Source: Halichondria panicea (Eukaryota > Porifera > Demospongiae > Suberitida > Halichondriidae). From it: 64,000 nucleotides of DNA. The notes beneath the pieces were generated by a model, which saw only the letters and a program-made list of their open reading frames with translations, was not told the DNA's origin and ran no database searches. Within the stretch, counting starts at the first letter, position 1; each line of letters starts with the position of its first letter. The DNA lies in the NCBI RefSeq assembly GCF_963675165.1, contig NC_087392.1:5525442-5589441 (forward strand), given 5' to 3'. This document shows, one piece after another, positions 1 through 64,000 of this stretch. A program made the position numbers and the translations under genes.

Positions 1-22
1 GACCTTAACCTCCTCCCCACAG

Positions 23-2956
23 CAATTCACCCGGGGTATTGTCATCATCTCCCCTGAACCCACGACCGAGACCTGCACCTTCCCTCGCGAGTGTGACACC
101 ACACTCATCAGCCCTTGTCTCAATAATGGCACCTGTATCGCCATGGAAACAACCGGCTCATATAACTGTTCCTGTGCCAGTGGATTTTTCGGTCAAGGTT
201 GTCAATATTTTGATGCTTGCTCGCTAACTCCATGCGTTAATGGTGGTATCTGTCAAGTCGACATTTTGAACAAAAACCAATTCGTATGCACTTGTCCCGA
301 AGGAACCACTGGAGAGATGTGCGAGGTATTGATTTCACCGTGTGCTTCCTCACCTTGTATGAACTTGGGCACTTGCATTGAACAAGAAGATGGGTTTGTG
401 TGTGCGTGTGAGGGAGGATTTACCGGCCTTAACTGTGAAATGGATATAGACGTTTGCAGAAACAATACTTGTCTCAATGGTGGAACATGCAGCGAAGGAG
501 ATGGTTTGGATTTCAGTTGTGAGTGTCTGCCTGAGTTCTCCGGTGAAGTGTGTGAGACGCAAGTTATCTTCTGTACTGAGAACTCTTGTGCAAATGGCGG
601 GGCATGTAATGAACTAACAAACGGTTTCAACTGCTCTTGTACTATTGGCTATACTGGAGATAACTGTGAGATTGACATTAATGAATGTGACGTGGACTCA
701 TGCAACAACAATGCCACTTGTGTAAACCTCCCTGGAAGTTATGCTTGTATATGCAAACCTGGATTTACTGGCCGGAGCTGTAACGTTGTTATCGATTTCT
801 GTGCCAACACATCTTGTTCAGTGAATGGAAATTGTCGTTCTTTATCTGATGGATTTGTATGCGACTGCAATGCTGGTTATACCGGAGCGGCATGTGATGT
901 AAATATCGACGAATGCGATCCTTCTCCATGCTTGAATAATGCCAACTGTACTGAGGGTATCAATGTCTTCATGTGTGTGTGTCAACCTGGATTCACAGGT
1001 CAATTCTGTCAAATAAACATTGATGATTGTACTAGTTCTCCGTGTGCAGAAGATGCCACTTGTCGAGATGATATAGACGATTTTATCTGCGAATGCCCAC
1101 CCGGTTTCTCTGGAAAATTATGCGATATTCAGACTGATTTCTGCCTTGATAACCCGTGCTTCAATGGCAACTGCAGCAGCATAGAGACAGTGTTTATGTG
1201 TACCTGCCCTCCTGGATGGACTGGTGATCGATGTCAGTATGCACTCAGCGTGGCAGTCAAGCTATCCTCGTGTGGTCTGTCCGGAGCTGCTGATATATTA
1301 GCAGTGGAGGGACTAGCCGCTAATAACCAACCTATTGCTTTCAACGGCAACTCTGCTCCTGTAACTAGCAACTATGAGATTACCGAGAGCTACGAAGGCA
1401 TCTATTGGTCAGGTTGGGTGTGGCAGGATGGAGGCGTGGCTATTCTGTTCTCTCTCAGTGATGACAGCATATCGGCACAGCTAGAATCCGATATCCCTAA
1501 CCAGCAGCTGATATTTTACTACACATCAGTGGACAATTTTGATGCTCCAGCATCCGTGACATTTAGCAACGTACCTCTGAAATCCAACCAATGGCAACAC
1601 ATTACAATCGCTATATTCAACAGTGCTCAGATTTTCATCGCAATTGATACAGAATTCACCCAACGTGGAACTATTACTCTACCCCTCGAAGGAACTTTTG
1701 AATTTTTGATTCCTCTCGATTTCTCACTTGCACTCGGTACAAACGCTCCCCTCCTGCAAGACGTTGGTGCTCCATTCTCGGGGATAATGAGAGGTGTGGC
1801 TTTAGCTGGTATACGAGAACAGAACAGTTTCGACATCACAAATATCGAGTCTTGCCTCCTAAATTGTGTGGGTGATCTAGGCCTCTGCTCCAATGGACAG
1901 TGTAGGGATCAGTTTGCGTTTGATCGTCTTTGTGTCTGTACTGATGGATTTACTGGATTGCAGTGCAACTACTTCCACACACGATTCCAAGTGAGCGGAA
2001 GTGGTAGCATACAAACCACCAGCACAAGTTCACTACAAGCCATTGACTTCAAACCCAGCAATGTTAATGGACAATTAGTTGCGAAAAACGAACAGAAAGC
2101 GAATGTAACGGTCAGTGTGAATAATGGATCTATTGAGTACAACCGTAACTATTGTGACTCCACTCAACAAAGTGTTACGGCTGGTATCATTACATCCGAC
2201 CTTCAATGGCATACTCTAAGCATTACCGACAGTGTACAACTTGACTCTGCACAGTCAGTACCATTACCTGAGCCCACACAGCCTGCCTGTAACGCTAGCA
2301 ACAGCGGACGAGTTACCATTGGTCAATCGTTCCAAGGATGTTTTAGAGACATTGAGTTTGATAATAACCAACTATTGGACTCCACCTCGGTTGATCTCCA
2401 AGGAGACGCACTGTTCGGCTGCTCACACGATACTGCACATTTTTTCACTATTTCCTACCTCCAATTACCCGAATTCATATCTCGTGAATCGCAAACGATT
2501 TCACTCGAGTTTAACACCCTTTCAGACAACGGTACTCTCTACTTCAGCAATAGAGTGCCTAGCGATGCTACCGGCAACACAACGATTGATTTTGTTGCTA
2601 TAACGATAGAGTCTGGACGAGTTCGTTTCAGTTTCAATTTAGGCGAGCAAGGAGCGGAAACGATTGTTGAAAGCGCTGGTGCCTACAATGATGGACGTTG
2701 GCATCGACTTCAGGCCGTGCAAAACATGACAATGGCTACTCTAACTGTGGATGGTGAGACTGTGTCCGCCACGTCTACTGGATCTCTAAACTTGCTCGAT
2801 ACTACTGGTAGCGTGTATGTAGGGGGAAGCCCCCAACAAGACGATCGTTACCGTGGCTACAACGGCTGTGTTCGTGATTTGGAGCAAAATGGTGTAGCTA
2901 CTGATCTTCAAGATAATGTGGCGGTACAGAATGTACGATTTGGAACATGCAACTAG
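23..2956 (+). CDS. EGF-repeat / laminin-G extracellular protein, terminal exon (5' end outside window)
   Basis: The frame is open from the left edge, and a pyrimidine-rich tract ending in CAG at 20-22 is a good splice acceptor, so I read a last exon starting at 23 rather than a start at the internal Met at 143. It encodes ten six-cysteine EGF modules (to about position 1240), two of them with the calcium-binding D-I-N/D-E-C start. These are followed by a laminin-G-like domain (about 1250-1850), an eleventh EGF (about 1855-1970) and two more LamG domains (about 1980-2430 and 2440-2950). The C-terminus ends just after the last LamG, with no membrane segment or cytoplasmic tail. The EGF(n)-LamG-EGF-LamG-LamG order recalls Crumbs, Eyes shut and similar adhesion or matrix proteins. 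Without a tail this looks secreted, or an isoform lacking the Crumbs tail. The family is certain; orthology is not. Confidence 0.9.
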   Translation, partial: QFTRGIVIISPEPTTETCTFPRECDTTLISPCLNNGTCIAMETTGSYNCSCASGFFGQGCQYFDACSLTPCVNGGICQVDILNKNQFVCTCPEGTTGEMCEVLISPCASSPCMNLGTCIEQEDGFVCACEGGFTGLNCEMDIDVCRNNTCLNGGTCSEGDGLDFSCECLPEFSGEVCETQVIFCTENSCANGGACNELTNGFNCSCTIGYTGDNCEIDINECDVDSCNNNATCVNLPGSYACICKPGFTGRSCNVVIDFCANTSCSVNGNCRSLSDGFVCDCNAGYTGAACDVNIDECDPSPCLNNANCTEGINVFMCVCQPGFTGQFCQINIDDCTSSPCAEDATCRDDIDDFICECPPGFSGKLCDIQTDFCLDNPCFNGNCSSIETVFMCTCPPGWTGDRCQYALSVAVKLSSCGLSGAADILAVEGLAANNQPIAFNGNSAPVTSNYEITESYEGIYWSGWVWQDGGVAILFSLSDDSISAQLESDIPNQQLIFYYTSVDNFDAPASVTFSNVPLKSNQWQHITIAIFNSAQIFIAIDTEFTQRGTITLPLEGTFEFLIPLDFSLALGTNAPLLQDVGAPFSGIMRGVALAGIREQNSFDITNIESCLLNCVGDLGLCSNGQCRDQFAFDRLCVCTDGFTGLQCNYFHTRFQVSGSGSIQTTSTSSLQAIDFKPSNVNGQLVAKNEQKANVTVSVNNGSIEYNRNYCDSTQQSVTAGIITSDLQWHTLSITDSVQLDSAQSVPLPEPTQPACNASNSGRVTIGQSFQGCFRDIEFDNNQLLDSTSVDLQGDALFGCSHDTAHFFTISYLQLPEFISRESQTISLEFNTLSDNGTLYFSNRVPSDATGNTTIDFVAITIESGRVRFSFNLGEQGAETIVESAGAYNDGRWHRLQAVQNMTMATLTVDGETVSATSTGSLNLLDTTGSVYVGGSPQQDDRYRGYNGCVRDLEQNGVATDLQDNVAVQNVRFGTCN

Positions 2957-3215
2957 TAACTGCTTATACAAACTTTAACGATTGTAGATTATTGAACAAT
3001 AATTATTGAACAAGCTTAGTGATTTGTAGTACTGACTCAAGATTAGATATTGTATATATAACATTTACTTTTCTTGGCAACATGCGTTGTTATGTGCATG
3101 GAGGAGTTGTTATGTGCATGGAGGAGTGATTTGACTGAAAAAGTATCAAAATTAGACTTTGAAATACAATTAACAGCATTATACAGAGCACTATAATTAT
3201 GATTCTACTGTTCAG
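2957..3215. other. Intergenic region between convergent genes, with a 20-bp tandem duplication
   Basis: AT-rich spacer between the 3' ends of the EGF/LamG gene (+) and the OCIA-domain gene (-). A 20-bp unit beginning TTGTTATGTGC is duplicated head to tail at 3087-3126. I see no other gene. Confidence 0.6.
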
Positions 3216-4699
3216 TTATTCTTCAACATCATCTCCGTACTTGTTTTTGCGGACTACCTTTCCTGTGTGGGTGGGTGTGGGTGTGTTGGTATAATAATAA
3301 CAATAGCATACATTTCAAGACAGTCTATAGAATACTTATGCTTGGACAATCAACATAGCTATATACCAAACAAACAAACAGTGCCTAAAGCGCCTAATTT
3401 ACTTTTGTCACCAGTTTTGTATAAAAAAAAGTGGTGGAATTTGGTAAACACAAATACACTGAAACTACAAAGATCACGTATAATTATGACAATCAAAGTT
3501 TCTACCAAAATCATAATTAGTATATAAGAGCTATGATTATACAGTAACTACTTACTGCGTTGCTGTTGTTGTTTTTCTTGCCTCCAATCCTCCTCCTCTA
3601 CTCCTCTTTTCCTGCCTCCAGTATCCTCCCTGTCATTTCTACGGGCAGACTCACGAACCTCATCGTAGCTCCGTCCCCTAACAATAGAGAAATGTCAGTT
3701 AAGACTTATCCATAATAGCTGGTGTATGGTTGCCTCAGTATTCAAAACTATACTCATGGTTGGGATCTACTGCACCTAGTTTTTGATGGTGACGACTCCT
3801 GCTTTGCGAGTGCTCCCTCTGTCTGCTTCTGAATACCACCAAATGCATCAGGCTGTTCGGCCATCTGTTCTTGTGTCTCCAGCAACCTCTTGTCCTTCTC
3901 GTAGCCAGTGTTCAGCGATGGACCCTCACGAAGGGACACGTCCGGTGGAGGTGTGGAGCGTGTGGGGTGTGTGCGGGGGCGTTTAGGTGGAGGAGGGTGG
4001 GGCTGTTTGGGAGGTGGACTTTGACCCTTCTCATCATCATCATCAGAGCTACCGTAACCTTTCCTGTGAACAAACATTTTCAATAAAAATAGGGTATTTT
4101 AACAATTATCTCACAATTTGGCCATTGCTTTCTGCATCTGATCTTTGAGTATCGAGTGCTCTAGAGCCATAATCTTGTCCATACATGTCTGCTTGTACGA
4201 GGCCACACCCACATAGAACGCCCCCAGGAAAGCTCCAGTGTAATACAACCCAGTCCATCGGGTCACATGACTTGGTACACGACCTGCATGATGCAGAACA
4301 GTGAACCATCACTACCGTATGTATTTACTAGGACTACACAATGCACCTTTTAAGAAAATTAATATCAAGGAGACAATCATACATTTTCTCAATTGTCCTT
4401 GATATTCTTACGCACCTTGATGTACAAACCATCTCAACGTGAGCAGAGCACCCACACCGAGCGGTAGACCTGCACACAGGACAGTCCATCATGCTGGAAT
4501 AGTTTAGCTATTATAGTCTACCTCTGGCAACGGAGTTCCTTCGACACTGAAGCAGCACATCTCTCTCCTCTTCTGACAGCTGCATACGAGGTTATCATAC
4601 TACACTTGCAGGCCGTCTATACAGTACCTGGATTCTCCTGGGTGGTCTTTTGCTGCGTGGTGGGGCCGGCGGCTCCTCTCTTGATGGTGAAGAAGACAT
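3216..4699 (-). CDS. OCIA domain-containing protein (OCIAD1/2-like), seven exons
   Basis: Exons on the minus strand: 4628-4699, 4522-4579, 4416-4469, 4115-4283, 3776-4063, 3556-3677 and 3216-3262. All six introns are GT-AG and every junction keeps frame, giving about 269 residues. The OCIA domain is spread over exons 2-4: an LSEEERDVLLQC start, then two hydrophobic segments, the second followed by the typical YKQTCMDKI motif. Exon 5 encodes an acidic, proline-rich linker. Exon 6 has the SYDEVRESAR motif and the tiny last exon gives KNKYGDDVEE, matching the NKYGD tail of OCIAD proteins. Family members are mitochondrial or endosomal membrane proteins; OCIAD1 and OCIAD2 have been linked to respiratory complex III assembly. 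The gene is head to head with a SMARCAD1-like gene. A decayed copy lies at 36283-36795. Confidence 0.88.
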
Positions 4700-4800
4700 T
4701 TTATAGCTAGCTGGCACGAATCGTTTTCACAACAATTACAAGTTGCCAGAGGCTCGGCGTGGATCCGAGACTAACTAGCGCATGGCATTGGGCATAGAGA
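4700..4800. promoter_or_regulatory. Candidate bidirectional promoter between OCIAD and SMARCAD1-like genes
   Basis: Only about 100 bp separate the OCIAD start codon (minus, 4699) from the conserved start of the SMARCAD1-like block. Parts of this spacer, around GACTAACTRGCGCATGGCA, recur at 36890-36910 and are split across 41280-41293 and 49840-49850, so the shared 5' region moved with the duplications. No TATA box is evident. The promoter role is inferred from geometry only. Confidence 0.4.
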
Positions 4801-5351
4801 AGAAGGTCAAGTTCTTGGGCCTCTTCATGTCTTGGCTAGTAAAAATATGCTAGTACTGGTTCAATACTGTCCACCTCCATCCATCTTTCACCTGCAACAA
4901 ACTCATCTCAGGTACACAGTTTATACACTTGTGCTATTAAATTTTAATGTAAAATGTTATATTACTTATTCCCTCTACTATTAAACACTGAGACAAAGAA
5001 GGGCATTGGCCAGCCTGTACCACCTATTTAAATTGTGTATGAAATAAGTTGCTACCCTGAGGACACACATAGCTCCAGTTTTATGCAGAACCTCGACAAT
5101 AACTCTAGTTTTTCCTAGAACTATGGAATAAGGTTGTCAAAATGTGAATTTAGTGCTTGTAATTCCTTAAGTTGATCTTTCAGTACTTGTATGCTTTGAA
5201 TTATTATTATTTGGGTGCTAGATCTGCATTATTAGCTTTTGCTTGCAACACTCGTTATAGTGTGTTTTTTAGCCACAAAAGTTTATGAGCCAAATTTTGC
5301 TATTTTCCCTGTACAGTTCACAGTTATTACTACACTCCCTCCCCCCCCCCC

Positions 5352-5395
<44 letters not shown>

Positions 5396-5430
5396 ACAGA
5401 GAGTGGACGAGTCTCAATCTATCCCAGGTA
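4771..5430 (+). pseudogene. SMARCAD1-like duplicate S1, 5' region remnant
   Basis: Collinear but diverged relative to 36890-37310 and 49845-50265: the GCGCATGGCA start region, the CTGTCCACCTCCATCC exon-like block near 4868, the C(n)(CA)n acceptor tract at 5341-5392 and the first bases of the exon beginning AGAGTGGACGAGTC at 5399. Similarity stops inside that exon, about 10-15 bp in, where the helicase C-lobe coding sequence should continue. Next comes AT-rich sequence and an antisense Kelch fragment. It cannot encode a functional remodeller. Confidence 0.6.
5341..5392. repeat. C-run plus (CA)n microsatellite at a splice acceptor
   Basis: A poly-C run passes into a perfect (CA)n, ending just before the CTACAG acceptor of the S1 helicase exon. 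The same composite tract sits at the equivalent intron end in copies S2 (11386-11440), S3 (37252-37283) and S4 (50208-50235), with a different length each time. Confidence 0.9.
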
Positions 5431-5549
5431 ATATTAACGCAGCACAAATTTAATACTCTCCAAATATACTTCTACAATGGCATGTTGAGAAATTTGCAAA
5501 AATCAAGGATATACGATACTATAAAAGAATAAATTAGGCACTAAAAGTA

Positions 5550-6163
5550 ATTACTTCACATTTTCTGGCTGTATCATCATCTCCACCCACCACCATCAGT
5601 TTGGTCCCGGGGAGGGAAGCAGTGAGGCATACTGATCGAGGTGTTGACATTTGACTAATGGCAATCCATGATGTCTAGTTGTACTGATATATGTCCTCAG
5701 TCTTATCTCTATCAGAGTACGTCCCACCCACTGCCAGCAGGTGGCCATTGATAGTAACAAGGGAGGACCAGCTAACTGGTAAAGGGGCAATCTTTTCCCA
5801 TATAGCTGAGCTTGACTGGGGTTGATGTCTCATGTAAGATGGATCCATAAAAAGTGAATACTGGGACTGAGTTAGTTGTCTTAATGAGCATTTGTACACT
5901 GAATACTTATCTTGAACATCACCAGTTCGTGGGTGTATGTACACATAGTCTCCACAGATCGTTGATTGATGGGGGAGTGGTTGGCACAGGTAGTGAGCTA
6001 ACAATAGACCATTGCATGTTAGCAGTGTTTTAATATTTCGACAGTAGTTAAACTTTTTAATCTCCCCCAGCAACTACCAGTGTGTTGTTAGCGTACACAG
6101 CTCCAGGTCTCCACCGTCCAGTTGGCATGGGAGGGAAGTGTTCGACCCATTTGTTAATGTAGA
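5550..6163 (-). pseudogene. Kelch-domain fragment of a kinase-Kelch gene
   Basis: Nucleotide similarity to the 3' third of the intact kinase-Kelch genes at 7538 and 11945. It covers the last three or so Kelch blades, including TICGDYVYIHPRTGD, IWEKIAPLPVSW and HLLAVGG. It is broken by a TAG where the intact copies read Glu (the YN-E-TSW position, near 5675), by a frameshift around 6030-6060 and by a tandem insertion after LTQSQ. The 5' side ends at 6163 against a partial MITE, so the kinase and coiled coil are missing. Confidence 0.85.
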
Positions 6164-6304
6164 CTAAATATTCACCTTCAGCCATTTTTTGTCATGAAAA
6201 CATCGTTATGCAATGTAATGATAATTGCCAAAAATGGACATTGATGCCTATTATTCCCAATTATTCTATTATGCTAAAATTATTCCGAGCATAATTTATC
6301 AGGG
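6162..6304. repeat. Partial copy of the 6939-7315 MITE
   Basis: About 143 bp nearly identical to 7172-7315, ending in the same ATAATTTATCAGGG terminus. Only the right part of the element is present, and it truncates the Kelch fragment at its left boundary. Confidence 0.75.
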
Positions 6305-6360
6305 TTAATGTCCGATTCAGATTGTTCTTCAGATTTAAAACAAAACCGAAAACAGCTCTT

Positions 6361-6640
6361 GAGTTGTCGTCCATGGAAACCAAACAAAGTGTACAGTATT
6401 GTGCCACTACTGCTGATGTGGTGGAGTTGACTGTTAGTTATCGTGATGAGTACAGTGGGTCAGAATCAGAGGAAGATGGTTATTCCTTCAATCCTCAAGT
6501 TTATGAATGATTCCTCCCTGGATGAGCTGTGTGATATTCCACGCTGCTCTCTCAGTGGCGGATCCAGAGGGGGTTCTTTGGGTTCAATTGAACCTCCCTT
6601 TGAGAAAGAAGTGAGTGGGAGGCTCAAGCAACTAGTTAGT
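6361..6640 (+). pseudogene. SMARCAD1-like N-terminal exon remnant (S1)
   Basis: Starts at the same TCGTCCATGGAAACCAAACA sequence as 10473 in copy S2. It encodes an acidic stretch (YSGSESEEDG) and then, one frame over, SSLDELCDIPRCS, the CUE-distal helical motif region preceding the SNF2 domain in SMARCAD1. The change of frame between the two parts and the loss of sequence after the IPRCS motif mark it as a pseudogene piece. Confidence 0.55.
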
Positions 6641-6938
6641 AAGTTGTTCCTTTCTTACTAGCTTTCACATGTATTTCTCACTTACCTTTAGTCCTTGTTA
6701 GTGCTGCGAAGCTTTGTCTGTGCAGTTTCAGTGACTATGAAGGCTATAAACTCTCCAGCGTAGTGCATGCAGATTGCGACTTGATGACGTGTAGACCACA
6801 GCATACACTTGCATGCAGTTTTGCAACTAGATGCAAATGGAAGTGTAACCAAAAATGGAACCCATGGAAGCATAGAATATAGATACTTTTTACGATGGCA
6901 GAAAGAGAGAGATACCCACAGAGGGAGAAACACCTAGG
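6641..6938. other. Non-coding spacer
   Basis: No convincing gene. Short open frames here have no recognisable motif. It lies between the S1 remnant and a MITE. Confidence 0.5.
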
Positions 6939-7315
6939 CCCTGATAAATTATGCTTTTTTTTTCACTCATTATAATTCATGAAAAATTTGCCTATTATTC
7001 TCATAAAAAATTTGATTATTCTCTGAAAAATGTAACGTACAAAATTAAGACGTAGAAGTAAACACAACACACAACTGACTCAAGACATAATTAATATATC
7101 GTGTTATCTCGCTGAATTGAACTGATCATAATAATTTGCGTAGGTATTCCTAAAAGGGCGGCTGATTCATGAGACTAAATATTCACCTTCAGCCATTTTT
7201 TGTCATGAAAACATCGTTATGCAATGTAATGATAATTGCCAAAAATGGACATTGATGCCTATTATTCCCAATTATTCTATTATGCTAAAATTATTCCGAG
7301 CATAATTTATCAGGG
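6939..7315. mobile_element. MITE with 18-20 bp terminal inverted repeats
   Basis: Left end reads TAGGCCCTGATAAATTATGC (6937-6956) and the right end (to 7317) is its exact reverse complement. Length is about 377 bp, with no coding capacity. A TA is present on both outer sides, compatible with a TA target duplication as in Tc1/mariner-type elements, although the TA could equally belong to the inverted repeat. A partial second copy lies at 6162-6304. Confidence 0.75.
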
Positions 7316-7537
7316 CCTATAGAAACACCACTCCTATGACTTAAGATTTAAGCTGAGAGCACCTGGCAGCAGCCAAAAAGAGAGTTTGGAGTTGACATGA
7401 CTAATAAACGCCCATTTCGAATAAAGTAAATACGGTAATTATTTACTGAGTGTACTGCTCGTTCAGTTCAATCAAAATTAATAGTTTATATTTACATAAT
7501 AATTTGCATAGCGTACAATAACACAAAAGAATAAGCA
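7316..7537. other. 3' flank of kinase-Kelch gene 1
   Basis: AT-rich sequence downstream (on the minus strand) of the kinase stop codon. No further feature was recognised. Confidence 0.4.
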
Positions 7538-9799
7538 CTATTTAAAAGTAACTGTTTCACATTTTCTGCCTATACGATCTCCACCCACCATCATCACTTT
7601 GTTCCCAGGGAGGGCAGTAGTGAGGCACTGTGATCGAGGTGTTGACATTTGACTAATGACAGTCCATGATGTCTCGTTGTACTGATATATGTCCTTAGTC
7701 TTATCTCTATTGGAGTCCCTTCCACCCACTGCCAGCAGGTGGCCATTGATGGTATCAAGAGAGGACCAGTAAATTGGCAAAGGGGCAATCTTCTCCCATA
7801 TAGCTGAGCTTGGCGGGGACTGAGTTAGTTGTCTTAATGAGCATTTGTACACTGAATACTTCTCTTGAGCATCACCAGTTTGTGGGTGTATGTACACATA
7901 GTCTCCACAGATCGTTGTTGATGGGAGTAAGCTTGGCAAGGGTAGTGAGCTAACAATAGACCATTGCATGTTACCAGTGTTTAATATCTCGACTGTATTT
8001 AATGTTTTTAAATCACGTGATCCCCCAGCCACTACAAGTGTACTGTTAGCGTACACAGCTCCAGGTCCCCACCGTCCAATTGGCATAGGAGGGAAGTGCT
8101 CGACCCATTTGTTGTTAATGTAGCTGTAGAGTTTGTTACTATAGCGTTGTGTGCCTGACCCTCCCACAGTTGTGAGCATGTCACCAACACTGACAATAGT
8201 GAAGTAGTTGTTAGGGCAAGGTGGTAACTCGTGCCACTGATTGTTGCTGAACACATTAACAGTTTTACTTCCGTATGGACTAAAGTATGCCTTGTCTCCA
8301 ATCACGTCTGATGATCCATACCTAATACCAACACGTGCATCAGGTAGTGACTCTATTGTAACAGGTTTCATTGGTGTAGCTTGCTCATCTTGCAGTGCTA
8401 CTTGGTGCATTCGAGTGGATAGATCGTGAATTTCCTCATTCTTGCTTGCCAACGTTTGTCTCAGTTGAGTCACTTCTCTGTTTCGTTGATCGATGGCTTG
8501 TTGGAGGACAGCAGTGTTCTCCTCACTTGATTGCAACTCTTGGTTGAGTCTCCTCAGCTGTCTCTCCCTTGCTTCAGCCTCATGTTGAAGAGTTGCTTTG
8601 TCTTGTTGGAGGGTTTGGATTTCATTAGCTTGTGTATATAGTTGCTGGTCTTTAATTGTAGTCTGTTCATTGTTTTGTACTATTGTCTCTCGATTTGCTT
8701 GTATTTGTGTGTCTTTTTCCGTTATAAGCTGTTGATGTTGTTGTTCGCTTATTTGTATTTGTTCATCTTTTTCTGTGATAAGGTGTTGATTTGATAGTAC
8801 ATGTAGCTGTTCATCTTTCTCTCTGAGCATCTGGTGCAGGAGCATCTGGTGCAGGTCTTGTTGGGAGCTTTCCTGGTACCGTGGTGTCCTCTTGAGAGCA
8901 TCCAGTGTTTGGCAAAGCTGTTGGGAAGATGGTCGTTCAATATCTCTGTCTTTGAGGCAGTGACGAGCAATCGGCAGTAGAGGGTGGGTGGGCTCAATCA
9001 GGCTCAGGTGAGCTTGACGTCTTTCCAGTTCTGGAATCGCTACTTTGGCTTCAACTATGCGACCTGGATTTCGTGGAGCTGGAATTTGAACACTTTCGAA
9101 TCGATCAGTTGGTTTCGGAAACTGTCGAGTTGTGGTCTGAACTAGAAGCACACCAAATGAGAAGTTGTCTAGTTTCTCTGTGTACACTGGTGGTTCGTTT
9201 AGTGCCTCGGGAGACATGAAGGCTGGTGTTCCCGGGCATGTGGTCATTGTGGCTAGTCGGCTGACGTTTATGTCCCTGAATTTGGACATTCCGAAATCGG
9301 CGACTTTGGCTCGAGTGCCTGCAATGAGTAGGACATTGTTGCTGGAGAGGTCCCGATGGATGATCCCATTAGAATGGAGAAAGGCAAGTGCTTGAGCTAT
9401 GTCATAGGAGAGGTTGACTTGGATGTGGTAGGGAATGTCTCCAGGTGATGACTCCAGAAAGTGTGTCAGACTCTCGTCCATGAGCTCCATGAGAAGAACT
9501 GGTGCATTTGTGTCGGGATCGCGATAGGTCCCCAAGTACTGTACAATGTTGGGGTGGTTGATACGACTCAGAAATGCACACTCTGTTTCGAATCTTCTAA
9601 ACGGGTGTCTGTGTTCTTTGCCAGGATCTGGAACAGCTATTTGGAAGAGCACTGGATAGAGTAGCTTGGCAGCACAGAGTAGCTGGTCACACTTGGCTTT
9701 ACACACTGCCCCGTAGGAGCCAGTACCAAAGGTATCATTCTTGAAGAGTTGAACATTTCTGAATATGTACTCTTGTTCACGGTCTTGTCTCTCAGCCAT
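7538..9799 (-). CDS. Protein kinase - coiled coil - Kelch propeller protein, copy 1
   Basis: Uninterrupted 753-residue frame. Residues 16-310 form a tyrosine-kinase-like (TKL-type) kinase with all catalytic motifs: glycine loop GTGSYGAV (25-32), Lys45 in CAAKLL, Glu near 71-73, HRDLSSNN (148-155), DFG (168-170) and SPE (196-198). Residues about 315-490 are Gln/Glu-rich heptads, a predicted coiled coil (dimerisation). Residues about 500-753 contain about five Kelch blades with Trp and GG signatures (VVAGG, LLAVGG, MMVGG). There is no signal peptide or membrane segment, so it is probably a cytosolic kinase whose propeller recruits partners. The gene is intronless and antisense to SMARCAD1 duplicates. 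It is paralogous to 11945-14125, with nearly identical kinase domains and a more variable coiled coil. Kinase activity is likely; the substrate is unknown. Confidence 0.9.
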   Translation of the reverse strand: MAERQDREQEYIFRNVQLFKNDTFGTGSYGAVCKAKCDQLLCAAKLLYPVLFQIAVPDPGKEHRHPFRRFETECAFLSRINHPNIVQYLGTYRDPDTNAPVLLMELMDESLTHFLESSPGDIPYHIQVNLSYDIAQALAFLHSNGIIHRDLSSNNVLLIAGTRAKVADFGMSKFRDINVSRLATMTTCPGTPAFMSPEALNEPPVYTEKLDNFSFGVLLVQTTTRQFPKPTDRFESVQIPAPRNPGRIVEAKVAIPELERRQAHLSLIEPTHPLLPIARHCLKDRDIERPSSQQLCQTLDALKRTPRYQESSQQDLHQMLLHQMLREKDEQLHVLSNQHLITEKDEQIQISEQQHQQLITEKDTQIQANRETIVQNNEQTTIKDQQLYTQANEIQTLQQDKATLQHEAEARERQLRRLNQELQSSEENTAVLQQAIDQRNREVTQLRQTLASKNEEIHDLSTRMHQVALQDEQATPMKPVTIESLPDARVGIRYGSSDVIGDKAYFSPYGSKTVNVFSNNQWHELPPCPNNYFTIVSVGDMLTTVGGSGTQRYSNKLYSYINNKWVEHFPPMPIGRWGPGAVYANSTLVVAGGSRDLKTLNTVEILNTGNMQWSIVSSLPLPSLLPSTTICGDYVYIHPQTGDAQEKYSVYKCSLRQLTQSPPSSAIWEKIAPLPIYWSSLDTINGHLLAVGGRDSNRDKTKDIYQYNETSWTVISQMSTPRSQCLTTALPGNKVMMVGGDRIGRKCETVTFK

Positions 9800-10102
9800 A
9801 GCTAATGACTTGTTAATTGTACAGTTTAAGAAAAGGGGTGAGTGGTTTTTGGGAGCTTTTTGGGTGTGTTAGGCATTTCCAGTTTACATTATCTTTAACA
9901 TGGTTACAAAAACAATGATGGCTATTATAATCTTGTGTTATTTTCATTGAATTGTATGATGACATGTTACATAATGCACATGTACACACATACGTAGTCA
10001 CTATCAGCCTAACTGGGAACTTGGTGGGAAAATGTGAATTTCTGTCAACCAACTGGTGAGTACATTAATTTTTTACTTTTGCTTTCCCCATTATACTGGT
10101 GA
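9800..10102. other. 5' flank of kinase gene 1, with a shared short repeat
   Basis: Sequence around 9959-10030, containing ACATACGTAGTCACT and CTTGGTGGGAA, recurs at about 14899-14975, beyond the other kinase gene. The repeat appears to be part of the duplicated flank. The sequence just upstream of the ATG (CTGTACAA...TAGCT) is also shared with kinase 2 and probably holds the promoter. Confidence 0.5.
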
Positions 10103-10472
10103 CAGGGCCTAGGAAATTTAAAACAACCTTATGGAGCAAATTAAGAATGTTCAGTACGCTACGAAGTAGAGCTATTTTAAGATTTTGGTTTTCTTCCATA
10201 AAGAAGTGACTTTAATATCTCCTCTACCCTTCCAAAAAAATCTGAATCCTAAAACTTTTTTGTGTAGTCGTTACAAGGCAGCCATTGATGCTGTTTTTGT
10301 ATGCAGATAGAACTTGGAACATTGGTTTCTCAAAACGGTAGGTCAATATACTTCCCCCTTTCACCCAAAAATATTTTGGGGTAGGAAGGTGCAAGGTGGG
10401 TGATATTGTAATCAATTTGAAGCTAAAGTATTGAGCAGTTTGCTCCATAATGGGTTGTTTTCCTAGGCCCTG
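10103..10472. mobile_element. MITE, CAGGGCCTAGGAAA terminal inverted repeats
   Basis: Starts CAGGGCCTAGGAAA and ends TTTCCTAGGCCCTG. Imperfect inverted similarity continues inward (TATGGAGCAAA against TTTGCTCCATA), giving arms of about 38 bp in a 370-bp element. The CAGGG start is hAT-like, but the 8-bp flanks do not match, so the family is uncertain. It ends directly against the start of SMARCAD1 copy S2. Confidence 0.75.
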
Positions 10473-11382
10473 TCGTCCATGGAAACCAAACAAAGTGTAC
10501 AGTCTTGTGACACTTCTGCTGATGCCGGTGGTGGAGTTGACTGATAGCTAGTGACCGTGATGAGTACAGTGGGTCATGCAGAATCAGAGGAAGATGGTTT
10601 TTCTGTCAAGAGAAGAAATCAAGTTTAGGAATGATTCTTTCCTGGATGAGCTATGTGATATTCCACGCTGCTCTGTTACCAAGGCTAAACTGATTGACCA
10701 GCTGGAAGCATTTGGTAAGAGACTATCCATTGTGGCTAGTACTATTACCCTATCAATGTACAACTGTCAGATGTGAAGGTGAGCACCCTCCCACCATAAT
10801 TATCACAATTGGTTAGTCTGTTGGGAGGATGTTTGACCCAAGAAATACACAGTGTTTATTTAGGATGCATTATAATCTCTGTTCTATTTCCTTCCTCCTA
10901 ATGCTATTAATGACATGGTCTTGAGGCTGCCTACAAAGTAACATTAGTTACCTTTATTGTGTCATTTCAGCCTTGTATAGTGTACTTGCGTAATTTGTGT
11001 GTGTATTTGTACTGTAGGTGCATGGAGGCTCTTGTTTCAAAGAAGGGTCTTAGTGAACAGGTAGGTCTCCCTCCATCTATAATCTAGAGCCTGCTTTGAC
11101 TGTCCCCCACCCCCAGTTACTGTAGGGCTGTCTGACACTACTGGCAGAGAGGAAGGTTCTTGTTAGACTACTGGCTCAATGCAAGACCATCTCAACCTCA
11201 TCCAGACAAGTTCTCTCATCTGCAAAACTCCGAGGTATGTATCTTTAGCAGTCGAGAGGATGCTTCTGTATTGTAGCTACTGGAGATTGGCCATTCTCAT
11301 TGTGAAATATCCACTCTATTAGACTAGTTGCCATTGCTTTTATAATGTGAGAGCACTACTGACACTTACTACCCTTCCCCCC

Positions 11383-11440
11383 CACACACCCACACCCACA
11401 CACACACACACACACCCACCCCCACACACACACACACATC
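11383..11440. repeat. C-rich/(CA)n microsatellite at a splice acceptor
   Basis: Interrupted (CA)n and CCCC tract ending in CCACAG at 11441-11446, the acceptor of the S2 helicase C-lobe exon. Confidence 0.85.
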
Positions 11441-11944
11441 CCACAGAGAGTGGACGAGTCGAGTGCCTATTACCAGGAGCAGGTGAGACAGGCCAAGCAG
11501 ATCATGACACCCTTCACACTGCGGAGGCTCAAGTCACAAGTGCTGAGTCAGCTCCCGGCTGGACATTTTACAGGGGCATGGTGGAGAGGTCACTCAGAGT
11601 CAATCAGGGCCGACATGGTGAGTGCCTGCAGGGGAATGTTGTGTGTTGGGAGATTGTGGCTAGTTTGTGTAGCTACTACTCGCTTAGTTGAAGTAATTGA
11701 ACTACCGTATGTACTGTATAGCTGGTAAATATATTTATGTTAGAGATCATCACAATGTTCTAGGAACTGCTTATGCCTCGATCTATCTTATATGTAATAT
11801 TAATTATAACTTGCACAGCAAAATCGCCAAAGATAGAAATCACCAACATATATTACTTCATCTGCTCACCACATTTGTTAGTTATCAACATAATAATCAA
11901 TGTTACATAATATACTGTACTTCAATACGACACAAAGAACAAGT

Positions 11945-14125
11945 CTATACAAAAGTAATTACTTCACATTTTCTGTATGTATCATCTCTACGCACAACCA
12001 TCAGTTTATTCCCAGGGAGGGCAGCAGTGACGCATTTTGATCGAGGTGTTGACGTTTGATTAATGAAAGTCCATGATGTCTCGTTGTACTGATATATGTC
12101 CTTACATCTAGAGTCCCTCCCACCCACTGCCAGCAGGTGGCCATTGATGGTAACAAGAGAGGACCAGCTAACTGGTAAAGGAGCAATCTTCTCCCATATA
12201 GCTGAGCTTGGCTGGGACTGAGTTAGTTGTCTTAATGAGCATTTGTACACTGAATACTTCTCTTGAGCATCACTAGTTCGTAGGTGTATGTACACATAGT
12301 CTCCACAGATCGTTGTTGATAGGTCAGTGGTTGACACAGGTAGTGAGCTAACAATAGACCATCGCATGTTAGCAGTGTTTAATATCTCGACTGTATTTAA
12401 ACGTTTTGCATCACGAAATCCCCCAGTCACTACAAGTGTGTTGTTAGCGTACACAGCTCCAGGTCCCCACCGTCTGGTTGGCATGGGAGGGAAGTGTTCG
12501 ACCCATTCGTTGTTAATATAGCTGTAGAGTTTGTTACTAAAGAGTTGTGTGACTGACTGTCCCCCCACAGTTGTGAGCATGTCATCGACACTGACAATAG
12601 TGAAGTGGCTGTTAGGGCAAGGTGGTAACTCGTGCCACTGATTGTTGCTGAACTCATAAACAGTTTTGCTTCCATCTCGACTAAAGTATGCCTTGTCTCC
12701 AATCACGGCTGATGATCCATACCACATACCAACAGGTACATCAGGTAGTGACTCTATTGTAGCAGGTTTCATCAGTGTAGCTTGCTCATCTTGTAGTGCG
12801 ACTTGGTGCATTCGAGTCGATAGATCATGAGATTCCTCGTTCTTGCTTGCCAACATTTGTCTCAGTTGAGTGACTTCTCTGTCTCGTTGATCGATGGCTT
12901 GTTGGAGGGCAGCAGTGTTCTCCTCACTTGATTGCAACTCTTGGTTGAGTCTCCTCAGCTGTCTCTCCCTGGCTTCAGCCTCATGTTGAAGGGTTTGGTT
13001 TTCTTGTTGAATGGTTTGGTTATCTTGTTTTTCTTGTGCTAGTTCTGTAGCAAGTTGACCATTTTCAACATTCTTTGTGTGTAACTGTTCATTGTTTTGC
13101 ATTATTGTCTCTTGATTTTCTTGTAGCTGTGTGTTTTTTTGTGTAATTTGTTCGTCTTTCTCTCTGATCATCTGGTGCAGGTCTTGTTGGGAGCTTTCCT
13201 GGTACTGTGGTGTCCTCTTGAGAGCATCCAGTGTTTGGCAAAGCTGTTGGGAAGATGGTCGCTCAACATCTCTGTCTTTGAGGCAGTGACGAGCAATCGG
13301 CAGTAGAGGGTGGGTGGGCTCAATCAGGCTCATGTGAGCTTGTCTTCTCTCTAGTTCTGGGATTGCTATTTTAGCTTCAACTATGTGAATTGGATTTCGT
13401 GGATTGGGAACTTGAATACTCTCAAATCGATCTGTTGGCTTTGGAAACTGTCGAGTTGTGGTCTGAACTAGAAGCACACCAAATGAGAAGTTGTCTAGTT
13501 TCTCTGTATACACTGGTGGTTCGTTTAGTGCCTCGGGAGACATGAAGGCTGGTGTTCCCGGGCATGTGGTCATTGTGGCTAGTCGGTTGACGTTTTTGTC
13601 CCTGAAGTTGGACATTCCAAAATCGGTGACTTTGGCTCGAGTCCCTGCAATGAGTAGGACATTGTTGCTGGAGAGGTCGCGATGGATGATCCCATTGGAG
13701 TGGAGAAAAGCAAGTGCTTGAGCTATGTCATAGGAGAGGTTGACTTGGATGTGGTAGGGAATGTCTCCAGGTGATGACTCCAGGAAGTGTGTCAGACTGT
13801 CGTCCATGAGCTCCATGAGAAGAACTGGTGCATTTGTGTCGGGATCGCGATAGGTCCCCAAGTACTGTACAATGTTGGGGTGGTTGATACGACTCAGAAA
13901 TGCACACTCTGTTTCGAATCTTCTAAACGGGTGTCGATGCTCTTTGCCAGGATCTGGAACAGCTATTTGGAAGAGCACTGGATAGAGTAGTTTGGCAGCA
14001 CAGAGTAGCTGGTCACACTTGGCTTTACACACTGCCCCGTAGGAGCCAGTACCAAGGGTATCATTCTTGAAGAGTTGAACATTTCTGAATATGTACTCTT
14101 GTTCACGGTCTTGTCTCTCAGCCAT
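11945..14125 (-). CDS. Protein kinase - coiled coil - Kelch propeller protein, copy 2
   Basis: 726-residue open frame with the same layout as 7538-9799. Kinase: GTGSYGAV loop, Lys45, HRDLSSNN, DFG and SPE all present. A Gln/Glu-rich coiled coil follows, shorter than in copy 1 and rearranged (QLATELAQEKQDNQT section), then about five Kelch blades ending near the C-terminus. The two genes differ mainly in the coiled-coil repeats and in scattered Kelch surface positions, while the kinase is almost unchanged. That suggests constraint on catalysis and change in the recognition domain. The final blade reads VVRR where copy 1 has MVGG, so it lacks the GG pair and may be imperfect. The gene is intronless and sits antisense inside an intron of the broken SMARCAD1 copy S2. 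Confidence 0.88.
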   Translation of the reverse strand: MAERQDREQEYIFRNVQLFKNDTLGTGSYGAVCKAKCDQLLCAAKLLYPVLFQIAVPDPGKEHRHPFRRFETECAFLSRINHPNIVQYLGTYRDPDTNAPVLLMELMDDSLTHFLESSPGDIPYHIQVNLSYDIAQALAFLHSNGIIHRDLSSNNVLLIAGTRAKVTDFGMSNFRDKNVNRLATMTTCPGTPAFMSPEALNEPPVYTEKLDNFSFGVLLVQTTTRQFPKPTDRFESIQVPNPRNPIHIVEAKIAIPELERRQAHMSLIEPTHPLLPIARHCLKDRDVERPSSQQLCQTLDALKRTPQYQESSQQDLHQMIREKDEQITQKNTQLQENQETIMQNNEQLHTKNVENGQLATELAQEKQDNQTIQQENQTLQHEAEARERQLRRLNQELQSSEENTAALQQAIDQRDREVTQLRQMLASKNEESHDLSTRMHQVALQDEQATLMKPATIESLPDVPVGMWYGSSAVIGDKAYFSRDGSKTVYEFSNNQWHELPPCPNSHFTIVSVDDMLTTVGGQSVTQLFSNKLYSYINNEWVEHFPPMPTRRWGPGAVYANNTLVVTGGFRDAKRLNTVEILNTANMRWSIVSSLPVSTTDLSTTICGDYVYIHLRTSDAQEKYSVYKCSLRQLTQSQPSSAIWEKIAPLPVSWSSLVTINGHLLAVGGRDSRCKDIYQYNETSWTFINQTSTPRSKCVTAALPGNKLMVVRRDDTYRKCEVITFV

Positions 14126-14864
14126 AGCTAGTGATTTGTTAGCAAACTATAGTTGTACAGTTAAAAGCTAGTCAGCAAAGGGGTGATCATGTGCTTGTTG
14201 TGTGTTTCATGTGCAATAAAAATTCAAGCCAGATGTGTATCGTTAATAACTATGGTTTCAAAACCTTGTAATTCCATAATTTGTGGCCGTTACCTAGCAA
14301 CCAAACCTTACACAAGTGAATGTATGGCCATAGGTGGTGCCAAACTAATTTTCTAGAATGGTGAATAGTTTTTACCTTAATTGGGTGTGTTATATTTGCA
14401 GATGAGTTTGTAGTAAGTATCGACTTATTTGCAACAATAGCTTTGTAACATACAAACCTGTCATTGTTAGCACATGACTCTTATCACTCCGTATTGTTTA
14501 TAGTATACCTCTGTGTGTTATAGGTATTTGTGTAGCCATAAGAAGGTTGGTGGTGTCAGTAGGCTAGTGCAATGGCTTAGTTTTCATTGTGTGATCTGTT
14601 CATTGTATGTATTAGTGCCCCATACTGAGCACCCCCTCTCCACTACAGGTGATGAGCTCAACAAGAGGATGGACGTGATGGTAGACCTTCGCAAGGCCAC
14701 CAACCATCCCCTACTCCTGAGACACCACTACACTGACCACACCCTACACTGCATGGTGAGGACCATCCTAAAGGAGCCCAGTCACAGAGATGCTGTTCCC
14801 AACCTCGTGTGGGAGGATATGAGTGTAATGTTAGACTTTGAACTGCACAACCTCTGCACACTGT

Positions 14865-15653
14865 AGGTGTGTGTGTGTGGGCGTGTGTGTGTGTGTGGGC
14901 ATGTTATGTAATGCACATGTACACACATACGTAGTCACTGTCAGAATACGTCCTACCCGGGAGCTTGGTGGGAATGCCACTGAACCTGAAACTCTCAATC
15001 GTGCACTGCACTGCGCATGCAACAACTACAGTTGACCCTCGCTAATTAATCTGAGACCACACTCCATCTGAATACATGCAGATTAACGGATGTCTTATAT
15101 GATTTTATGGATATTATTAACGAAGACACTTTTGTACATGTATTCAATATGAATAATATGCTATTACTGTGACCAGAGTTTTTTATCTCAACTTTCTAGA
15201 ATGTCTTGTGAGCTCTCTTCGTTTTCATTGCAGTGGCCATTCTATTGAGTACATTATTAATGCAAAGCCAGTTAGAGTGCGCAGTAGTCTATTCTACTGA
15301 CAGCTGCTCCTCTTTTCTGTCAGTGAAAGGTGAGTTGGTGCTCACTTTGTAGCTGACAAGAGTACATGTGTGTAGAGTGGAGCCCTTCATTCTTATGTTC
15401 TGTAACAGGCTACCAATACAGTAGAGACTCGTATAACGGAAAATACCAGTTTTACAATGTGTGTGTTTGTGTGTAATCATATGTACGCTTGTTATAATCG
15501 AGTAAACGCTTTCCACGGTACATTTGTAGCATGACTATACATTTCTAACCAACCTCTTAATGATTATTGTGGGCGAAACAAATATTATGCTATTGCAAAC
15601 AAAGTATGCCCGAGGCATTGTAATGATAGCAGTCTCTAAGTCTACAGTTGTGG
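14865..15653. other. Spacer between SMARCAD1 S2 and the NLR pseudogene
   Basis: Contains a (GT)n tract at 14866-14901, the short repeat shared with 9959-10030, and from about 15475 the NLR 3' flank shared with 53485-53620 (CTTGTTATAATCGAGTAAAC). The start of a pogo-like terminus (CAGTTGACCCTCGCTAATTA, 15029) is visible but has no matching right end. No gene seen. Confidence 0.45.
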
Positions 15654-18600
15654 TTAGTATCTGTTTTTGATGTTGTACTCCTTATCAGTATCTGTTTCTA
15701 GTCCATCGATCACTTTCACTAAATCATCTTCCAAATATCTAACAGTTAAATTTAGGAAAGGCTTTCTCTGAATGTATGCCATTGCAAACTTTTTTAAATG
15801 ACCCTCAATCAATCTATCGGAAATATTTAGATTTTGATGGCCTTGATTGTGTATTAGCATTTCACACACAGACTTAGTGATTTCATTGTTTGGTTCGAGT
15901 AGTTGTAAATCATCTTCACTACAGTCTAACGTGTTTAGCGTTGTGTTTTCATGTAAGCTTTCAAATAGTTTTGTCCATCCCAGAATGCTTGATCTGTGTC
16001 TGAATGTTAGTTCTATCAATGAGCAATTTTGTGACAGAGCGTCAGCAACACAACAAACCAAGTCATCATTTGTCTCATACAGACGACCTATTTTTAGAAC
16101 AGTCAGTGTTTTGTTGTTGATCAGTAGACATTTCAAAGCTGTGCAACACTCCTCTCCATCCAAGATATTACCACTGACATCTAGTGTGGTGATGCATGAT
16201 GAACAAAGACCATTGAAAAGTTCTGTCCAACCATTCTCTATTTTATAATTATGGTTGAGAATAAGTTCTCTCAAAGGAGAGTCCTTCGAAAAAGTAATTC
16301 CCTTAATGCTTCTTCCGTCAAACTACACCAGTCAACTCTCAAAACAGTTAGCACTTTACTTCCATGAATGTACTCTTTAAAGGCTAAAGATCCCTCATTT
16401 CCAAGTCCTTCATTTCCAAGTCCTAGATTACGTATGTCTAAAATTGTTATAGAAGTTGATGAGAGTGTTTGAAACAACAATGTTGCCATCTTGCCAGTAG
16501 TCCTAATATTGAGTTCTCTCAGGCTTTGATTATCTGATAAAGCATGGAAGAAAATTTCTGAATTATCACTTAATGTTACTTTTAAGACTCGTAGCTGCTT
16601 GCATGTTGTGACTATCTCTGAAAGTTGTCTCTTATTTTCTTCAGTCAATTGTAAACCGTATAAATTTAGCTCACGAAGGTTTTGAGACCTCACTGTAAGT
16701 AGTGCATTGAGCCAGCTGCTGTCTCCCTGAGTAGAGTATTCTAACTTGAGTGCCACAGTTCGATTGAGTAAGAGTCCATCCTCCAATTGTTTGATAGACG
16801 TGTCATTCAGTTTACATGAGTCCAGTTTCAGTGTTTGCAAACTATCCGTTTTTTTAAGCATATCTTGAATTTCCCCCGCATATTTTGTGAACTCCTTATT
16901 AGAAAGATTGGCTAATGTTAAACTAGTTACTGTTTTGTTACTTCCTATTGACCTGAGTAGAGCCTTTGACACGAATGATGTAGTGGTAACAGTTACTCCA
17001 TGTAGTTCCGATGGCAAATTTCCTTCTAGCAAGGGCATAAATAGATCCTCTGAGTCATCATCTTGTATGTACTCGTCAGGTGACTCAATATCAAGATGAA
17101 CTAGTTTGTCTTTGTGACTGACATTGCCAATTTAACCTTATCAGATGTTGAAATGTGAGCACGTACATTCACTGGCAAGTGATTTCGTAAGTGTGTTAAA
17201 CCCTCGTGCCTTTTTTTGTTTCCATGTAAACGCAAGGTACGTAGATTTCTCTTGTTTTGTAAAGCTGCCATTAGTGTTGTAATATCGTATAAATGGAACT
17301 GGCTCTTATGAATTTGAAGGTGTTGTCAGAGCCTCCAAGTATACGGTTTTTTCCGTATTTATACGGATTTCTGTCTTCTAATACGGTTATACGGAATTAA
17401 CTGCAAAAATACGGATATACATGTAGATCTAGAAGACTAGAAGTGACCTTTTGTCAGCTTACAGAATAAGTTAACTGGCCTTATAGTTGACAGTGAAGGG
17501 TCTAGAAGCATCCCTACAGCTGTAGTAGCTCTATGCCCTATACTGGTAGTGAGTCTGATACTGAAAGACAGCTATAAATTTATCTTGTAAAGCCAAGTTT
17601 CGCTTGCCACACCCCTTTATTGAAGGGTGGGGCAATTACAAAGCCACTACAAAACAGCATTTCATCTCATTTCCATGTTTTGTACATCGTTTATACTGAA
17701 AATCATCATTAAATACGAAAAATGAGCTGATTAATACTGAAAAGAAAAGTCTCTACTTGGAGGCTCTGTTTGATCGTGATATGTCGAATGTTGACGAAAA
17801 TTTAAGGTTACTAATTTTCTTAATCCTTTCACAATTGCACCTCCTAACTCAGTGCATGATTCGTGGTGTGGGATACTAATGCTGTCCACCTTCGACTCTT
17901 CTAATAATAGTGGCATCAATAGATGTAGATCCTCAGCATTGATTTTGTTAGAAGTGACATCTAATTGTTTAGTTAAGCACAATACTGGAATGTCTCTTTT
18001 TGAATGTTTCTTTGTAGTTAATGTCTTGAAGCGGTCATCATTAAGACTGCACTGAGACAAGTTTATCTCATCCCACACGTGATCTTTTGGAGTTAGGGCG
18101 AGAAAGTTGGCCAAGACAAGGCAGTCAAACTGAGAGAGACTGTGCTCTGACAAGTTGAGTGAATTGGTCACCAGACAGGGCAAGAGCCAGTTGTGTGTTG
18201 TTTGTCGGCTTTCATATTGAAGATGGGCTAGGAACAAGAAACGAGATCTCTCTTGTTTTCGCAGATCTTTTGTTTTAGTTTTGTATTTATGCTCCACATG
18301 AGTGTTTATTGATTTCGGAGCTGGGAAGGCTTGTTCGATGGGAAGAAAATCAAGTTGAGTCAATCCTGAGAGAAAGAGAGCTCTTTGTTAGTGCGAGATG
18401 TCTGGCTGCTAGAAACTCTTGAATGGTTAAATGAAGGAACTGATAATAATGAGCCTCCAATACTCCCGTACACTTTATTAGGTTTAGCAGTCCCAGTGAC
18501 AAAGCACCTCTTTCTTTGGTGACTTCTGTATGTTTAAAGATCAGTTTGTCTTGAGTCATTCCTGTGAATGCAGTTTCTGATAGGTAGTCTAAACACTTGA

Positions 18601-18880
18601 TAACTTGAGTTGGCAATGTCGTTATAGCATTAGCATGTTCTATCTGGTCATTGTCAATTTTGTCTAGTTCTTGAATTTTGTTCTTGTAGTGTTTGAGTGT
18701 GTACAGAATGAATACCTCATAGAGTTGTGTGAGTGTGTCGGGTAAGGTATCTTGTTGCTGGTAGACATACAGTACAATCCTGCAGTTTAAAGGGATATAG
18801 CATAGGGAGACAATATCCAACCTCTCTTTCAGCATCTGTATTAGCTTCTTTGCCTTTTCCTTGTCTGTAACGTTTTGCGT
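15654..18880 (-). pseudogene. NLR (NACHT-LRR) pseudogene A, truncated and disrupted
   Basis: Close paralogue of the NLR at 53624-58694, retaining the NACHT-distal helical region (ERLDIVSLCYIPLNC, near 18800) and the leucine-rich repeats. Relative to that gene it has: loss of everything upstream of about 18880 (DEATH domains and Walker motifs); a net deletion of about 62 bp near 18365-18380; a 442-bp MITE at 17327-17768 that also replaced about 180 bp of coding sequence; a 1-bp loss near 17122; and a 1-bp loss near 16305. Open pieces remain at 18350-18835, 17731-18363, 16271-17038 and 15654-16274. With no nucleotide-binding site and several frameshifts it is non-functional. Its truncated end lies next to foldback element 1. 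Confidence 0.9.
17327..17768. mobile_element. MITE inserted in NLR pseudogene A
   Basis: 442 bp with inverted ends CAGAGCCTCCAAGT and ACTTGGAGGCTCTG, and internal ATACGG/CCGTAT runs. The paralogous NLR at about 55320-55500 lacks it, which fixes the boundaries. No target duplication is visible because about 180 bp of the host exon were lost at the same spot. The CAGAG end is reminiscent of hAT elements. Confidence 0.8.
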
Positions 18881-19329
18881 TATAGTTAAACAATGGCCTC
18901 GAGTGGTATATTTGATTTACACGCGAGAGTAATCTGATAAACCACGAGGCGCATGTAGGACCAGAAAGCCAGAAATCGGAAAAAGCGGAAGTGAAGAGTA
19001 AATGAGTGGGCGTAGCAGGGCAATGCATTCCAAGGTTAACCTTTGATTTTGCACAGAGATATCCTCTTGCCTGATCACTCTACTAGTCTATGTAAGTAAG
19101 TAGAAAGCTGGCCAGCCTAGTTTTAAGTAGACTCTCCATTGTCTGCAGTATAGACTTGATATAATAGCTAGCTACTAGCACATGTCTGCAGTAGACTCTA
19201 GCTAGCTACATGCACAATGACTGAATTAATTTTGTCTGTACACTGAGCTAGATTTAGTATGAATTTAACATTATCATTTTTAATTCAGCCAGTCACCTAA
19301 CTCCTACTTATACTCCCCAATTTATTGTC

Positions 19330-22300
19330 CATAGAGCCAAATAACTTCTGCAGAGGTTATTTGGCTCTATACTGAAACACGCCGAGCCACTTTTCTGACT
19401 TTCTGAGAGCCATGATTATAGAACGGGAACTGGAATAATTATGTTCAATCCTGGTCTATACACAAGCAATTAAGTATATCAGCCAATAAGTTATGTTGAT
19501 ATACTCAAGTTACTTTAATCGACTGGAACTTGCTGAGCAACTTTTCTGACTTTCCGAGAGCAGTGGTTCGTTAACGGGAACCCAGAAAAATAACATATTC
19601 AGTGCTGGTCTAGACATGCATGCAGATATCAGCCAATATGTTGATATATACTCAAGTTTACAATTCTGAGGTTACTTTAATCGACTGGAACTTGCTGAGC
19701 AACTTTTCTGACTTTCCGAGAGCAGTGATTCGTTAACGGGAACCCAGAAAATAACATATTCAGTGCTGGTCTAGACATGCATGCAGATATCAGCCAATAT
19801 GTTGATATATACTCAAGTTTACAATTCTGAGGTTACTTTAATCGACTGGAACTTGCTGAGCAACATTTCTGACTTTCCGAGAGCAGTGGTTCGTTAACGG
19901 GAACCCAGAAAAATAATATATTCAGTGCTGGTCTAGACATGCATGCAGATATCAGCCAGTATGTTGATATATACTCAAGTTTACAATTCTGAGGTTACTT
20001 CAATCGACTGGAACTTGCTGAGCAACTTTTCTGACTTTCCGAGAACAGTGGTTCGTACGGGAACCCTGAAAAATAAAATATTCAGTGCTGGTCTAGACAT
20101 GCATGCAGATATCAGCTAGTATGTTGATATATACTCTTCTGAGGTTATTTGAATCGACTGGAACTTGCTGAGCAACTTTTCTGACTTTCCGAGAGCAGTG
20201 GTTCGTTAACGGGAACCCTGAAAAATAATATATTCAATGCTAGTCTAGACATGCATGCATGCAGATATCAGCCAGTATGTTGATATATACTCAAGTTTAC
20301 AATTCTGAGGTTACTTTAATTAATCGACTGGAACTTGCTAAGCAACTTTTCTGACTTTCCGAGAGCAGTGGTTCGTTAACGGGAATCCAGAAAAATAACA
20401 TATTCAGTGCTGGTCTATAGACATGCATGCAGATATCAGCCAGTATGTTGATATATACTCAAGTTTACAATTCTGAGGTTACTTTAATCGACTGAAACTT
20501 GCTAAGCAACTTTTCTGACTTTCCGAGAGCAGTGGTTCGTCAACGGGAATCCAGAAAAATAACATATTCAGTGCTGGTCTATAGACATGCATGCAGATAT
20601 CAGCCAGTATGTTGATATATACTCAAGTTTACAATTCTGAGGTTACTTTAATTGACTGGAACTTGCTAAGCAACTTTTCTGACTTTCCGAGAGCTGTGGT
20701 TCGTTAACGGGAATCCAGAAAAATAACATATGACATGCATGCAGATATCAGCCAGTATGTTGATATATACTCAAGTTTACAATTCTGAGGTTGCTTTAAT
20801 CGACTGGAATTTGCTGAGCAACATTTCTGACTTTCCGAGAGCAGTGGTTCGTTAACGGGAACCCAGAAAAATAATATATTCAATGCTGGTCTAGACATGC
20901 ATGCAGATATCAGCTAGTATGTTGATATATACTCTTCTGAGGTTATTTGAATCGACTGGAACTTGCTGAGCAACATTTCTGACTTTCCGAGAGCAGTGGT
21001 TTGTTAACGGGAACCCTGAAAAATAATATATTCAATGCTGGTCTAGACATGCATGCATGCAGATATCAGCCAGTATGTTGATATATACTCAAGTTTACAA
21101 TTCTGAGGTTACTTTAATTAATCGACTGGAACTTGCTGAGCAACTTTTCTGACTTTCCGAGAGCAGTGGTTCGTTAACGGGAATCCAGAAAAATAACATA
21201 TTCAGTGCTGGTCTATAGACATGCATGCAGATATCAGCCAGTATGTTGATATATACTCAAGTTTACAATTCTGAGGTTACTTTAATCGACTGAAACTTGC
21301 TAAGCAACTTTTCTGACTTTCCGAGAGCAGTGGTTCGTTAACGGGAATCCAGAAAAATAACATATTTAGTGCTGGTATATAGACATGCATGCAGATATAT
21401 ATCAGCCAGTATGTTGATATATACTCAAGTTTACAATTCTGAGGTTACTTTAATTGACTGGAACTTGCTAAGCAACTTTTCTGACTTTCCGAGAGCAGTG
21501 GTTCGTTAACGGGAATCCAGAAAAATAACATATTCAGTGCTGGTCTATAGACATGCATGCAGATATCAGCCAGTATGTTGATATATACTCAAGTTTACAA
21601 TTCTGAGGTTGCTTTAATCGACTGGAACTTGCTGAGCAACATTTCTGACTTTCCGAGAGCAGTGGTTCGTTAACGGGAACCCAGAAAAATAATATATTCA
21701 GTGCTGGTCTAGACATGCATGCATGCAGATATCAGCCAGTATGTTGATATATACTCAAGTTTACAATTCTGAGGTTACTTTAATCGACTGGAACTTGCTG
21801 AGCAACATTTCTGACTTTCCGAGAGCAGTGGTTCGTTAACGGGAACCCAGAAAAATAATATATTCAGTGCTGGTCTATAGACATGCATGCAGATATCAGC
21901 CAGTATGTTGATATATATACTCAAGTTTACAATTCTGAGGTTACTTCAATCGACTGGAACTTACTGAGCAACTTTTCTGACTTTCCGAGAACAGTGGTTC
22001 GTTAACGAGAACCCTGAACAATAATATATTCAGTGCTGGTCTAGACATGCATGCAGATATCAGCTAGTGTGTTGATATATACTCTTCTGAGGTTATTTGA
22101 ATCGACTGGAACTTGCTGAGCAACTTTTCCGACTTTCCGAGAGCAGTGGTTCGTTAACGGGAACCCTGAAAAATAATATATTCAATGCTGGTCTAGACAT
22201 GCATGCATGCAGATATCAGCCAGTATGTTGATATAATTTTTTTACTCAAGTTTACAATTCTGAGGTTACTTTAATTAATCGACTGGAACTTGCTGAGCAA

Positions 22301-23150
22301 CTTTTCTGACTTTCCGAGAGCAGTGGTTCGTTAACGGGAATCCAGAAAAATAACATATTCAGTGCTGGTCTATAGACATGCATGCAGATATCAGCCAGTA
22401 TGTTGATATATACTCAAGTTTACAATTCTGAGGTTAATTTAATCGACTGAAACTTGCTAAGCAACTTTTCTGACTTTCCGAGAGCAGTGGTTCGTCAACG
22501 GGAATCCAGAAAAATAACATATTCAGTGCTGGTATATAGACATGCATGCAGATATAATTATATCAGCCAGTATGTTGATATATACTCAAGTTTACAATTC
22601 TGAGGTTACTTTAATTGATGGAACTTGCTAAGCAACTTTTCTGACTTTCCGAGAGCAGTGGTTCGTTAACGGGAATCCAGAAAAATAACATATTCAGTGC
22701 TGGTCTATAGACATGCATGCAGATATCAGCCAGTATGTTGATATATACTCAAGTTTACAATTCTGAGGTTACTTTAATCGACTGGAACTTGCTAAGCAAC
22801 TTTTCTGACTTTCCGAGAGCTGTGCTTCGTAAACGGAAACCCAGAAAATATATTTAGTGCTGGTCTTAGACAAGCAGGTATAGCAGCCAATACGTTGATA
22901 CACTCTTCTGAGGTTACTTTAATTGACTGGGAACTTGCTGAGAAACTTTTCTGACTTTCCGAGAGCAGTGATTCGTAAACAGAAACCCAGAAAATATATT
23001 CAGTGCTGGTCCTATATAGACAAGCAGGTATCAGCCAATAATTATGTTGATATACCTAAGTTTACAATTCTGAGGCTATACTTTAATCGACTGCATGGAA
23101 CTTCGATCCTGGAGCAACTTTTCAGACTTTCCATGAGTAGTGATTCAACT
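19330..23150 (+). repeat. Tandem array, left arm of foldback element 1 (about 24 units of about 162 bp)
   Basis: Unit landmarks in order: ATCGACTGGAACTTGCTGAG, TTTCTGACTTTCCGAGAGCA, GGTTCGTTAACGGGAA, CAGTGCTGGTCTAGACATGC, AGATATCAGCCAGTATG, AGTTTACAATTCTGAGGTTA. The first and last units are the most diverged and the middle units the most alike, which points to expansion from the centre. Short open frames inside are translations of the repeat, not genes. Confidence 0.93.
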
Positions 23151-25217
23151 GTAATTCATAAAAAGCATTTCTCGGACAAGCAATGCAGGCAGTCAGTCCA
23201 TCCATACCTTCAGTTATTGTTACTTTACTCAACTATAGAACGACTCTTGACGTTCCATGGGCAGTAATTCAAATGTTGATTACAATATTTCACTAGATGC
23301 AAGATTATTATTCACGGCTCAGTGCAAAGATAGCCTTTTGAGTAAGTTCGTGACAGAAGATTCAATCATGAGAAACTATATTGAGTTCTGGCTATAGAGA
23401 TTGAATCAAAGTGTATAGGACTATACGTAGACTCTATACTATATAATTTCATTTTGCTGGGCTGATAGACTGGTGTGTACCTGGTTTGTTGCATGACCAT
23501 GCATGCATCTATATATAGTGTGTTGTCAGCAGCTAATTACTATAGGTTTTGCTTGAATAGATGTATTACTGTGTATTGTCTTGATAATTTGATATAATAT
23601 AGTGTGTGTCATGGGTGTAGACTAAATTCTATACCAGGATCCATGCAAAACAGTATACACAAACAATCCTCAGTCCTGGCAGTGTATATATACGTAGTCT
23701 ACACCAGTCCTATATACAATAGGTATATGGACGAGCATGCAGTGACAATGAAGTAGGCAGTGGTGATGCTGCGATTGAAAGACAGTTATGAGAGAGAGTG
23801 AGGAAAACTCTCACTGGATAAATACAGGCGTATATAGTTACAACATAAACTACATTGCAAGTAGATGATAATCGCTATAGTTAAGCTTGTAGATTGTACA
23901 CCATCGTTTCTAGATATAATTATATGTCCTATATAGCTGTAATGCAAGGCCGGCCTATATAATTATATAGGCGATAGGAAAATGGGGGTGAGGCTGAAGC
24001 CCCCCGCAGGTGATTCTGGTGCATCCAAAGCACTTCCTGACACAGTAATTTATGTTGCTTACATTTTATAGAAGGCAAGCATAATTATATCTCTACCAAA
24101 GATTGGAGCGCCCCAATAAAAAAGACTTACTACTGTCGTGGCCGTACCGTGACCATACCGTGACAATTAATCTGTCAGTATGTAAAATGAATAATTATGT
24201 CAATAATTTGTTTACACCATAATTATAATTAAATACACCAAGCCACAGGTGTTTCAACCATTGACGAAAAGTCTGTCAAAGAAAGAGATTCCATGAAGTG
24301 TTCTGGCATTAGCGAAGATGAGGTGCAAAAATAATTATATCAATAGTTCTCGACTCAACCAGAAAATCAAAGGAAGATTTGAGAATAAACCATCCAATGC
24401 ATTCAAGCAATCCTTATATAATTATAGCATCAAGTTCATAATAAGCATTATGCATGGACTATCCCGTAGGCATACAAAGCAAGATAATAATACAACGTAC
24501 ATACCAGACAGGCTTTAATTAATATGGCCGGGGCTGTTAAAATAATGTTGTGTCGTTGAAACTTAATTATCCAACTGATAGCCTCCCTCACACATATATA
24601 GGGCAATATTCTAGATTTATATATTTTAACAGATACACCAAGAGAGGCCGGTATAGTGGATCAACCATATATAACTATACTCCGACGACCACTTCTTGGT
24701 TTTATTCTCTCTCACAGCCAACTATAATTATAGTTATAATCCGCCTATTTGATCCACAAGTAACCTTTTTTTACAATTCAAGCTATAATTATAACTTCAG
24801 CAGTACTTCCACCCAATCATCTCCCTAACCCTCCCAATAATTATGTTAAAACTGCCTATTCATATAGAACTAAAAACAGACAACATCAGCTATTGTATAT
24901 ACAGACATGCAACGGCCACAAAAGCGTCCTTAACTGGTTCACCAAGGAATAAGACATAACGTTAAAAACTTGCATGGGTTAAGGAAATATACACTACTAT
25001 CAAGCTATGCAAACTAGAGGAACTGCAATTACAAAACCAATCCCTGATCCTAAAATTGATTATGACACAAACCTATAGCAAAAACTCTAGCAGCCAACCC
25101 CAAGAAGCTGTTCTCTAAATCCACTATACCTATGCCCTTGTAACAGATGTATCATGAACTGCATGCATAAGAACTTACCAGAACTATAGCTAGTGTTAAC
25201 AATCTGCCTATAATGTT
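23151..25217. other. Left core of foldback element 1, no recognised gene
   Basis: AT-rich sequence with many ATAATTAT motifs, nearly identical to 43790-45853 in copy 2. Short frames (e.g. 24318-24518) show no known domain. Confidence 0.5.
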
Positions 25218-25553
25218 ATGTGTTTGTCCATTACAATTTTTACTCAGCGGCATCATACACAAAGTAACATGACTCGCGCACGTGATGAAGTATACTGTAA
25301 ACTTACTAGTAATCTCCTAGAAAATGTTAACCGTGACGTTTTTAGGGGTGCATGTACAATGACATCTGATTCTAGCTATATTCGTTTGCGTTCAACGTTC
25401 AGAGCTGCTCACTGCACACTGATAGAAGACGATCTTTTCACAAAAATCATAAATAGAGACAATAGTCGGGTTGATCCTCTTCACTTCCACTCTTTACTCA
25501 CTGCTAACAAATTCTGTGCGTTGCGTAATGTGTGCGCAAGCTTGCGCAATTGA
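25218..25553 (+). CDS. Hypothetical 111-aa protein in foldback element 1
   Basis: Longest plausible frame in the non-inverted centre of the element. It has a less biased composition than the surrounding AT-rich DNA, with a charged, cysteine-containing sequence (e.g. TRARDEVYCKLTSNLLENVN). The counterpart at 45854-46189 is identical except for Asp/Asn near residue 86. I recognise no domain, no DDE/DDD pattern and no zinc-finger spacing. Because the whole core is almost identical between the copies, conservation is not evidence of selection. It could be a remnant of an element-encoded gene, an exon of one, or chance. Confidence 0.3.
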   Translation: MCLSITIFTQRHHTQSNMTRARDEVYCKLTSNLLENVNRDVFRGACTMTSDSSYIRLRSTFRAAHCTLIEDDLFTKIINRDNSRVDPLHFHSLLTANKFCALRNVCASLRN

Positions 25554-27299
25554 CAGGATATCACGTTACTTTGTGCACAGTTTTGTGTATAGAGGTATTG
25601 GTAGTTCGACACTCTTCTCTTCTTATATTATTTATACTCTTGCCGTTAATGTATAGTGCTATATTAATGATATAGTAACTATATTATTTCTAGCACAATA
25701 CGTATATACGGTATCTCACATAATACCATGGCATAGTTATAGCCATGGGTATACATGTGTAACATGCACTCAGCCATAATTTTCATATAATTATCAGTTC
25801 ACCAATAGTGTGTAATGCTATTCACATGCATGCATGCACACAGTACAGGTAACAGAGCTTTTCCAGTTTGAAAGAGTCTGCCCTATATAATTATTTAAAT
25901 ATACACTAGCTGAGTTTTGAAAAAAGTGAGACAAATTGTATGACACTATTAGATGCTTAAAACTACTGAAATTTTTTATCTGCATGTTCCCATATAATAT
26001 GCATAAATGACCTGATCATGACATCTTCAGCAGATTACATCAAGAACGAAGACATTATCAAACTCTATTCTTCTATAAATAATGCTCATAGGACACATGC
26101 ATGCAGGACACCATCAATGTGTACAGATACCAACTGACCTCACAGAATCTATTGGTTCCTAAATTAAACAGCATTGCAGTTATAGCAGATCTATATAATT
26201 ATATATATAGAATGCACATTGTTAATTATTACAGCATAAAACAATTTATGCATGCAGTTACCTTGCCCTAGCTGGGATTGAGATGTCTCAGTATAATTAT
26301 ATAGCACTGCTTCGAATAATTTTCACTTTCAGTGTCATAGTGACACACACAACTCAGAACGTCTTTCACACTCAAGCCGAACCAGAAATCCAAAATCAAC
26401 AAAAATTGAAAATCAGCAAAAAAAATCTGGAGACGCAACTGCTGATTGCTTTGTTGCTTTGTGCAAAATGAGATACTCCGAAAAGACATCAATGCGCAAG
26501 ACATTATCCACTTGCAATTGTACCTAAATTATATGTCTACATGCAGGATAGTCTATCATGCTCATTAGAACTTGACGCTAAGGATTGCACTGGACGTAAT
26601 TATTAAAGCATAGTTTTCTCAAATCTTCCTTTAATTTGATTTTCTGGTTGAGTCAGGAACTATTGATATAATTCTTTTTGCACCTCTAATGCTCGAATTT
26701 CTTTTTAATCTCCCTTCGATGGCATCCTTTTTCTTCTGTACGTAACACATGCGCTTTTCTTTCTGGTTGGTTAATGGGTTTCAATTTCACCCACTGACAG
26801 ATTGTCACGGTATATGTGTATGGTAGTAAGCCTTTATCATTGGGGCGCTCCAATCGTTGGTAGGGATATGCTTGCCTTCCAATATGGGGACGATTATTTT
26901 AAGAAACTGGCCTGGCACGTATTACCACAAAACTAAAACTATAAACGTAGTAAACATTGCATAACCATTACGTAATTAACACATTGTACACATTGACAGT
27001 TTATGTTGTAACTATATATGCCTGTATACCTCTGATTCAGCACATTATGAGTATTCCTCGCTCACTCTCATATCTTCTTCAATCTCTAGTATTGCAGCAT
27101 CATCTGCCTACTTCATGATATCGTCCTGCTTATCCATATACCTACATCTATATTGTATAGCTGTAGACTATAATATAATTATACACAACAGGACTTGACT
27201 ATATAATGAAGATTGTTTGTGTATCATTACTGTGTTGGATCCTGGTATAGAATTTACCTTGTAATGTTATTATTAAGGGGTGTTTCAACAAAATTAATT

Positions 27300-28490
27300 T
27301 TCAGGGTTTCTGTTTACGAATCACTGCTCTTGGAAAGTCAATAAGTTCTAGTCAATTAAAGTAACCTCAGAATTGTAAACTTGGGTATAATTATAATTAT
27401 AGGTATTAGTTGATACATGCTTGTCTAAGAACAGTATACTGAACATTTTCAGGGTCAATTTCCGTTTACGAATCACTGCATGCTCTTGGAAAGTCTAAAA
27501 AGTTGCTCAGTAAGTTCCCAGTCGATTAAATTAACCCGAGAAGAGTGTATCAACGTATTGGTTGATACCTGCTGGTCTAAAACCAGCACTAAATATACTT
27601 TCTGGGTTTCCGTTTACGAAGCACTGCTTTCGGAAAGTCTGAAAAGTTTCTCAGCTAGTTCTTGCTCAGCAAGTTCCAGTCGATTAAAGTAACCTCAGAA
27701 TTGTAAACTTGAGTATAATTATATCAAATACTGGCTGCATGATATCTGCATGCATGTCTAGACCAGCACTGAATATGTTATTTTTCAGGGTTCCCGTTAA
27801 TGAACCATAGCTCTCGGAAAGTCAGAAAAGTTGCTCAGCAAGTTCCCAGTCGATTAAAGTAACCTCAGAAGAGTGTATCAACGTATTGGCTGCTACCTGC
27901 TTGTCTAAGACCAGCATTAAATATATTTTCTGGGTTCCGTTTACTAAGCACTGCTCTCGGAAAGTCAGAAAAGTTTCTCAGCAACTTCCAGTCGATTAAA
28001 GTAACCTCAGAAGAGTATATATCAACATACTGGCTGATATCTGCATGCATACATGTCTAGACCAGCATGCATTGAATATAATTATTATTTTTCAGGGTTC
28101 CTGTTAACGAACCACTGCTCTCGGAAAGTCAGAAAAGTTTCTCAGCAAGTTCCAGTCGATTAAAGTAACCTCAGAATTGAGTATAATTTATATCAAATAC
28201 TGGCTGATATCTGCATGCATGTCTAGTCCAGCACTGAATATATTATTTTCAGGGTTCCTGTTAACGAATCAGTGCTCTCGGAAAGTCAGAAAAGCTTCTT
28301 AGCAAGTTCCAGTCGATTAAAGTAACTTGAGTATTTCAACATAACTTATTGGCTGATACGTGCTTGTCTATATTATATCAGGACTGAACATAATTATTCC
28401 AGTTCCCGTTCTCGAATCATGGCTCTCAGAAAGTCAGAAAAGTGGCTCGGCGTGTTTCAGTAGAGCCAAATAACCTCAGGACAATAAATT
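27300..28490 (-). repeat. Tandem array, right arm of foldback element 1 (about 8 units)
   Basis: The same unit as the left arm in reverse complement (CTCTCGGAAAGTCAGAAAAG, TTGCTCAGCAAGTTCCAGTC). Units are more diverged than on the left. The outermost unit (CTCAGAAAGTCAGAAAAGTG) mirrors the outermost left unit. Confidence 0.9.
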
Positions 28491-28631
28491 GGGGAGTATA
28501 AAGTAGGAGTTAGGTGACTGGCTGAATTAACACACCTTAAAAAATGATAATGTTAAATTCACACAAAATCTAGCTCTGTGCATGTACAGACATAATTCAT
28601 TCAGTCATTGTGCATGTAGCTAGCTAGAGTC

Positions 28632-28687
28632 TAGCCTCGATTCCAAGCCGCTGAGAAAGGCTATTCAAGGGGCTGGAGTCGAGGCTA
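28632..28687. repeat. 55-bp insertion with short inverted ends in foldback element 1
   Basis: The segment between TAGCCTCGA and TCGAGGCTA is absent from the matching place in copy 2 (about 49560). It is a small palindromic-ended insertion of unknown type. Confidence 0.5.
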
Positions 28688-28964
28688 GCTAGAGTCTACT
28701 GCAGACATGTGCAAGTAGCTAGCCATATTATCGAGTCTATACTGCAGACAATGAAGAGAATGAAGAGTCTACTTACCTGACTCTTAAAACTAGGCTGGCC
28801 AGCTTTCTACTTACTTACACTGATACTAGTAGAGTGATCAGGCAAGAGCATCTCATTACATCTGCACAAAGTCAAGGGTTAACCTTGGAATGCATTGCCC
28901 TGCTACGCCCACTCATTTACTCTTCACTTCCGCTTTTTCCGATTTCTGGCTTTCTGGTCCTACA

Positions 28965-29596
28965 AGCGCTAGCTTTTTGTTAGCTACAAGACTCAGAAAA
29001 TACCTGTTAAAACAGCTAGCTAGCAGTAGCCATTTGTGAAATTGATCTCTTTGGACACACCCTTTAATTATTCCTATGGATGTAATGCGCATGCGCGCTC
29101 ATTCCCCAGATCCAGATCCTCCTGGCAGAATCATATTTTTCTTGAGGGCCTGGTAAGCCACAAAACACTACTATAGATAACAATATGTATGTACACAAGT
29201 CTTTTCTTCTTAAATATTATAATTATACACTGCATGAACTACAGATCCAATTTTCTTCTTTCTTGAGGTCCTGGTATTAAAGCCACATAATACAACAATA
29301 GATGCATGTAATAAGTCTTTTCTTCTCAGTGACTTTATATAGATAAGCTAACTTTATGAAATAATTATGCACTTCCGCTTATAATTAATTGAAAACAAAA
29401 TCTTCTTTTTTGTTGCTTCCTAGATCCTTGAGGTCCTGGTATAAGCAGCCACAAAACACAACAATGATACCATAATTATACAATTGCAAGTCAGTTTTAG
29501 ACAGATTATTTTATACACTTTTTCCTCTTCTATACTTTCTCTTCTATACTTTTGAGCGAAAGCAAATCATGGCGAGAGGCATTAGCTTGAACACTA
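28965..29596. repeat. Spacer with degenerate tandem repeats
   Basis: Three to four imperfect copies of a module of about 110-130 bp (TTGAGGTCCTGGTAT...GCCACAAAACACAACAATAG...CTTTTCTTCT) between about 29140 and 29500. The region lies between foldback element 1 and the start of the FIP1-A duplication (about 29597). No gene. Confidence 0.6.
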
Positions 29597-30374
29597 GTTT
29601 ATGCAGGTGTTTGTGGGGGACATTGTTACTGCATGGAAGCCATAGCATGCAATGTGCACTATAGGATATCACACATTCCAATCAACCAACTATCTGTTAT
29701 TATGCATGGCTACTAACAAACTAGCCATGCATCCTTGAGGTAGAGAGAACACTAATTATTAATTCAATAAGAGATAACTTTTTATACGTAGATATCAATG
29801 GCGTGTGAGCAAAACGTTAATGTCCCAGTCCTCATAAGAAAAGGTGAATAAAGAGTGCAAAAACACAGACACACACACAGACATAGCACATTAGAGCAGA
29901 CACAGCAAGGTGTCTCTATAGTGAGACCACACACTGACTGAGGGTATAGCTAGAGAGAACATTAGTCTTAGAGTTCTAGGAAGGAGTTCTTGATCTAGAG
30001 CGAGAGTCTCTGGTTGTGTCAGCATCAGTAGTGGCTTTGGTCTTCTCTTTGCGGCTGCTTCTCTCATTGTCCTTGCTCCTGCTTGTACTGCGGTGGCGAC
30101 GACTCGACCTACACGGGTAACCATAGCAGCAATTACATGTGAGAACACACAGCGCAGTACATGACAGTCTATATATGCAATTGGCAAACGTACTGCAGTC
30201 TTATCAGGTACTTATTACTCAAACAATATATAACATCACTTGGCAATATCACTACTAGGGTACATGTACCTAGCTAGCTAGGTTAAAGAGCTTTAGGTAT
30301 TGTTTCTGTACACAGATTATCTAAGCATTTTTTTAAACTTGAAAAATGCTATCAAAAACAGAAGACACAGAACA

Positions 30375-31697
30375 TTATTATTATTATTATTATTAAGACT
30401 TTACAGCCTGTAACGTGAATGATATAAAAACAAGTGATTGTTGTAGCAAAGACTATAGCTGACAGACTGTGCCGCATTGAGCGACACAGCTGGATAATTT
30501 AATGATTACATGTGAAGCTAGCTATAATTACGTGTGTAGCATCTGTTGCATGGGCACATTAAGTGGTAGGTACATGGGATGTCAGAGACAAAGTTTTGTT
30601 TGAAGTGCTCCCAGAAGTAATGGTGGAGTGTATTCTTTGTTGAAGTTAGTGGTGCGCTGATATCCATCAGCATAGTGGGCATCAAGTTCCATAACCTTGT
30701 GATACGATTGAGGTAGAAGTGTCTGCTTGCGCTGTAGTGATTGGCTTGTACAGTGAGTTTGTTGTTGCAACTGAAGCGGGTGCGACCAGTAACGAATTTG
30801 ATGTGATCTCTTATGTTGAAGTTGTCCGAGGGTTCCTTTAGTGACTTTACTAGAAACATTATGTCCTGTATTTCAAACCAGTACATTAGAGGTAGTAGGT
30901 TCAAATCGGACAGCCTTGATCTGTATGAGCTTGAGTAATCATTGAGTATGAATTTGGTGGCTCTCCTCTGGATTCTTTCTAGTTTTTGAATGTCCTTGAT
31001 CAAATTTGGTCTCCAGACTTGGGAGCAGTAGGTGACCTGGGATCTAACTAGGGTTATATATAACGATTTTTTTGTGCTGGTTTCTGATTTCATTGAAATC
31101 GTCCGTCGGATGAGGTTAAGAGCTCGGTAGGCCTTAGACGATATGAGGTTATAATGCAGTGACCAGGAGAGGTTGTTGGCTATGCACAAGCCTAGGTATT
31201 TTTCTTTTGTAGCAAAGTTAAGGTGAGAATTGTGGATTGAGTAGAGTGTATTAGGGTTGTCTTCGTGCCAGCTAGGATGAGTTATGCGCAGCACATTACA
31301 TTTTCCTTCATTGAGTTGCATGTTCCAAGTAGTGCACCAGGATGACAACTGGTTGATGTCTGTTTGTAATTCCAATTGGTCTTCCGTAGAAGTGATGCAC
31401 TTTACTAGCTTTGTGTCGTCCGCAAATAGAAATGGATTGGCAGATGAGATGCACTCCGGTAGGTCATTGATAAAAATAATAAATAACAGTGGGCCTAGGA
31501 TGCTTCCTTGCGGAACTCCTGACATAACTGGTAAGTAGTTGGATGGAGTATTAATAACACTTGTGAAGTGTATCCTGTCATGTAGGTACGATTTAAACCA
31601 CAGCCAAAGAGGGCCTGTGATGCCTGTCTTCCAAAGCTTTAGCAACAGCTCATTGTGCGGGACCGTGTCGAAAGCTTTCTTAAAATCTAGGTAGATG
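30375..31697 (-). mobile_element. 5'-truncated non-LTR retrotransposon (reverse transcriptase fragment)
   Basis: Codes for most of a LINE reverse transcriptase: LDFKKAFDTVPH, SGVPQGSILGPLLF and the catalytic FADD box, followed by the thumb and the RNase-H-less C-terminal region typical of jockey/CR1-like elements. The 3' end carries (TAA)7 on the minus strand (30375-30396). The endonuclease and the RT N-terminus are missing. FIP1 copies B and C give the empty site; at most 3 bp (ACA) could be a target duplication. The apparent Met at 31774 and the first 25 or so residues of the open frame are host FIP1 sequence read out of frame, so the frame 30518-31774 is an accidental fusion. Confidence 0.9.
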
Positions 31698-33884
31698 ACA
31701 TGAAGACACTCACCGCTCGTGTCTTGAACGATCTTCCCGGTGCTCTCGTCTGCTGTACAGAAACAAACACACAATCAATACAAGCAACAGTGCGATACAA
31801 GCAACAGTGCGATACAAGCAACAGTGTGATACAAGCAACAGTGGATATATAGTAATAAATGGCCACAGACACTCTTCAATAGAGAGCTGCACAGCTACAG
31901 GCAGTAGGAGGGTACATAGCCAATGCATAATAATGTACAACAGAACTGCTCACCTTTTCTCGTTCTTTGTTACGGTCGTGTCTGTCGCTCCGATGGTGCT
32001 CACGGTGATGACGACTGCTGCGACTGCTGCGTTCACGATCTCGTGAGCGCGACCTGAACAAGAGATATTAATGCCTATTAAAATGGCTCTACACATTGTA
32101 CCGTAGCCCTCCAGCAATTATGTACACAGGACTATTATATAACCATAGATAAAAGTAGAGAGAGGGATTGGCAACGGAAGTGGTACACGCCATGCTTCTA
32201 CAATGAAGTCTACGTGGTCTGAAGCCATCCCAAGCATTCTATCCGTGTTTCGCTCTGAAACTCCCGCGAAAGCCCGGGAAACTTATTGTATCCAATGCAT
32301 GCTTCTCAAAGACCCCTCCAACACTTAACCTAGTGCCCCCTGATGGTGAGTATCATTTGGAAGAGAAGAAAATATAATCTTGATTGTCGTGAAGTAGCTA
32401 GAGGTACACAGAATACTTGTGTGCCTATAGTACCTATGATATAGCTAAGGCTGTGTAAGTAAGTACGTAGTGTTCTCTGTCCCAAATGGCCATAAGCATG
32501 AGGTTAAGTTGATGATTAGCAGCAGAACTGTTTGTGGACTTTTTACAGACAGAAAAAACGATTTTCATGAATTATTCATGATTAAATTCCCACGTTAGAA
32601 GTAAGCCTCGATCAAAACCGCGGGGAAACACGGATCTAAACTCGAGATCGCTTCCGTTGCCTATCCTATCCCTCTCTTCTGTATCTATGATATAATGGAC
32701 ACCATTGGAGAGCTAGGAGGTGACCTTTGTTGAGGGATTGCTTACTACATACACAAACTGTTCATTTAGAACCTGGGTGTATCCCTTCAGGGGTGGCCAT
32801 TAAGATGGGTTCCATTGAAGACAGTGTACACGTACTAATACTGCCAGTTATATTCTAGCATCAATAACCCCCCCCCTCACCTAGACCTCCTGCGGTGTCT
32901 CCGGGAGGAACTCTTCTTGTAGCGCTCGTACGATGAGCTACGAGAACGAGAACGGGACGAAGTGGATCGAGACGGGGACCTACTGCGTGGGCGGAATCCC
33001 TCAAAGAGCTCAGGGGGAGGTGGTCCCATGGCCGGGTCCCAATGAAAGGGGGCACCTACACAATGAGTGGGCGTTGCTTAGAGTTAATGAACTGTTACCA
33101 CAATTCTCTACGCTCTACATAAGAATAGATTGCTCTCAAACTAAATAGCGAACATTTCCCATTATATGGTACATGAATAACGTTTTCTCTAATTAACAAT
33201 AAACAGTTCTACAATGCTCTAATTAAAGCTTCTTGTATAGACAGACTCACCGTGTAGCATGTCAGGGGGCATGGGGGGTAAGCCCCTCTCATCAAATGAC
33301 ATTGGACCATGATCCCCTGGCGGTGGAAATGGCATTCCTGTAACCATAGAAACAAACAATGGTAATCAATACACGCACGACACTGGAGAGAGAGTTAGTT
33401 CATTCTATTTACAAGTAAGGCTAAGACATTTTTAATATTACTCTGACAATTGTGCTTCCTAATGAAGAACAACTAGAAAACGTAATAGGCATAGAAAAGT
33501 TACTAAAATAATAACGTGCAGTGTACCCGGGAAGGGAGGATGCATTCCATCAGGCATGCCCCCCATTCCCATGCCCATGCCTGGAGGGGGCATAGGGGGA
33601 AACCCGTGTTGAGGGGGCGGGAGGTTGGGTAGACCACTGCCGTCTGGTGGTCTCACTCCAAACATGGCGGCCATTGCTGCGGCCAGGTTATGGTCTCCAG
33701 TGGGCGGGGCTCCGTGGAAGGGAGGGGGGAATCCAAATGGAGGGGGCGGGAGGTTGCCTAGCGATGATGGTGGTAGCATTGGGGCTGTATGTGTGGGCGG
33801 GGGTATAGGTGAGTGGGTGTGATGAAAAGGACAAGAATAGATTGTAATGACTCCTACATCTTGCCACAAAGTCTAAACATACGC

Positions 33885-33960
33885 ACATACCACATACGTA
33901 CACACACACCACACACACACATACGACATACGTACACACACACACACACACACACATACG
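33885..33960. repeat. (CA)n-rich microsatellite in a FIP1 intron (copy A)
   Basis: Interrupted (CA)n with ACATACG motifs just downstream of the donor at 33959. The equivalent tract in copy C (63067-63110) is shorter and in copy B it is mostly replaced. Confidence 0.8.
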
Positions 33961-34559
33961 TGGCATGAGTGATGGTTTCAGAGACATGTTGATGATGGTA
34001 TTGCTCCTGTACGAGAGAGAGAGTAATGTGGGAACACACACAGAGGGGTACACTCACTGTGTCGGTAGCTCTGGAGTAGCCCTGCCATCTGATTCACCTC
34101 CGCCACCTGTGTGGGCAGAGCATCTATAACTAGAGCCACAAAATGCATTGTTTAATATTGAAATCGAACAATCCCAACTAGAGATATGAACACTCAAAGT
34201 TAGCCACCAAAAAGAGGTCTCATCTCTCAGAGAGAAAAAATCACCAAGCATACAAATACTGAGCTTGCTATCAAGTAATTAGTACATGTCTGACAAACGT
34301 GCAGCTGGCCAATCTTACCGTCAGCGTTGGGTGTTTTGCCACGTTGAGCGGTGGCAGCAGCTGCAATGGATGTGTGGGAGATGGGAGCGGACACAACTGA
34401 GGGAGAGAGACAGATGTTTGTGGTACTAGGACAGTGTGGCTCAGTCTACGAGAACTGACTTCTATTTCTAAATGCCCAAAGCTTCACTAGTCCATATAAC
34501 ACATCATCCACACCATACCTCGTACTTACAGTAACAATTACTTGGACTGTATGACACTA

Positions 34560-34705
34560 CCGTATAGCGGGTAATTTTTATGAGGTAAAATGTGTTACTT
34601 CGTGGGCAAGCTCACCTCCACGAAACCCTAGTTACTGGAACGCATGCAATGCAGTGCAGGCAAAGCAGTCAAACGAAATTTTTTACCCCACAAAAATTAT
34701 CAGGA
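34560..34705. repeat. Degenerate MITE-like segment in a FIP1 intron (copy A)
   Basis: Begins TACCGTATAGCGGGTAATTT, like the MITE at 35267, and has a loose inverted partner near 34680-34705 (TTTTTACCCCACAAAAATTA). Copy C has the same segment at 63713-63858, so it predates that duplication. Confidence 0.4.
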
Positions 34706-35266
34706 ATGTGCCCACAATTGTCTGAGAGTTATCTATCCTCACTCACAAGGAGCACATAAATTACTTATGGGCTCCTTCACACAAATTTAACTTTTATAGT
34801 CTAAAATGAGGTGAACTAGGCCTCCTAAGAGGTGGTTAGTACCAACCACCACCAGCAACCACTGTGGACACATCCCTGCACTACAGTTGATAAGAGGCCC
34901 CAGTAGTAGTCATAATAAAGGAGATGGAGTAGCATAGCCTTGCAGAGGACGTAATCGGAAAGTAACGTGACTCTTCCTGTCTGAAACGCGTGATCAATTT
35001 GGCATTGCAAGTGGCGGCTCCAGTTACCAAGCAAGAAGTCACGTTACTTTCCAAATACATCTGATGCAAGCCTATGCTATGTTTGACTATCTCTCTCCTT
35101 TTAACATTATAGACTCTTGGTGGTAGTAGTATGGTTCTTACCGTGGGGCTGGCCAGGAGGCAGAGGAAGAGGAAGCGGAAGCTTGGACATCGATGAAGGG
35201 TATACCGTAGCCTCAGAGGTCACCAGGGGTCGATTATTCTGGACCTGGTACAAAAAGCCAGCTCTA

Positions 35267-35536
35267 CCGTATAGCGGGTATATTTCGAGGGTATAAATTT
35301 TCGCGGATGGACCATTACAAAGGATTTCGCGGATTTTATTTTCGTGGTCTGAGTTCCAGCCTTTTGGCGCATGCGCACATCACCATGCAGCTGTACCTCC
35401 ACACCGTTAGCCTCGAATCCATAATACTGAACACGCCTACTATTCATAAATTTTCGTGGGTATAAATTTTCGCGATACAGGCGCAATCCGCGAAAACCGC
35501 GAACATTTATACCCTCGAAATATACCCGCTATACGG
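35267..35536. mobile_element. MITE with long inverted repeats and TA target duplication
   Basis: Ends CCGTATAGCGGGTATATTTC and its reverse complement. Inverted similarity runs for roughly 35-40 bp (CGAGGGTATAAATTTTCGCG against CGCGAACATTTATACCCTCG). TA sits on both sides (35265-35266, 35537-35538), as expected for Tc1/mariner-type insertion. It lies in an intron of FIP1 copy A. Confidence 0.85.
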
Positions 35537-36282
35537 TATATACTATATACACACACGGCCACGGGTAACAAGCTACAGCCGTGTACTAGCTGGTGGGTGG
35601 AGCTGGAGCTTGACTATATGTTATGTAAACTACATACTACAACCATCAGTCTTAATTCGCACAAAATACAGAAAAATTGGACAACAATTTTACAGATCTG
35701 TATAATTATTACCGTTGCATGCTTTGTGATGACGTCATAGTAGACATGTACATGCATGATAATTATATGATAAATGGTCAACAGGTAAGCAGCAGCACAC
35801 AGCAGATATTCAACTAGTGTCTGATTAATGGGACGGCTAATAATAACACAACTAGAGTACCAGGTTTGCTGAGTCACTTGAAGGCTTACGGCTATTTTGT
35901 TGAGGTTTCCAACTTCAGTTTTCATTTTACGCTGTTTGTCACAATATAATCGCCACGTTTCCTCAGTGAAGCCATAGTTGAAGTAATCAGTAATATCAGC
36001 ACCTGAGGCAAAGGCAGAGTAGAACTGATACAAAATGACGTTAATTAGATGATGATTTTAGACACCAAAATCAGTCTAAGAGGATATGAACACACTACAT
36101 GGAGCTCTCAATGAGTTGCACTACAGAATGCATTGTTTGTTACTGGAATTGAATACTCAAAACAAGGCTCTCAAACTATTACACAAGTGGTTGTGGGAAA
36201 ACCTGTTTAGTCTTAAAGATGGTAGAGATATATCTCCACCCCCCCCCCACACACACATCCCCACCCTCACATGCCCACTCAC

Positions 36283-36795
36283 CTGGTAGTCTTCACGGCT
36301 TGTCGACCACCTCTCCTATATCCATCTCGAGGAGTCACATGATTTGGAACACGACCTGCACAATTCAGAACAGTATAACACACATTAGTGCAGACCATCA
36401 CTACCGTATGTATTCACAAGTCAATATCAAGGGGACAATGAACCTTTTACAAAGAAAAGTAATATCAAGGAGACAATCATACATTTTCTCAATTGTCCTT
36501 GATATTACGCACCTTGATGTACAAACCATCTCAACGTGAGCAGAGCACCCACACCGAGCGGTAGACCTGCACACAGGACAGTCCATCATGCTGGAATAGT
36601 TTAGCTATTATAGTCTACCTCTGGCAACTGAGTTCCTTCAACACTGAAGCAGCACATCTCTCTCCTCTTCTGACAGCTGCATACGAGGTTATCATACTAC
36701 ACTTGCAGGCAGTCTATACAGTACCTGGATTCTCCTGGGTGGTCTTTTGCTGCGTGGTGGGGCCGGCGGCTCCTCTCCTGTTTGTGTTCTTGATG
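36283..36795 (-). pseudogene. OCIAD-like pseudogene, exons 1-4 remnants
   Basis: Matches the 5' half of the intact OCIAD gene: exon 1 without its start codon (PPAPPRSKRPPRRIQ coding block near 36727-36775), exon 2 (about 36619-36676), exon 3 (about 36513-36566) and the start of exon 4 (to 36355). Exon 4 similarity is lost after VPNHVT and runs into unrelated coding-like sequence ending at a GTGAGT donor (36283). The ATG region is replaced, so it cannot make OCIAD. It was carried with the shared SMARCAD1 promoter block. Confidence 0.75.
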
Positions 36796-36889
36796 GTAGC
36801 TAGCTAGCTGGTACTAATCATTTTCAGACACAAAATTTGAAAACGATTTGTACCAACTACGTGTAGCTTGTAAAGCGCGGCGTGGATCA

Positions 36890-38322
36890 GAGACTAACTG
36901 GCGCATGGCAGAGAAGGTTGTCGTGTGTGAAGTAGCTGCAGTACTGGCTCAATGCTGTCCACCTCCATCCAAGACAAGTTCTCTCACCTGCAACAAACTG
37001 AGTCTCAGAGGTAGCAACTGAGGGGATGCTTCTGTATTGTACACTGGAGATTGGCCATTCCCGAGTCATTGTGTCTGTTAATTAATATCTACTTTTATGG
37101 AACATCTCTTATGGTGTTTTTTAGCTCACAAAAATTTGATTAAGTCAACTTATTTCCCCTGTACAGTTCACGATTCTTACTTTGTAGGGTGGATAACTAG
37201 TCCAATGGTAATGCTGCATGTCCTCTACAGTTCACAGTTCTTACTACACTGCCCCCCCCCCACACACACACACACACACACACATTCCACAGAGAGTGGA
37301 CGAGTCGAGTGCCTACTACCAGGAGCAAGTGAGACAGGCCAAGCAGATCATGATACCCTTCACACTGCGGAGGCTCAGGTCACAAGTACTGATTCAGCTC
37401 CCGGCCAAGGTGTCCAGTACGGAGCATTGTCAGCTGACGGAGACTCAGTGGACGTTGTACAGGGGCGTGGTGGAGAGGTCACTCGGGGTCAATCTGTTCA
37501 TTATAGTATTTTCACCCCATACTGAGCACCCCCTCTCCACTACAGGTGATGAGCTCAACAAGAGGATGGACGTGATGGTAGACCTTACAATACCACGGAA
37601 TACTTACATTGTGGTGGTCGTTCCTTAGCAACAAAATGGTTTTGTTTTCAATGGCTTAGTTTTCAATGTGTATCTGTGTACCGTATTACTACAATGTTTT
37701 GCAAGCATCAAACATAAACGAATTTTGTGAGTGTTGGTATATGATAAAATCGCAAATGCCTTTACTGGTGCTAGTATGACATACGATCCCTGCCAGAACA
37801 CCTTCCTACATGTTCATACTCTCTCATTCATTTTGTATGCCCCCTCCATACATGCATGCAGGGATGTGACGGTCCTGAGGCTGGTGGGTGGTGGGACAGT
37901 GGAAGAGGACATCCTCCAGTTCTAGTCTGCACAGAGCAAGCTGCGACTGGAGCACGACCTCACAGCCTCCACTGACCACGGTGAGGGACGAGAGGGACAT
38001 GGTCACAATATTGACACTGTATTGACACACTGTAAGCTAAAAAGCTTTTGTGAATTACATTTGAATGTAGTTATTTGACTGTTCAAGCTGTGCTATGGTA
38101 GCTAGCTGAGAGGACACAAGAGTCTGTTTTATAATTACAGCAGATTAACAAGCAACTATACATGCATGCATGTTACTAATTGACCTACACAGTATTTGTA
38201 AACCTATTGCATTTTACTATTCTTTACTGTTTCCCCTTCATTCTCCAGATGATAAATTGGACGTGACTGGTCTCCTACAGAAGGCTCTAGCAAGATCTCA
38301 AACTATGAACCTCCCAACCTAA
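36890..38322 (+). pseudogene. SMARCAD1-like duplicate S3
   Basis: Contains the 5' block with GGCGCATGGCA (36900-36910), the helicase exon from 37293 (ESSAYYQEQVRQAKQIM, LRRLRSQVLIQLPAK, TETQWTLYRGVVERS), the exon beginning GDELNKRMDVMVDL at 37546, the C-terminal exon 37862-37980 (VTVLRLVGGGTVEEDI) and the last exon 38249-38322 (LDVTGLLQKALARS, stop TAA). The intron after the 37293 exon has lost its donor, so that exon runs into the next one. RKATNHPLL is cut after MVDL, and the C-terminal exon has an in-frame TAG from an extra TTCTAG shared with S5. The ATPase N-lobe is absent. Confidence 0.75.
37250..37285. repeat. C-run/(CA)n microsatellite at the S3 splice acceptor
   Basis: Poly-C followed by (CA)n, ending at ATTCCACAG before the helicase exon at 37293. 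Confidence 0.9.
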
Positions 38323-38329
38323 CGTTGAC

Positions 38330-38976
38330 TATTGAGTTTAGTTCTCATTAAAAAATTCCTTGAACTCCCTCAACATCATTCAGATCAGTATGTTTTATTG
38401 TCAGTGAATGCAGTGATTTTTGTAAAAGAAATACTACACTTTCGTTTTTGTGAGTATCTGACAATTTGCTAGTGACACACACTAAAGCTAGATAGGTGAA
38501 TCGCTCACTGGGATATTCATTAATCGAAACACATAATCAGAAATCAATTTTTATGGTAGTACACCTATAATGTCCATGTAAAATGTCCAGCGCATTAATT
38601 TATGCAGGTGTTTGTGGGGGACATTGTTACTGAATGGAAGCCATAGCATGCAATGTGCACTATAGGATATGACACTCCAATCAACCAATAATCTGTTATT
38701 ATATGCATGGCTACTAACAAACTAGCCATGCATCCTTGAGGTAGAGAGAACACTAATTATTAATTCAACAAGAGATAACTTTTCATAGACAGATATCAAT
38801 GGCGTGTGAGCAAAACGATAATGTCCCAGTCCTCATAAGAAAAGGTGAATAAAGAGTGCAAAAACACAGACACACACACAGACATAGCACATTAGAGCAG
38901 ACACAGCAAGGTGTCTCTATAGTGAGACCACACACTGACTGAGGGTATAGCTAGAGAGAACATTAGTCTTAGAGTT
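38330..38976. other. Duplicated spacer between SMARCAD1 and FIP1 3' ends (copy B)
   Basis: Near identical to 59800-60512 and, in its right part from about 38597, to 29597-29975. This shows that SMARCAD1 (+) and FIP1 (-) were convergent neighbours before duplication. Copy C has an extra ACTTCCC triplet repeat at about 60199-60230 absent here. No gene. Confidence 0.65.
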
Positions 38977-41099
38977 CTAGGAAGGAGTTCTTGATCTAGA
39001 GCGAGAGTCTCTGGTTGTGTCAGCATCAGTAGTGGCTTTGGTCTTCTCTTTGCGGCTGCTTCTCTCATTATCCTTGCTCCTGCTTGTACTGCGGTGGCGA
39101 CGACTCGACCTACACACGAGTAACCATAGCAGCAATTACATGTGAGAACACACAGCGCAGTACATGACAGTCTATATATGCAATTGGCAAACGTACTGCA
39201 GTCTTATCAGGTACTTATTACTTGCTCAAACACTTGGCAATAAACACAACAGTGTAAGAGCTCTAGGTAGATTTACGTGTACTTTGTTTCTGCGCACAGC
39301 TGAGTTAATTTTTTTTGAAACTTGAAAACACTCAAATAATATCAAAAACAGAACACACAGAACATGAAGACACTTACCGCTCGTGTCTTGAACGATCTTC
39401 CCGGTGTTCTCGTCTGCTGCTCTTCTGCTATACAGAAACAAACACAATCAATACAAGCATCAGTGTGATACAAGCAACAGTGTATATATACTGGCCACAG
39501 ACACTCTTCAATAGAGAGAGCTGCACAGCTACAGGCAGTAGGAGGGTGCATAGCCAATACCAACATACGCTCACCTTTTCTCATTCTTTGTCACGGTCGT
39601 GTCTGTCGCTCCGATGGTGCTCACGGTGATGACGACTGCTACGACTGCTGCATTCACGATCTCGCGAGCGTGACCTGAACAAGAGATATTAATGCCTCGT
39701 TAAAATGGTTCTAAATGATTAAAGCTAACCATACATTGTACCGTAGCCCTCAAGCAATTATGTACACAGGACTATTATATAACGAACACCATTGGAGAGC
39801 TAAGAGGTGACCTTTGTTGAGGGATTGCTTACTACAACTGTTCATTTAGAACCTGGGTGTATCCCTTCAGGGGTGGCCATTAAGATGGGTTCCATTGAAG
39901 ACAGTGTACACGTACTAATACTGCCAGTTATATTATAGCATCAATAACCCCACCCTCTCACCTAGACCTCCTGCGGTGTCTCCGGGAGGAACTCTTCTTG
40001 TAGCGCTCGTACGATGAGCTACGAGAACGAGAACGGGACGAAGTGGATCGAGACGGGGATCTACTGCGTGGGCGGAACCCCTCAAAGAGCTCAGGGGGAG
40101 GTGGTCCCATGGCAGGGTCCCAATGAAAGGGGGCACCTACACAATGAGTGGGCGTTGCCTAGAGTTAATGAACCGTTACCACAATTCTCTATGTTCTACA
40201 TGAGAAGATAATTTCCTATACACAGTTTTTCCAAACATGAATAATGTAAGTACACACAGTTTTACATGAGATAATTTCCTAGACACAGTTTTTGTTGAGT
40301 GCTTCTTTCATTGTAACTCAGTACACTCACCGTGTAGCATGTCAGGGGGCATGGGGGGTAAGCCCCTCTCATCAAATGACATTGGACCATGATCCCCTGG
40401 CGGTGGAAACGGCATGCCTGTAACCATAGAAACAAACAATGGTAATCAATACACGCACGACACTGGAGGGAGAGTTGGTTCATTCTATTTACAAGTAAGG
40501 CTAAGGACATTTTTAATATTAGTCTGAGAAAACGTAATAGGCATAGAAAAGTTATTAAAATAATAACGTGCAGTGTACCTGGGAAGGGAGGATGCATTCC
40601 ATCAGGCGTGCCCCCCATTCCCATGCCCATGCCTGAAGGGGGCATAGGGGGAAACCCGTGTTGAGGGGGCGGGAGGTTGGGTAGACCACTGCCGTCTGGT
40701 GGTCTCACTCCAAACATGGTGGCCATTGCTGCGGCCAGGTTATGGTCTCCAGTGGGCGGGGCTCCATGGAAGGGTGGGGGGAATCCAAAGGGAGGGGGCG
40801 GGAGGTTGCCTAGCGATGATGGTGGTAGCATTGGGGCTGTATGTGTGGGCGGGGTATAGGCGAGTGGGTGTGATGAAAGGTTGTAATGACTCCTACATCC
40901 TGCCACAAAGTCTAAACACACACACATCCACCCACACACACCCACTTACGTGGCATGAGTGATGGTTTCAGAGGCATGTTGATGATGGTATTGCTCCTGT
41001 ACAAGAGAGAGAGTAATGTGACAACACACACACACACGGGGTACACTCACAGTGTCGGTAGCTCTGGAGTAGCCCTGCCATCTGATTCACCTCCGCCAC
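38977..41099 (-). pseudogene. FIP1-like copy B (truncated, nonsense mutation)
   Basis: Exons on minus: 41051-41099, 40950-40996, 40579-40836, 40331-40417, 39962-40136, 39575-39674, 39378-39424 and 38977-39109, matching copy C exon for exon. The exon 39575-39674 has TGA at 39581-39583 where copies A and C read CGA (Arg), a typical CpG-type change, so the last two exons would not be translated. Upstream of 41099 the homology fades and joins the OCIAD/SMARCAD1 promoter block at about 41240, so the Fip1 motif and N-terminus are missing. Confidence 0.82.
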
Positions 41100-41639
41100 C
41101 TGTGTGGGCAGAGCATCTATAAGTACTGTAACTTAAGCAATAAAGCTATCAAAGAGCTACAAAATACACCGTTCAAATAGGACAATCCCACTAGAGTTAC
41201 AAACACTCAAAGTTAGTCATCAAAAGAGGTCTCATTCCTACCAACTACGTGTAGCTTGTAAAGCGCGGTGTGGATCCAAGACTAACTGGCGCATGTAGGA
41301 CCAGAAAGCCAGAAATCGGAAAAAGCGGAAGTGAAGGGTAAATGAGTGGGCGTAGCAGGGCAATGCATTCCAAGGTTAACCCTTGACTTTGCACAGATGT
41401 AATGAGATATGCTCTTGCTTGATCTAGTCTATGTAAGTAAGTAGAAAGCTGGCCAGCCTAGTTTTAAGTAGACTCTCCATTGTCTGCAGTATAGACTTGA
41501 TATAATAGCTAGCTACTTGCACATGTCTGCAGTAGACTCTAGCTAGCTACATGCACAATTATGTCTGTACACTGAGCTAGATTTAGATGAATTTATTTTA
41601 ATTCAGCCAGTCACCGTTACTCCTACTTATACTCCCCAA

Positions 41640-43800
41640 TTTATTGTCCAGAGGTTATTTGGCTCTATACTGAAACACGCCGAGCCACTTTTCTGACTTT
41701 CTGAGAGCCATGATTATAGAACGGGAACTGGAATAATTATGTTCAATCCTGGTCTATATACAAGCAATTAAGTATATCAGCCAATAAGTTATGTTGATAT
41801 ACTCAATCGACTGGAACTTGCTGAGAAACTTTTCTGACTTTCCGAGAGCAGTGGTTCGTTAACGGAAACCCAGAAAAATAATATATTCAGTGCTGGTCTA
41901 GACATGCATGCAGATATCAGCCAGTATGTTGATATATACTCAAGTTTACAATTCTGAGGTTACTTTAATCGACTGGAACTTGCTGAGAAACTTTTCTGAC
42001 TTTCCGAGAGCAGCGGTTCGTTAACGGGAACCCAGAAAAATAACATATTCAGTGCTGGTCTAGACATGCATGCAGATATCAGCCAGTATGTTGATATATA
42101 CTCAAGTTTACAATTCTGAGGTTACTTTAATCGACTGGAACTTGCTGAGAAACTTTTCTGACTTTCCGAGAGCAGCGGTTCGTTAACGGGAACCCAGAAA
42201 AATAACATATTCAGTGCTGGTCTAGACATGCATGCAGATATCAGCCAGTATGTTGATATATACTCAAGTTTACAATTCTGAGGTTACTTTAATCGACTGG
42301 AACTTGCTGAGAAACTTTTCTGACTTTCCGAGAGCAGCGGTTCGTTAACGGGAATCCAGAAAAATAACATATTCAGTGCTGGTCTAGACATGCATGCAGA
42401 TATCAGCCAGTATGTTGATATATACTCAAGTTTACAATTCTGAGGTTACTTTAATCGACTGGAACTTGCTGAGAAACTTTTCTGACTTTCCGAGAGCAGT
42501 GGTTCGTTAACGGGAACCCAGAAAAATAATATATTCAGTGCTGGCTGGTCTAGACATGCATGCAGATATCAGCCAGTATGTTGATATATACTCAAGTTTA
42601 CAATTCTGAGGTTACTTTAATCGACTGGAACTTGCTGAGAAACTTTTCTGACTTTCCGAGAGCAGTGGTTCGTTAACGGGAACCCAGAAAAATAATATAT
42701 TCAGTGCTGGTCTAGACATGCATGCAGATATATCAGCCAGTATGTTGATATATACTCAAGTTTACAATTCTGAGGTTACTTTAATCGACTGAAACTTGCT
42801 GAGAAACTTTTCTGACTTTCCGAGAGCAGCGGTTCGTTAACGGGAACCCAGAAAAATAACATATTCAGTGCTGGTCTAGACATGCATGCAGATATCAGCC
42901 AGTATGTTGATATATACTCAAGTTTACAATTCTGAGGTTACTTTAATCGACTGGAACTTGCTGAGAAACTTTTCTGACTTTCCGAGAGCAGCGGTTTGTT
43001 AACGGGAACCCAGAAAAATAACATATTCAGTGCTGGTCTAGACATGCATGCAGATATATCAGCCAGTATGTTGATATATACTCAAGTTTACAATTCTGAG
43101 GTTACTTTAATCGACTGGAACTTGCTGAGAAACTTTTCTGACTTTCCGAGAGCAGTGGTTCGTTAACGGGAACCCAGAAAAATAACATATTCAGTGCTGG
43201 TCTAGACATGCATGCAGATATCAGCCAGTATGTTGATATATACTCAAGTTTACAATTCTGAGGTTACTTTAATCGACTGGAACTTGCTGAGAAACTTTTC
43301 TGACTTTCCGAGAGCAGTGGTTCGTTAACGGGAACCCAGAAAAATAATATATTCAGTGCTGGTCTAGACATGCATGCAGATATCAGCCAGTATGTTGATA
43401 TATACTCAAGTTTACAATTCTGAGGTTACTTTAATCGACTGGAACTTGCTAAGCAACTTTTCTGACTTTCCGAGAGCTGTGCTTCGTAAACGGAAACCCA
43501 GAAAATATATTTAGTGCTGGTCTTAGACAAGCAGGTAGCAGCCAATACGTTGATACACTCTTCTGAGGTTACTTTAATCGACTGGGAACTTGCTGAGAAA
43601 CTTTTCTGACTTTCCGAGAGCAGTGATTCGTAAACGGAAACCCAGAAAATATATTCAGTGCTGGTCCTATATAGACAAGCAGGTATCAGCCAATAATTAT
43701 GTTGATATACCTAAGTTTACAATTCTGAGGCTATACTTTAATCGACTGCATGGAACTTCCTGGAGCAACTTTTCAGACTTTTCATGAGTAGTGATTCAAC
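41640..43800 (+). repeat. Tandem array, left arm of foldback element 2 (about 14 units)
   Basis: The same unit of about 162 bp as in copy 1, but most units read GCTGAGAAACTTTTCTGACT where copy 1 mostly has GCTGAGCAACTTTTCTGACT. Internal units are almost identical to each other, so the array was homogenised separately in this copy. Confidence 0.93.
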
Positions 43801-45853
43801 TGTAATTCATAAAAAGCATTTCTCGGACAAGCAATGCAGGCAGTCAGTCCATCCATACCTTCAGTTATTGTTACTTTACTCAACTATAGAACGACTCTTG
43901 ACGTTCCATGGGCAGTATAATTCAAATGTTGATTACAATATTTCACTAGATGCAAGATTATTATTCACGGCTCAGTGCAAAGATAGCCTTTTGAGTAAGT
44001 TCGTGACAGAAGATTCAATCATGAGAAACTATATTGAAGTGTATAGGACTATACGTAGACTCTATACTATATATAATTTCATTTTGCTGGGCTGATAGAC
44101 TGGTGTGTACCTGGTTTGTTGCATGACCATGCATGCATCTATATATATAGTGTGTTGTCAGCAGCTAATTACTATAGGTTTTGCTTGAATAGATGTATTA
44201 CTGTGTATTGTCTTGATAATTTGATATAATTATAGTGTGCATGTGTCATGGGTGTAGACTAAATTCTATACCAGGATCCATGCAAAACAGTATACACAAA
44301 CAATCCTCAGTCCTGGCAGTGTATATATACGTGGTCTACACCAGTCCTATATACAATAGGTATATGGACGAGCAGTGACAATGAAGTAGGCAGTGATGAT
44401 GCTGCGATTGAAAGACAGTTATGAGAGAGAGTGAGGAAAACTCTCACTGGATAAATACAGGCGTATATAGTTACAACATAAACTACATTGCAAGTAGATG
44501 ATAATCGCTATATAGTTAAGCTTGTAGATTGTACACCATTGTCTCTAGATATAATTATATGTCCTATATAGCTGTAATGCAAGGCCGGCCTATATAATTA
44601 TATAGGCGATAGGAAAATGGGGGTGAGGCTGAAGCCCCCCGCAGGTGATTCTGGTGCATCCAAAGCACTTCCTGACACAGTAATTTATGTTGCTTACATT
44701 TTATAGAAGGCAAGCATAATTATATCTCTACCAAAGATTGGAGCGCCCCAATAAAAAAGACTTACTACTGTCGTGGCCGTACCGTGACCATGCCGTGACA
44801 ATTAATCTGTCAGTATGTAAAATGAATAATTATGTCAATAATTTTTTTACACCATAATTATAATTAAATACACCAAGCCACAGGTGTTTCAACCATTGAC
44901 GAAAAGTCTGTCAAAGAAAGAGATTCCATAAAGTGTTCTGGCATTAGCGAAGATGAGGTGCAAAAATAATTATATCAATAGTTCTCGACTCAACCAGAAA
45001 ATCAAAGGAAGATTTGAGAATAAACCATCCAATGCATTCAAGCAATCCTTATATAATTATAGCATCAAGTTCATAATAAGCATTATGCATGGACTATCCC
45101 GTAGACATACAAAGCAAGATAATAATACAACGTACATACCAGACAGGCTTTTTAATTAATATGGCCGGGGCTGTTAAAATAATGTTGTGTCGTTGAAACT
45201 TAATTATCCAACTGATAGCCTCCCTCACACATATATAGGGCAATATTCTAGATTTATATATTTTAACAGACACACCAAGAGAGGCCGGTATAGTGGATCA
45301 ACCATATATAACTATACTCCGACGACCACTTCTTAGTTTTATTCTCTCTCACAGCCAACTATATAGTTATAATCCGCCTATTTGATCCACAAGTAACCTT
45401 TTTTTTACAATTCAAGCTATAATTATAACTTCAGCAGTACTTCCACCCAATCATCTCCCTAACCCTCCCAATAATTATGTTAAAACTGCCTATTCATATA
45501 GAACTAAAAACAGACAACATCAGCTATTGTATATACAGACATGCAACGGCCACAACAGCGTCCTTAACTGGTTCACCAAGGAATAAGACATAACGTTAAA
45601 AACTTGCATGGATTAAGGAAATATACACTACTATCAAGCTATGCAAACTAGAGGAACTGCAATTACAAAACCAATCCCTGATCCTAAAATTGATTATGAC
45701 ACAAACCTATAGCAAAAACTCTAGCAGCCAACCCCAAGAAGCTGTTCTCTAAATCCACTATATACCTATGCCCTTGTAACAGATGTATCGTGAACTGCAT
45801 GCATAAGAACTTACCAGAACTATAGCTAGTGTTAACAATCTGCCTATAATGGT

Positions 45854-46189
45854 ATGTGTTTGTCCATTACAATTTTTACTCAGCGGCATCATACACAAAG
45901 TAACATGACTCGCGCACGTGATGAAGTATACTGTAAACTTACTAGTAATCTCCTAGAAAATGTTAACCGTGACGTTTTTAGGGGTGCATGTACAATGACA
46001 TCTGATTCTAGCTATATTCGTTTGCGTTCAACGTTCAGAGCTGCTCACTGCACACTGATAGAAAACGATCTTTTCACAAAAATCATAAATAGAGACAATA
46101 GTCGGGTTGATCCTCTTCACTTCCACTCTTTACTCACTGCTAACAAATTCTGTGCGTTGCGTAATGTGTGCGCAAGCTTGCGCAATTGA
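45854..46189 (+). CDS. Hypothetical 111-aa protein in foldback element 2
   Basis: Counterpart of 25218-25553 with one amino-acid difference (Asn for Asp near residue 86). No known domain. The caveats given for the copy-1 frame apply. Confidence 0.3.
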   Translation: MCLSITIFTQRHHTQSNMTRARDEVYCKLTSNLLENVNRDVFRGACTMTSDSSYIRLRSTFRAAHCTLIENDLFTKIINRDNSRVDPLHFHSLLTANKFCALRNVCASLRN

Positions 46190-47688
46190 CAGGATATCAC
46201 GTTACTTTGTGCACAGTTTTGTGTATAGAGGTATTGGTAGTTCGACACTCTTCTCTTCTTATATTATTTATACTCTTGCCGTTAACGTATAGTGCTATAT
46301 TAATGATATAGTAACTATATTATTTCTAGCACAATACGTATATACGGTATCTCACATAATACCATGGCATAGTTATAGCCATGGGTATACATGTATAACA
46401 TGCACTCAGCCATAATTTTCATATAATTATCAGTTCACCAATAGTGTGTAATGCTATTCACATGCATGCATGCACACAGTACAGGTAACAGAGCTTTTCC
46501 AGTTTGAAAGAGTATGCCCTATATAATTATTTAAATACACTAGCTGAGTTTTGAAAAAAGTGAGACAAATTGTATGACACTATTAGATGCTTAAAACTAC
46601 TGAAATTTTTTATCTGCATGTTCCCATATAATATGCATAAATGACCTGATCATGACATCTTCAGCAGATTACATCAAGAACGAAGACATTATCAAACTCC
46701 ATTCTTCTATAAATAATGCTCATAGACACCATCAATGTGTACAGATACCAACTGACCTCACAGAATCTATTGGTTCCTAAATTAAACAGCATTGCAGTTA
46801 TAGCAGATCTATATAATTATATATATAGAATGCACATTGTTAATTATTACAGCATAAAACAATTTATGCATGCAGTTACCTTGCCCTAGCTGGGATTGAG
46901 ATGTCTCAGTATAATTATATAGCACTGCTTCGAATAATTTTCACTTTCAGCGTCATAGTGACACACACAACTCAGAACGTCTTTCACACTCAAGCCGAAC
47001 CAGAAATCCAAAATCAACAAAAATTGAAAATCAGCAAAAAAAATCTGGAGACGCAACTGCTGATTGCTTTGTTGCTTTGTGCAAAATGAGATACTCCGAA
47101 AAGACATCAATGCGCAAGACATTATCCACTTGCAATTGTACCTAAATTATATGTCTACATGCAGGATAGTCTATCATGCTCATTAGAACTTGACGCTAAG
47201 GATTGCATGGTTTTCTCAAATCTTCCTTTAATTTGATTTTCTGGTTGAGTCAGGAACTATTGATATAATTATTTTTGCACCTCTAATGCTCTAATTTCTT
47301 TTTAATCTCCCTTCGATGGCATCCTTTTTCTTCTGTACGTAACACATGCGCTTTTCTTTCTGGTTGGTTAATGGGTTTCAATTTCACCCACTGACAGATT
47401 GTCACGGTATATGTGTATGGTAGTAAGCCTTTATCATTGGGGCGCTCCGATCGTTGGTAGGGATATGCTTGCCTTCCAATATGGGGACGATTATTTTAAG
47501 AAACTGGCCTGGCACGTATTACCACAAAACTAAAACTATAAACGTAGTAAACATTGCATAACCATTACGTAATTAACACATTGTACACATTGACAGTTTA
47601 TGTTGTAACTATATATGCCTGTATACCTCTGATTCAGCACATTATGAGTATTCCTCGCTCACTCTCATATCTTCTTCAATCTCTAGTA
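46190..47688. other. Right core of foldback element 2, no recognised gene
   Basis: AT-rich, collinear with 25554-27085 of copy 1. Contains the inverted partners of the left core (ATTGGGGCGCTCC at 47436, TCTGGTTGAGTCAGGAACTA at 47241). Confidence 0.5.
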
Positions 47689-47885
47689 CAGTTGAGCCTC
47701 GGTTATCCGAACACCTTTGTCCCCGGGCCCATTCGGGTAAGTGAAATATTCGGATAATCAAAAGCTGGCTTTTTGCCAGCCACGTGGGCAATTTCCTACT
47801 GTGCATGCTCAGATTGCACTATGCTCTAGCATTCGGATAATCGAGGATTCGGATAACCGGGATTCGGATAACCGAGGCTCAACTG
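47689..47885. mobile_element. pogo/Tigger-type MITE inside foldback element 2
   Basis: 197 bp, ends CAGTTGAGCCTCGGTTATCC and its reverse complement. TA on both sides (47687-47688, 47886-47887) is a target duplication of the single TA seen in copy 1 near 27086. Internal TTCGGATAA motifs repeat the terminus. Non-coding. Confidence 0.93.
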
Positions 47886-48079
47886 TATTGCAGCATCATC
47901 TGCCTACTTCATGATATCGTCCTGCTTATCCATATACCTACATCTATATTGTATAGCTGTAGACTATAATATAATTATACACAACAGGACTTGACTATAA
48001 TTATAATGAAGATTGTTTATGTATCATTACTGTGTTGGATCCTGGTATAGAATTTACCTTATAATGTTATTATTAAGGG

Positions 48080-49430
48080 GTGTTTCAACAAAATAATTTT
48101 CAGGGTTTCTGTTTACGAATCACTGCTCTTGGAAAGTCAATAAGTTCTAGTCAATTAAAGTAACCTCAGAATTGTAAACTTGGGTATAATTATAATTATA
48201 TAGGTATTAGTTGATACATGCTTGTCTAAGAACAGTACTGAACATTTTCAGGGTCAAGTTCCGTTTACGAATCACTGCATGCTCTTGGAAAGTCTAAAAA
48301 GTTGCTCAGTAAGTTCCCAGTCGATTAAATTAACCCGAGAAGAGTGTATCAACGTATTGGTTGATACCTGCTGGTCTAAAACCAGCACTAAATATACTTT
48401 CTGGGTTTCCGTTTACGAAGCACTGCTCTCGGAAAGTCTGACAAGTTTCTCAGCTAGTTCTTGCTCAGCAAGTTCTCAGAATTGTAAACTTGAGTATAAT
48501 TATATCAAATACTGGCTGCATGATATCTGCATGCATGTCTAGACCAGCACTGAATATGTTATTTTTCAGGGTTCCCGTTAACGAACCACAGCTCTCGGAA
48601 AGTCAGAAAAGTTGCTCAGCAAGTTCCCAGTCGATTAAAGTAACCTCAGAAGAGTGTATCAACGTATTGGCTGCTACCTGCTTGTCTAAGACCAGCATTA
48701 AATATATTTTCTGGGTTTCCGTTTACGAAGCACTGCTCTCGGAAAGTCAGAAAAGTTTCTCAGCAACTTCCAGTCGATTAAAGTAACCTCAGAAGAGTAT
48801 ATATCAACATACTGGCTGATATCTGCATGCATGCATGTCTAGACCAGCATGCACTGAATATATTATTTTTCAGGGTTCCCGTTAATGAACCACAGCTCTC
48901 GGAAAGTCAGAAAAGTTTCTCAGCAAGTTCCAGTCGATTGAAGTAACCTCAGAAGAGTATAATTATATCAACATACTGGCTGATATCTGCTTGCATGTCT
49001 ATAGACCAGCACTGAATATATTATTTTTCAGGGTTCCCGTTAACGAACCACAGCTCTCGGAAAGTCAGAAAAGTTGCTCAGCAAGTTCCAGTCGATTAAA
49101 GTAACCTCAGAATTGTAAACTTGAGTATATATCAACATACTAGCTGATATCTGCATGCATGTCTAGTCCAGCACTGAATATATTATTTTCAGGGTTCCTG
49201 TTAACGAATCAGTGCTCTCGGAAAGTCAGAAAAGCTTCTTAGCAAGTTCCAGTCGATTAAAGTAACTTGAGTATTTCAACATAACTTATTGGCTGATACG
49301 TGCTTGTCTATATTATATCAGGACTGAACATAATTATTCCAGTTCCCGTTCTCGAATCATGGCTCTCAGAAAGTCAGAAAAGTGGCTCGGCGTGTTTCAG
49401 TAGAGCCAAATAACCTCAGGACAATAAATT
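48080..49430 (-). repeat. Tandem array, right arm of foldback element 2 (about 9 units)
   Basis: Reverse-complement units collinear with 27300-28490, with one additional unit around 48950-49110 and small local deletions. Confidence 0.9.
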
Positions 49431-49839
49431 GGGGAGTATAAGTAGGAGTTAGGTGACTGGCTGAATTAACACACCTTAAAAAATGATAATGTTAAATTCA
49501 TACAAAATCTAGCTCTGTGTACAGACATAATTCATTCAGTCATTGTGCATGTAGCTAGCTAGAGTCTACTGCAGACATGTGCAAGTAGCTAGCCATATTA
49601 TCAAGTCTATACTGCAGACAATGAAGAGAATGAAGAGTCTACTTACCTGACTCTTAAAACTAGGCTGGCCAGCTTTCTACTTACTTACACTGATACTAGT
49701 AGAGTGATCAGGCAAGAGCATCTCATCAAGTTACATCTGCACAAAGTCAAGGGTTAACCTTGGAATGCATTGCCCTGCTACGCCCACTCATTTACTCTTC
49801 ACTTCCGCTTTTTCCGATTTCTGGCTTTCTGGTCCTACA

Positions 49840-50990
49840 GGCGCATGGCAGAGCCTATATAGAAGGTTGTCGTGTGTGCATGTGAAGTAGGCTGCAGTAC
49901 TGGCTCAATGCTGTCCACCTCCATCCAAGACAAGTTCTCTCACCTGCAACAAACTGAGTCTCAGAGGTAGCAACTGAGGGGATGCTTCTGTATTGTACAC
50001 TGGAGATTGGCCATTCCCGAGTCATTGTGTCTGTTAATTAATATCTACTTTTATGGAACATCTCTTATGGTGTTTTTTAGCTCACAAAAATTTGATTAAG
50101 TCAACTTATTTCCCCTGTACAGTTCACGATTCTTACTTTGTAGGGTGGATAACTAGTCCAATGGTAATGCTGCATATCCTCTACAGTTCACAGTTCTTAC
50201 TACACTGCCCCCCCCCCCACACACACACACACACATTCCACAGAGAGTGGACGAGTCGAGTGCCTACTACCAGGAGCAAGTGAGACAGGCCAAGCAGATC
50301 ATGACACCCTTCACACTGCGGAGGCTCAAGTCACAAGTACTGATTCAGCTCCCGGCCAAGGTGTCCAGTACGGAGCATTGTCAGCTGACGGAGACTCAGT
50401 GGACGTTGTACAGGGGCGTGGTGGAGAGGTCACTCAGGGTCAATCTGTTCATTATAGTATTTGCACCCCATACTGAGCACCCCCTCTCCACTACAGGTGA
50501 TGAGCTCAACAAGAGGATGGACGTGATGGTAGACCTTACAATACCACGGAATACTTACATTGTGGTGGTCGTTCCTTAGCAACAAAAATGGTTTTGTTTT
50601 CAATGGCTTAGTTTTCAATGTGTATCTGTGTACCGTATTACTACAATGTTTTGCAAGCATCAAGCATAAACGAATTTTGTGATTGTTGGTATATGATAAA
50701 ATCGCAAATGCCTTTACTGGTGCTAGTATGACATACGATCCCTGCCAGAACACCTTCCTACATGTTCATACTCTCTCATTCATTTTGTATACCCCCTCCA
50801 ACATGCATGCAGGGATGTGACGGTGCTGAGGCTGGTGGGTGGTGGGACAGTGGAAGAGGACATCCTCCAGTGTGCACAGAGCAAGCTGCGACTGGAGCAC
50901 GACCTCATAAGCCTCCACTGACCACGGTGAGGGACGAGGGGGGCGTGGTCACAATATTGACACTGTGTAACACTGTATGGGAAGTCGCAT
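49840..50990 (+). pseudogene. SMARCAD1-like duplicate S4 (helicase C-lobe and C-terminal exons)
   Basis: Continues the promoter block split by foldback element 2. Helicase exon from 50244 (ESSAYYQEQVRQAKQIM, LRRLKSQVLIQLPAK, QWTLYRGVVERSLRV) fused to its intron as in S3. The exon at 50497 is cut after DVMVDL. The C-terminal exon from about 50813 (VTVLRLVGGGTVEEDILQCA...KLRLEHDL) lacks the TAG of S3 and S5 but has one extra base near 50907, giving a stop soon after. Similarity ends near 50950. It shares the S3 deletions, so S3 and S4 descend from one damaged duplicate. Confidence 0.75.
50208..50235. repeat. C-run/(CA)n microsatellite at the S4 splice acceptor
   Basis: A short version of the same C(n)(CA)n tract, ending before ATTCCACAG. 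Confidence 0.88.
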
Positions 50991-51324
50991 CTGGTGGATG
51001 TATTATCTCAACTTTGATGACATAATTTGAAAGGTCTCTCTTTTTCTAAGCTTTCATAAAATCATAAAATCGTTAAAATTTGATCCACAGAATTTAAAAG
51101 TGCAGCGCTACTGACTTTTACCACGTGTTCCTAATATTATGATAAAGACTACATTGTGTGGGGAGTGGGTGGTCTTGGAGATACTGCTTTCCAACACTTC
51201 AAGAGAACATCAAGTGAGCTACATGTACTTGTACTGATAAGTATATTGTCATGATACACTATACCCTCTCTCTCTCTATGCAGCGTCTGACCCTCCCATC
51301 CATTTGGCACGACTCCAGTTAACA

Positions 51325-51808
51325 TGTGTCCCCGTGAGGTCCAGTACCGACAGTGCAGTGAACCATTTGAAGCAGCTGTAATTGAGGCTCTTGAAGACAC
51401 TGTCTTCCCTGTTAGCATAGGACCCTCTGGTGCTGACCGAGGCTATGAGGCCATTACTGGTGAGAACTAGTGCATGAGATATAGTTAGCGTTATCTGTAT
51501 ATGTATAGTGTTACTGATTTGAGAGCATTGATTATAGCAGCATGCAGCAGGTACGTTGTTTAATAGATGTAGACTAAGTGGAGAAAGTTTTCAGTACAGA
51601 GTTCATATTTACACTTCTCTCTAGCAGAAAATGTATGTGGCGGAGCTGTTAATTTTCTGTTTTGTCATTATATTTTTAGACTTTCTCATACTGCCCCCTC
51701 CCACACACTCACACTCGCACAGGTCAAGTGGGATGGCTTACTACATCAATAACACCTTGGTACCTGAGCTGGTGGTACAGAGAGACCAGGTCTACGTGTT
51801 CATTGAGG
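51325..51808 (+). other. Two exon-like open segments of an unrecognised gene
   Basis: 51325-51460 reads an open frame (CPREVQYRQCSEPFEAAVIE...) ending at a GTGAGA donor. 51720-51808, after a CACTCGCACAG acceptor, reads SGMAYYINNTLVPELVVQRD and VYVFIE up to a GTACAT donor. The second piece faintly recalls the Y-x-I-N/D...P-x-L-x-V-x-R-G-x-x-Y-x-F pattern of Skeletor-type/cupredoxin-like extracellular domains. The two frames are not in phase with each other if spliced directly, and the neighbouring exons belong to SMARCAD1. They may be relics of a gene captured during rearrangement. Function unknown. Confidence 0.3.
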
Positions 51809-51874
51809 TACATAATTGTGTTGCAAGACTTTGTACTGTACATGCAATTTCCACCAGATTATTTTCCCTTGTAG

Positions 51875-52479
51875 ACAATTGTGTTCGTGAGTTTGAGGTG
51901 TGGTGTCCAGCCATGACAGTCATAGCGTACTGGGGTGAGTGCTTGTGTGTACAGTACTGCTCTCACTAGAGCATGTCATCTACACAGTGTATGGTATTTG
52001 CTCTATGCGAAGGGACTGACTTGTGTACGATTCACTGCAGGTTCCCAACAGGACAGGTCTCAGATGAGATATGAGATCCTTTCCAATCGTGATAACTTTG
52101 ATGTCATCCTCACAACGTATGTACTGTCACTAATTTAATATTATACTCTGGCACTTGTTTAATCCCTGTGGTTCCAACTTTAAGACTGTTGACATTTGTG
52201 TTAACCTGACCTACATAGCTGTAGGTAGAATGTGTGCATCTGCTGTGAGCATTTCTACACAACTGCTATAGATCTCATGCACACAGTTGAATCTGTTCAC
52301 TCAATGCCTCAGTTATGGTCTATCCCTGTGTCCCCATGCAGGTACAATGTGTGTATAGGTCAGGCTGAGGACAGGAAGTTCTTTAGGAAGCTCTCTCTAG
52401 ACTGTCTCGTACTGGACGAGGGACACATGCTCAAGAACATGAACTCACTGCGATATACACACACCTCATGATAATACAG
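51875..52479 (+). pseudogene. SMARCAD1-like ATPase N-lobe exons (displaced)
   Basis: Three exons with GT-AG borders: 51875-51934 (DNCVREFEVWCPAMTVIAYWG), 52041-52116 (SQQDRSQMRYEILSNRDNFD, ending VILTT) and 52342-52479 ([20 protein letters not shown], then the Walker B/motif II box [12 protein letters not shown]). They match the SNF2 core of SMARCAD1, and motif II DEGH is intact. In the third exon an extra AC in an ACACAC run shifts the frame just after LRYTH. The piece stands after, not before, the C-terminal exons of S4 and stops at the boundary with an NLR fragment, so it is a stranded fragment. Confidence 0.8.
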
Positions 52480-52593
52480 GTATGCTCACAAACATAGTAT
52501 TATTATTACATACTACATTTCTAATGAACGTCTTTCATAACACTTAATTGAGCAAAACAAAGTATGCCCGGGGCATTGTAATGATAGCAGTCT

Positions 52594-53035
52594 CTATATA
52601 TCTACAGTGGAGCTTTGTCTAATGTTGTACTCCTTATCAGTATCTGTTTCAAGTCCCTCGATCTCTTTCACTAAATCATCTTCTAATTTTCCAACAGTGA
52701 AATTTAGGACATTCTTTCTCTGAATGTATGCCATTGCAAACTCTTTCAAATGACCCTCAATCAATTTATCGTCAATATTTAGATTTTGAAGGCCTTGATT
52801 GTGTAATAGCATTTCACACACAGATTTAGCAACTTCATTGTTTTGGTACCATTCTTGTAATCCAGCTCTACTACAGTCTAACGTGTTTAACGTTGTGTTT
52901 TCATGTAAGCTTTTTTTGTAATTGTGTACATCCCAGAGTGCTTAATCAGTGGCGTAGGAAGCACGGGTGCTCAGGGTGGAAGAAACTTTCTGAATGATTT
53001 CTTAATTCTACTTTCAAGACTCGTAACTTTTCACG
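52594..53035 (-). pseudogene. NLR fragment C (C-terminal leucine-rich repeats)
   Basis: Matches the last 110 or so residues of the other two NLRs (NQGLQNLNI, EGHLKEFAMAYIQRK, DTDKEYNI at the end). Similarity then jumps at about 52945 to a short piece from a more N-terminal repeat (LRVLKVELRNHSESFFH, about 52985-53030). A large internal deletion and the lack of NACHT make it a relic. Confidence 0.85.
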
Positions 53036-53623
53036 CTCACACACTTGTACAGACTCATGGAGAAGCTTGTGCTGTACATTATTGCAGTGACTGTATTGTG
53101 TTCCCATGATTAAACACAGTGTGGGGAGTGGTGTAGTTGAGTCTCTTTCAACAGCCATAACTTTAGTTCCGTTGATCCAATGGCATTAAATCCTAGTTGA
53201 TGCTATAATTATGTGTACGTGTGATTACCTTCCTAGCCTCTTAATAGATTGTATTTCCCCAGTAGTAAAGTGCCTTATCTAACTAACTACACTACTGACC
53301 TTTACCAAGTGGTCTCAATATACAGAGGTACATGATTGTATTGCAAGACTTTGTACTGTATGTACTGTGCATGTTTGTATTGCAATATCCACGAGATTGC
53401 TTTCCCTTGTAGATAGCTCTATACGCTTATATTCGAGAATGCGCCTATAATGCAGTCATTTTGAGCCCCACCCAGTAATCGTATGTACGCTTGTTATAAT
53501 CGAGTAAACGCTTTCCACGGTACATTTGTAGCATGACTATACATTTCTAATCAACCTCATATATTAAATCAAAGTATGCCTGATGCATTGTAATGATAGC
53601 AGTCTCTAAATGTACAATGGTGG
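53036..53623. other. Spacer and NLR 3' flank
   Basis: Contains the shared NLR 3' flank (53483-53620, also at 15475-15640). Pieces near 53330-53410 resemble 51810-51870 (CATGATTGTATTGCAAGACTTTGTACTGTA), i.e. duplicated intron sequence. No gene. Confidence 0.5.
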
Positions 53624-54887
53624 TTAGTATCTGTTTCTGATGTTGTACTCCTTATCAGTATCTGTTTCAAGTCCCTCGATCTCTTTCATTAAATCATCTT
53701 CCAATTTTTCAACAATTAAATTTAGGACAGGCTTTCTCTGAATGTATGCCATTGCAAACTCTTTTAAATGACCCTCAATCAATTCATCGTTAATATTTAG
53801 ATTTTGAAGGCCTTGATTGTGTATTAGCATTTCACACAAAGATTTAACGACTTTATTTTTTTGGTTGAATTGTTCTAAATTAGTTTTTAACGTGTTTAAC
53901 GTTGTGTTTTTGTGTAAGCTTTCAAATAGTTTTGTCCATTCCAGAATGCTTAATTCGGAGGTGCTGATCGTTAGTTCCATCAATGAGCAATTTTGTGACA
54001 GAGCGTCAGCAATACAACAAACCATGTCATGAATTGTATCATACCAACAACATATTTTTAGAACAGTCAGTGTTCTGTTGTTGATGAGTAGACATTTCAA
54101 AGCTGTGCAACACTCCTCTCCATTGAAGCTATTACCCCAGACGTCTAGTGTGGTGATACATGATGAACAAAGACCATTGAAAATGTCTGTCCAACCATTC
54201 TCTAATTTATTAGGGCTGAGAATAAGTTCTCTCAAAGGAGAGTCCTTCGTAAAAGTAATTCCGTTGAATGCTGCATCTGTTAAACCACAACTGTGAACTC
54301 TCAAAACAGTTAGCACTTTACTTCCAACAAAGTACTCTTTAAAGGCTAAAGATCCCTCATTTCCAAGTCCTTCACTTGTGGAATACTCTGATAAGTTTAA
54401 AGTGGTGACGGAAGTTGATGGGAGTGTTTGAAACAACAATATTGCCATCTTGCTAGTAGTCTTGATATTGAGTTCTCTCAGGCTTTGATTATCTGATAGA
54501 GCATGGAAGAAAGTTTCTGAATTATCGCTTAATCTTACTTTCAAGACTCGTAGCTGCTTGCATGTTGTGACTATCTCTGAAAGTTGTCTCACACTTTCTT
54601 CATTCAAAGCATCTAAATCACCTAAATCTAGCTCACAAAGGTTTTGAGACCTCACTGTAAGTAGTGCATTGTGCCAGCTGCTGTTGTAGCAATTGTTTTT
54701 TAACTTGAGTGCCACAGTTGGATTGAGTAAGAGTACATCCTCCAATTGTTTGATAGATGCGTCATTCAGTTTACATTCGTACAGTTTCAATGTTTGCAAA
54801 CTATCGTTTTTCATAAGCGCATCTTGAAATTCCCCAGCACATTTTGTGAACGTACCAATAGCTAATGTTAAACTAGTTACCGTTTTA

Positions 54888-57491
54888 CTATTTCCTATTG
54901 ACCTGAGTAGAGCCTTGGACACGAATGATGTAGTGGTAACAGTTACTCCATGTAGTTCCGATGGCAAATCTTCTTCTAGCACTGAAGGGCATAAATAGAT
55001 CCTCCGAGTCAACATCTTGTATGTACTCGTTAGGTGGCCCAATATGAACATGAACTAGTTTGTCGTTGTGTACTGATATTGCTAATTCAACCTTATCAGA
55101 TATTGAAATGTCAGCACATACATTCACTGGCAAGTTATTTCTTAAGTGTATTAGACCCTCGTGGCATATTGTGTTTCCATATAAACGTAAGGTACGGTTT
55201 TTTCCTAGTAGAGCCATTTTTCCTGGTATTTTTAAGGTACGCAGGTTTTTCTTGTTTTGCAAAGCTGCCATTAGTGTTGTAATATCGTGTAAATGGAACT
55301 GGCTCTTGTGAATTTGAAGGTGTTTTATATACTTACTATTTTTGATGACATTGCAAACACTTTCCCAAGCCTCATTTCCAGAGCCAGAACAATCCGGACA
55401 ATCTTCAAAAGCTTTGGGGCTAGCCAGTGATAGTCGAATCAAATCTTCAGCTGTGGGAACGATCATCTCTCTACTTGATAGCATTGTTTTTTGATCGTGA
55501 TATGTCGAATGTTGACGAAAATTTAAGGTTACTAATCTTAATCCTTCCACAATTGCACCTCCTAACTGAGTGCATGATTCGTGGTGTGGGATACTAATGC
55601 TGTCCACCTTCGACTCTTCTGATAATAGTGGCATCAATACATGTAGATCCTCAGCATTGATTTTGTTAGAAGTAACATCTAATTGTTTAGTTAAGCACAA
55701 TACTGGAATGTCTCTTTGTGAATGTTTCTTTGTAGTTAATGTCTTGAAGCGGTCATCATTAAGACTACACTGGGACAAGTTTATCTCATCCCACACGTGA
55801 TCTTTGGGAGTTAGGGCGAGAAAGTTGGCCAAGACAAGGCAGTCGAACTGAGAGAGACTGTGCTCTGACAAGTTGAGTGAATTGGTCACCAGACAGGGCA
55901 AGAGCCAGTTGTGTGTTGTTTGTCGGCTTTCATAATGAAGATGGGCTAGGAACAAGAAACGAGATCTCTCTTGTTTTCGCAGATCTTTTGTTTTGGTTTT
56001 GTATTTATGCTCCACACCAGTGTTTATTGATTTCGGAGCTGGGAAGGCTTGTTCAATGGGAAGAAAATCAAGTTGAGTCAATCCAGAGAGAAAGAGTAAA
56101 GTCATTCTAAATCTATCATCACCTATTTTGGATGTAATAAACTCTAGTTTGTCTTTGTTGCTCTTTGTTAGTGCGAGATGTCTGGCTGCTAGAAACTCTT
56201 GAATGGTTAAATGAAGGAACTGATAATAATGAGCCTCCAATACTCCCGTACACTTTATTAGGTTTAGCAGTCCCAGTGACAAAGCATCTCTTTCTTTGGT
56301 AACTTCTGTACGTTCAAAGACCAGTTTGTCTTGAGTCATTCCTGTGAATGCAGTTTCTGATAGGTAGTCTAAACACTTGATAACTCGATGTGGCAATTTC
56401 TTTATAGTATTAGCATGTTCTATCTCTTCATTGTCAATTTCATGCTCTCGTTCTTGAAATATTTTATTCTTGTAGTGTTTGAGTGTGTACAGAATGAATA
56501 CCTCATAGAGTTGTGTGAGTGTGTCGGGTAAGGTATCTTGTTGCTGGTAGACATACAGTACAATCCTGCAGTTTAGAGGGATATAGCATAGGGAGACAAT
56601 ATCCAACCTCTCTTTCAGCATCTGTATTAGCTTCTTTGCCTTTTCCTTGTCTGTAACGTTTTGCTTAATACAATGTTCAATATCCTTTTTCTTGAATCCT
56701 AATACTTCAACATGTCGATTGACATGGTTGATTTCCTGTAGTGGGCCTGAGGCGTATGAGCGTGATGTAACCAGCACAGAACAGTTGTGTAGGCGATTCC
56801 CTCGAATGATTTCCCAGAAAATAGTCCTCTTACCAGATCGTTGCTTACTGCTCAGCTCGTCAAAACCATCAAAGATGAACATGACTCTGGAACCTGACGT
56901 CTTTTGTATGTACTTCACGATTTGCTCCTTTAGTTCAGGGTCGTCAGCGTTTACTAGGTCAGAGAGTGAGGCAGCTGTGTGACCTCTTAGTTCCCTTAGT
57001 GGTTTGAGGATAACAATGTGGTGGTCCTTGATGAGCTTCCCTTGTGCCCAATCAATGCATATCTTCCTGCTGAGTGTGGTTTTGCCTACTCCTGGGGCTC
57101 CGTCCATTACAACAGTGTACCTGTTTGGTGCAGCTATTTCGGAATCACCATTTAAAGGCTCAAAGATCTGTTCTAGCGTAATCGCTTTCTTTCTCTCAAC
57201 AATATTGTCCACATTACCAGTAGCGTAATCATACTGGATTGATGGTTGGTGTTTAGCTTGAGTTAAGCGAATCTGTTTCTTTCTCTCTATTAGAGCTAGT
57301 TTTGTAAACTTCTCTTTCAATGGTGGTGGCCAATCGTCTGGAAAAGGTGACATCTGTTTGTACCTGTTCTTGAGGAAGCTGGCGTACCTCACAACACATT
57401 CTGGAGTGGGGTCACTGCTAGGCTGTGAGCTATTTGTTGATAGGCTTTTTGTGGATATCTTTTCTTGTATTTTGTCAGCCAATGTGTTCAT
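54888..57491 (-). CDS. NLR B central part: NACHT ATPase and first leucine-rich repeats
   Basis: Same frame as the DEATH part, reopened after the TGA; the first Met downstream is at 57491. Walker A GAPGVGKTT is at residues 131-139, Walker B FIFDGFDEL at 205-213, then the NACHT helical/winged-helix region (LKERLDIVSLCYIPLNCRIV) and LRRs (LNLSEHSLSQFD, INLSQCSLNDDRF). The linker before NACHT (RYASFLKNRYKQM...LKEKFTKLALIERKK) resembles the FISNA-like segment of animal NLRs. The frame leaves the conserved LRR sequence at about 54985 because of a 4-bp insertion and ends in about 30 unrelated residues. Conserved LRR coding resumes in another frame (53624-55051). Confidence 0.85.
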   Translation of the reverse strand: MNTLADKIQEKISTKSLSTNSSQPSSDPTPECVVRYASFLKNRYKQMSPFPDDWPPPLKEKFTKLALIERKKQIRLTQAKHQPSIQYDYATGNVDNIVERKKAITLEQIFEPLNGDSEIAAPNRYTVVMDGAPGVGKTTLSRKICIDWAQGKLIKDHHIVILKPLRELRGHTAASLSDLVNADDPELKEQIVKYIQKTSGSRVMFIFDGFDELSSKQRSGKRTIFWEIIRGNRLHNCSVLVTSRSYASGPLQEINHVNRHVEVLGFKKKDIEHCIKQNVTDKEKAKKLIQMLKERLDIVSLCYIPLNCRIVLYVYQQQDTLPDTLTQLYEVFILYTLKHYKNKIFQEREHEIDNEEIEHANTIKKLPHRVIKCLDYLSETAFTGMTQDKLVFERTEVTKERDALSLGLLNLIKCTGVLEAHYYQFLHLTIQEFLAARHLALTKSNKDKLEFITSKIGDDRFRMTLLFLSGLTQLDFLPIEQAFPAPKSINTGVEHKYKTKTKDLRKQERSRFLFLAHLHYESRQTTHNWLLPCLVTNSLNLSEHSLSQFDCLVLANFLALTPKDHVWDEINLSQCSLNDDRFKTLTTKKHSQRDIPVLCLTKQLDVTSNKINAEDLHVLMPLLSEESKVDSISIPHHESCTQLGGAIVEGLRLVTLNFRQHSTYHDQKTMLSSREMIVPTAEDLIRLSLASPKAFEDCPDCSGSGNEAWESVCNVIKNSKYIKHLQIHKSQFHLHDITTLMAALQNKKNLRTLKIPGKMALLGKNRTLRLYGNTICHEGLIHLRNNLPVNVCADISISDKVELAISVHNDKLVHVHIGPPNEYIQDVDSEDLFMPFSARRRFAIGTTWSNCYHYIIRVQGSTQVNRK

Positions 57492-57536
57492 TTGAACAGT
57501 AGGTTGTCTTAAAGCTTGGTCTATTTCTGCACGTGA

Positions 57537-58694
57537 TCACTTTGTGGTGTTATCTCGTTGTTTTAGGACTTCCCTTAAACAGGTTTTGCATTTCTTATGT
57601 TCAATGTCAATGCTATCGAGTGTACCTGCATCAAGGCCCAGTGCTAGGCCTAGGTTGTACCATTTTGAACGGGCTTCGAAAAGTTCAGTGTACATTTCGT
57701 TGAGGTCTAAAAATTGGTTACTACATGTAGCTGGTGTTGTTTGACTTGAACTTGCTATAGAATGTTGTTCTCTTGTGTGATGATCAGTCTCACAATATTC
57801 ATCGTCAGATTGCAGTGAGTTATCACTTTCATACTGCTGTATACACATGTCATCACTCTCGTACTGACGTGAGCTACTTGCCAACTGTTGAGGGATATTA
57901 AATGGTGGTGGCCTATTGTCTGACATCTGTTTGTACCTGTCTAGGAAGCTGGTGTACCTCACAACACATTCTGGAGTGGGGTCACTGCTAGGCTGTGAGC
58001 TACAGCGAGATAGGCTTTTTATCAAGGTAATTTGTATTTCGTCAGCCAATGTGTTCATTTGAACAGTAGGTTGTCTTAAAGCTTGGACTATTTCTTCCCA
58101 TGGCAATCTTCTGATAGCATGTCGTTGGTCTAGGGCTTTCCTTAAGCAGGTTTCACACTCTTTATTATCGTGTTCTATGATATTGAGGGTACCTGCATCA
58201 AGGCCCAGTGCTAGGCCTAGGTTGTACCATTTTGGACTGGCTTTATAAAGTGTTCTGTAGACATCACTGAAGTCTAAGTATTGACTACCAGCCGGTGTTG
58301 TTGTCTGACTTGAACTTGCTATAGTGCTTCTGGTTCCGGTAGACAACGGATATATGGATGCAGCCGATATAGAATTGAGCTGTTGAGGGATATCGAAACA
58401 CACCCTTTTAGCTGGTGGAGCACTCAGACAGTCATAAACTTGAGGGCTAGCCTCTATTTGTTCAGTGTTAGCGCTAATGGACGATTGGAAATGATCACTT
58501 GACTGTGAATAAGTGCTAGTAGTCATCTGAGTGGTATCTGAAACAGTGATACATTGTTCTGTTATAGTGTGAGAGGAGTGTGGGCCGTAAACAGTTGGTG
58601 GCCAACTAGTGTGTTGAGCTGACGGATTGTGACTGCTCACTTGTTGTGGCTGGTCATTCTTTTGTTCCCCTTGTGTCGATGGAGATAGATCCAT
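57537..58694 (-). CDS. NLR B N-terminal part: tandem DEATH modules, ends at a TGA
   Basis: 385 residues from ATG at 58694. Residues 1-100 are low-complexity Ser/Thr/Gln. DEATH module 1 spans about 141-221 (KWYNLGLALGLDAGTL, CLRKALDQR, WEEIVQALRQPTV). A linker follows (SSQPSSDPTPECVVRY, RYKQMS). A repeat of the same design starts at FNIPQQL (265, mirroring FDIPQQL at 100), with DEATH module 2 from about 330. The unit is therefore a duplication of about 165 residues. DEATH folds recruit adaptors by homotypic contact; two in tandem could raise avidity. If the TGA is real, this half could still be made as a DEATH-only protein without a sensor. Confidence 0.8.
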   Translation of the reverse strand: MDLSPSTQGEQKNDQPQQVSSHNPSAQHTSWPPTVYGPHSSHTITEQCITVSDTTQMTTSTYSQSSDHFQSSISANTEQIEASPQVYDCLSAPPAKRVCFDIPQQLNSISAASIYPLSTGTRSTIASSSQTTTPAGSQYLDFSDVYRTLYKASPKWYNLGLALGLDAGTLNIIEHDNKECETCLRKALDQRHAIRRLPWEEIVQALRQPTVQMNTLADEIQITLIKSLSRCSSQPSSDPTPECVVRYTSFLDRYKQMSDNRPPPFNIPQQLASSSRQYESDDMCIQQYESDNSLQSDDEYCETDHHTREQHSIASSSQTTPATCSNQFLDLNEMYTELFEARSKWYNLGLALGLDAGTLDSIDIEHKKCKTCLREVLKQRDNTTK

Positions 58695-58724
58695 TGCTTT
58701 CGTGTGTCTTTATTCGATAAGCTG

Positions 58725-58734
58725 TATATTTATA
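58725..58734 (-). promoter_or_regulatory. TATA-box candidate of NLR B
   Basis: TATAAATATA on the minus strand, 30 bp upstream of the ATG at 58694. At the usual TATA-to-start spacing, transcription would begin almost at the initiation codon, implying a very short leader, or a different ATG or TSS. Confidence 0.4.
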
Positions 58735-59321
58735 AACAGTACATACGTATTATAGTAAGTGCTTGTATAAGTCTTCTTTGCTGGCACTTACATTGTTTGT
58801 AGATTGGAAATACGGTTCACGTTCTTTTAACTGACCTCAAACTTTGTACAGTGCACAACTTGTACTGAGTTGCTCAATCAGCTTTATGCATGCTATACAT
58901 GTTTGTTTGTCTCTGTGGTCGCTAGGCAAACATTGGTCACATGACTATCATTATAACATTGTGATTGTCATCACTATAGCTTCGGGCATTAGCTGAAGTA
59001 TTTGTTCAGCTTCTGGTCAATGAATAGTCTAATTGTGGTTGAGCCTATAAGGCAGTGTGGGGGCTTACATGAGATTATGTCTGCACTCCTCGTAAGATTT
59101 GTCCCATTGTGTTCTAGCCCCTATCCACCTTGCTGCCCTTTTCTGCCCTTTTTCCAGATTACTGATGTTGCACACTTTGTGTGGAGACCAAACTAAGGCA
59201 GTGTGGGGGCTTACATCAGTCGCAGTACTCCTGGTATGACATACGATCCTTGCCAGAACACCTTCCTATATGTTCATACTCTCTCATTCATTTTGTATGC
59301 CCCCTCCATACATGCATGCAG
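58735..59321. other. NLR B 5' flank and SMARCAD1 S5 intron sequence
   Basis: The right part, from about 59235 (CATACGATCCTTGCCAGAAC), is the intron preceding the SMARCAD1 C-terminal exon, also at 37781 and 50731. A segment containing AGGCAGTGTGGGGGCTTACA is duplicated locally (59050 and 59194). No gene. Confidence 0.5.
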
Positions 59322-59810
59322 GGATGTGACGGTCCTGAGGCTGGTGGGTGCACGTGGTGGGACAGTGGAAGAGGACATCCTCCAGTTCTAGTGTGCACAG
59401 AGCAAGCTGCGACTGGAGCACGACCTCACAGCCTCCACTGACCACGGTGAGGGACGAGAGGGACATGGTCACAATATTGACACTGTGTTGACACACTGTA
59501 AGCTAAAAGGCTTTTGTGAATTACATTTGAATGTAGTTATTCATGACTGTTCAAGCTGTGCTATGGTAGCTAGCTGAGAGGACACAAGAGTCTGTTTTAT
59601 AATTAGAGCAGATTAACAAGCAACTATACATGCATGCATGTTACTAATTGACCTACACAGTGTTTGTAAACCTATTGCATTTTACTATTCTTTACTGTTT
59701 CCCTTTCATTCTCCAGATGATAAATTGGACGTGACTGGTCTCCTACAGAAGGCTCTAGCAAGATCTCAAACTATGAACCTAACGTTGACTATTGAGTTTA
59801 GTTCTCATTA
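59322..59810 (+). pseudogene. SMARCAD1-like duplicate S5 (C-terminal exons only)
   Basis: Exon 59322-59446 (VTVLRLVG, TVEEDILQF then TAG) and last exon from 59717 (DKLDVTGLLQKALARSQTMN). It has the extra TTCTAG of S3, giving the same in-frame stop, plus a 6-bp insertion (LVGARGGT). The last exon lacks the bases that provide the S3 stop and runs to a TAA at 59808-59810. Upstream exons are absent: NLR B lies there instead. Confidence 0.75.
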
Positions 59811-60512
59811 AAAATTTCCTTGAACTCCCTCAACATCATTCAGATCAGTATGTTTTATTGTCAGTGAATGCAGTGATTTTTGTAAAAGAAATACTAACAC
59901 TTTCGTTTTTGTGAGTTTTTGACAATTTGCTAGTGACACACACTAAAGCTAGATAGGTGAATCTCTCACTGGGATATTCATCAAATCGAAACACATAATC
60001 AGAAATCAACTTTTATGGTAGTACACCTATAATGTCCATGTAAAATGTCCAGCTTTAATTTCACATCAGAGTTATATATAGCATGCATTAATTTATGCAG
60101 ATGTTTGTGGGGGACATTGTTACTGCATGGAAGCCATAGCATGCAATGTGCACTATAGGATATGACACTCCAATCAACCTATTATCTGTCATTATGCCAG
60201 GCCGCACTTCCCACTTCCCACTTCCCACTTCGGCCGGTGAAGGAGGCTACTAACAAACTAGCCATGCATCCTTGAGGTAGAGAGGACACTAATTATTAAT
60301 TCAACAAGAGATAACTTTTTATACGTAGATATCAATGGCGTGTGAGCAAAACGTTAATGTCCCAGTCCTCATAAGAAAAGGTGAATAAAGAGTGCAAAAA
60401 CACAGACACACACACAGACATAGCACATTAGAGCAGACACAGCAAGGTGTCTCTATAGTGAGACCACACACTGACTGAGGGTATAGCTAGAGAGAACATT
60501 AGTCTTAGAGTT
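59811..60512. other. Duplicated spacer between SMARCAD1 and FIP1 3' ends (copy C)
   Basis: Matches 38323-38976. Carries a unique insertion at about 60197-60245 with three ACTTCCC units bounded by GGCCG motifs. No gene. Confidence 0.6.
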
Positions 60513-63500
60513 CTAGGAAGGAGTTCTTGATCTAGAGCGAGAGTCTCTGGTTGTGTCAGCATCAGTAGTGGCTTTGGTCTTCTCTTTGCGGCTGCTTCTC
60601 TCATTGTCCTTGCTCCTGCTTGTACTGCGGTGGCGACGACTCGACCTACACACGGGTAACCATAGCAGCAATTACATGTGAGAACACACAGCGCAGTACA
60701 TGACAGTCTATATATGCAATTGGCAAACGTACTGCAGTCTTATCAGGTACTTATTACTCCAACAATATTTAACATCACTTGGCAATATCACTACTAGGGT
60801 ACATGTACCTAGCTAGAGCTAGGTTAAAGAGCTTTAGGTATTGTTTCTGTACACAGATGATCTAAGCCATTTTGCTATCAAAAACAGAAGACACAGAACA
60901 TGAAGACACTCACCGCTCGTGTCTTGAACGATCTTCCTGGTGCTCTCGTCTGCTGCTCTTCTGCTGTACAGAAACAAACACACAATCAATACAAGCAACA
61001 GTGCGATACAAGCAACAGTGTGATACAAGCAACAGTGGATATATAGTAATAAATGGCCACAGACACTCTTCAATAGAGAGCTGCACGGCTACAGACAGTA
61101 GGAGGGTACATAGCCAATGCATAATAACATACAACAGAACTGCTCACCTTTTCTCGTTCTTTGTCACGGTCGTGCCTGTCACTTCGATGGTGCTCACGGT
61201 GATGACGACTGCTGTGACTGCTGCGTTCACGATCTCGTGAGCGCGACCTGAACAAGAGATATTAATGCCTATTAAAATGGCTCTACACACATTGTACCGT
61301 AGCCCTCCAGCAATTATGTACACAGGACTATTATATAACCATAGATAAAGTAGAGAGAGGGATTGGCAACGGAAGTGGTACACGCCATGCTTCTACAATG
61401 AAGTCTACGTGGTCTGAAGCCATCCCAAGCATTCTATCCGTGTTTCGCTCTGAAACTCCCGCGAAAGCCCGGGAAACTTATTGTATCCAATGCATGCTTC
61501 TCAAAGACCCCTCCAACACTTAACCTAGTGCCCCCTGATGGTGAGTATCATTTGGAAGAGAAGAAAATATAATCTTGATTGTCGTGAAGTAGCTAGAGGT
61601 ACAAAGAATACTTGTGTGCCTATAGTACCTATGATATAGCTAAGGCTGTGTAAGTAAGTAGTGTTCTCTGTCCAAAATGGCCATAAGCATGAGGTTAGGT
61701 TGATGATTAGCAGCAGAACTGTTTGTGGACTTTTTACAGACAGAAAAAACGATTTTCATGAATTATTCATGACTAAATTCCCAGTTAGAAGTAAGCCTCG
61801 ATCAAAACCGCGGGGAAACACGGATCTAAACTCGAGGTCGCTTCCATTGCTTCCTATCCTATCCCTCTCTTCTGTATCTATGATATAATGGACACCATTG
61901 GAGAGCTAGGAGGTGACCTTTGTTGAGGAATTGCTTACTACATATACAAACTGTTCATTTAGAACCTGGGTGTATCCCTTCAGGGGTGGCCATTAAGATG
62001 GGTTCCATTGAAGACAGTGTACACGTACTAATACTGCCAGTTATATTCTAGCATCAATAACCCCTCCCTCACCTGGACCTCCTGCGGTGTCTCCGGGAGG
62101 AACTCTTCTTGTAGCGCTCGTACGATGAGCTACGAGAACGGGACGAAGTGGATCGAGATGGGGACCTACTGCGTGGGCGGAATCCCTCAAAGAGCTCAGG
62201 GGGAGGTGGTCCCATGGCCGGGTCCCAATGAAAGGGGGCACCTACACAATGAGTGGGCGTTGCTTAGAGTTAATGAACTGTTACCACAATTCTCTATGCT
62301 CTACATAAGAATAGATTGCTCTCAAACTAAAAAGTGAAAATTTCCCATTATAATTATGGTACATGAATAACGTTTCCTCTAATTAACAATAACAGTTCTA
62401 CAATGCTCTAATTAAAGCTTCTTGTATAGACAGACTCACCGTGTAGCATGTCAGGGGGCATGGGGGGTAAGCCCCTCTCATCAAATGACATTGGACCATG
62501 ATCCCCTGGCGGTGGAAATGGCATTCCTGTAACCATAGAAACAGATAATCAATACATGCACGACACTGGAGAGAGAGTTAGTGCATTCTATTTACAAGTA
62601 AGGCTAAGGCCGGGACATTTTTAATATTACTCTGACAATTGTGCTTCCTAATGAAGAACAACTAGAAAACGTAATAGGCATAGAAAAGTTACTAAAATAA
62701 TAACGTGCAGTGTACCCGGGAAGGGAGGATGCATTCCATCAGGCATGCCCCCCATTCCCATGCCCATGCCTGGAGGGGGCATAGGAGGAAACCCGTGTTG
62801 AGGGGGCGGGAGGTTGGGTAGACCACTGCCGTCTGGTGGTCTCACTCCAAACATGGCGGCCATTGCTGCGGCCAGGTTATGGTCTCCAGTGGGCGGGGCT
62901 CCGTGGAAGGGAGGGGGGAATCTAAATGGAGGGGGCGGGAGGTTGCCTAGCGATGATGATGGTAGCATTGGGGCTGTATATGTGGGCGGGGGTATAGGTG
63001 AGTGGGTGTGATGAAAAGGACAAGAATAGATTGTAATGACTCCTACATCCTGCCACAAAGTGTAAACACACACACATACAACATACGTACACACACACAC
63101 CACACGCACATACGTGGCATGAGTGATGGTTTCAGAGGCATGTTGATGATGGTATTGCTCCTGTACGAGAGAGAGAGTAATGTGGGAACACACACAGAGG
63201 GGTACACTCACTGTGTCGGTAGCTCTGGAGTAGCCCTGCCATCTGATTCACCTCCGCCACCTGTGTGGGCAGAGCATCTATAACTAGAGCTACAAAATGC
63301 ATTGTTTAATATTGAAATCGAACAATCCCAACTAGAGATATGAACACTCAAAGTTAGCCACCAAAAAGAGGTCTCATCTCTCAGAGAGAAAAAATCACCA
63401 AGCATACAAATACTGAGCTTGCTATCAAGTAATTAGTACATGTCTGACAAACGTGCAGCTGGCCAATCTTACCGTCAGCGTCGGGTGTTTTGCCACGTTG

Positions 63501-64000
63501 AGCGGTGGCAGCAGCTGCAATGGATGTGTGGGAGATGGGAGCAGACACAACTGAGGGAGAGAGACAGATGGTTGTGGTACTAGGACCGTGTGGCTCAGTC
63601 TACGAGAACTGACTTCTATTTCTAAATGCCCAAAGCTTCACTAGTGCATATAACACACCATCCACACCATACCTCGTACTTACAGTAACAATTACTTGGA
63701 CTGTATGACACTACCGTATAGCGGGTAATTTTCATGAGGTAAAATGTGTTACTTCGTGGGCAAGCTCACCTCCACAAAACCCTAGTTACTGGAACGCATG
63801 CAGTGCAGTGTAGGCAAAGCAGTCAAACGAAATTTTTTACCCCACAAAAATTATCAGGAATGTGCCCACAATTGTCTGAGAGTTATCTATCCTCATTCAC
63901 AAGGAGCACATAAATTACTTATGGGCTCCTTCACACAAATTTAACTTTTATAGTCTAAAATGAGGTGAACTAGGCCTCCTAAGAGGTGGTTAGTACCAAC
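60513..64000 (-). CDS. FIP1-like pre-mRNA 3'-end processing factor, copy C (5' end beyond window)
   Basis: Exons on minus: 63473-63550, 63212-63260, 63114-63160, 62716-62973, 62440-62526, 62073-62241, 61148-61247, 60914-60960 and 60513-60645 (stop TAG at 60513). All introns are GT-AG and all junctions keep frame, giving about 315 C-terminal residues here. They comprise an Ala-rich piece, a Pro/Gly/Met-rich region (PPPQHGFPPMPP, GMGMGMGGMPDGMHPPFPG), HWDPAMGPPPPELFEGFRPR, then Arg-Ser, Arg-Asp and Arg-Glu repeats as in FIP1L1. FIP1 is the CPSF subunit that binds U-rich RNA and tethers poly(A) polymerase. Neither the copy B nonsense codon nor the copy A deletion and LINE is present, so this is the likely functional copy. 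The Fip1 motif must lie to the right of the window. Confidence 0.78.
61326..62072 (-). other. Long FIP1 intron with segment shared by copies A and C
   Basis: A block of about 550 bp in this intron (about 61340-61890, e.g. AAGTCTACGTGGTCTGAAGC) is present in copy A (32150-32690) but absent from copy B, where AACGAACACCATTGGAGAGC (39781) joins directly. It ends with YTATCCTATCCCTCTCTTCT, which mirrors the left end AGAGAGGGATTGGCAACGGA. It may be an insertion in the A/C ancestor or a deletion in B. No gene. Confidence 0.5.

Follow-up and report, generated by a model that had tools for sequence, protein, structure and literature searches.

The element at 41294..49839 on the forward strand of the analysed window, a stretch of 64,000 nucleotides from Halichondria panicea, very probably belongs to the integrase-type (rve, DDE) DNA transposons, as a non-autonomous foldback form. 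This element, hereafter copy 2, is complete, has a length of 8,546 bp and a GC content of 37.9%. Its left end reads TGTAGGACCAG and its right end CTGGTCCTACA, i.e. TGTAGG..CCTACA, which is of the TG..CA type. When up to three mismatches were allowed, the 20-base terminus TGTAGGACCAGAAAGCCAGA was found at four sites in the window; all four were exact and formed two inverted pairs, while 100 shuffles gave a mean of 0 sites. A first-pass annotation of this DNA had described inverted-repeat ends for copy 2 and a GGCGCA on either side of it. Both were borne out, with the termini at 41294 and 49839 and the target-site duplications at 41288..41293 (left) and 49840..49845 (right), as read in the sequence and in the flank table. 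The empty site that had been placed inside the window was likewise recovered as a single GGCGCA at 36900..36905 on the forward strand of a sister duplication. There the letters and the flank alignments agreed: the left flank of copy 2 aligned with 36851-36905 (55 bp, 94.5%) and the right flank with 36900-38034 (95.75%), so that the two alignments met in an overlap of exactly six bases, GGCGCA. The left-flank homology to the empty site is short (55 bp); farther upstream, the flank matches other duplicated blocks of the window, at 33013-34223 and 62199-63377.

The search for termini covered the whole assembly (131 Mb, 39 contigs). It revealed 65 exact TGTAGGACCAGAAAGCCAGA termini, 32 forward and 33 reverse, compared with none for a reversed-pattern control; at up to three mismatches, 78 sites were obtained versus 3 in the control. 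Manual pairing of the exact termini yielded 23 inverted pairs, which span 0.15-11.7 kb, and 19 termini had no exact partner; the mismatched-end pair C11:6488926-6499364 was not included in this count. Comparison of the flanks of all 65 termini showed identical 6-bp flanks in 17 of the 23 pairs. Flanks were identical at 4 bp in one pair, and at 5 bp or at 7-12 bp in none. The proposed foldback transposon, with a genuine target duplication of 6 bp that is consistent across genomic copies, is thus supported, and this table also rules out the history of the surrounding duplications as the origin of the GGCGCA pair. Elements separated by TGCGCG follow one another head to tail around C5:3644876; this one of the 17 exact pairs forms the middle of the chain and therefore lacks an independent duplication.

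The favoured insertion target is the palindrome TGCGCA together with close variants. TGCGCA adjoined 32 of the 65 exact termini and made up 10 of the 17 exact duplications, while the window outside its two elements contained this word only 6 times in 45,440 positions; the information content of the target peaked on the central GCGC, with 1.5-1.7 bits per position. As one word accounts for most targets, left and right flanks belonging to different copies were also identical at 6 bp in 21.3% of comparisons, and the argument for six bases rests also on pairs with other words. The non-palindromic duplications GGCGCA, AGCGCG, TACGCC, AGCGCA and TGCGCT (the last found twice) matched on both sides of their elements, including the unequal outer bases, indicating that the duplication is 6 bp long and not the 4-bp GCGC core. 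The unequal outer bases also ruled out a duplication of just the four bases GCGC between symmetric neighbours.

The flanks of the remaining six pairs were not identical. Two of the 23 pairs (C5:3634627 and C9:2276243) differed by a single CpG transition, C-to-T or G-to-A. The other four (C1:14179712, C5:2343015, C5:6432845 and the second copy in the window) had non-matching flanks, with a GCGC-cored word at each flank in three of the four. In such pairs, one flank may have been swapped by recombination between copies or lost through a nearby deletion; copies with non-matching flanks also occur among the Galileo and Foldback elements of Drosophila. The second window copy (copy 1), which lies at 18954..28964 on the forward strand and comprises 10,011 bp, is flanked by GGCGCA on the left and AGCGCT on the right, and its interpretation as a clean insertion was therefore rejected. 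In a comparison with the sister stretch at 56601-60200, none of 640 bases of its right flank aligned, and among the last 100 bases of the left flank the alignment was confined to the outermost 25. Flank exchange and adjacent deletion could each explain this arrangement.

Both arms of copy 2 are internally repetitive, as determined by TRF and self-BLAST. The left arm (41294..43797, forward) consists of the terminal repeat, starting with TGTAGGACCAG, and a tandem array behind it (41805-43781) with about 12 units of 162 bp each. The right arm (48094..49839, reverse) is an inverted copy of the left one with about 5 units of approximately 158 bp. Aligned in inverted orientation from the ends, the arms matched at 81.5% over 1,841 aligned columns. 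Twelve copies were analysed at full length, ten fetched from the genome and the two from the window; the inverted alignment starting at their ends extended over 97 to 2,158 columns, exceeding 500 columns in six copies and stopping at 97-281 in the other six. The motif GAAAGYCAGAAA, which is part of the terminus, recurs about once per unit along both arms, where it is oriented opposite to the nearest end, and none of its 50 exact sites in the window falls outside the two elements. The units of about 162 bp are probably additional binding sites for a transposase, the natural reading of such an array as judged from its sequence, and their number may change by unequal exchange. The best-known foldback elements have transposases of the P and Mutator types.

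The interiors of eight of the 12 copies aligned over their full length and fell into two groups, with 98.5-99.7% identity outside gaps, indicating that the family has moved recently. With gaps counted, the full-length interiors were 93.9-97.2% identical to copy 2. Interiors of the other four copies (c1_1, c1_2, c3 and c5a) were rearranged or different. The longest stop-to-stop frame in copy 2 is at most 117 aa, and an intact transposase gene bordered by TGTAGGACCAGAAAGCCAGA ends was found neither in the genome searches nor in the 12 copies. Since near-identical copies lack a working gene, the transposase would have to be supplied by another copy.

Only one of the 12 copies, C1:6310668-6322282, contained an integrase-core frame, an ORF of 291 aa located at C1:6320121-6320993. 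When this ORF was used as a tblastn query, two decayed transposase remnants in opposite orientation were detected in each of the two window elements. In copy 2, the first remnant (44644..45195, forward; E 5.7e-5 and 2.3e-6) covers residues 23-36, 60-78 and 159-272 of the ORF, and the second (46918..47482, reverse; E 5.9e-14 and 4.0e-10) covers residues 56-104, 107-262 and 269-283 and is interrupted by stops and frameshifts. The corresponding remnants of copy 1 lie at 24009-24467 (forward) and 26300-26885 (reverse). No other match to the ORF was seen in the window at E values up to 0.01, and reversed and shuffled versions of the query gave none. A sensitive self-comparison further showed inverted similarity of 65-76% between the interior halves of copy 2. 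The genome search with the 291-aa ORF listed 102 matches, a lower bound, as 134 of 185 candidates were scored. At least 39 of these 102 lie inside the 23 pairs, which comprise 0.16% of the genome. At least 21 of the 23 pairs contain such a match; the two without one among the matches listed include a miniature of 154 bp. At least 7 of the 19 unpaired ends have a match within 12 kb inward.

Identification of the ORF as integrase-like was based on profile and structure matches. The 291-aa ORF itself reached 28.2 bits against Pfam rve (E 2.3e-6), where the curated cut-off is 32.6. A relative at C5:5768879-5769638 exceeded this threshold with 41.5 bits (E 1.7e-10) and also matched foamy-virus integrase structures (best E 1e-4). 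The ORF shows an N where three relatives (L112, L113 and L115) have the second catalytic D, and it stops short of the position of the third catalytic residue. Downstream of its core, the C1 copy has another frame, of 143 aa, which probably represents the C-terminal part. Relatives of this frame occur near three other integrase loci, at distances of 0.7-5 kb, but it gave no match to Pfam and none in the window. Relatives with a better-kept integrase occur on C5, C12 and C16. In the stretches examined around better-kept relatives, no TGTAGGACCAGA end was found within two mismatches, with the exception of one two-mismatch match in L128. By eye, a 97-aa ORF of the C1 copy resembled a Ulp1 protease; this candidate was rejected, as Pfam returned nothing, the genome held no match to the ORF other than itself and none of 23 genomic Peptidase_C48 matches lay inside the C1 copy. 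Eight pattern-matching stretches were obtained from viral contigs scanned with the integrase ORF, none of which encodes a relative. A tblastn comparison of the catalytic core with plasmids gave 50 records, and the eight matches listed, at about 30% identity, were mostly to Mu-C or DDE-type transposases.

Pfam scans of 27 selected stop-free ORF pieces from copy 2 and the C1 copy yielded no match to polymerase, capsid, ATPase, reverse transcriptase, P, THAP or Mutator. Polintons measure 15-20 kb and end in AG..CT, whereas the paired copies of the present family reach only 0.15-11.7 kb and end in TG..CA; Galileo duplicates 7 bp of its target. A Polinton/Maverick remnant would share the 6-bp duplication and an rve integrase without the HHCC motif (PMC10045372, in part), but the differences in size and ends, together with the lack of polymerase, capsid and ATPase matches among the 27 pieces, make this origin most unlikely. 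It is also highly improbable that these copies are Galileo/P-type or Mutator-type foldback elements that picked up parts of an unrelated integrase gene. Galileo and the Foldback elements of Drosophila do share the long, internally repetitive arms, and a Mutator/Foldback family exists (available text of PMC3573991 and PMC3169594), but Galileo uses a P-type transposase, whereas here integrase remnants occur in at least 21 of the 23 pairs and neither P, THAP nor Mutator was matched among the 27 pieces. Moreover, the duplication length differs from that of Galileo, and staggers of 4-6 bp are typical of retroviral-type integrases (PMC10045372, in part). An origin from LTR elements, as two solo LTRs in inverted orientation or as a rearranged retrotransposon, is scarcely credible: TG..CA ends, an integrase and target duplications reaching 6 bp are found in LTR elements as well (PMC10045372, in part), but the ends were inverted in all 12 copies analysed at full length, down to 97 columns, the 154-bp copy possesses both ends, and reverse transcriptase was matched by none of the 27 pieces. 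Of the comparison groups that the first-pass annotation had suggested, P/Galileo and Polinton thus found no support, while its IS3EU lead held insofar as rve integrase-type remnants lie inside the elements.

The zinc-ligand positions, read by eye against the H2C2 layout, were occupied by F/Y, D/E, S/C and N/S in the sequences covering them. All four ligands are replaced in the ORF copy and three of four in L112, which keeps one C; in L113 and L115 they are replaced where covered. The Integrase_H2C2 profile of Pfam gave a weak match only in L112, the relative on C5 (E 0.093, below cut-off). These readings bear on the possibility that the family belongs to Ginger1 or Ginger2 proper, as a diverged form whose stagger has changed. 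Ginger ends follow TGTNR, with which TGTAG agrees, the transposase is likewise of the rve type, and the targets are also palindromes, CCGG in Ginger1 and RTATAY in Ginger2 (PMC2836005, in part); the weak H2C2-like region and the single retained cysteine of L112 would fit as well. However, according to the available text of PMC2836005 and PMC10045372, Ginger1 has 4-bp duplications (CCGG/CCGT) and Ginger2/TDD has duplications of 4 or 5 bp, in contrast to 6 bp here, and both have an intact H2C2 finger, which the ligand positions read by eye do not show. The arms of Ginger1 and Ginger2/TDD are also short, about 40-300 bp (PMC2836005, in part). A strict Ginger assignment is therefore rather unlikely.

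The best reading is to file the family as an integrase-type DNA transposon, kin to Ginger and to IS3EU-GingerRoot, the named groups being compared by their descriptions. Given an integrase-type element, the GingerRoot side fits best, with roughly even chances of being correct as judged from the sequence features, namely the 6-bp duplication, the TG..CA ends and the loss of most zinc ligands. GingerRoot has 6-bp duplications, lacks the HHCC motif and has ends that are mostly TA..TA and occasionally TG..CA (PMC10045372, in part). The present family shares with it the 6-bp duplication (17 of 23 pairs), the missing HHCC motif and this rarer type of end, where the TG..CA of all 65 exact termini follows from the design of the search. 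Foldback arms and a preference for TGCGCA are, in contrast, absent from the GingerRoot description in the available text of PMC10045372. IS3EU likewise lacks HHCC and usually has 6-bp duplications, but its complete families always end in TA..TA (PMC10045372, in part), compared with TGTAGG..CCTACA here, so that the suggested kinship to IS3EU stands at the level of the integrase type and not for IS3EU proper. The six-base footprint that had been singled out as unusual is real and is attributable to a rare class of DNA transposons. No published description of this family or of its combination of features was found among the open-licence titles and beginnings of abstracts listed, and the available part of PMC12863088, on the Ginger1-derived Imagin, does not mention GingerRoot, IS3EU or Ginger2. 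It is conceivable, if doubtful, that the family represents a separate eukaryotic integrase-type lineage, neither Ginger nor IS3EU, in which a Galileo-like foldback design arose independently around a retroviral-type integrase. The traits of such a lineage would be a zinc-less integrase, TGT..ACA ends, a 6-bp duplication at the CpG palindrome TGCGCA and foldback arms that multiply a binding motif of the terminus.

For an integrase-type foldback element, a cut-and-paste mechanism can be proposed. Another copy would provide, in trans, an integrase-like transposase that recognises the TGTAGGACCAGAAAGCCAGA ends and excises the element. The 3′ ends of the element would then be joined to a TGCGCA-like palindrome, one to each strand, at positions staggered by six bases, and repair of the gaps would produce the 6-bp duplication. 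Repeated GAAAGYCAGAAA motifs in the arm units might offer this enzyme further contacts. The element itself probably originated from a coding ancestor by inverted duplication and decay, leaving a foldback body with two transposase wrecks in inverted orientation.

If a foldback family does depend on an integrase-type transposase, it would offer a handle on what determines stagger length and site choice in retroviral-type integrases, with the very similar copies, the empty site within the window and the target, a CpG palindrome of six bases, as assets for such a study. One could also ask whether foldback arms are, in evolutionary terms, arrays of transposase sites. For annotators, the ends and the target rule are now available for a family that is easily missed by annotation based on coding sequences.

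A head-to-tail chain of elements was found on contig C5 of the sponge assembly (G000:C5:3634627-3655158; stretches L054, L055 and L105-L108), comprising two complete foldback elements and the beginning of a third, with neighbouring elements separated by TGCGCG alone. The similarity of the third element to copy 2 was limited to its first ~56 bases. Contig C9 carried a 154-bp miniature element with two exact ends (G000:C9:2276243-2276396; stretch L071), flanked by CGCACA and CGCGCA, which is a MITE belonging to the foldback family. Two single ends lie 57 kb apart on C6 (G000:C6:1091272 and C6:1148875; stretches L058 and L060) and have similar host flanks ending in GGCTAA; they probably represent a single insertion that was copied by segmental duplication.

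The flanks of copy 1 did not match each other, and nothing corresponding to its junction neighbourhoods (window positions 18885-18953 and 28965-29604) was found within 56601-60200, the sister stretch, which together suggest a rearrangement beside this copy. Several segmental duplications, with identities of about 80-97%, make up the window as a mosaic; duplicated blocks were located at 5517-14141, 15473-18884/53475-56670, 29592-34846/60086-64000 and 36897-41235.

On C8, an open frame with an Ulp1 protease and a PHD finger (L118:3-551; C8:1131870 onward) was followed downstream by a decayed integrase relative, and several further hits elsewhere in the genome had scores similar to that of this frame. 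The locus may represent a further integrase-type transposon that carries a protease domain, as Ginger1 does.
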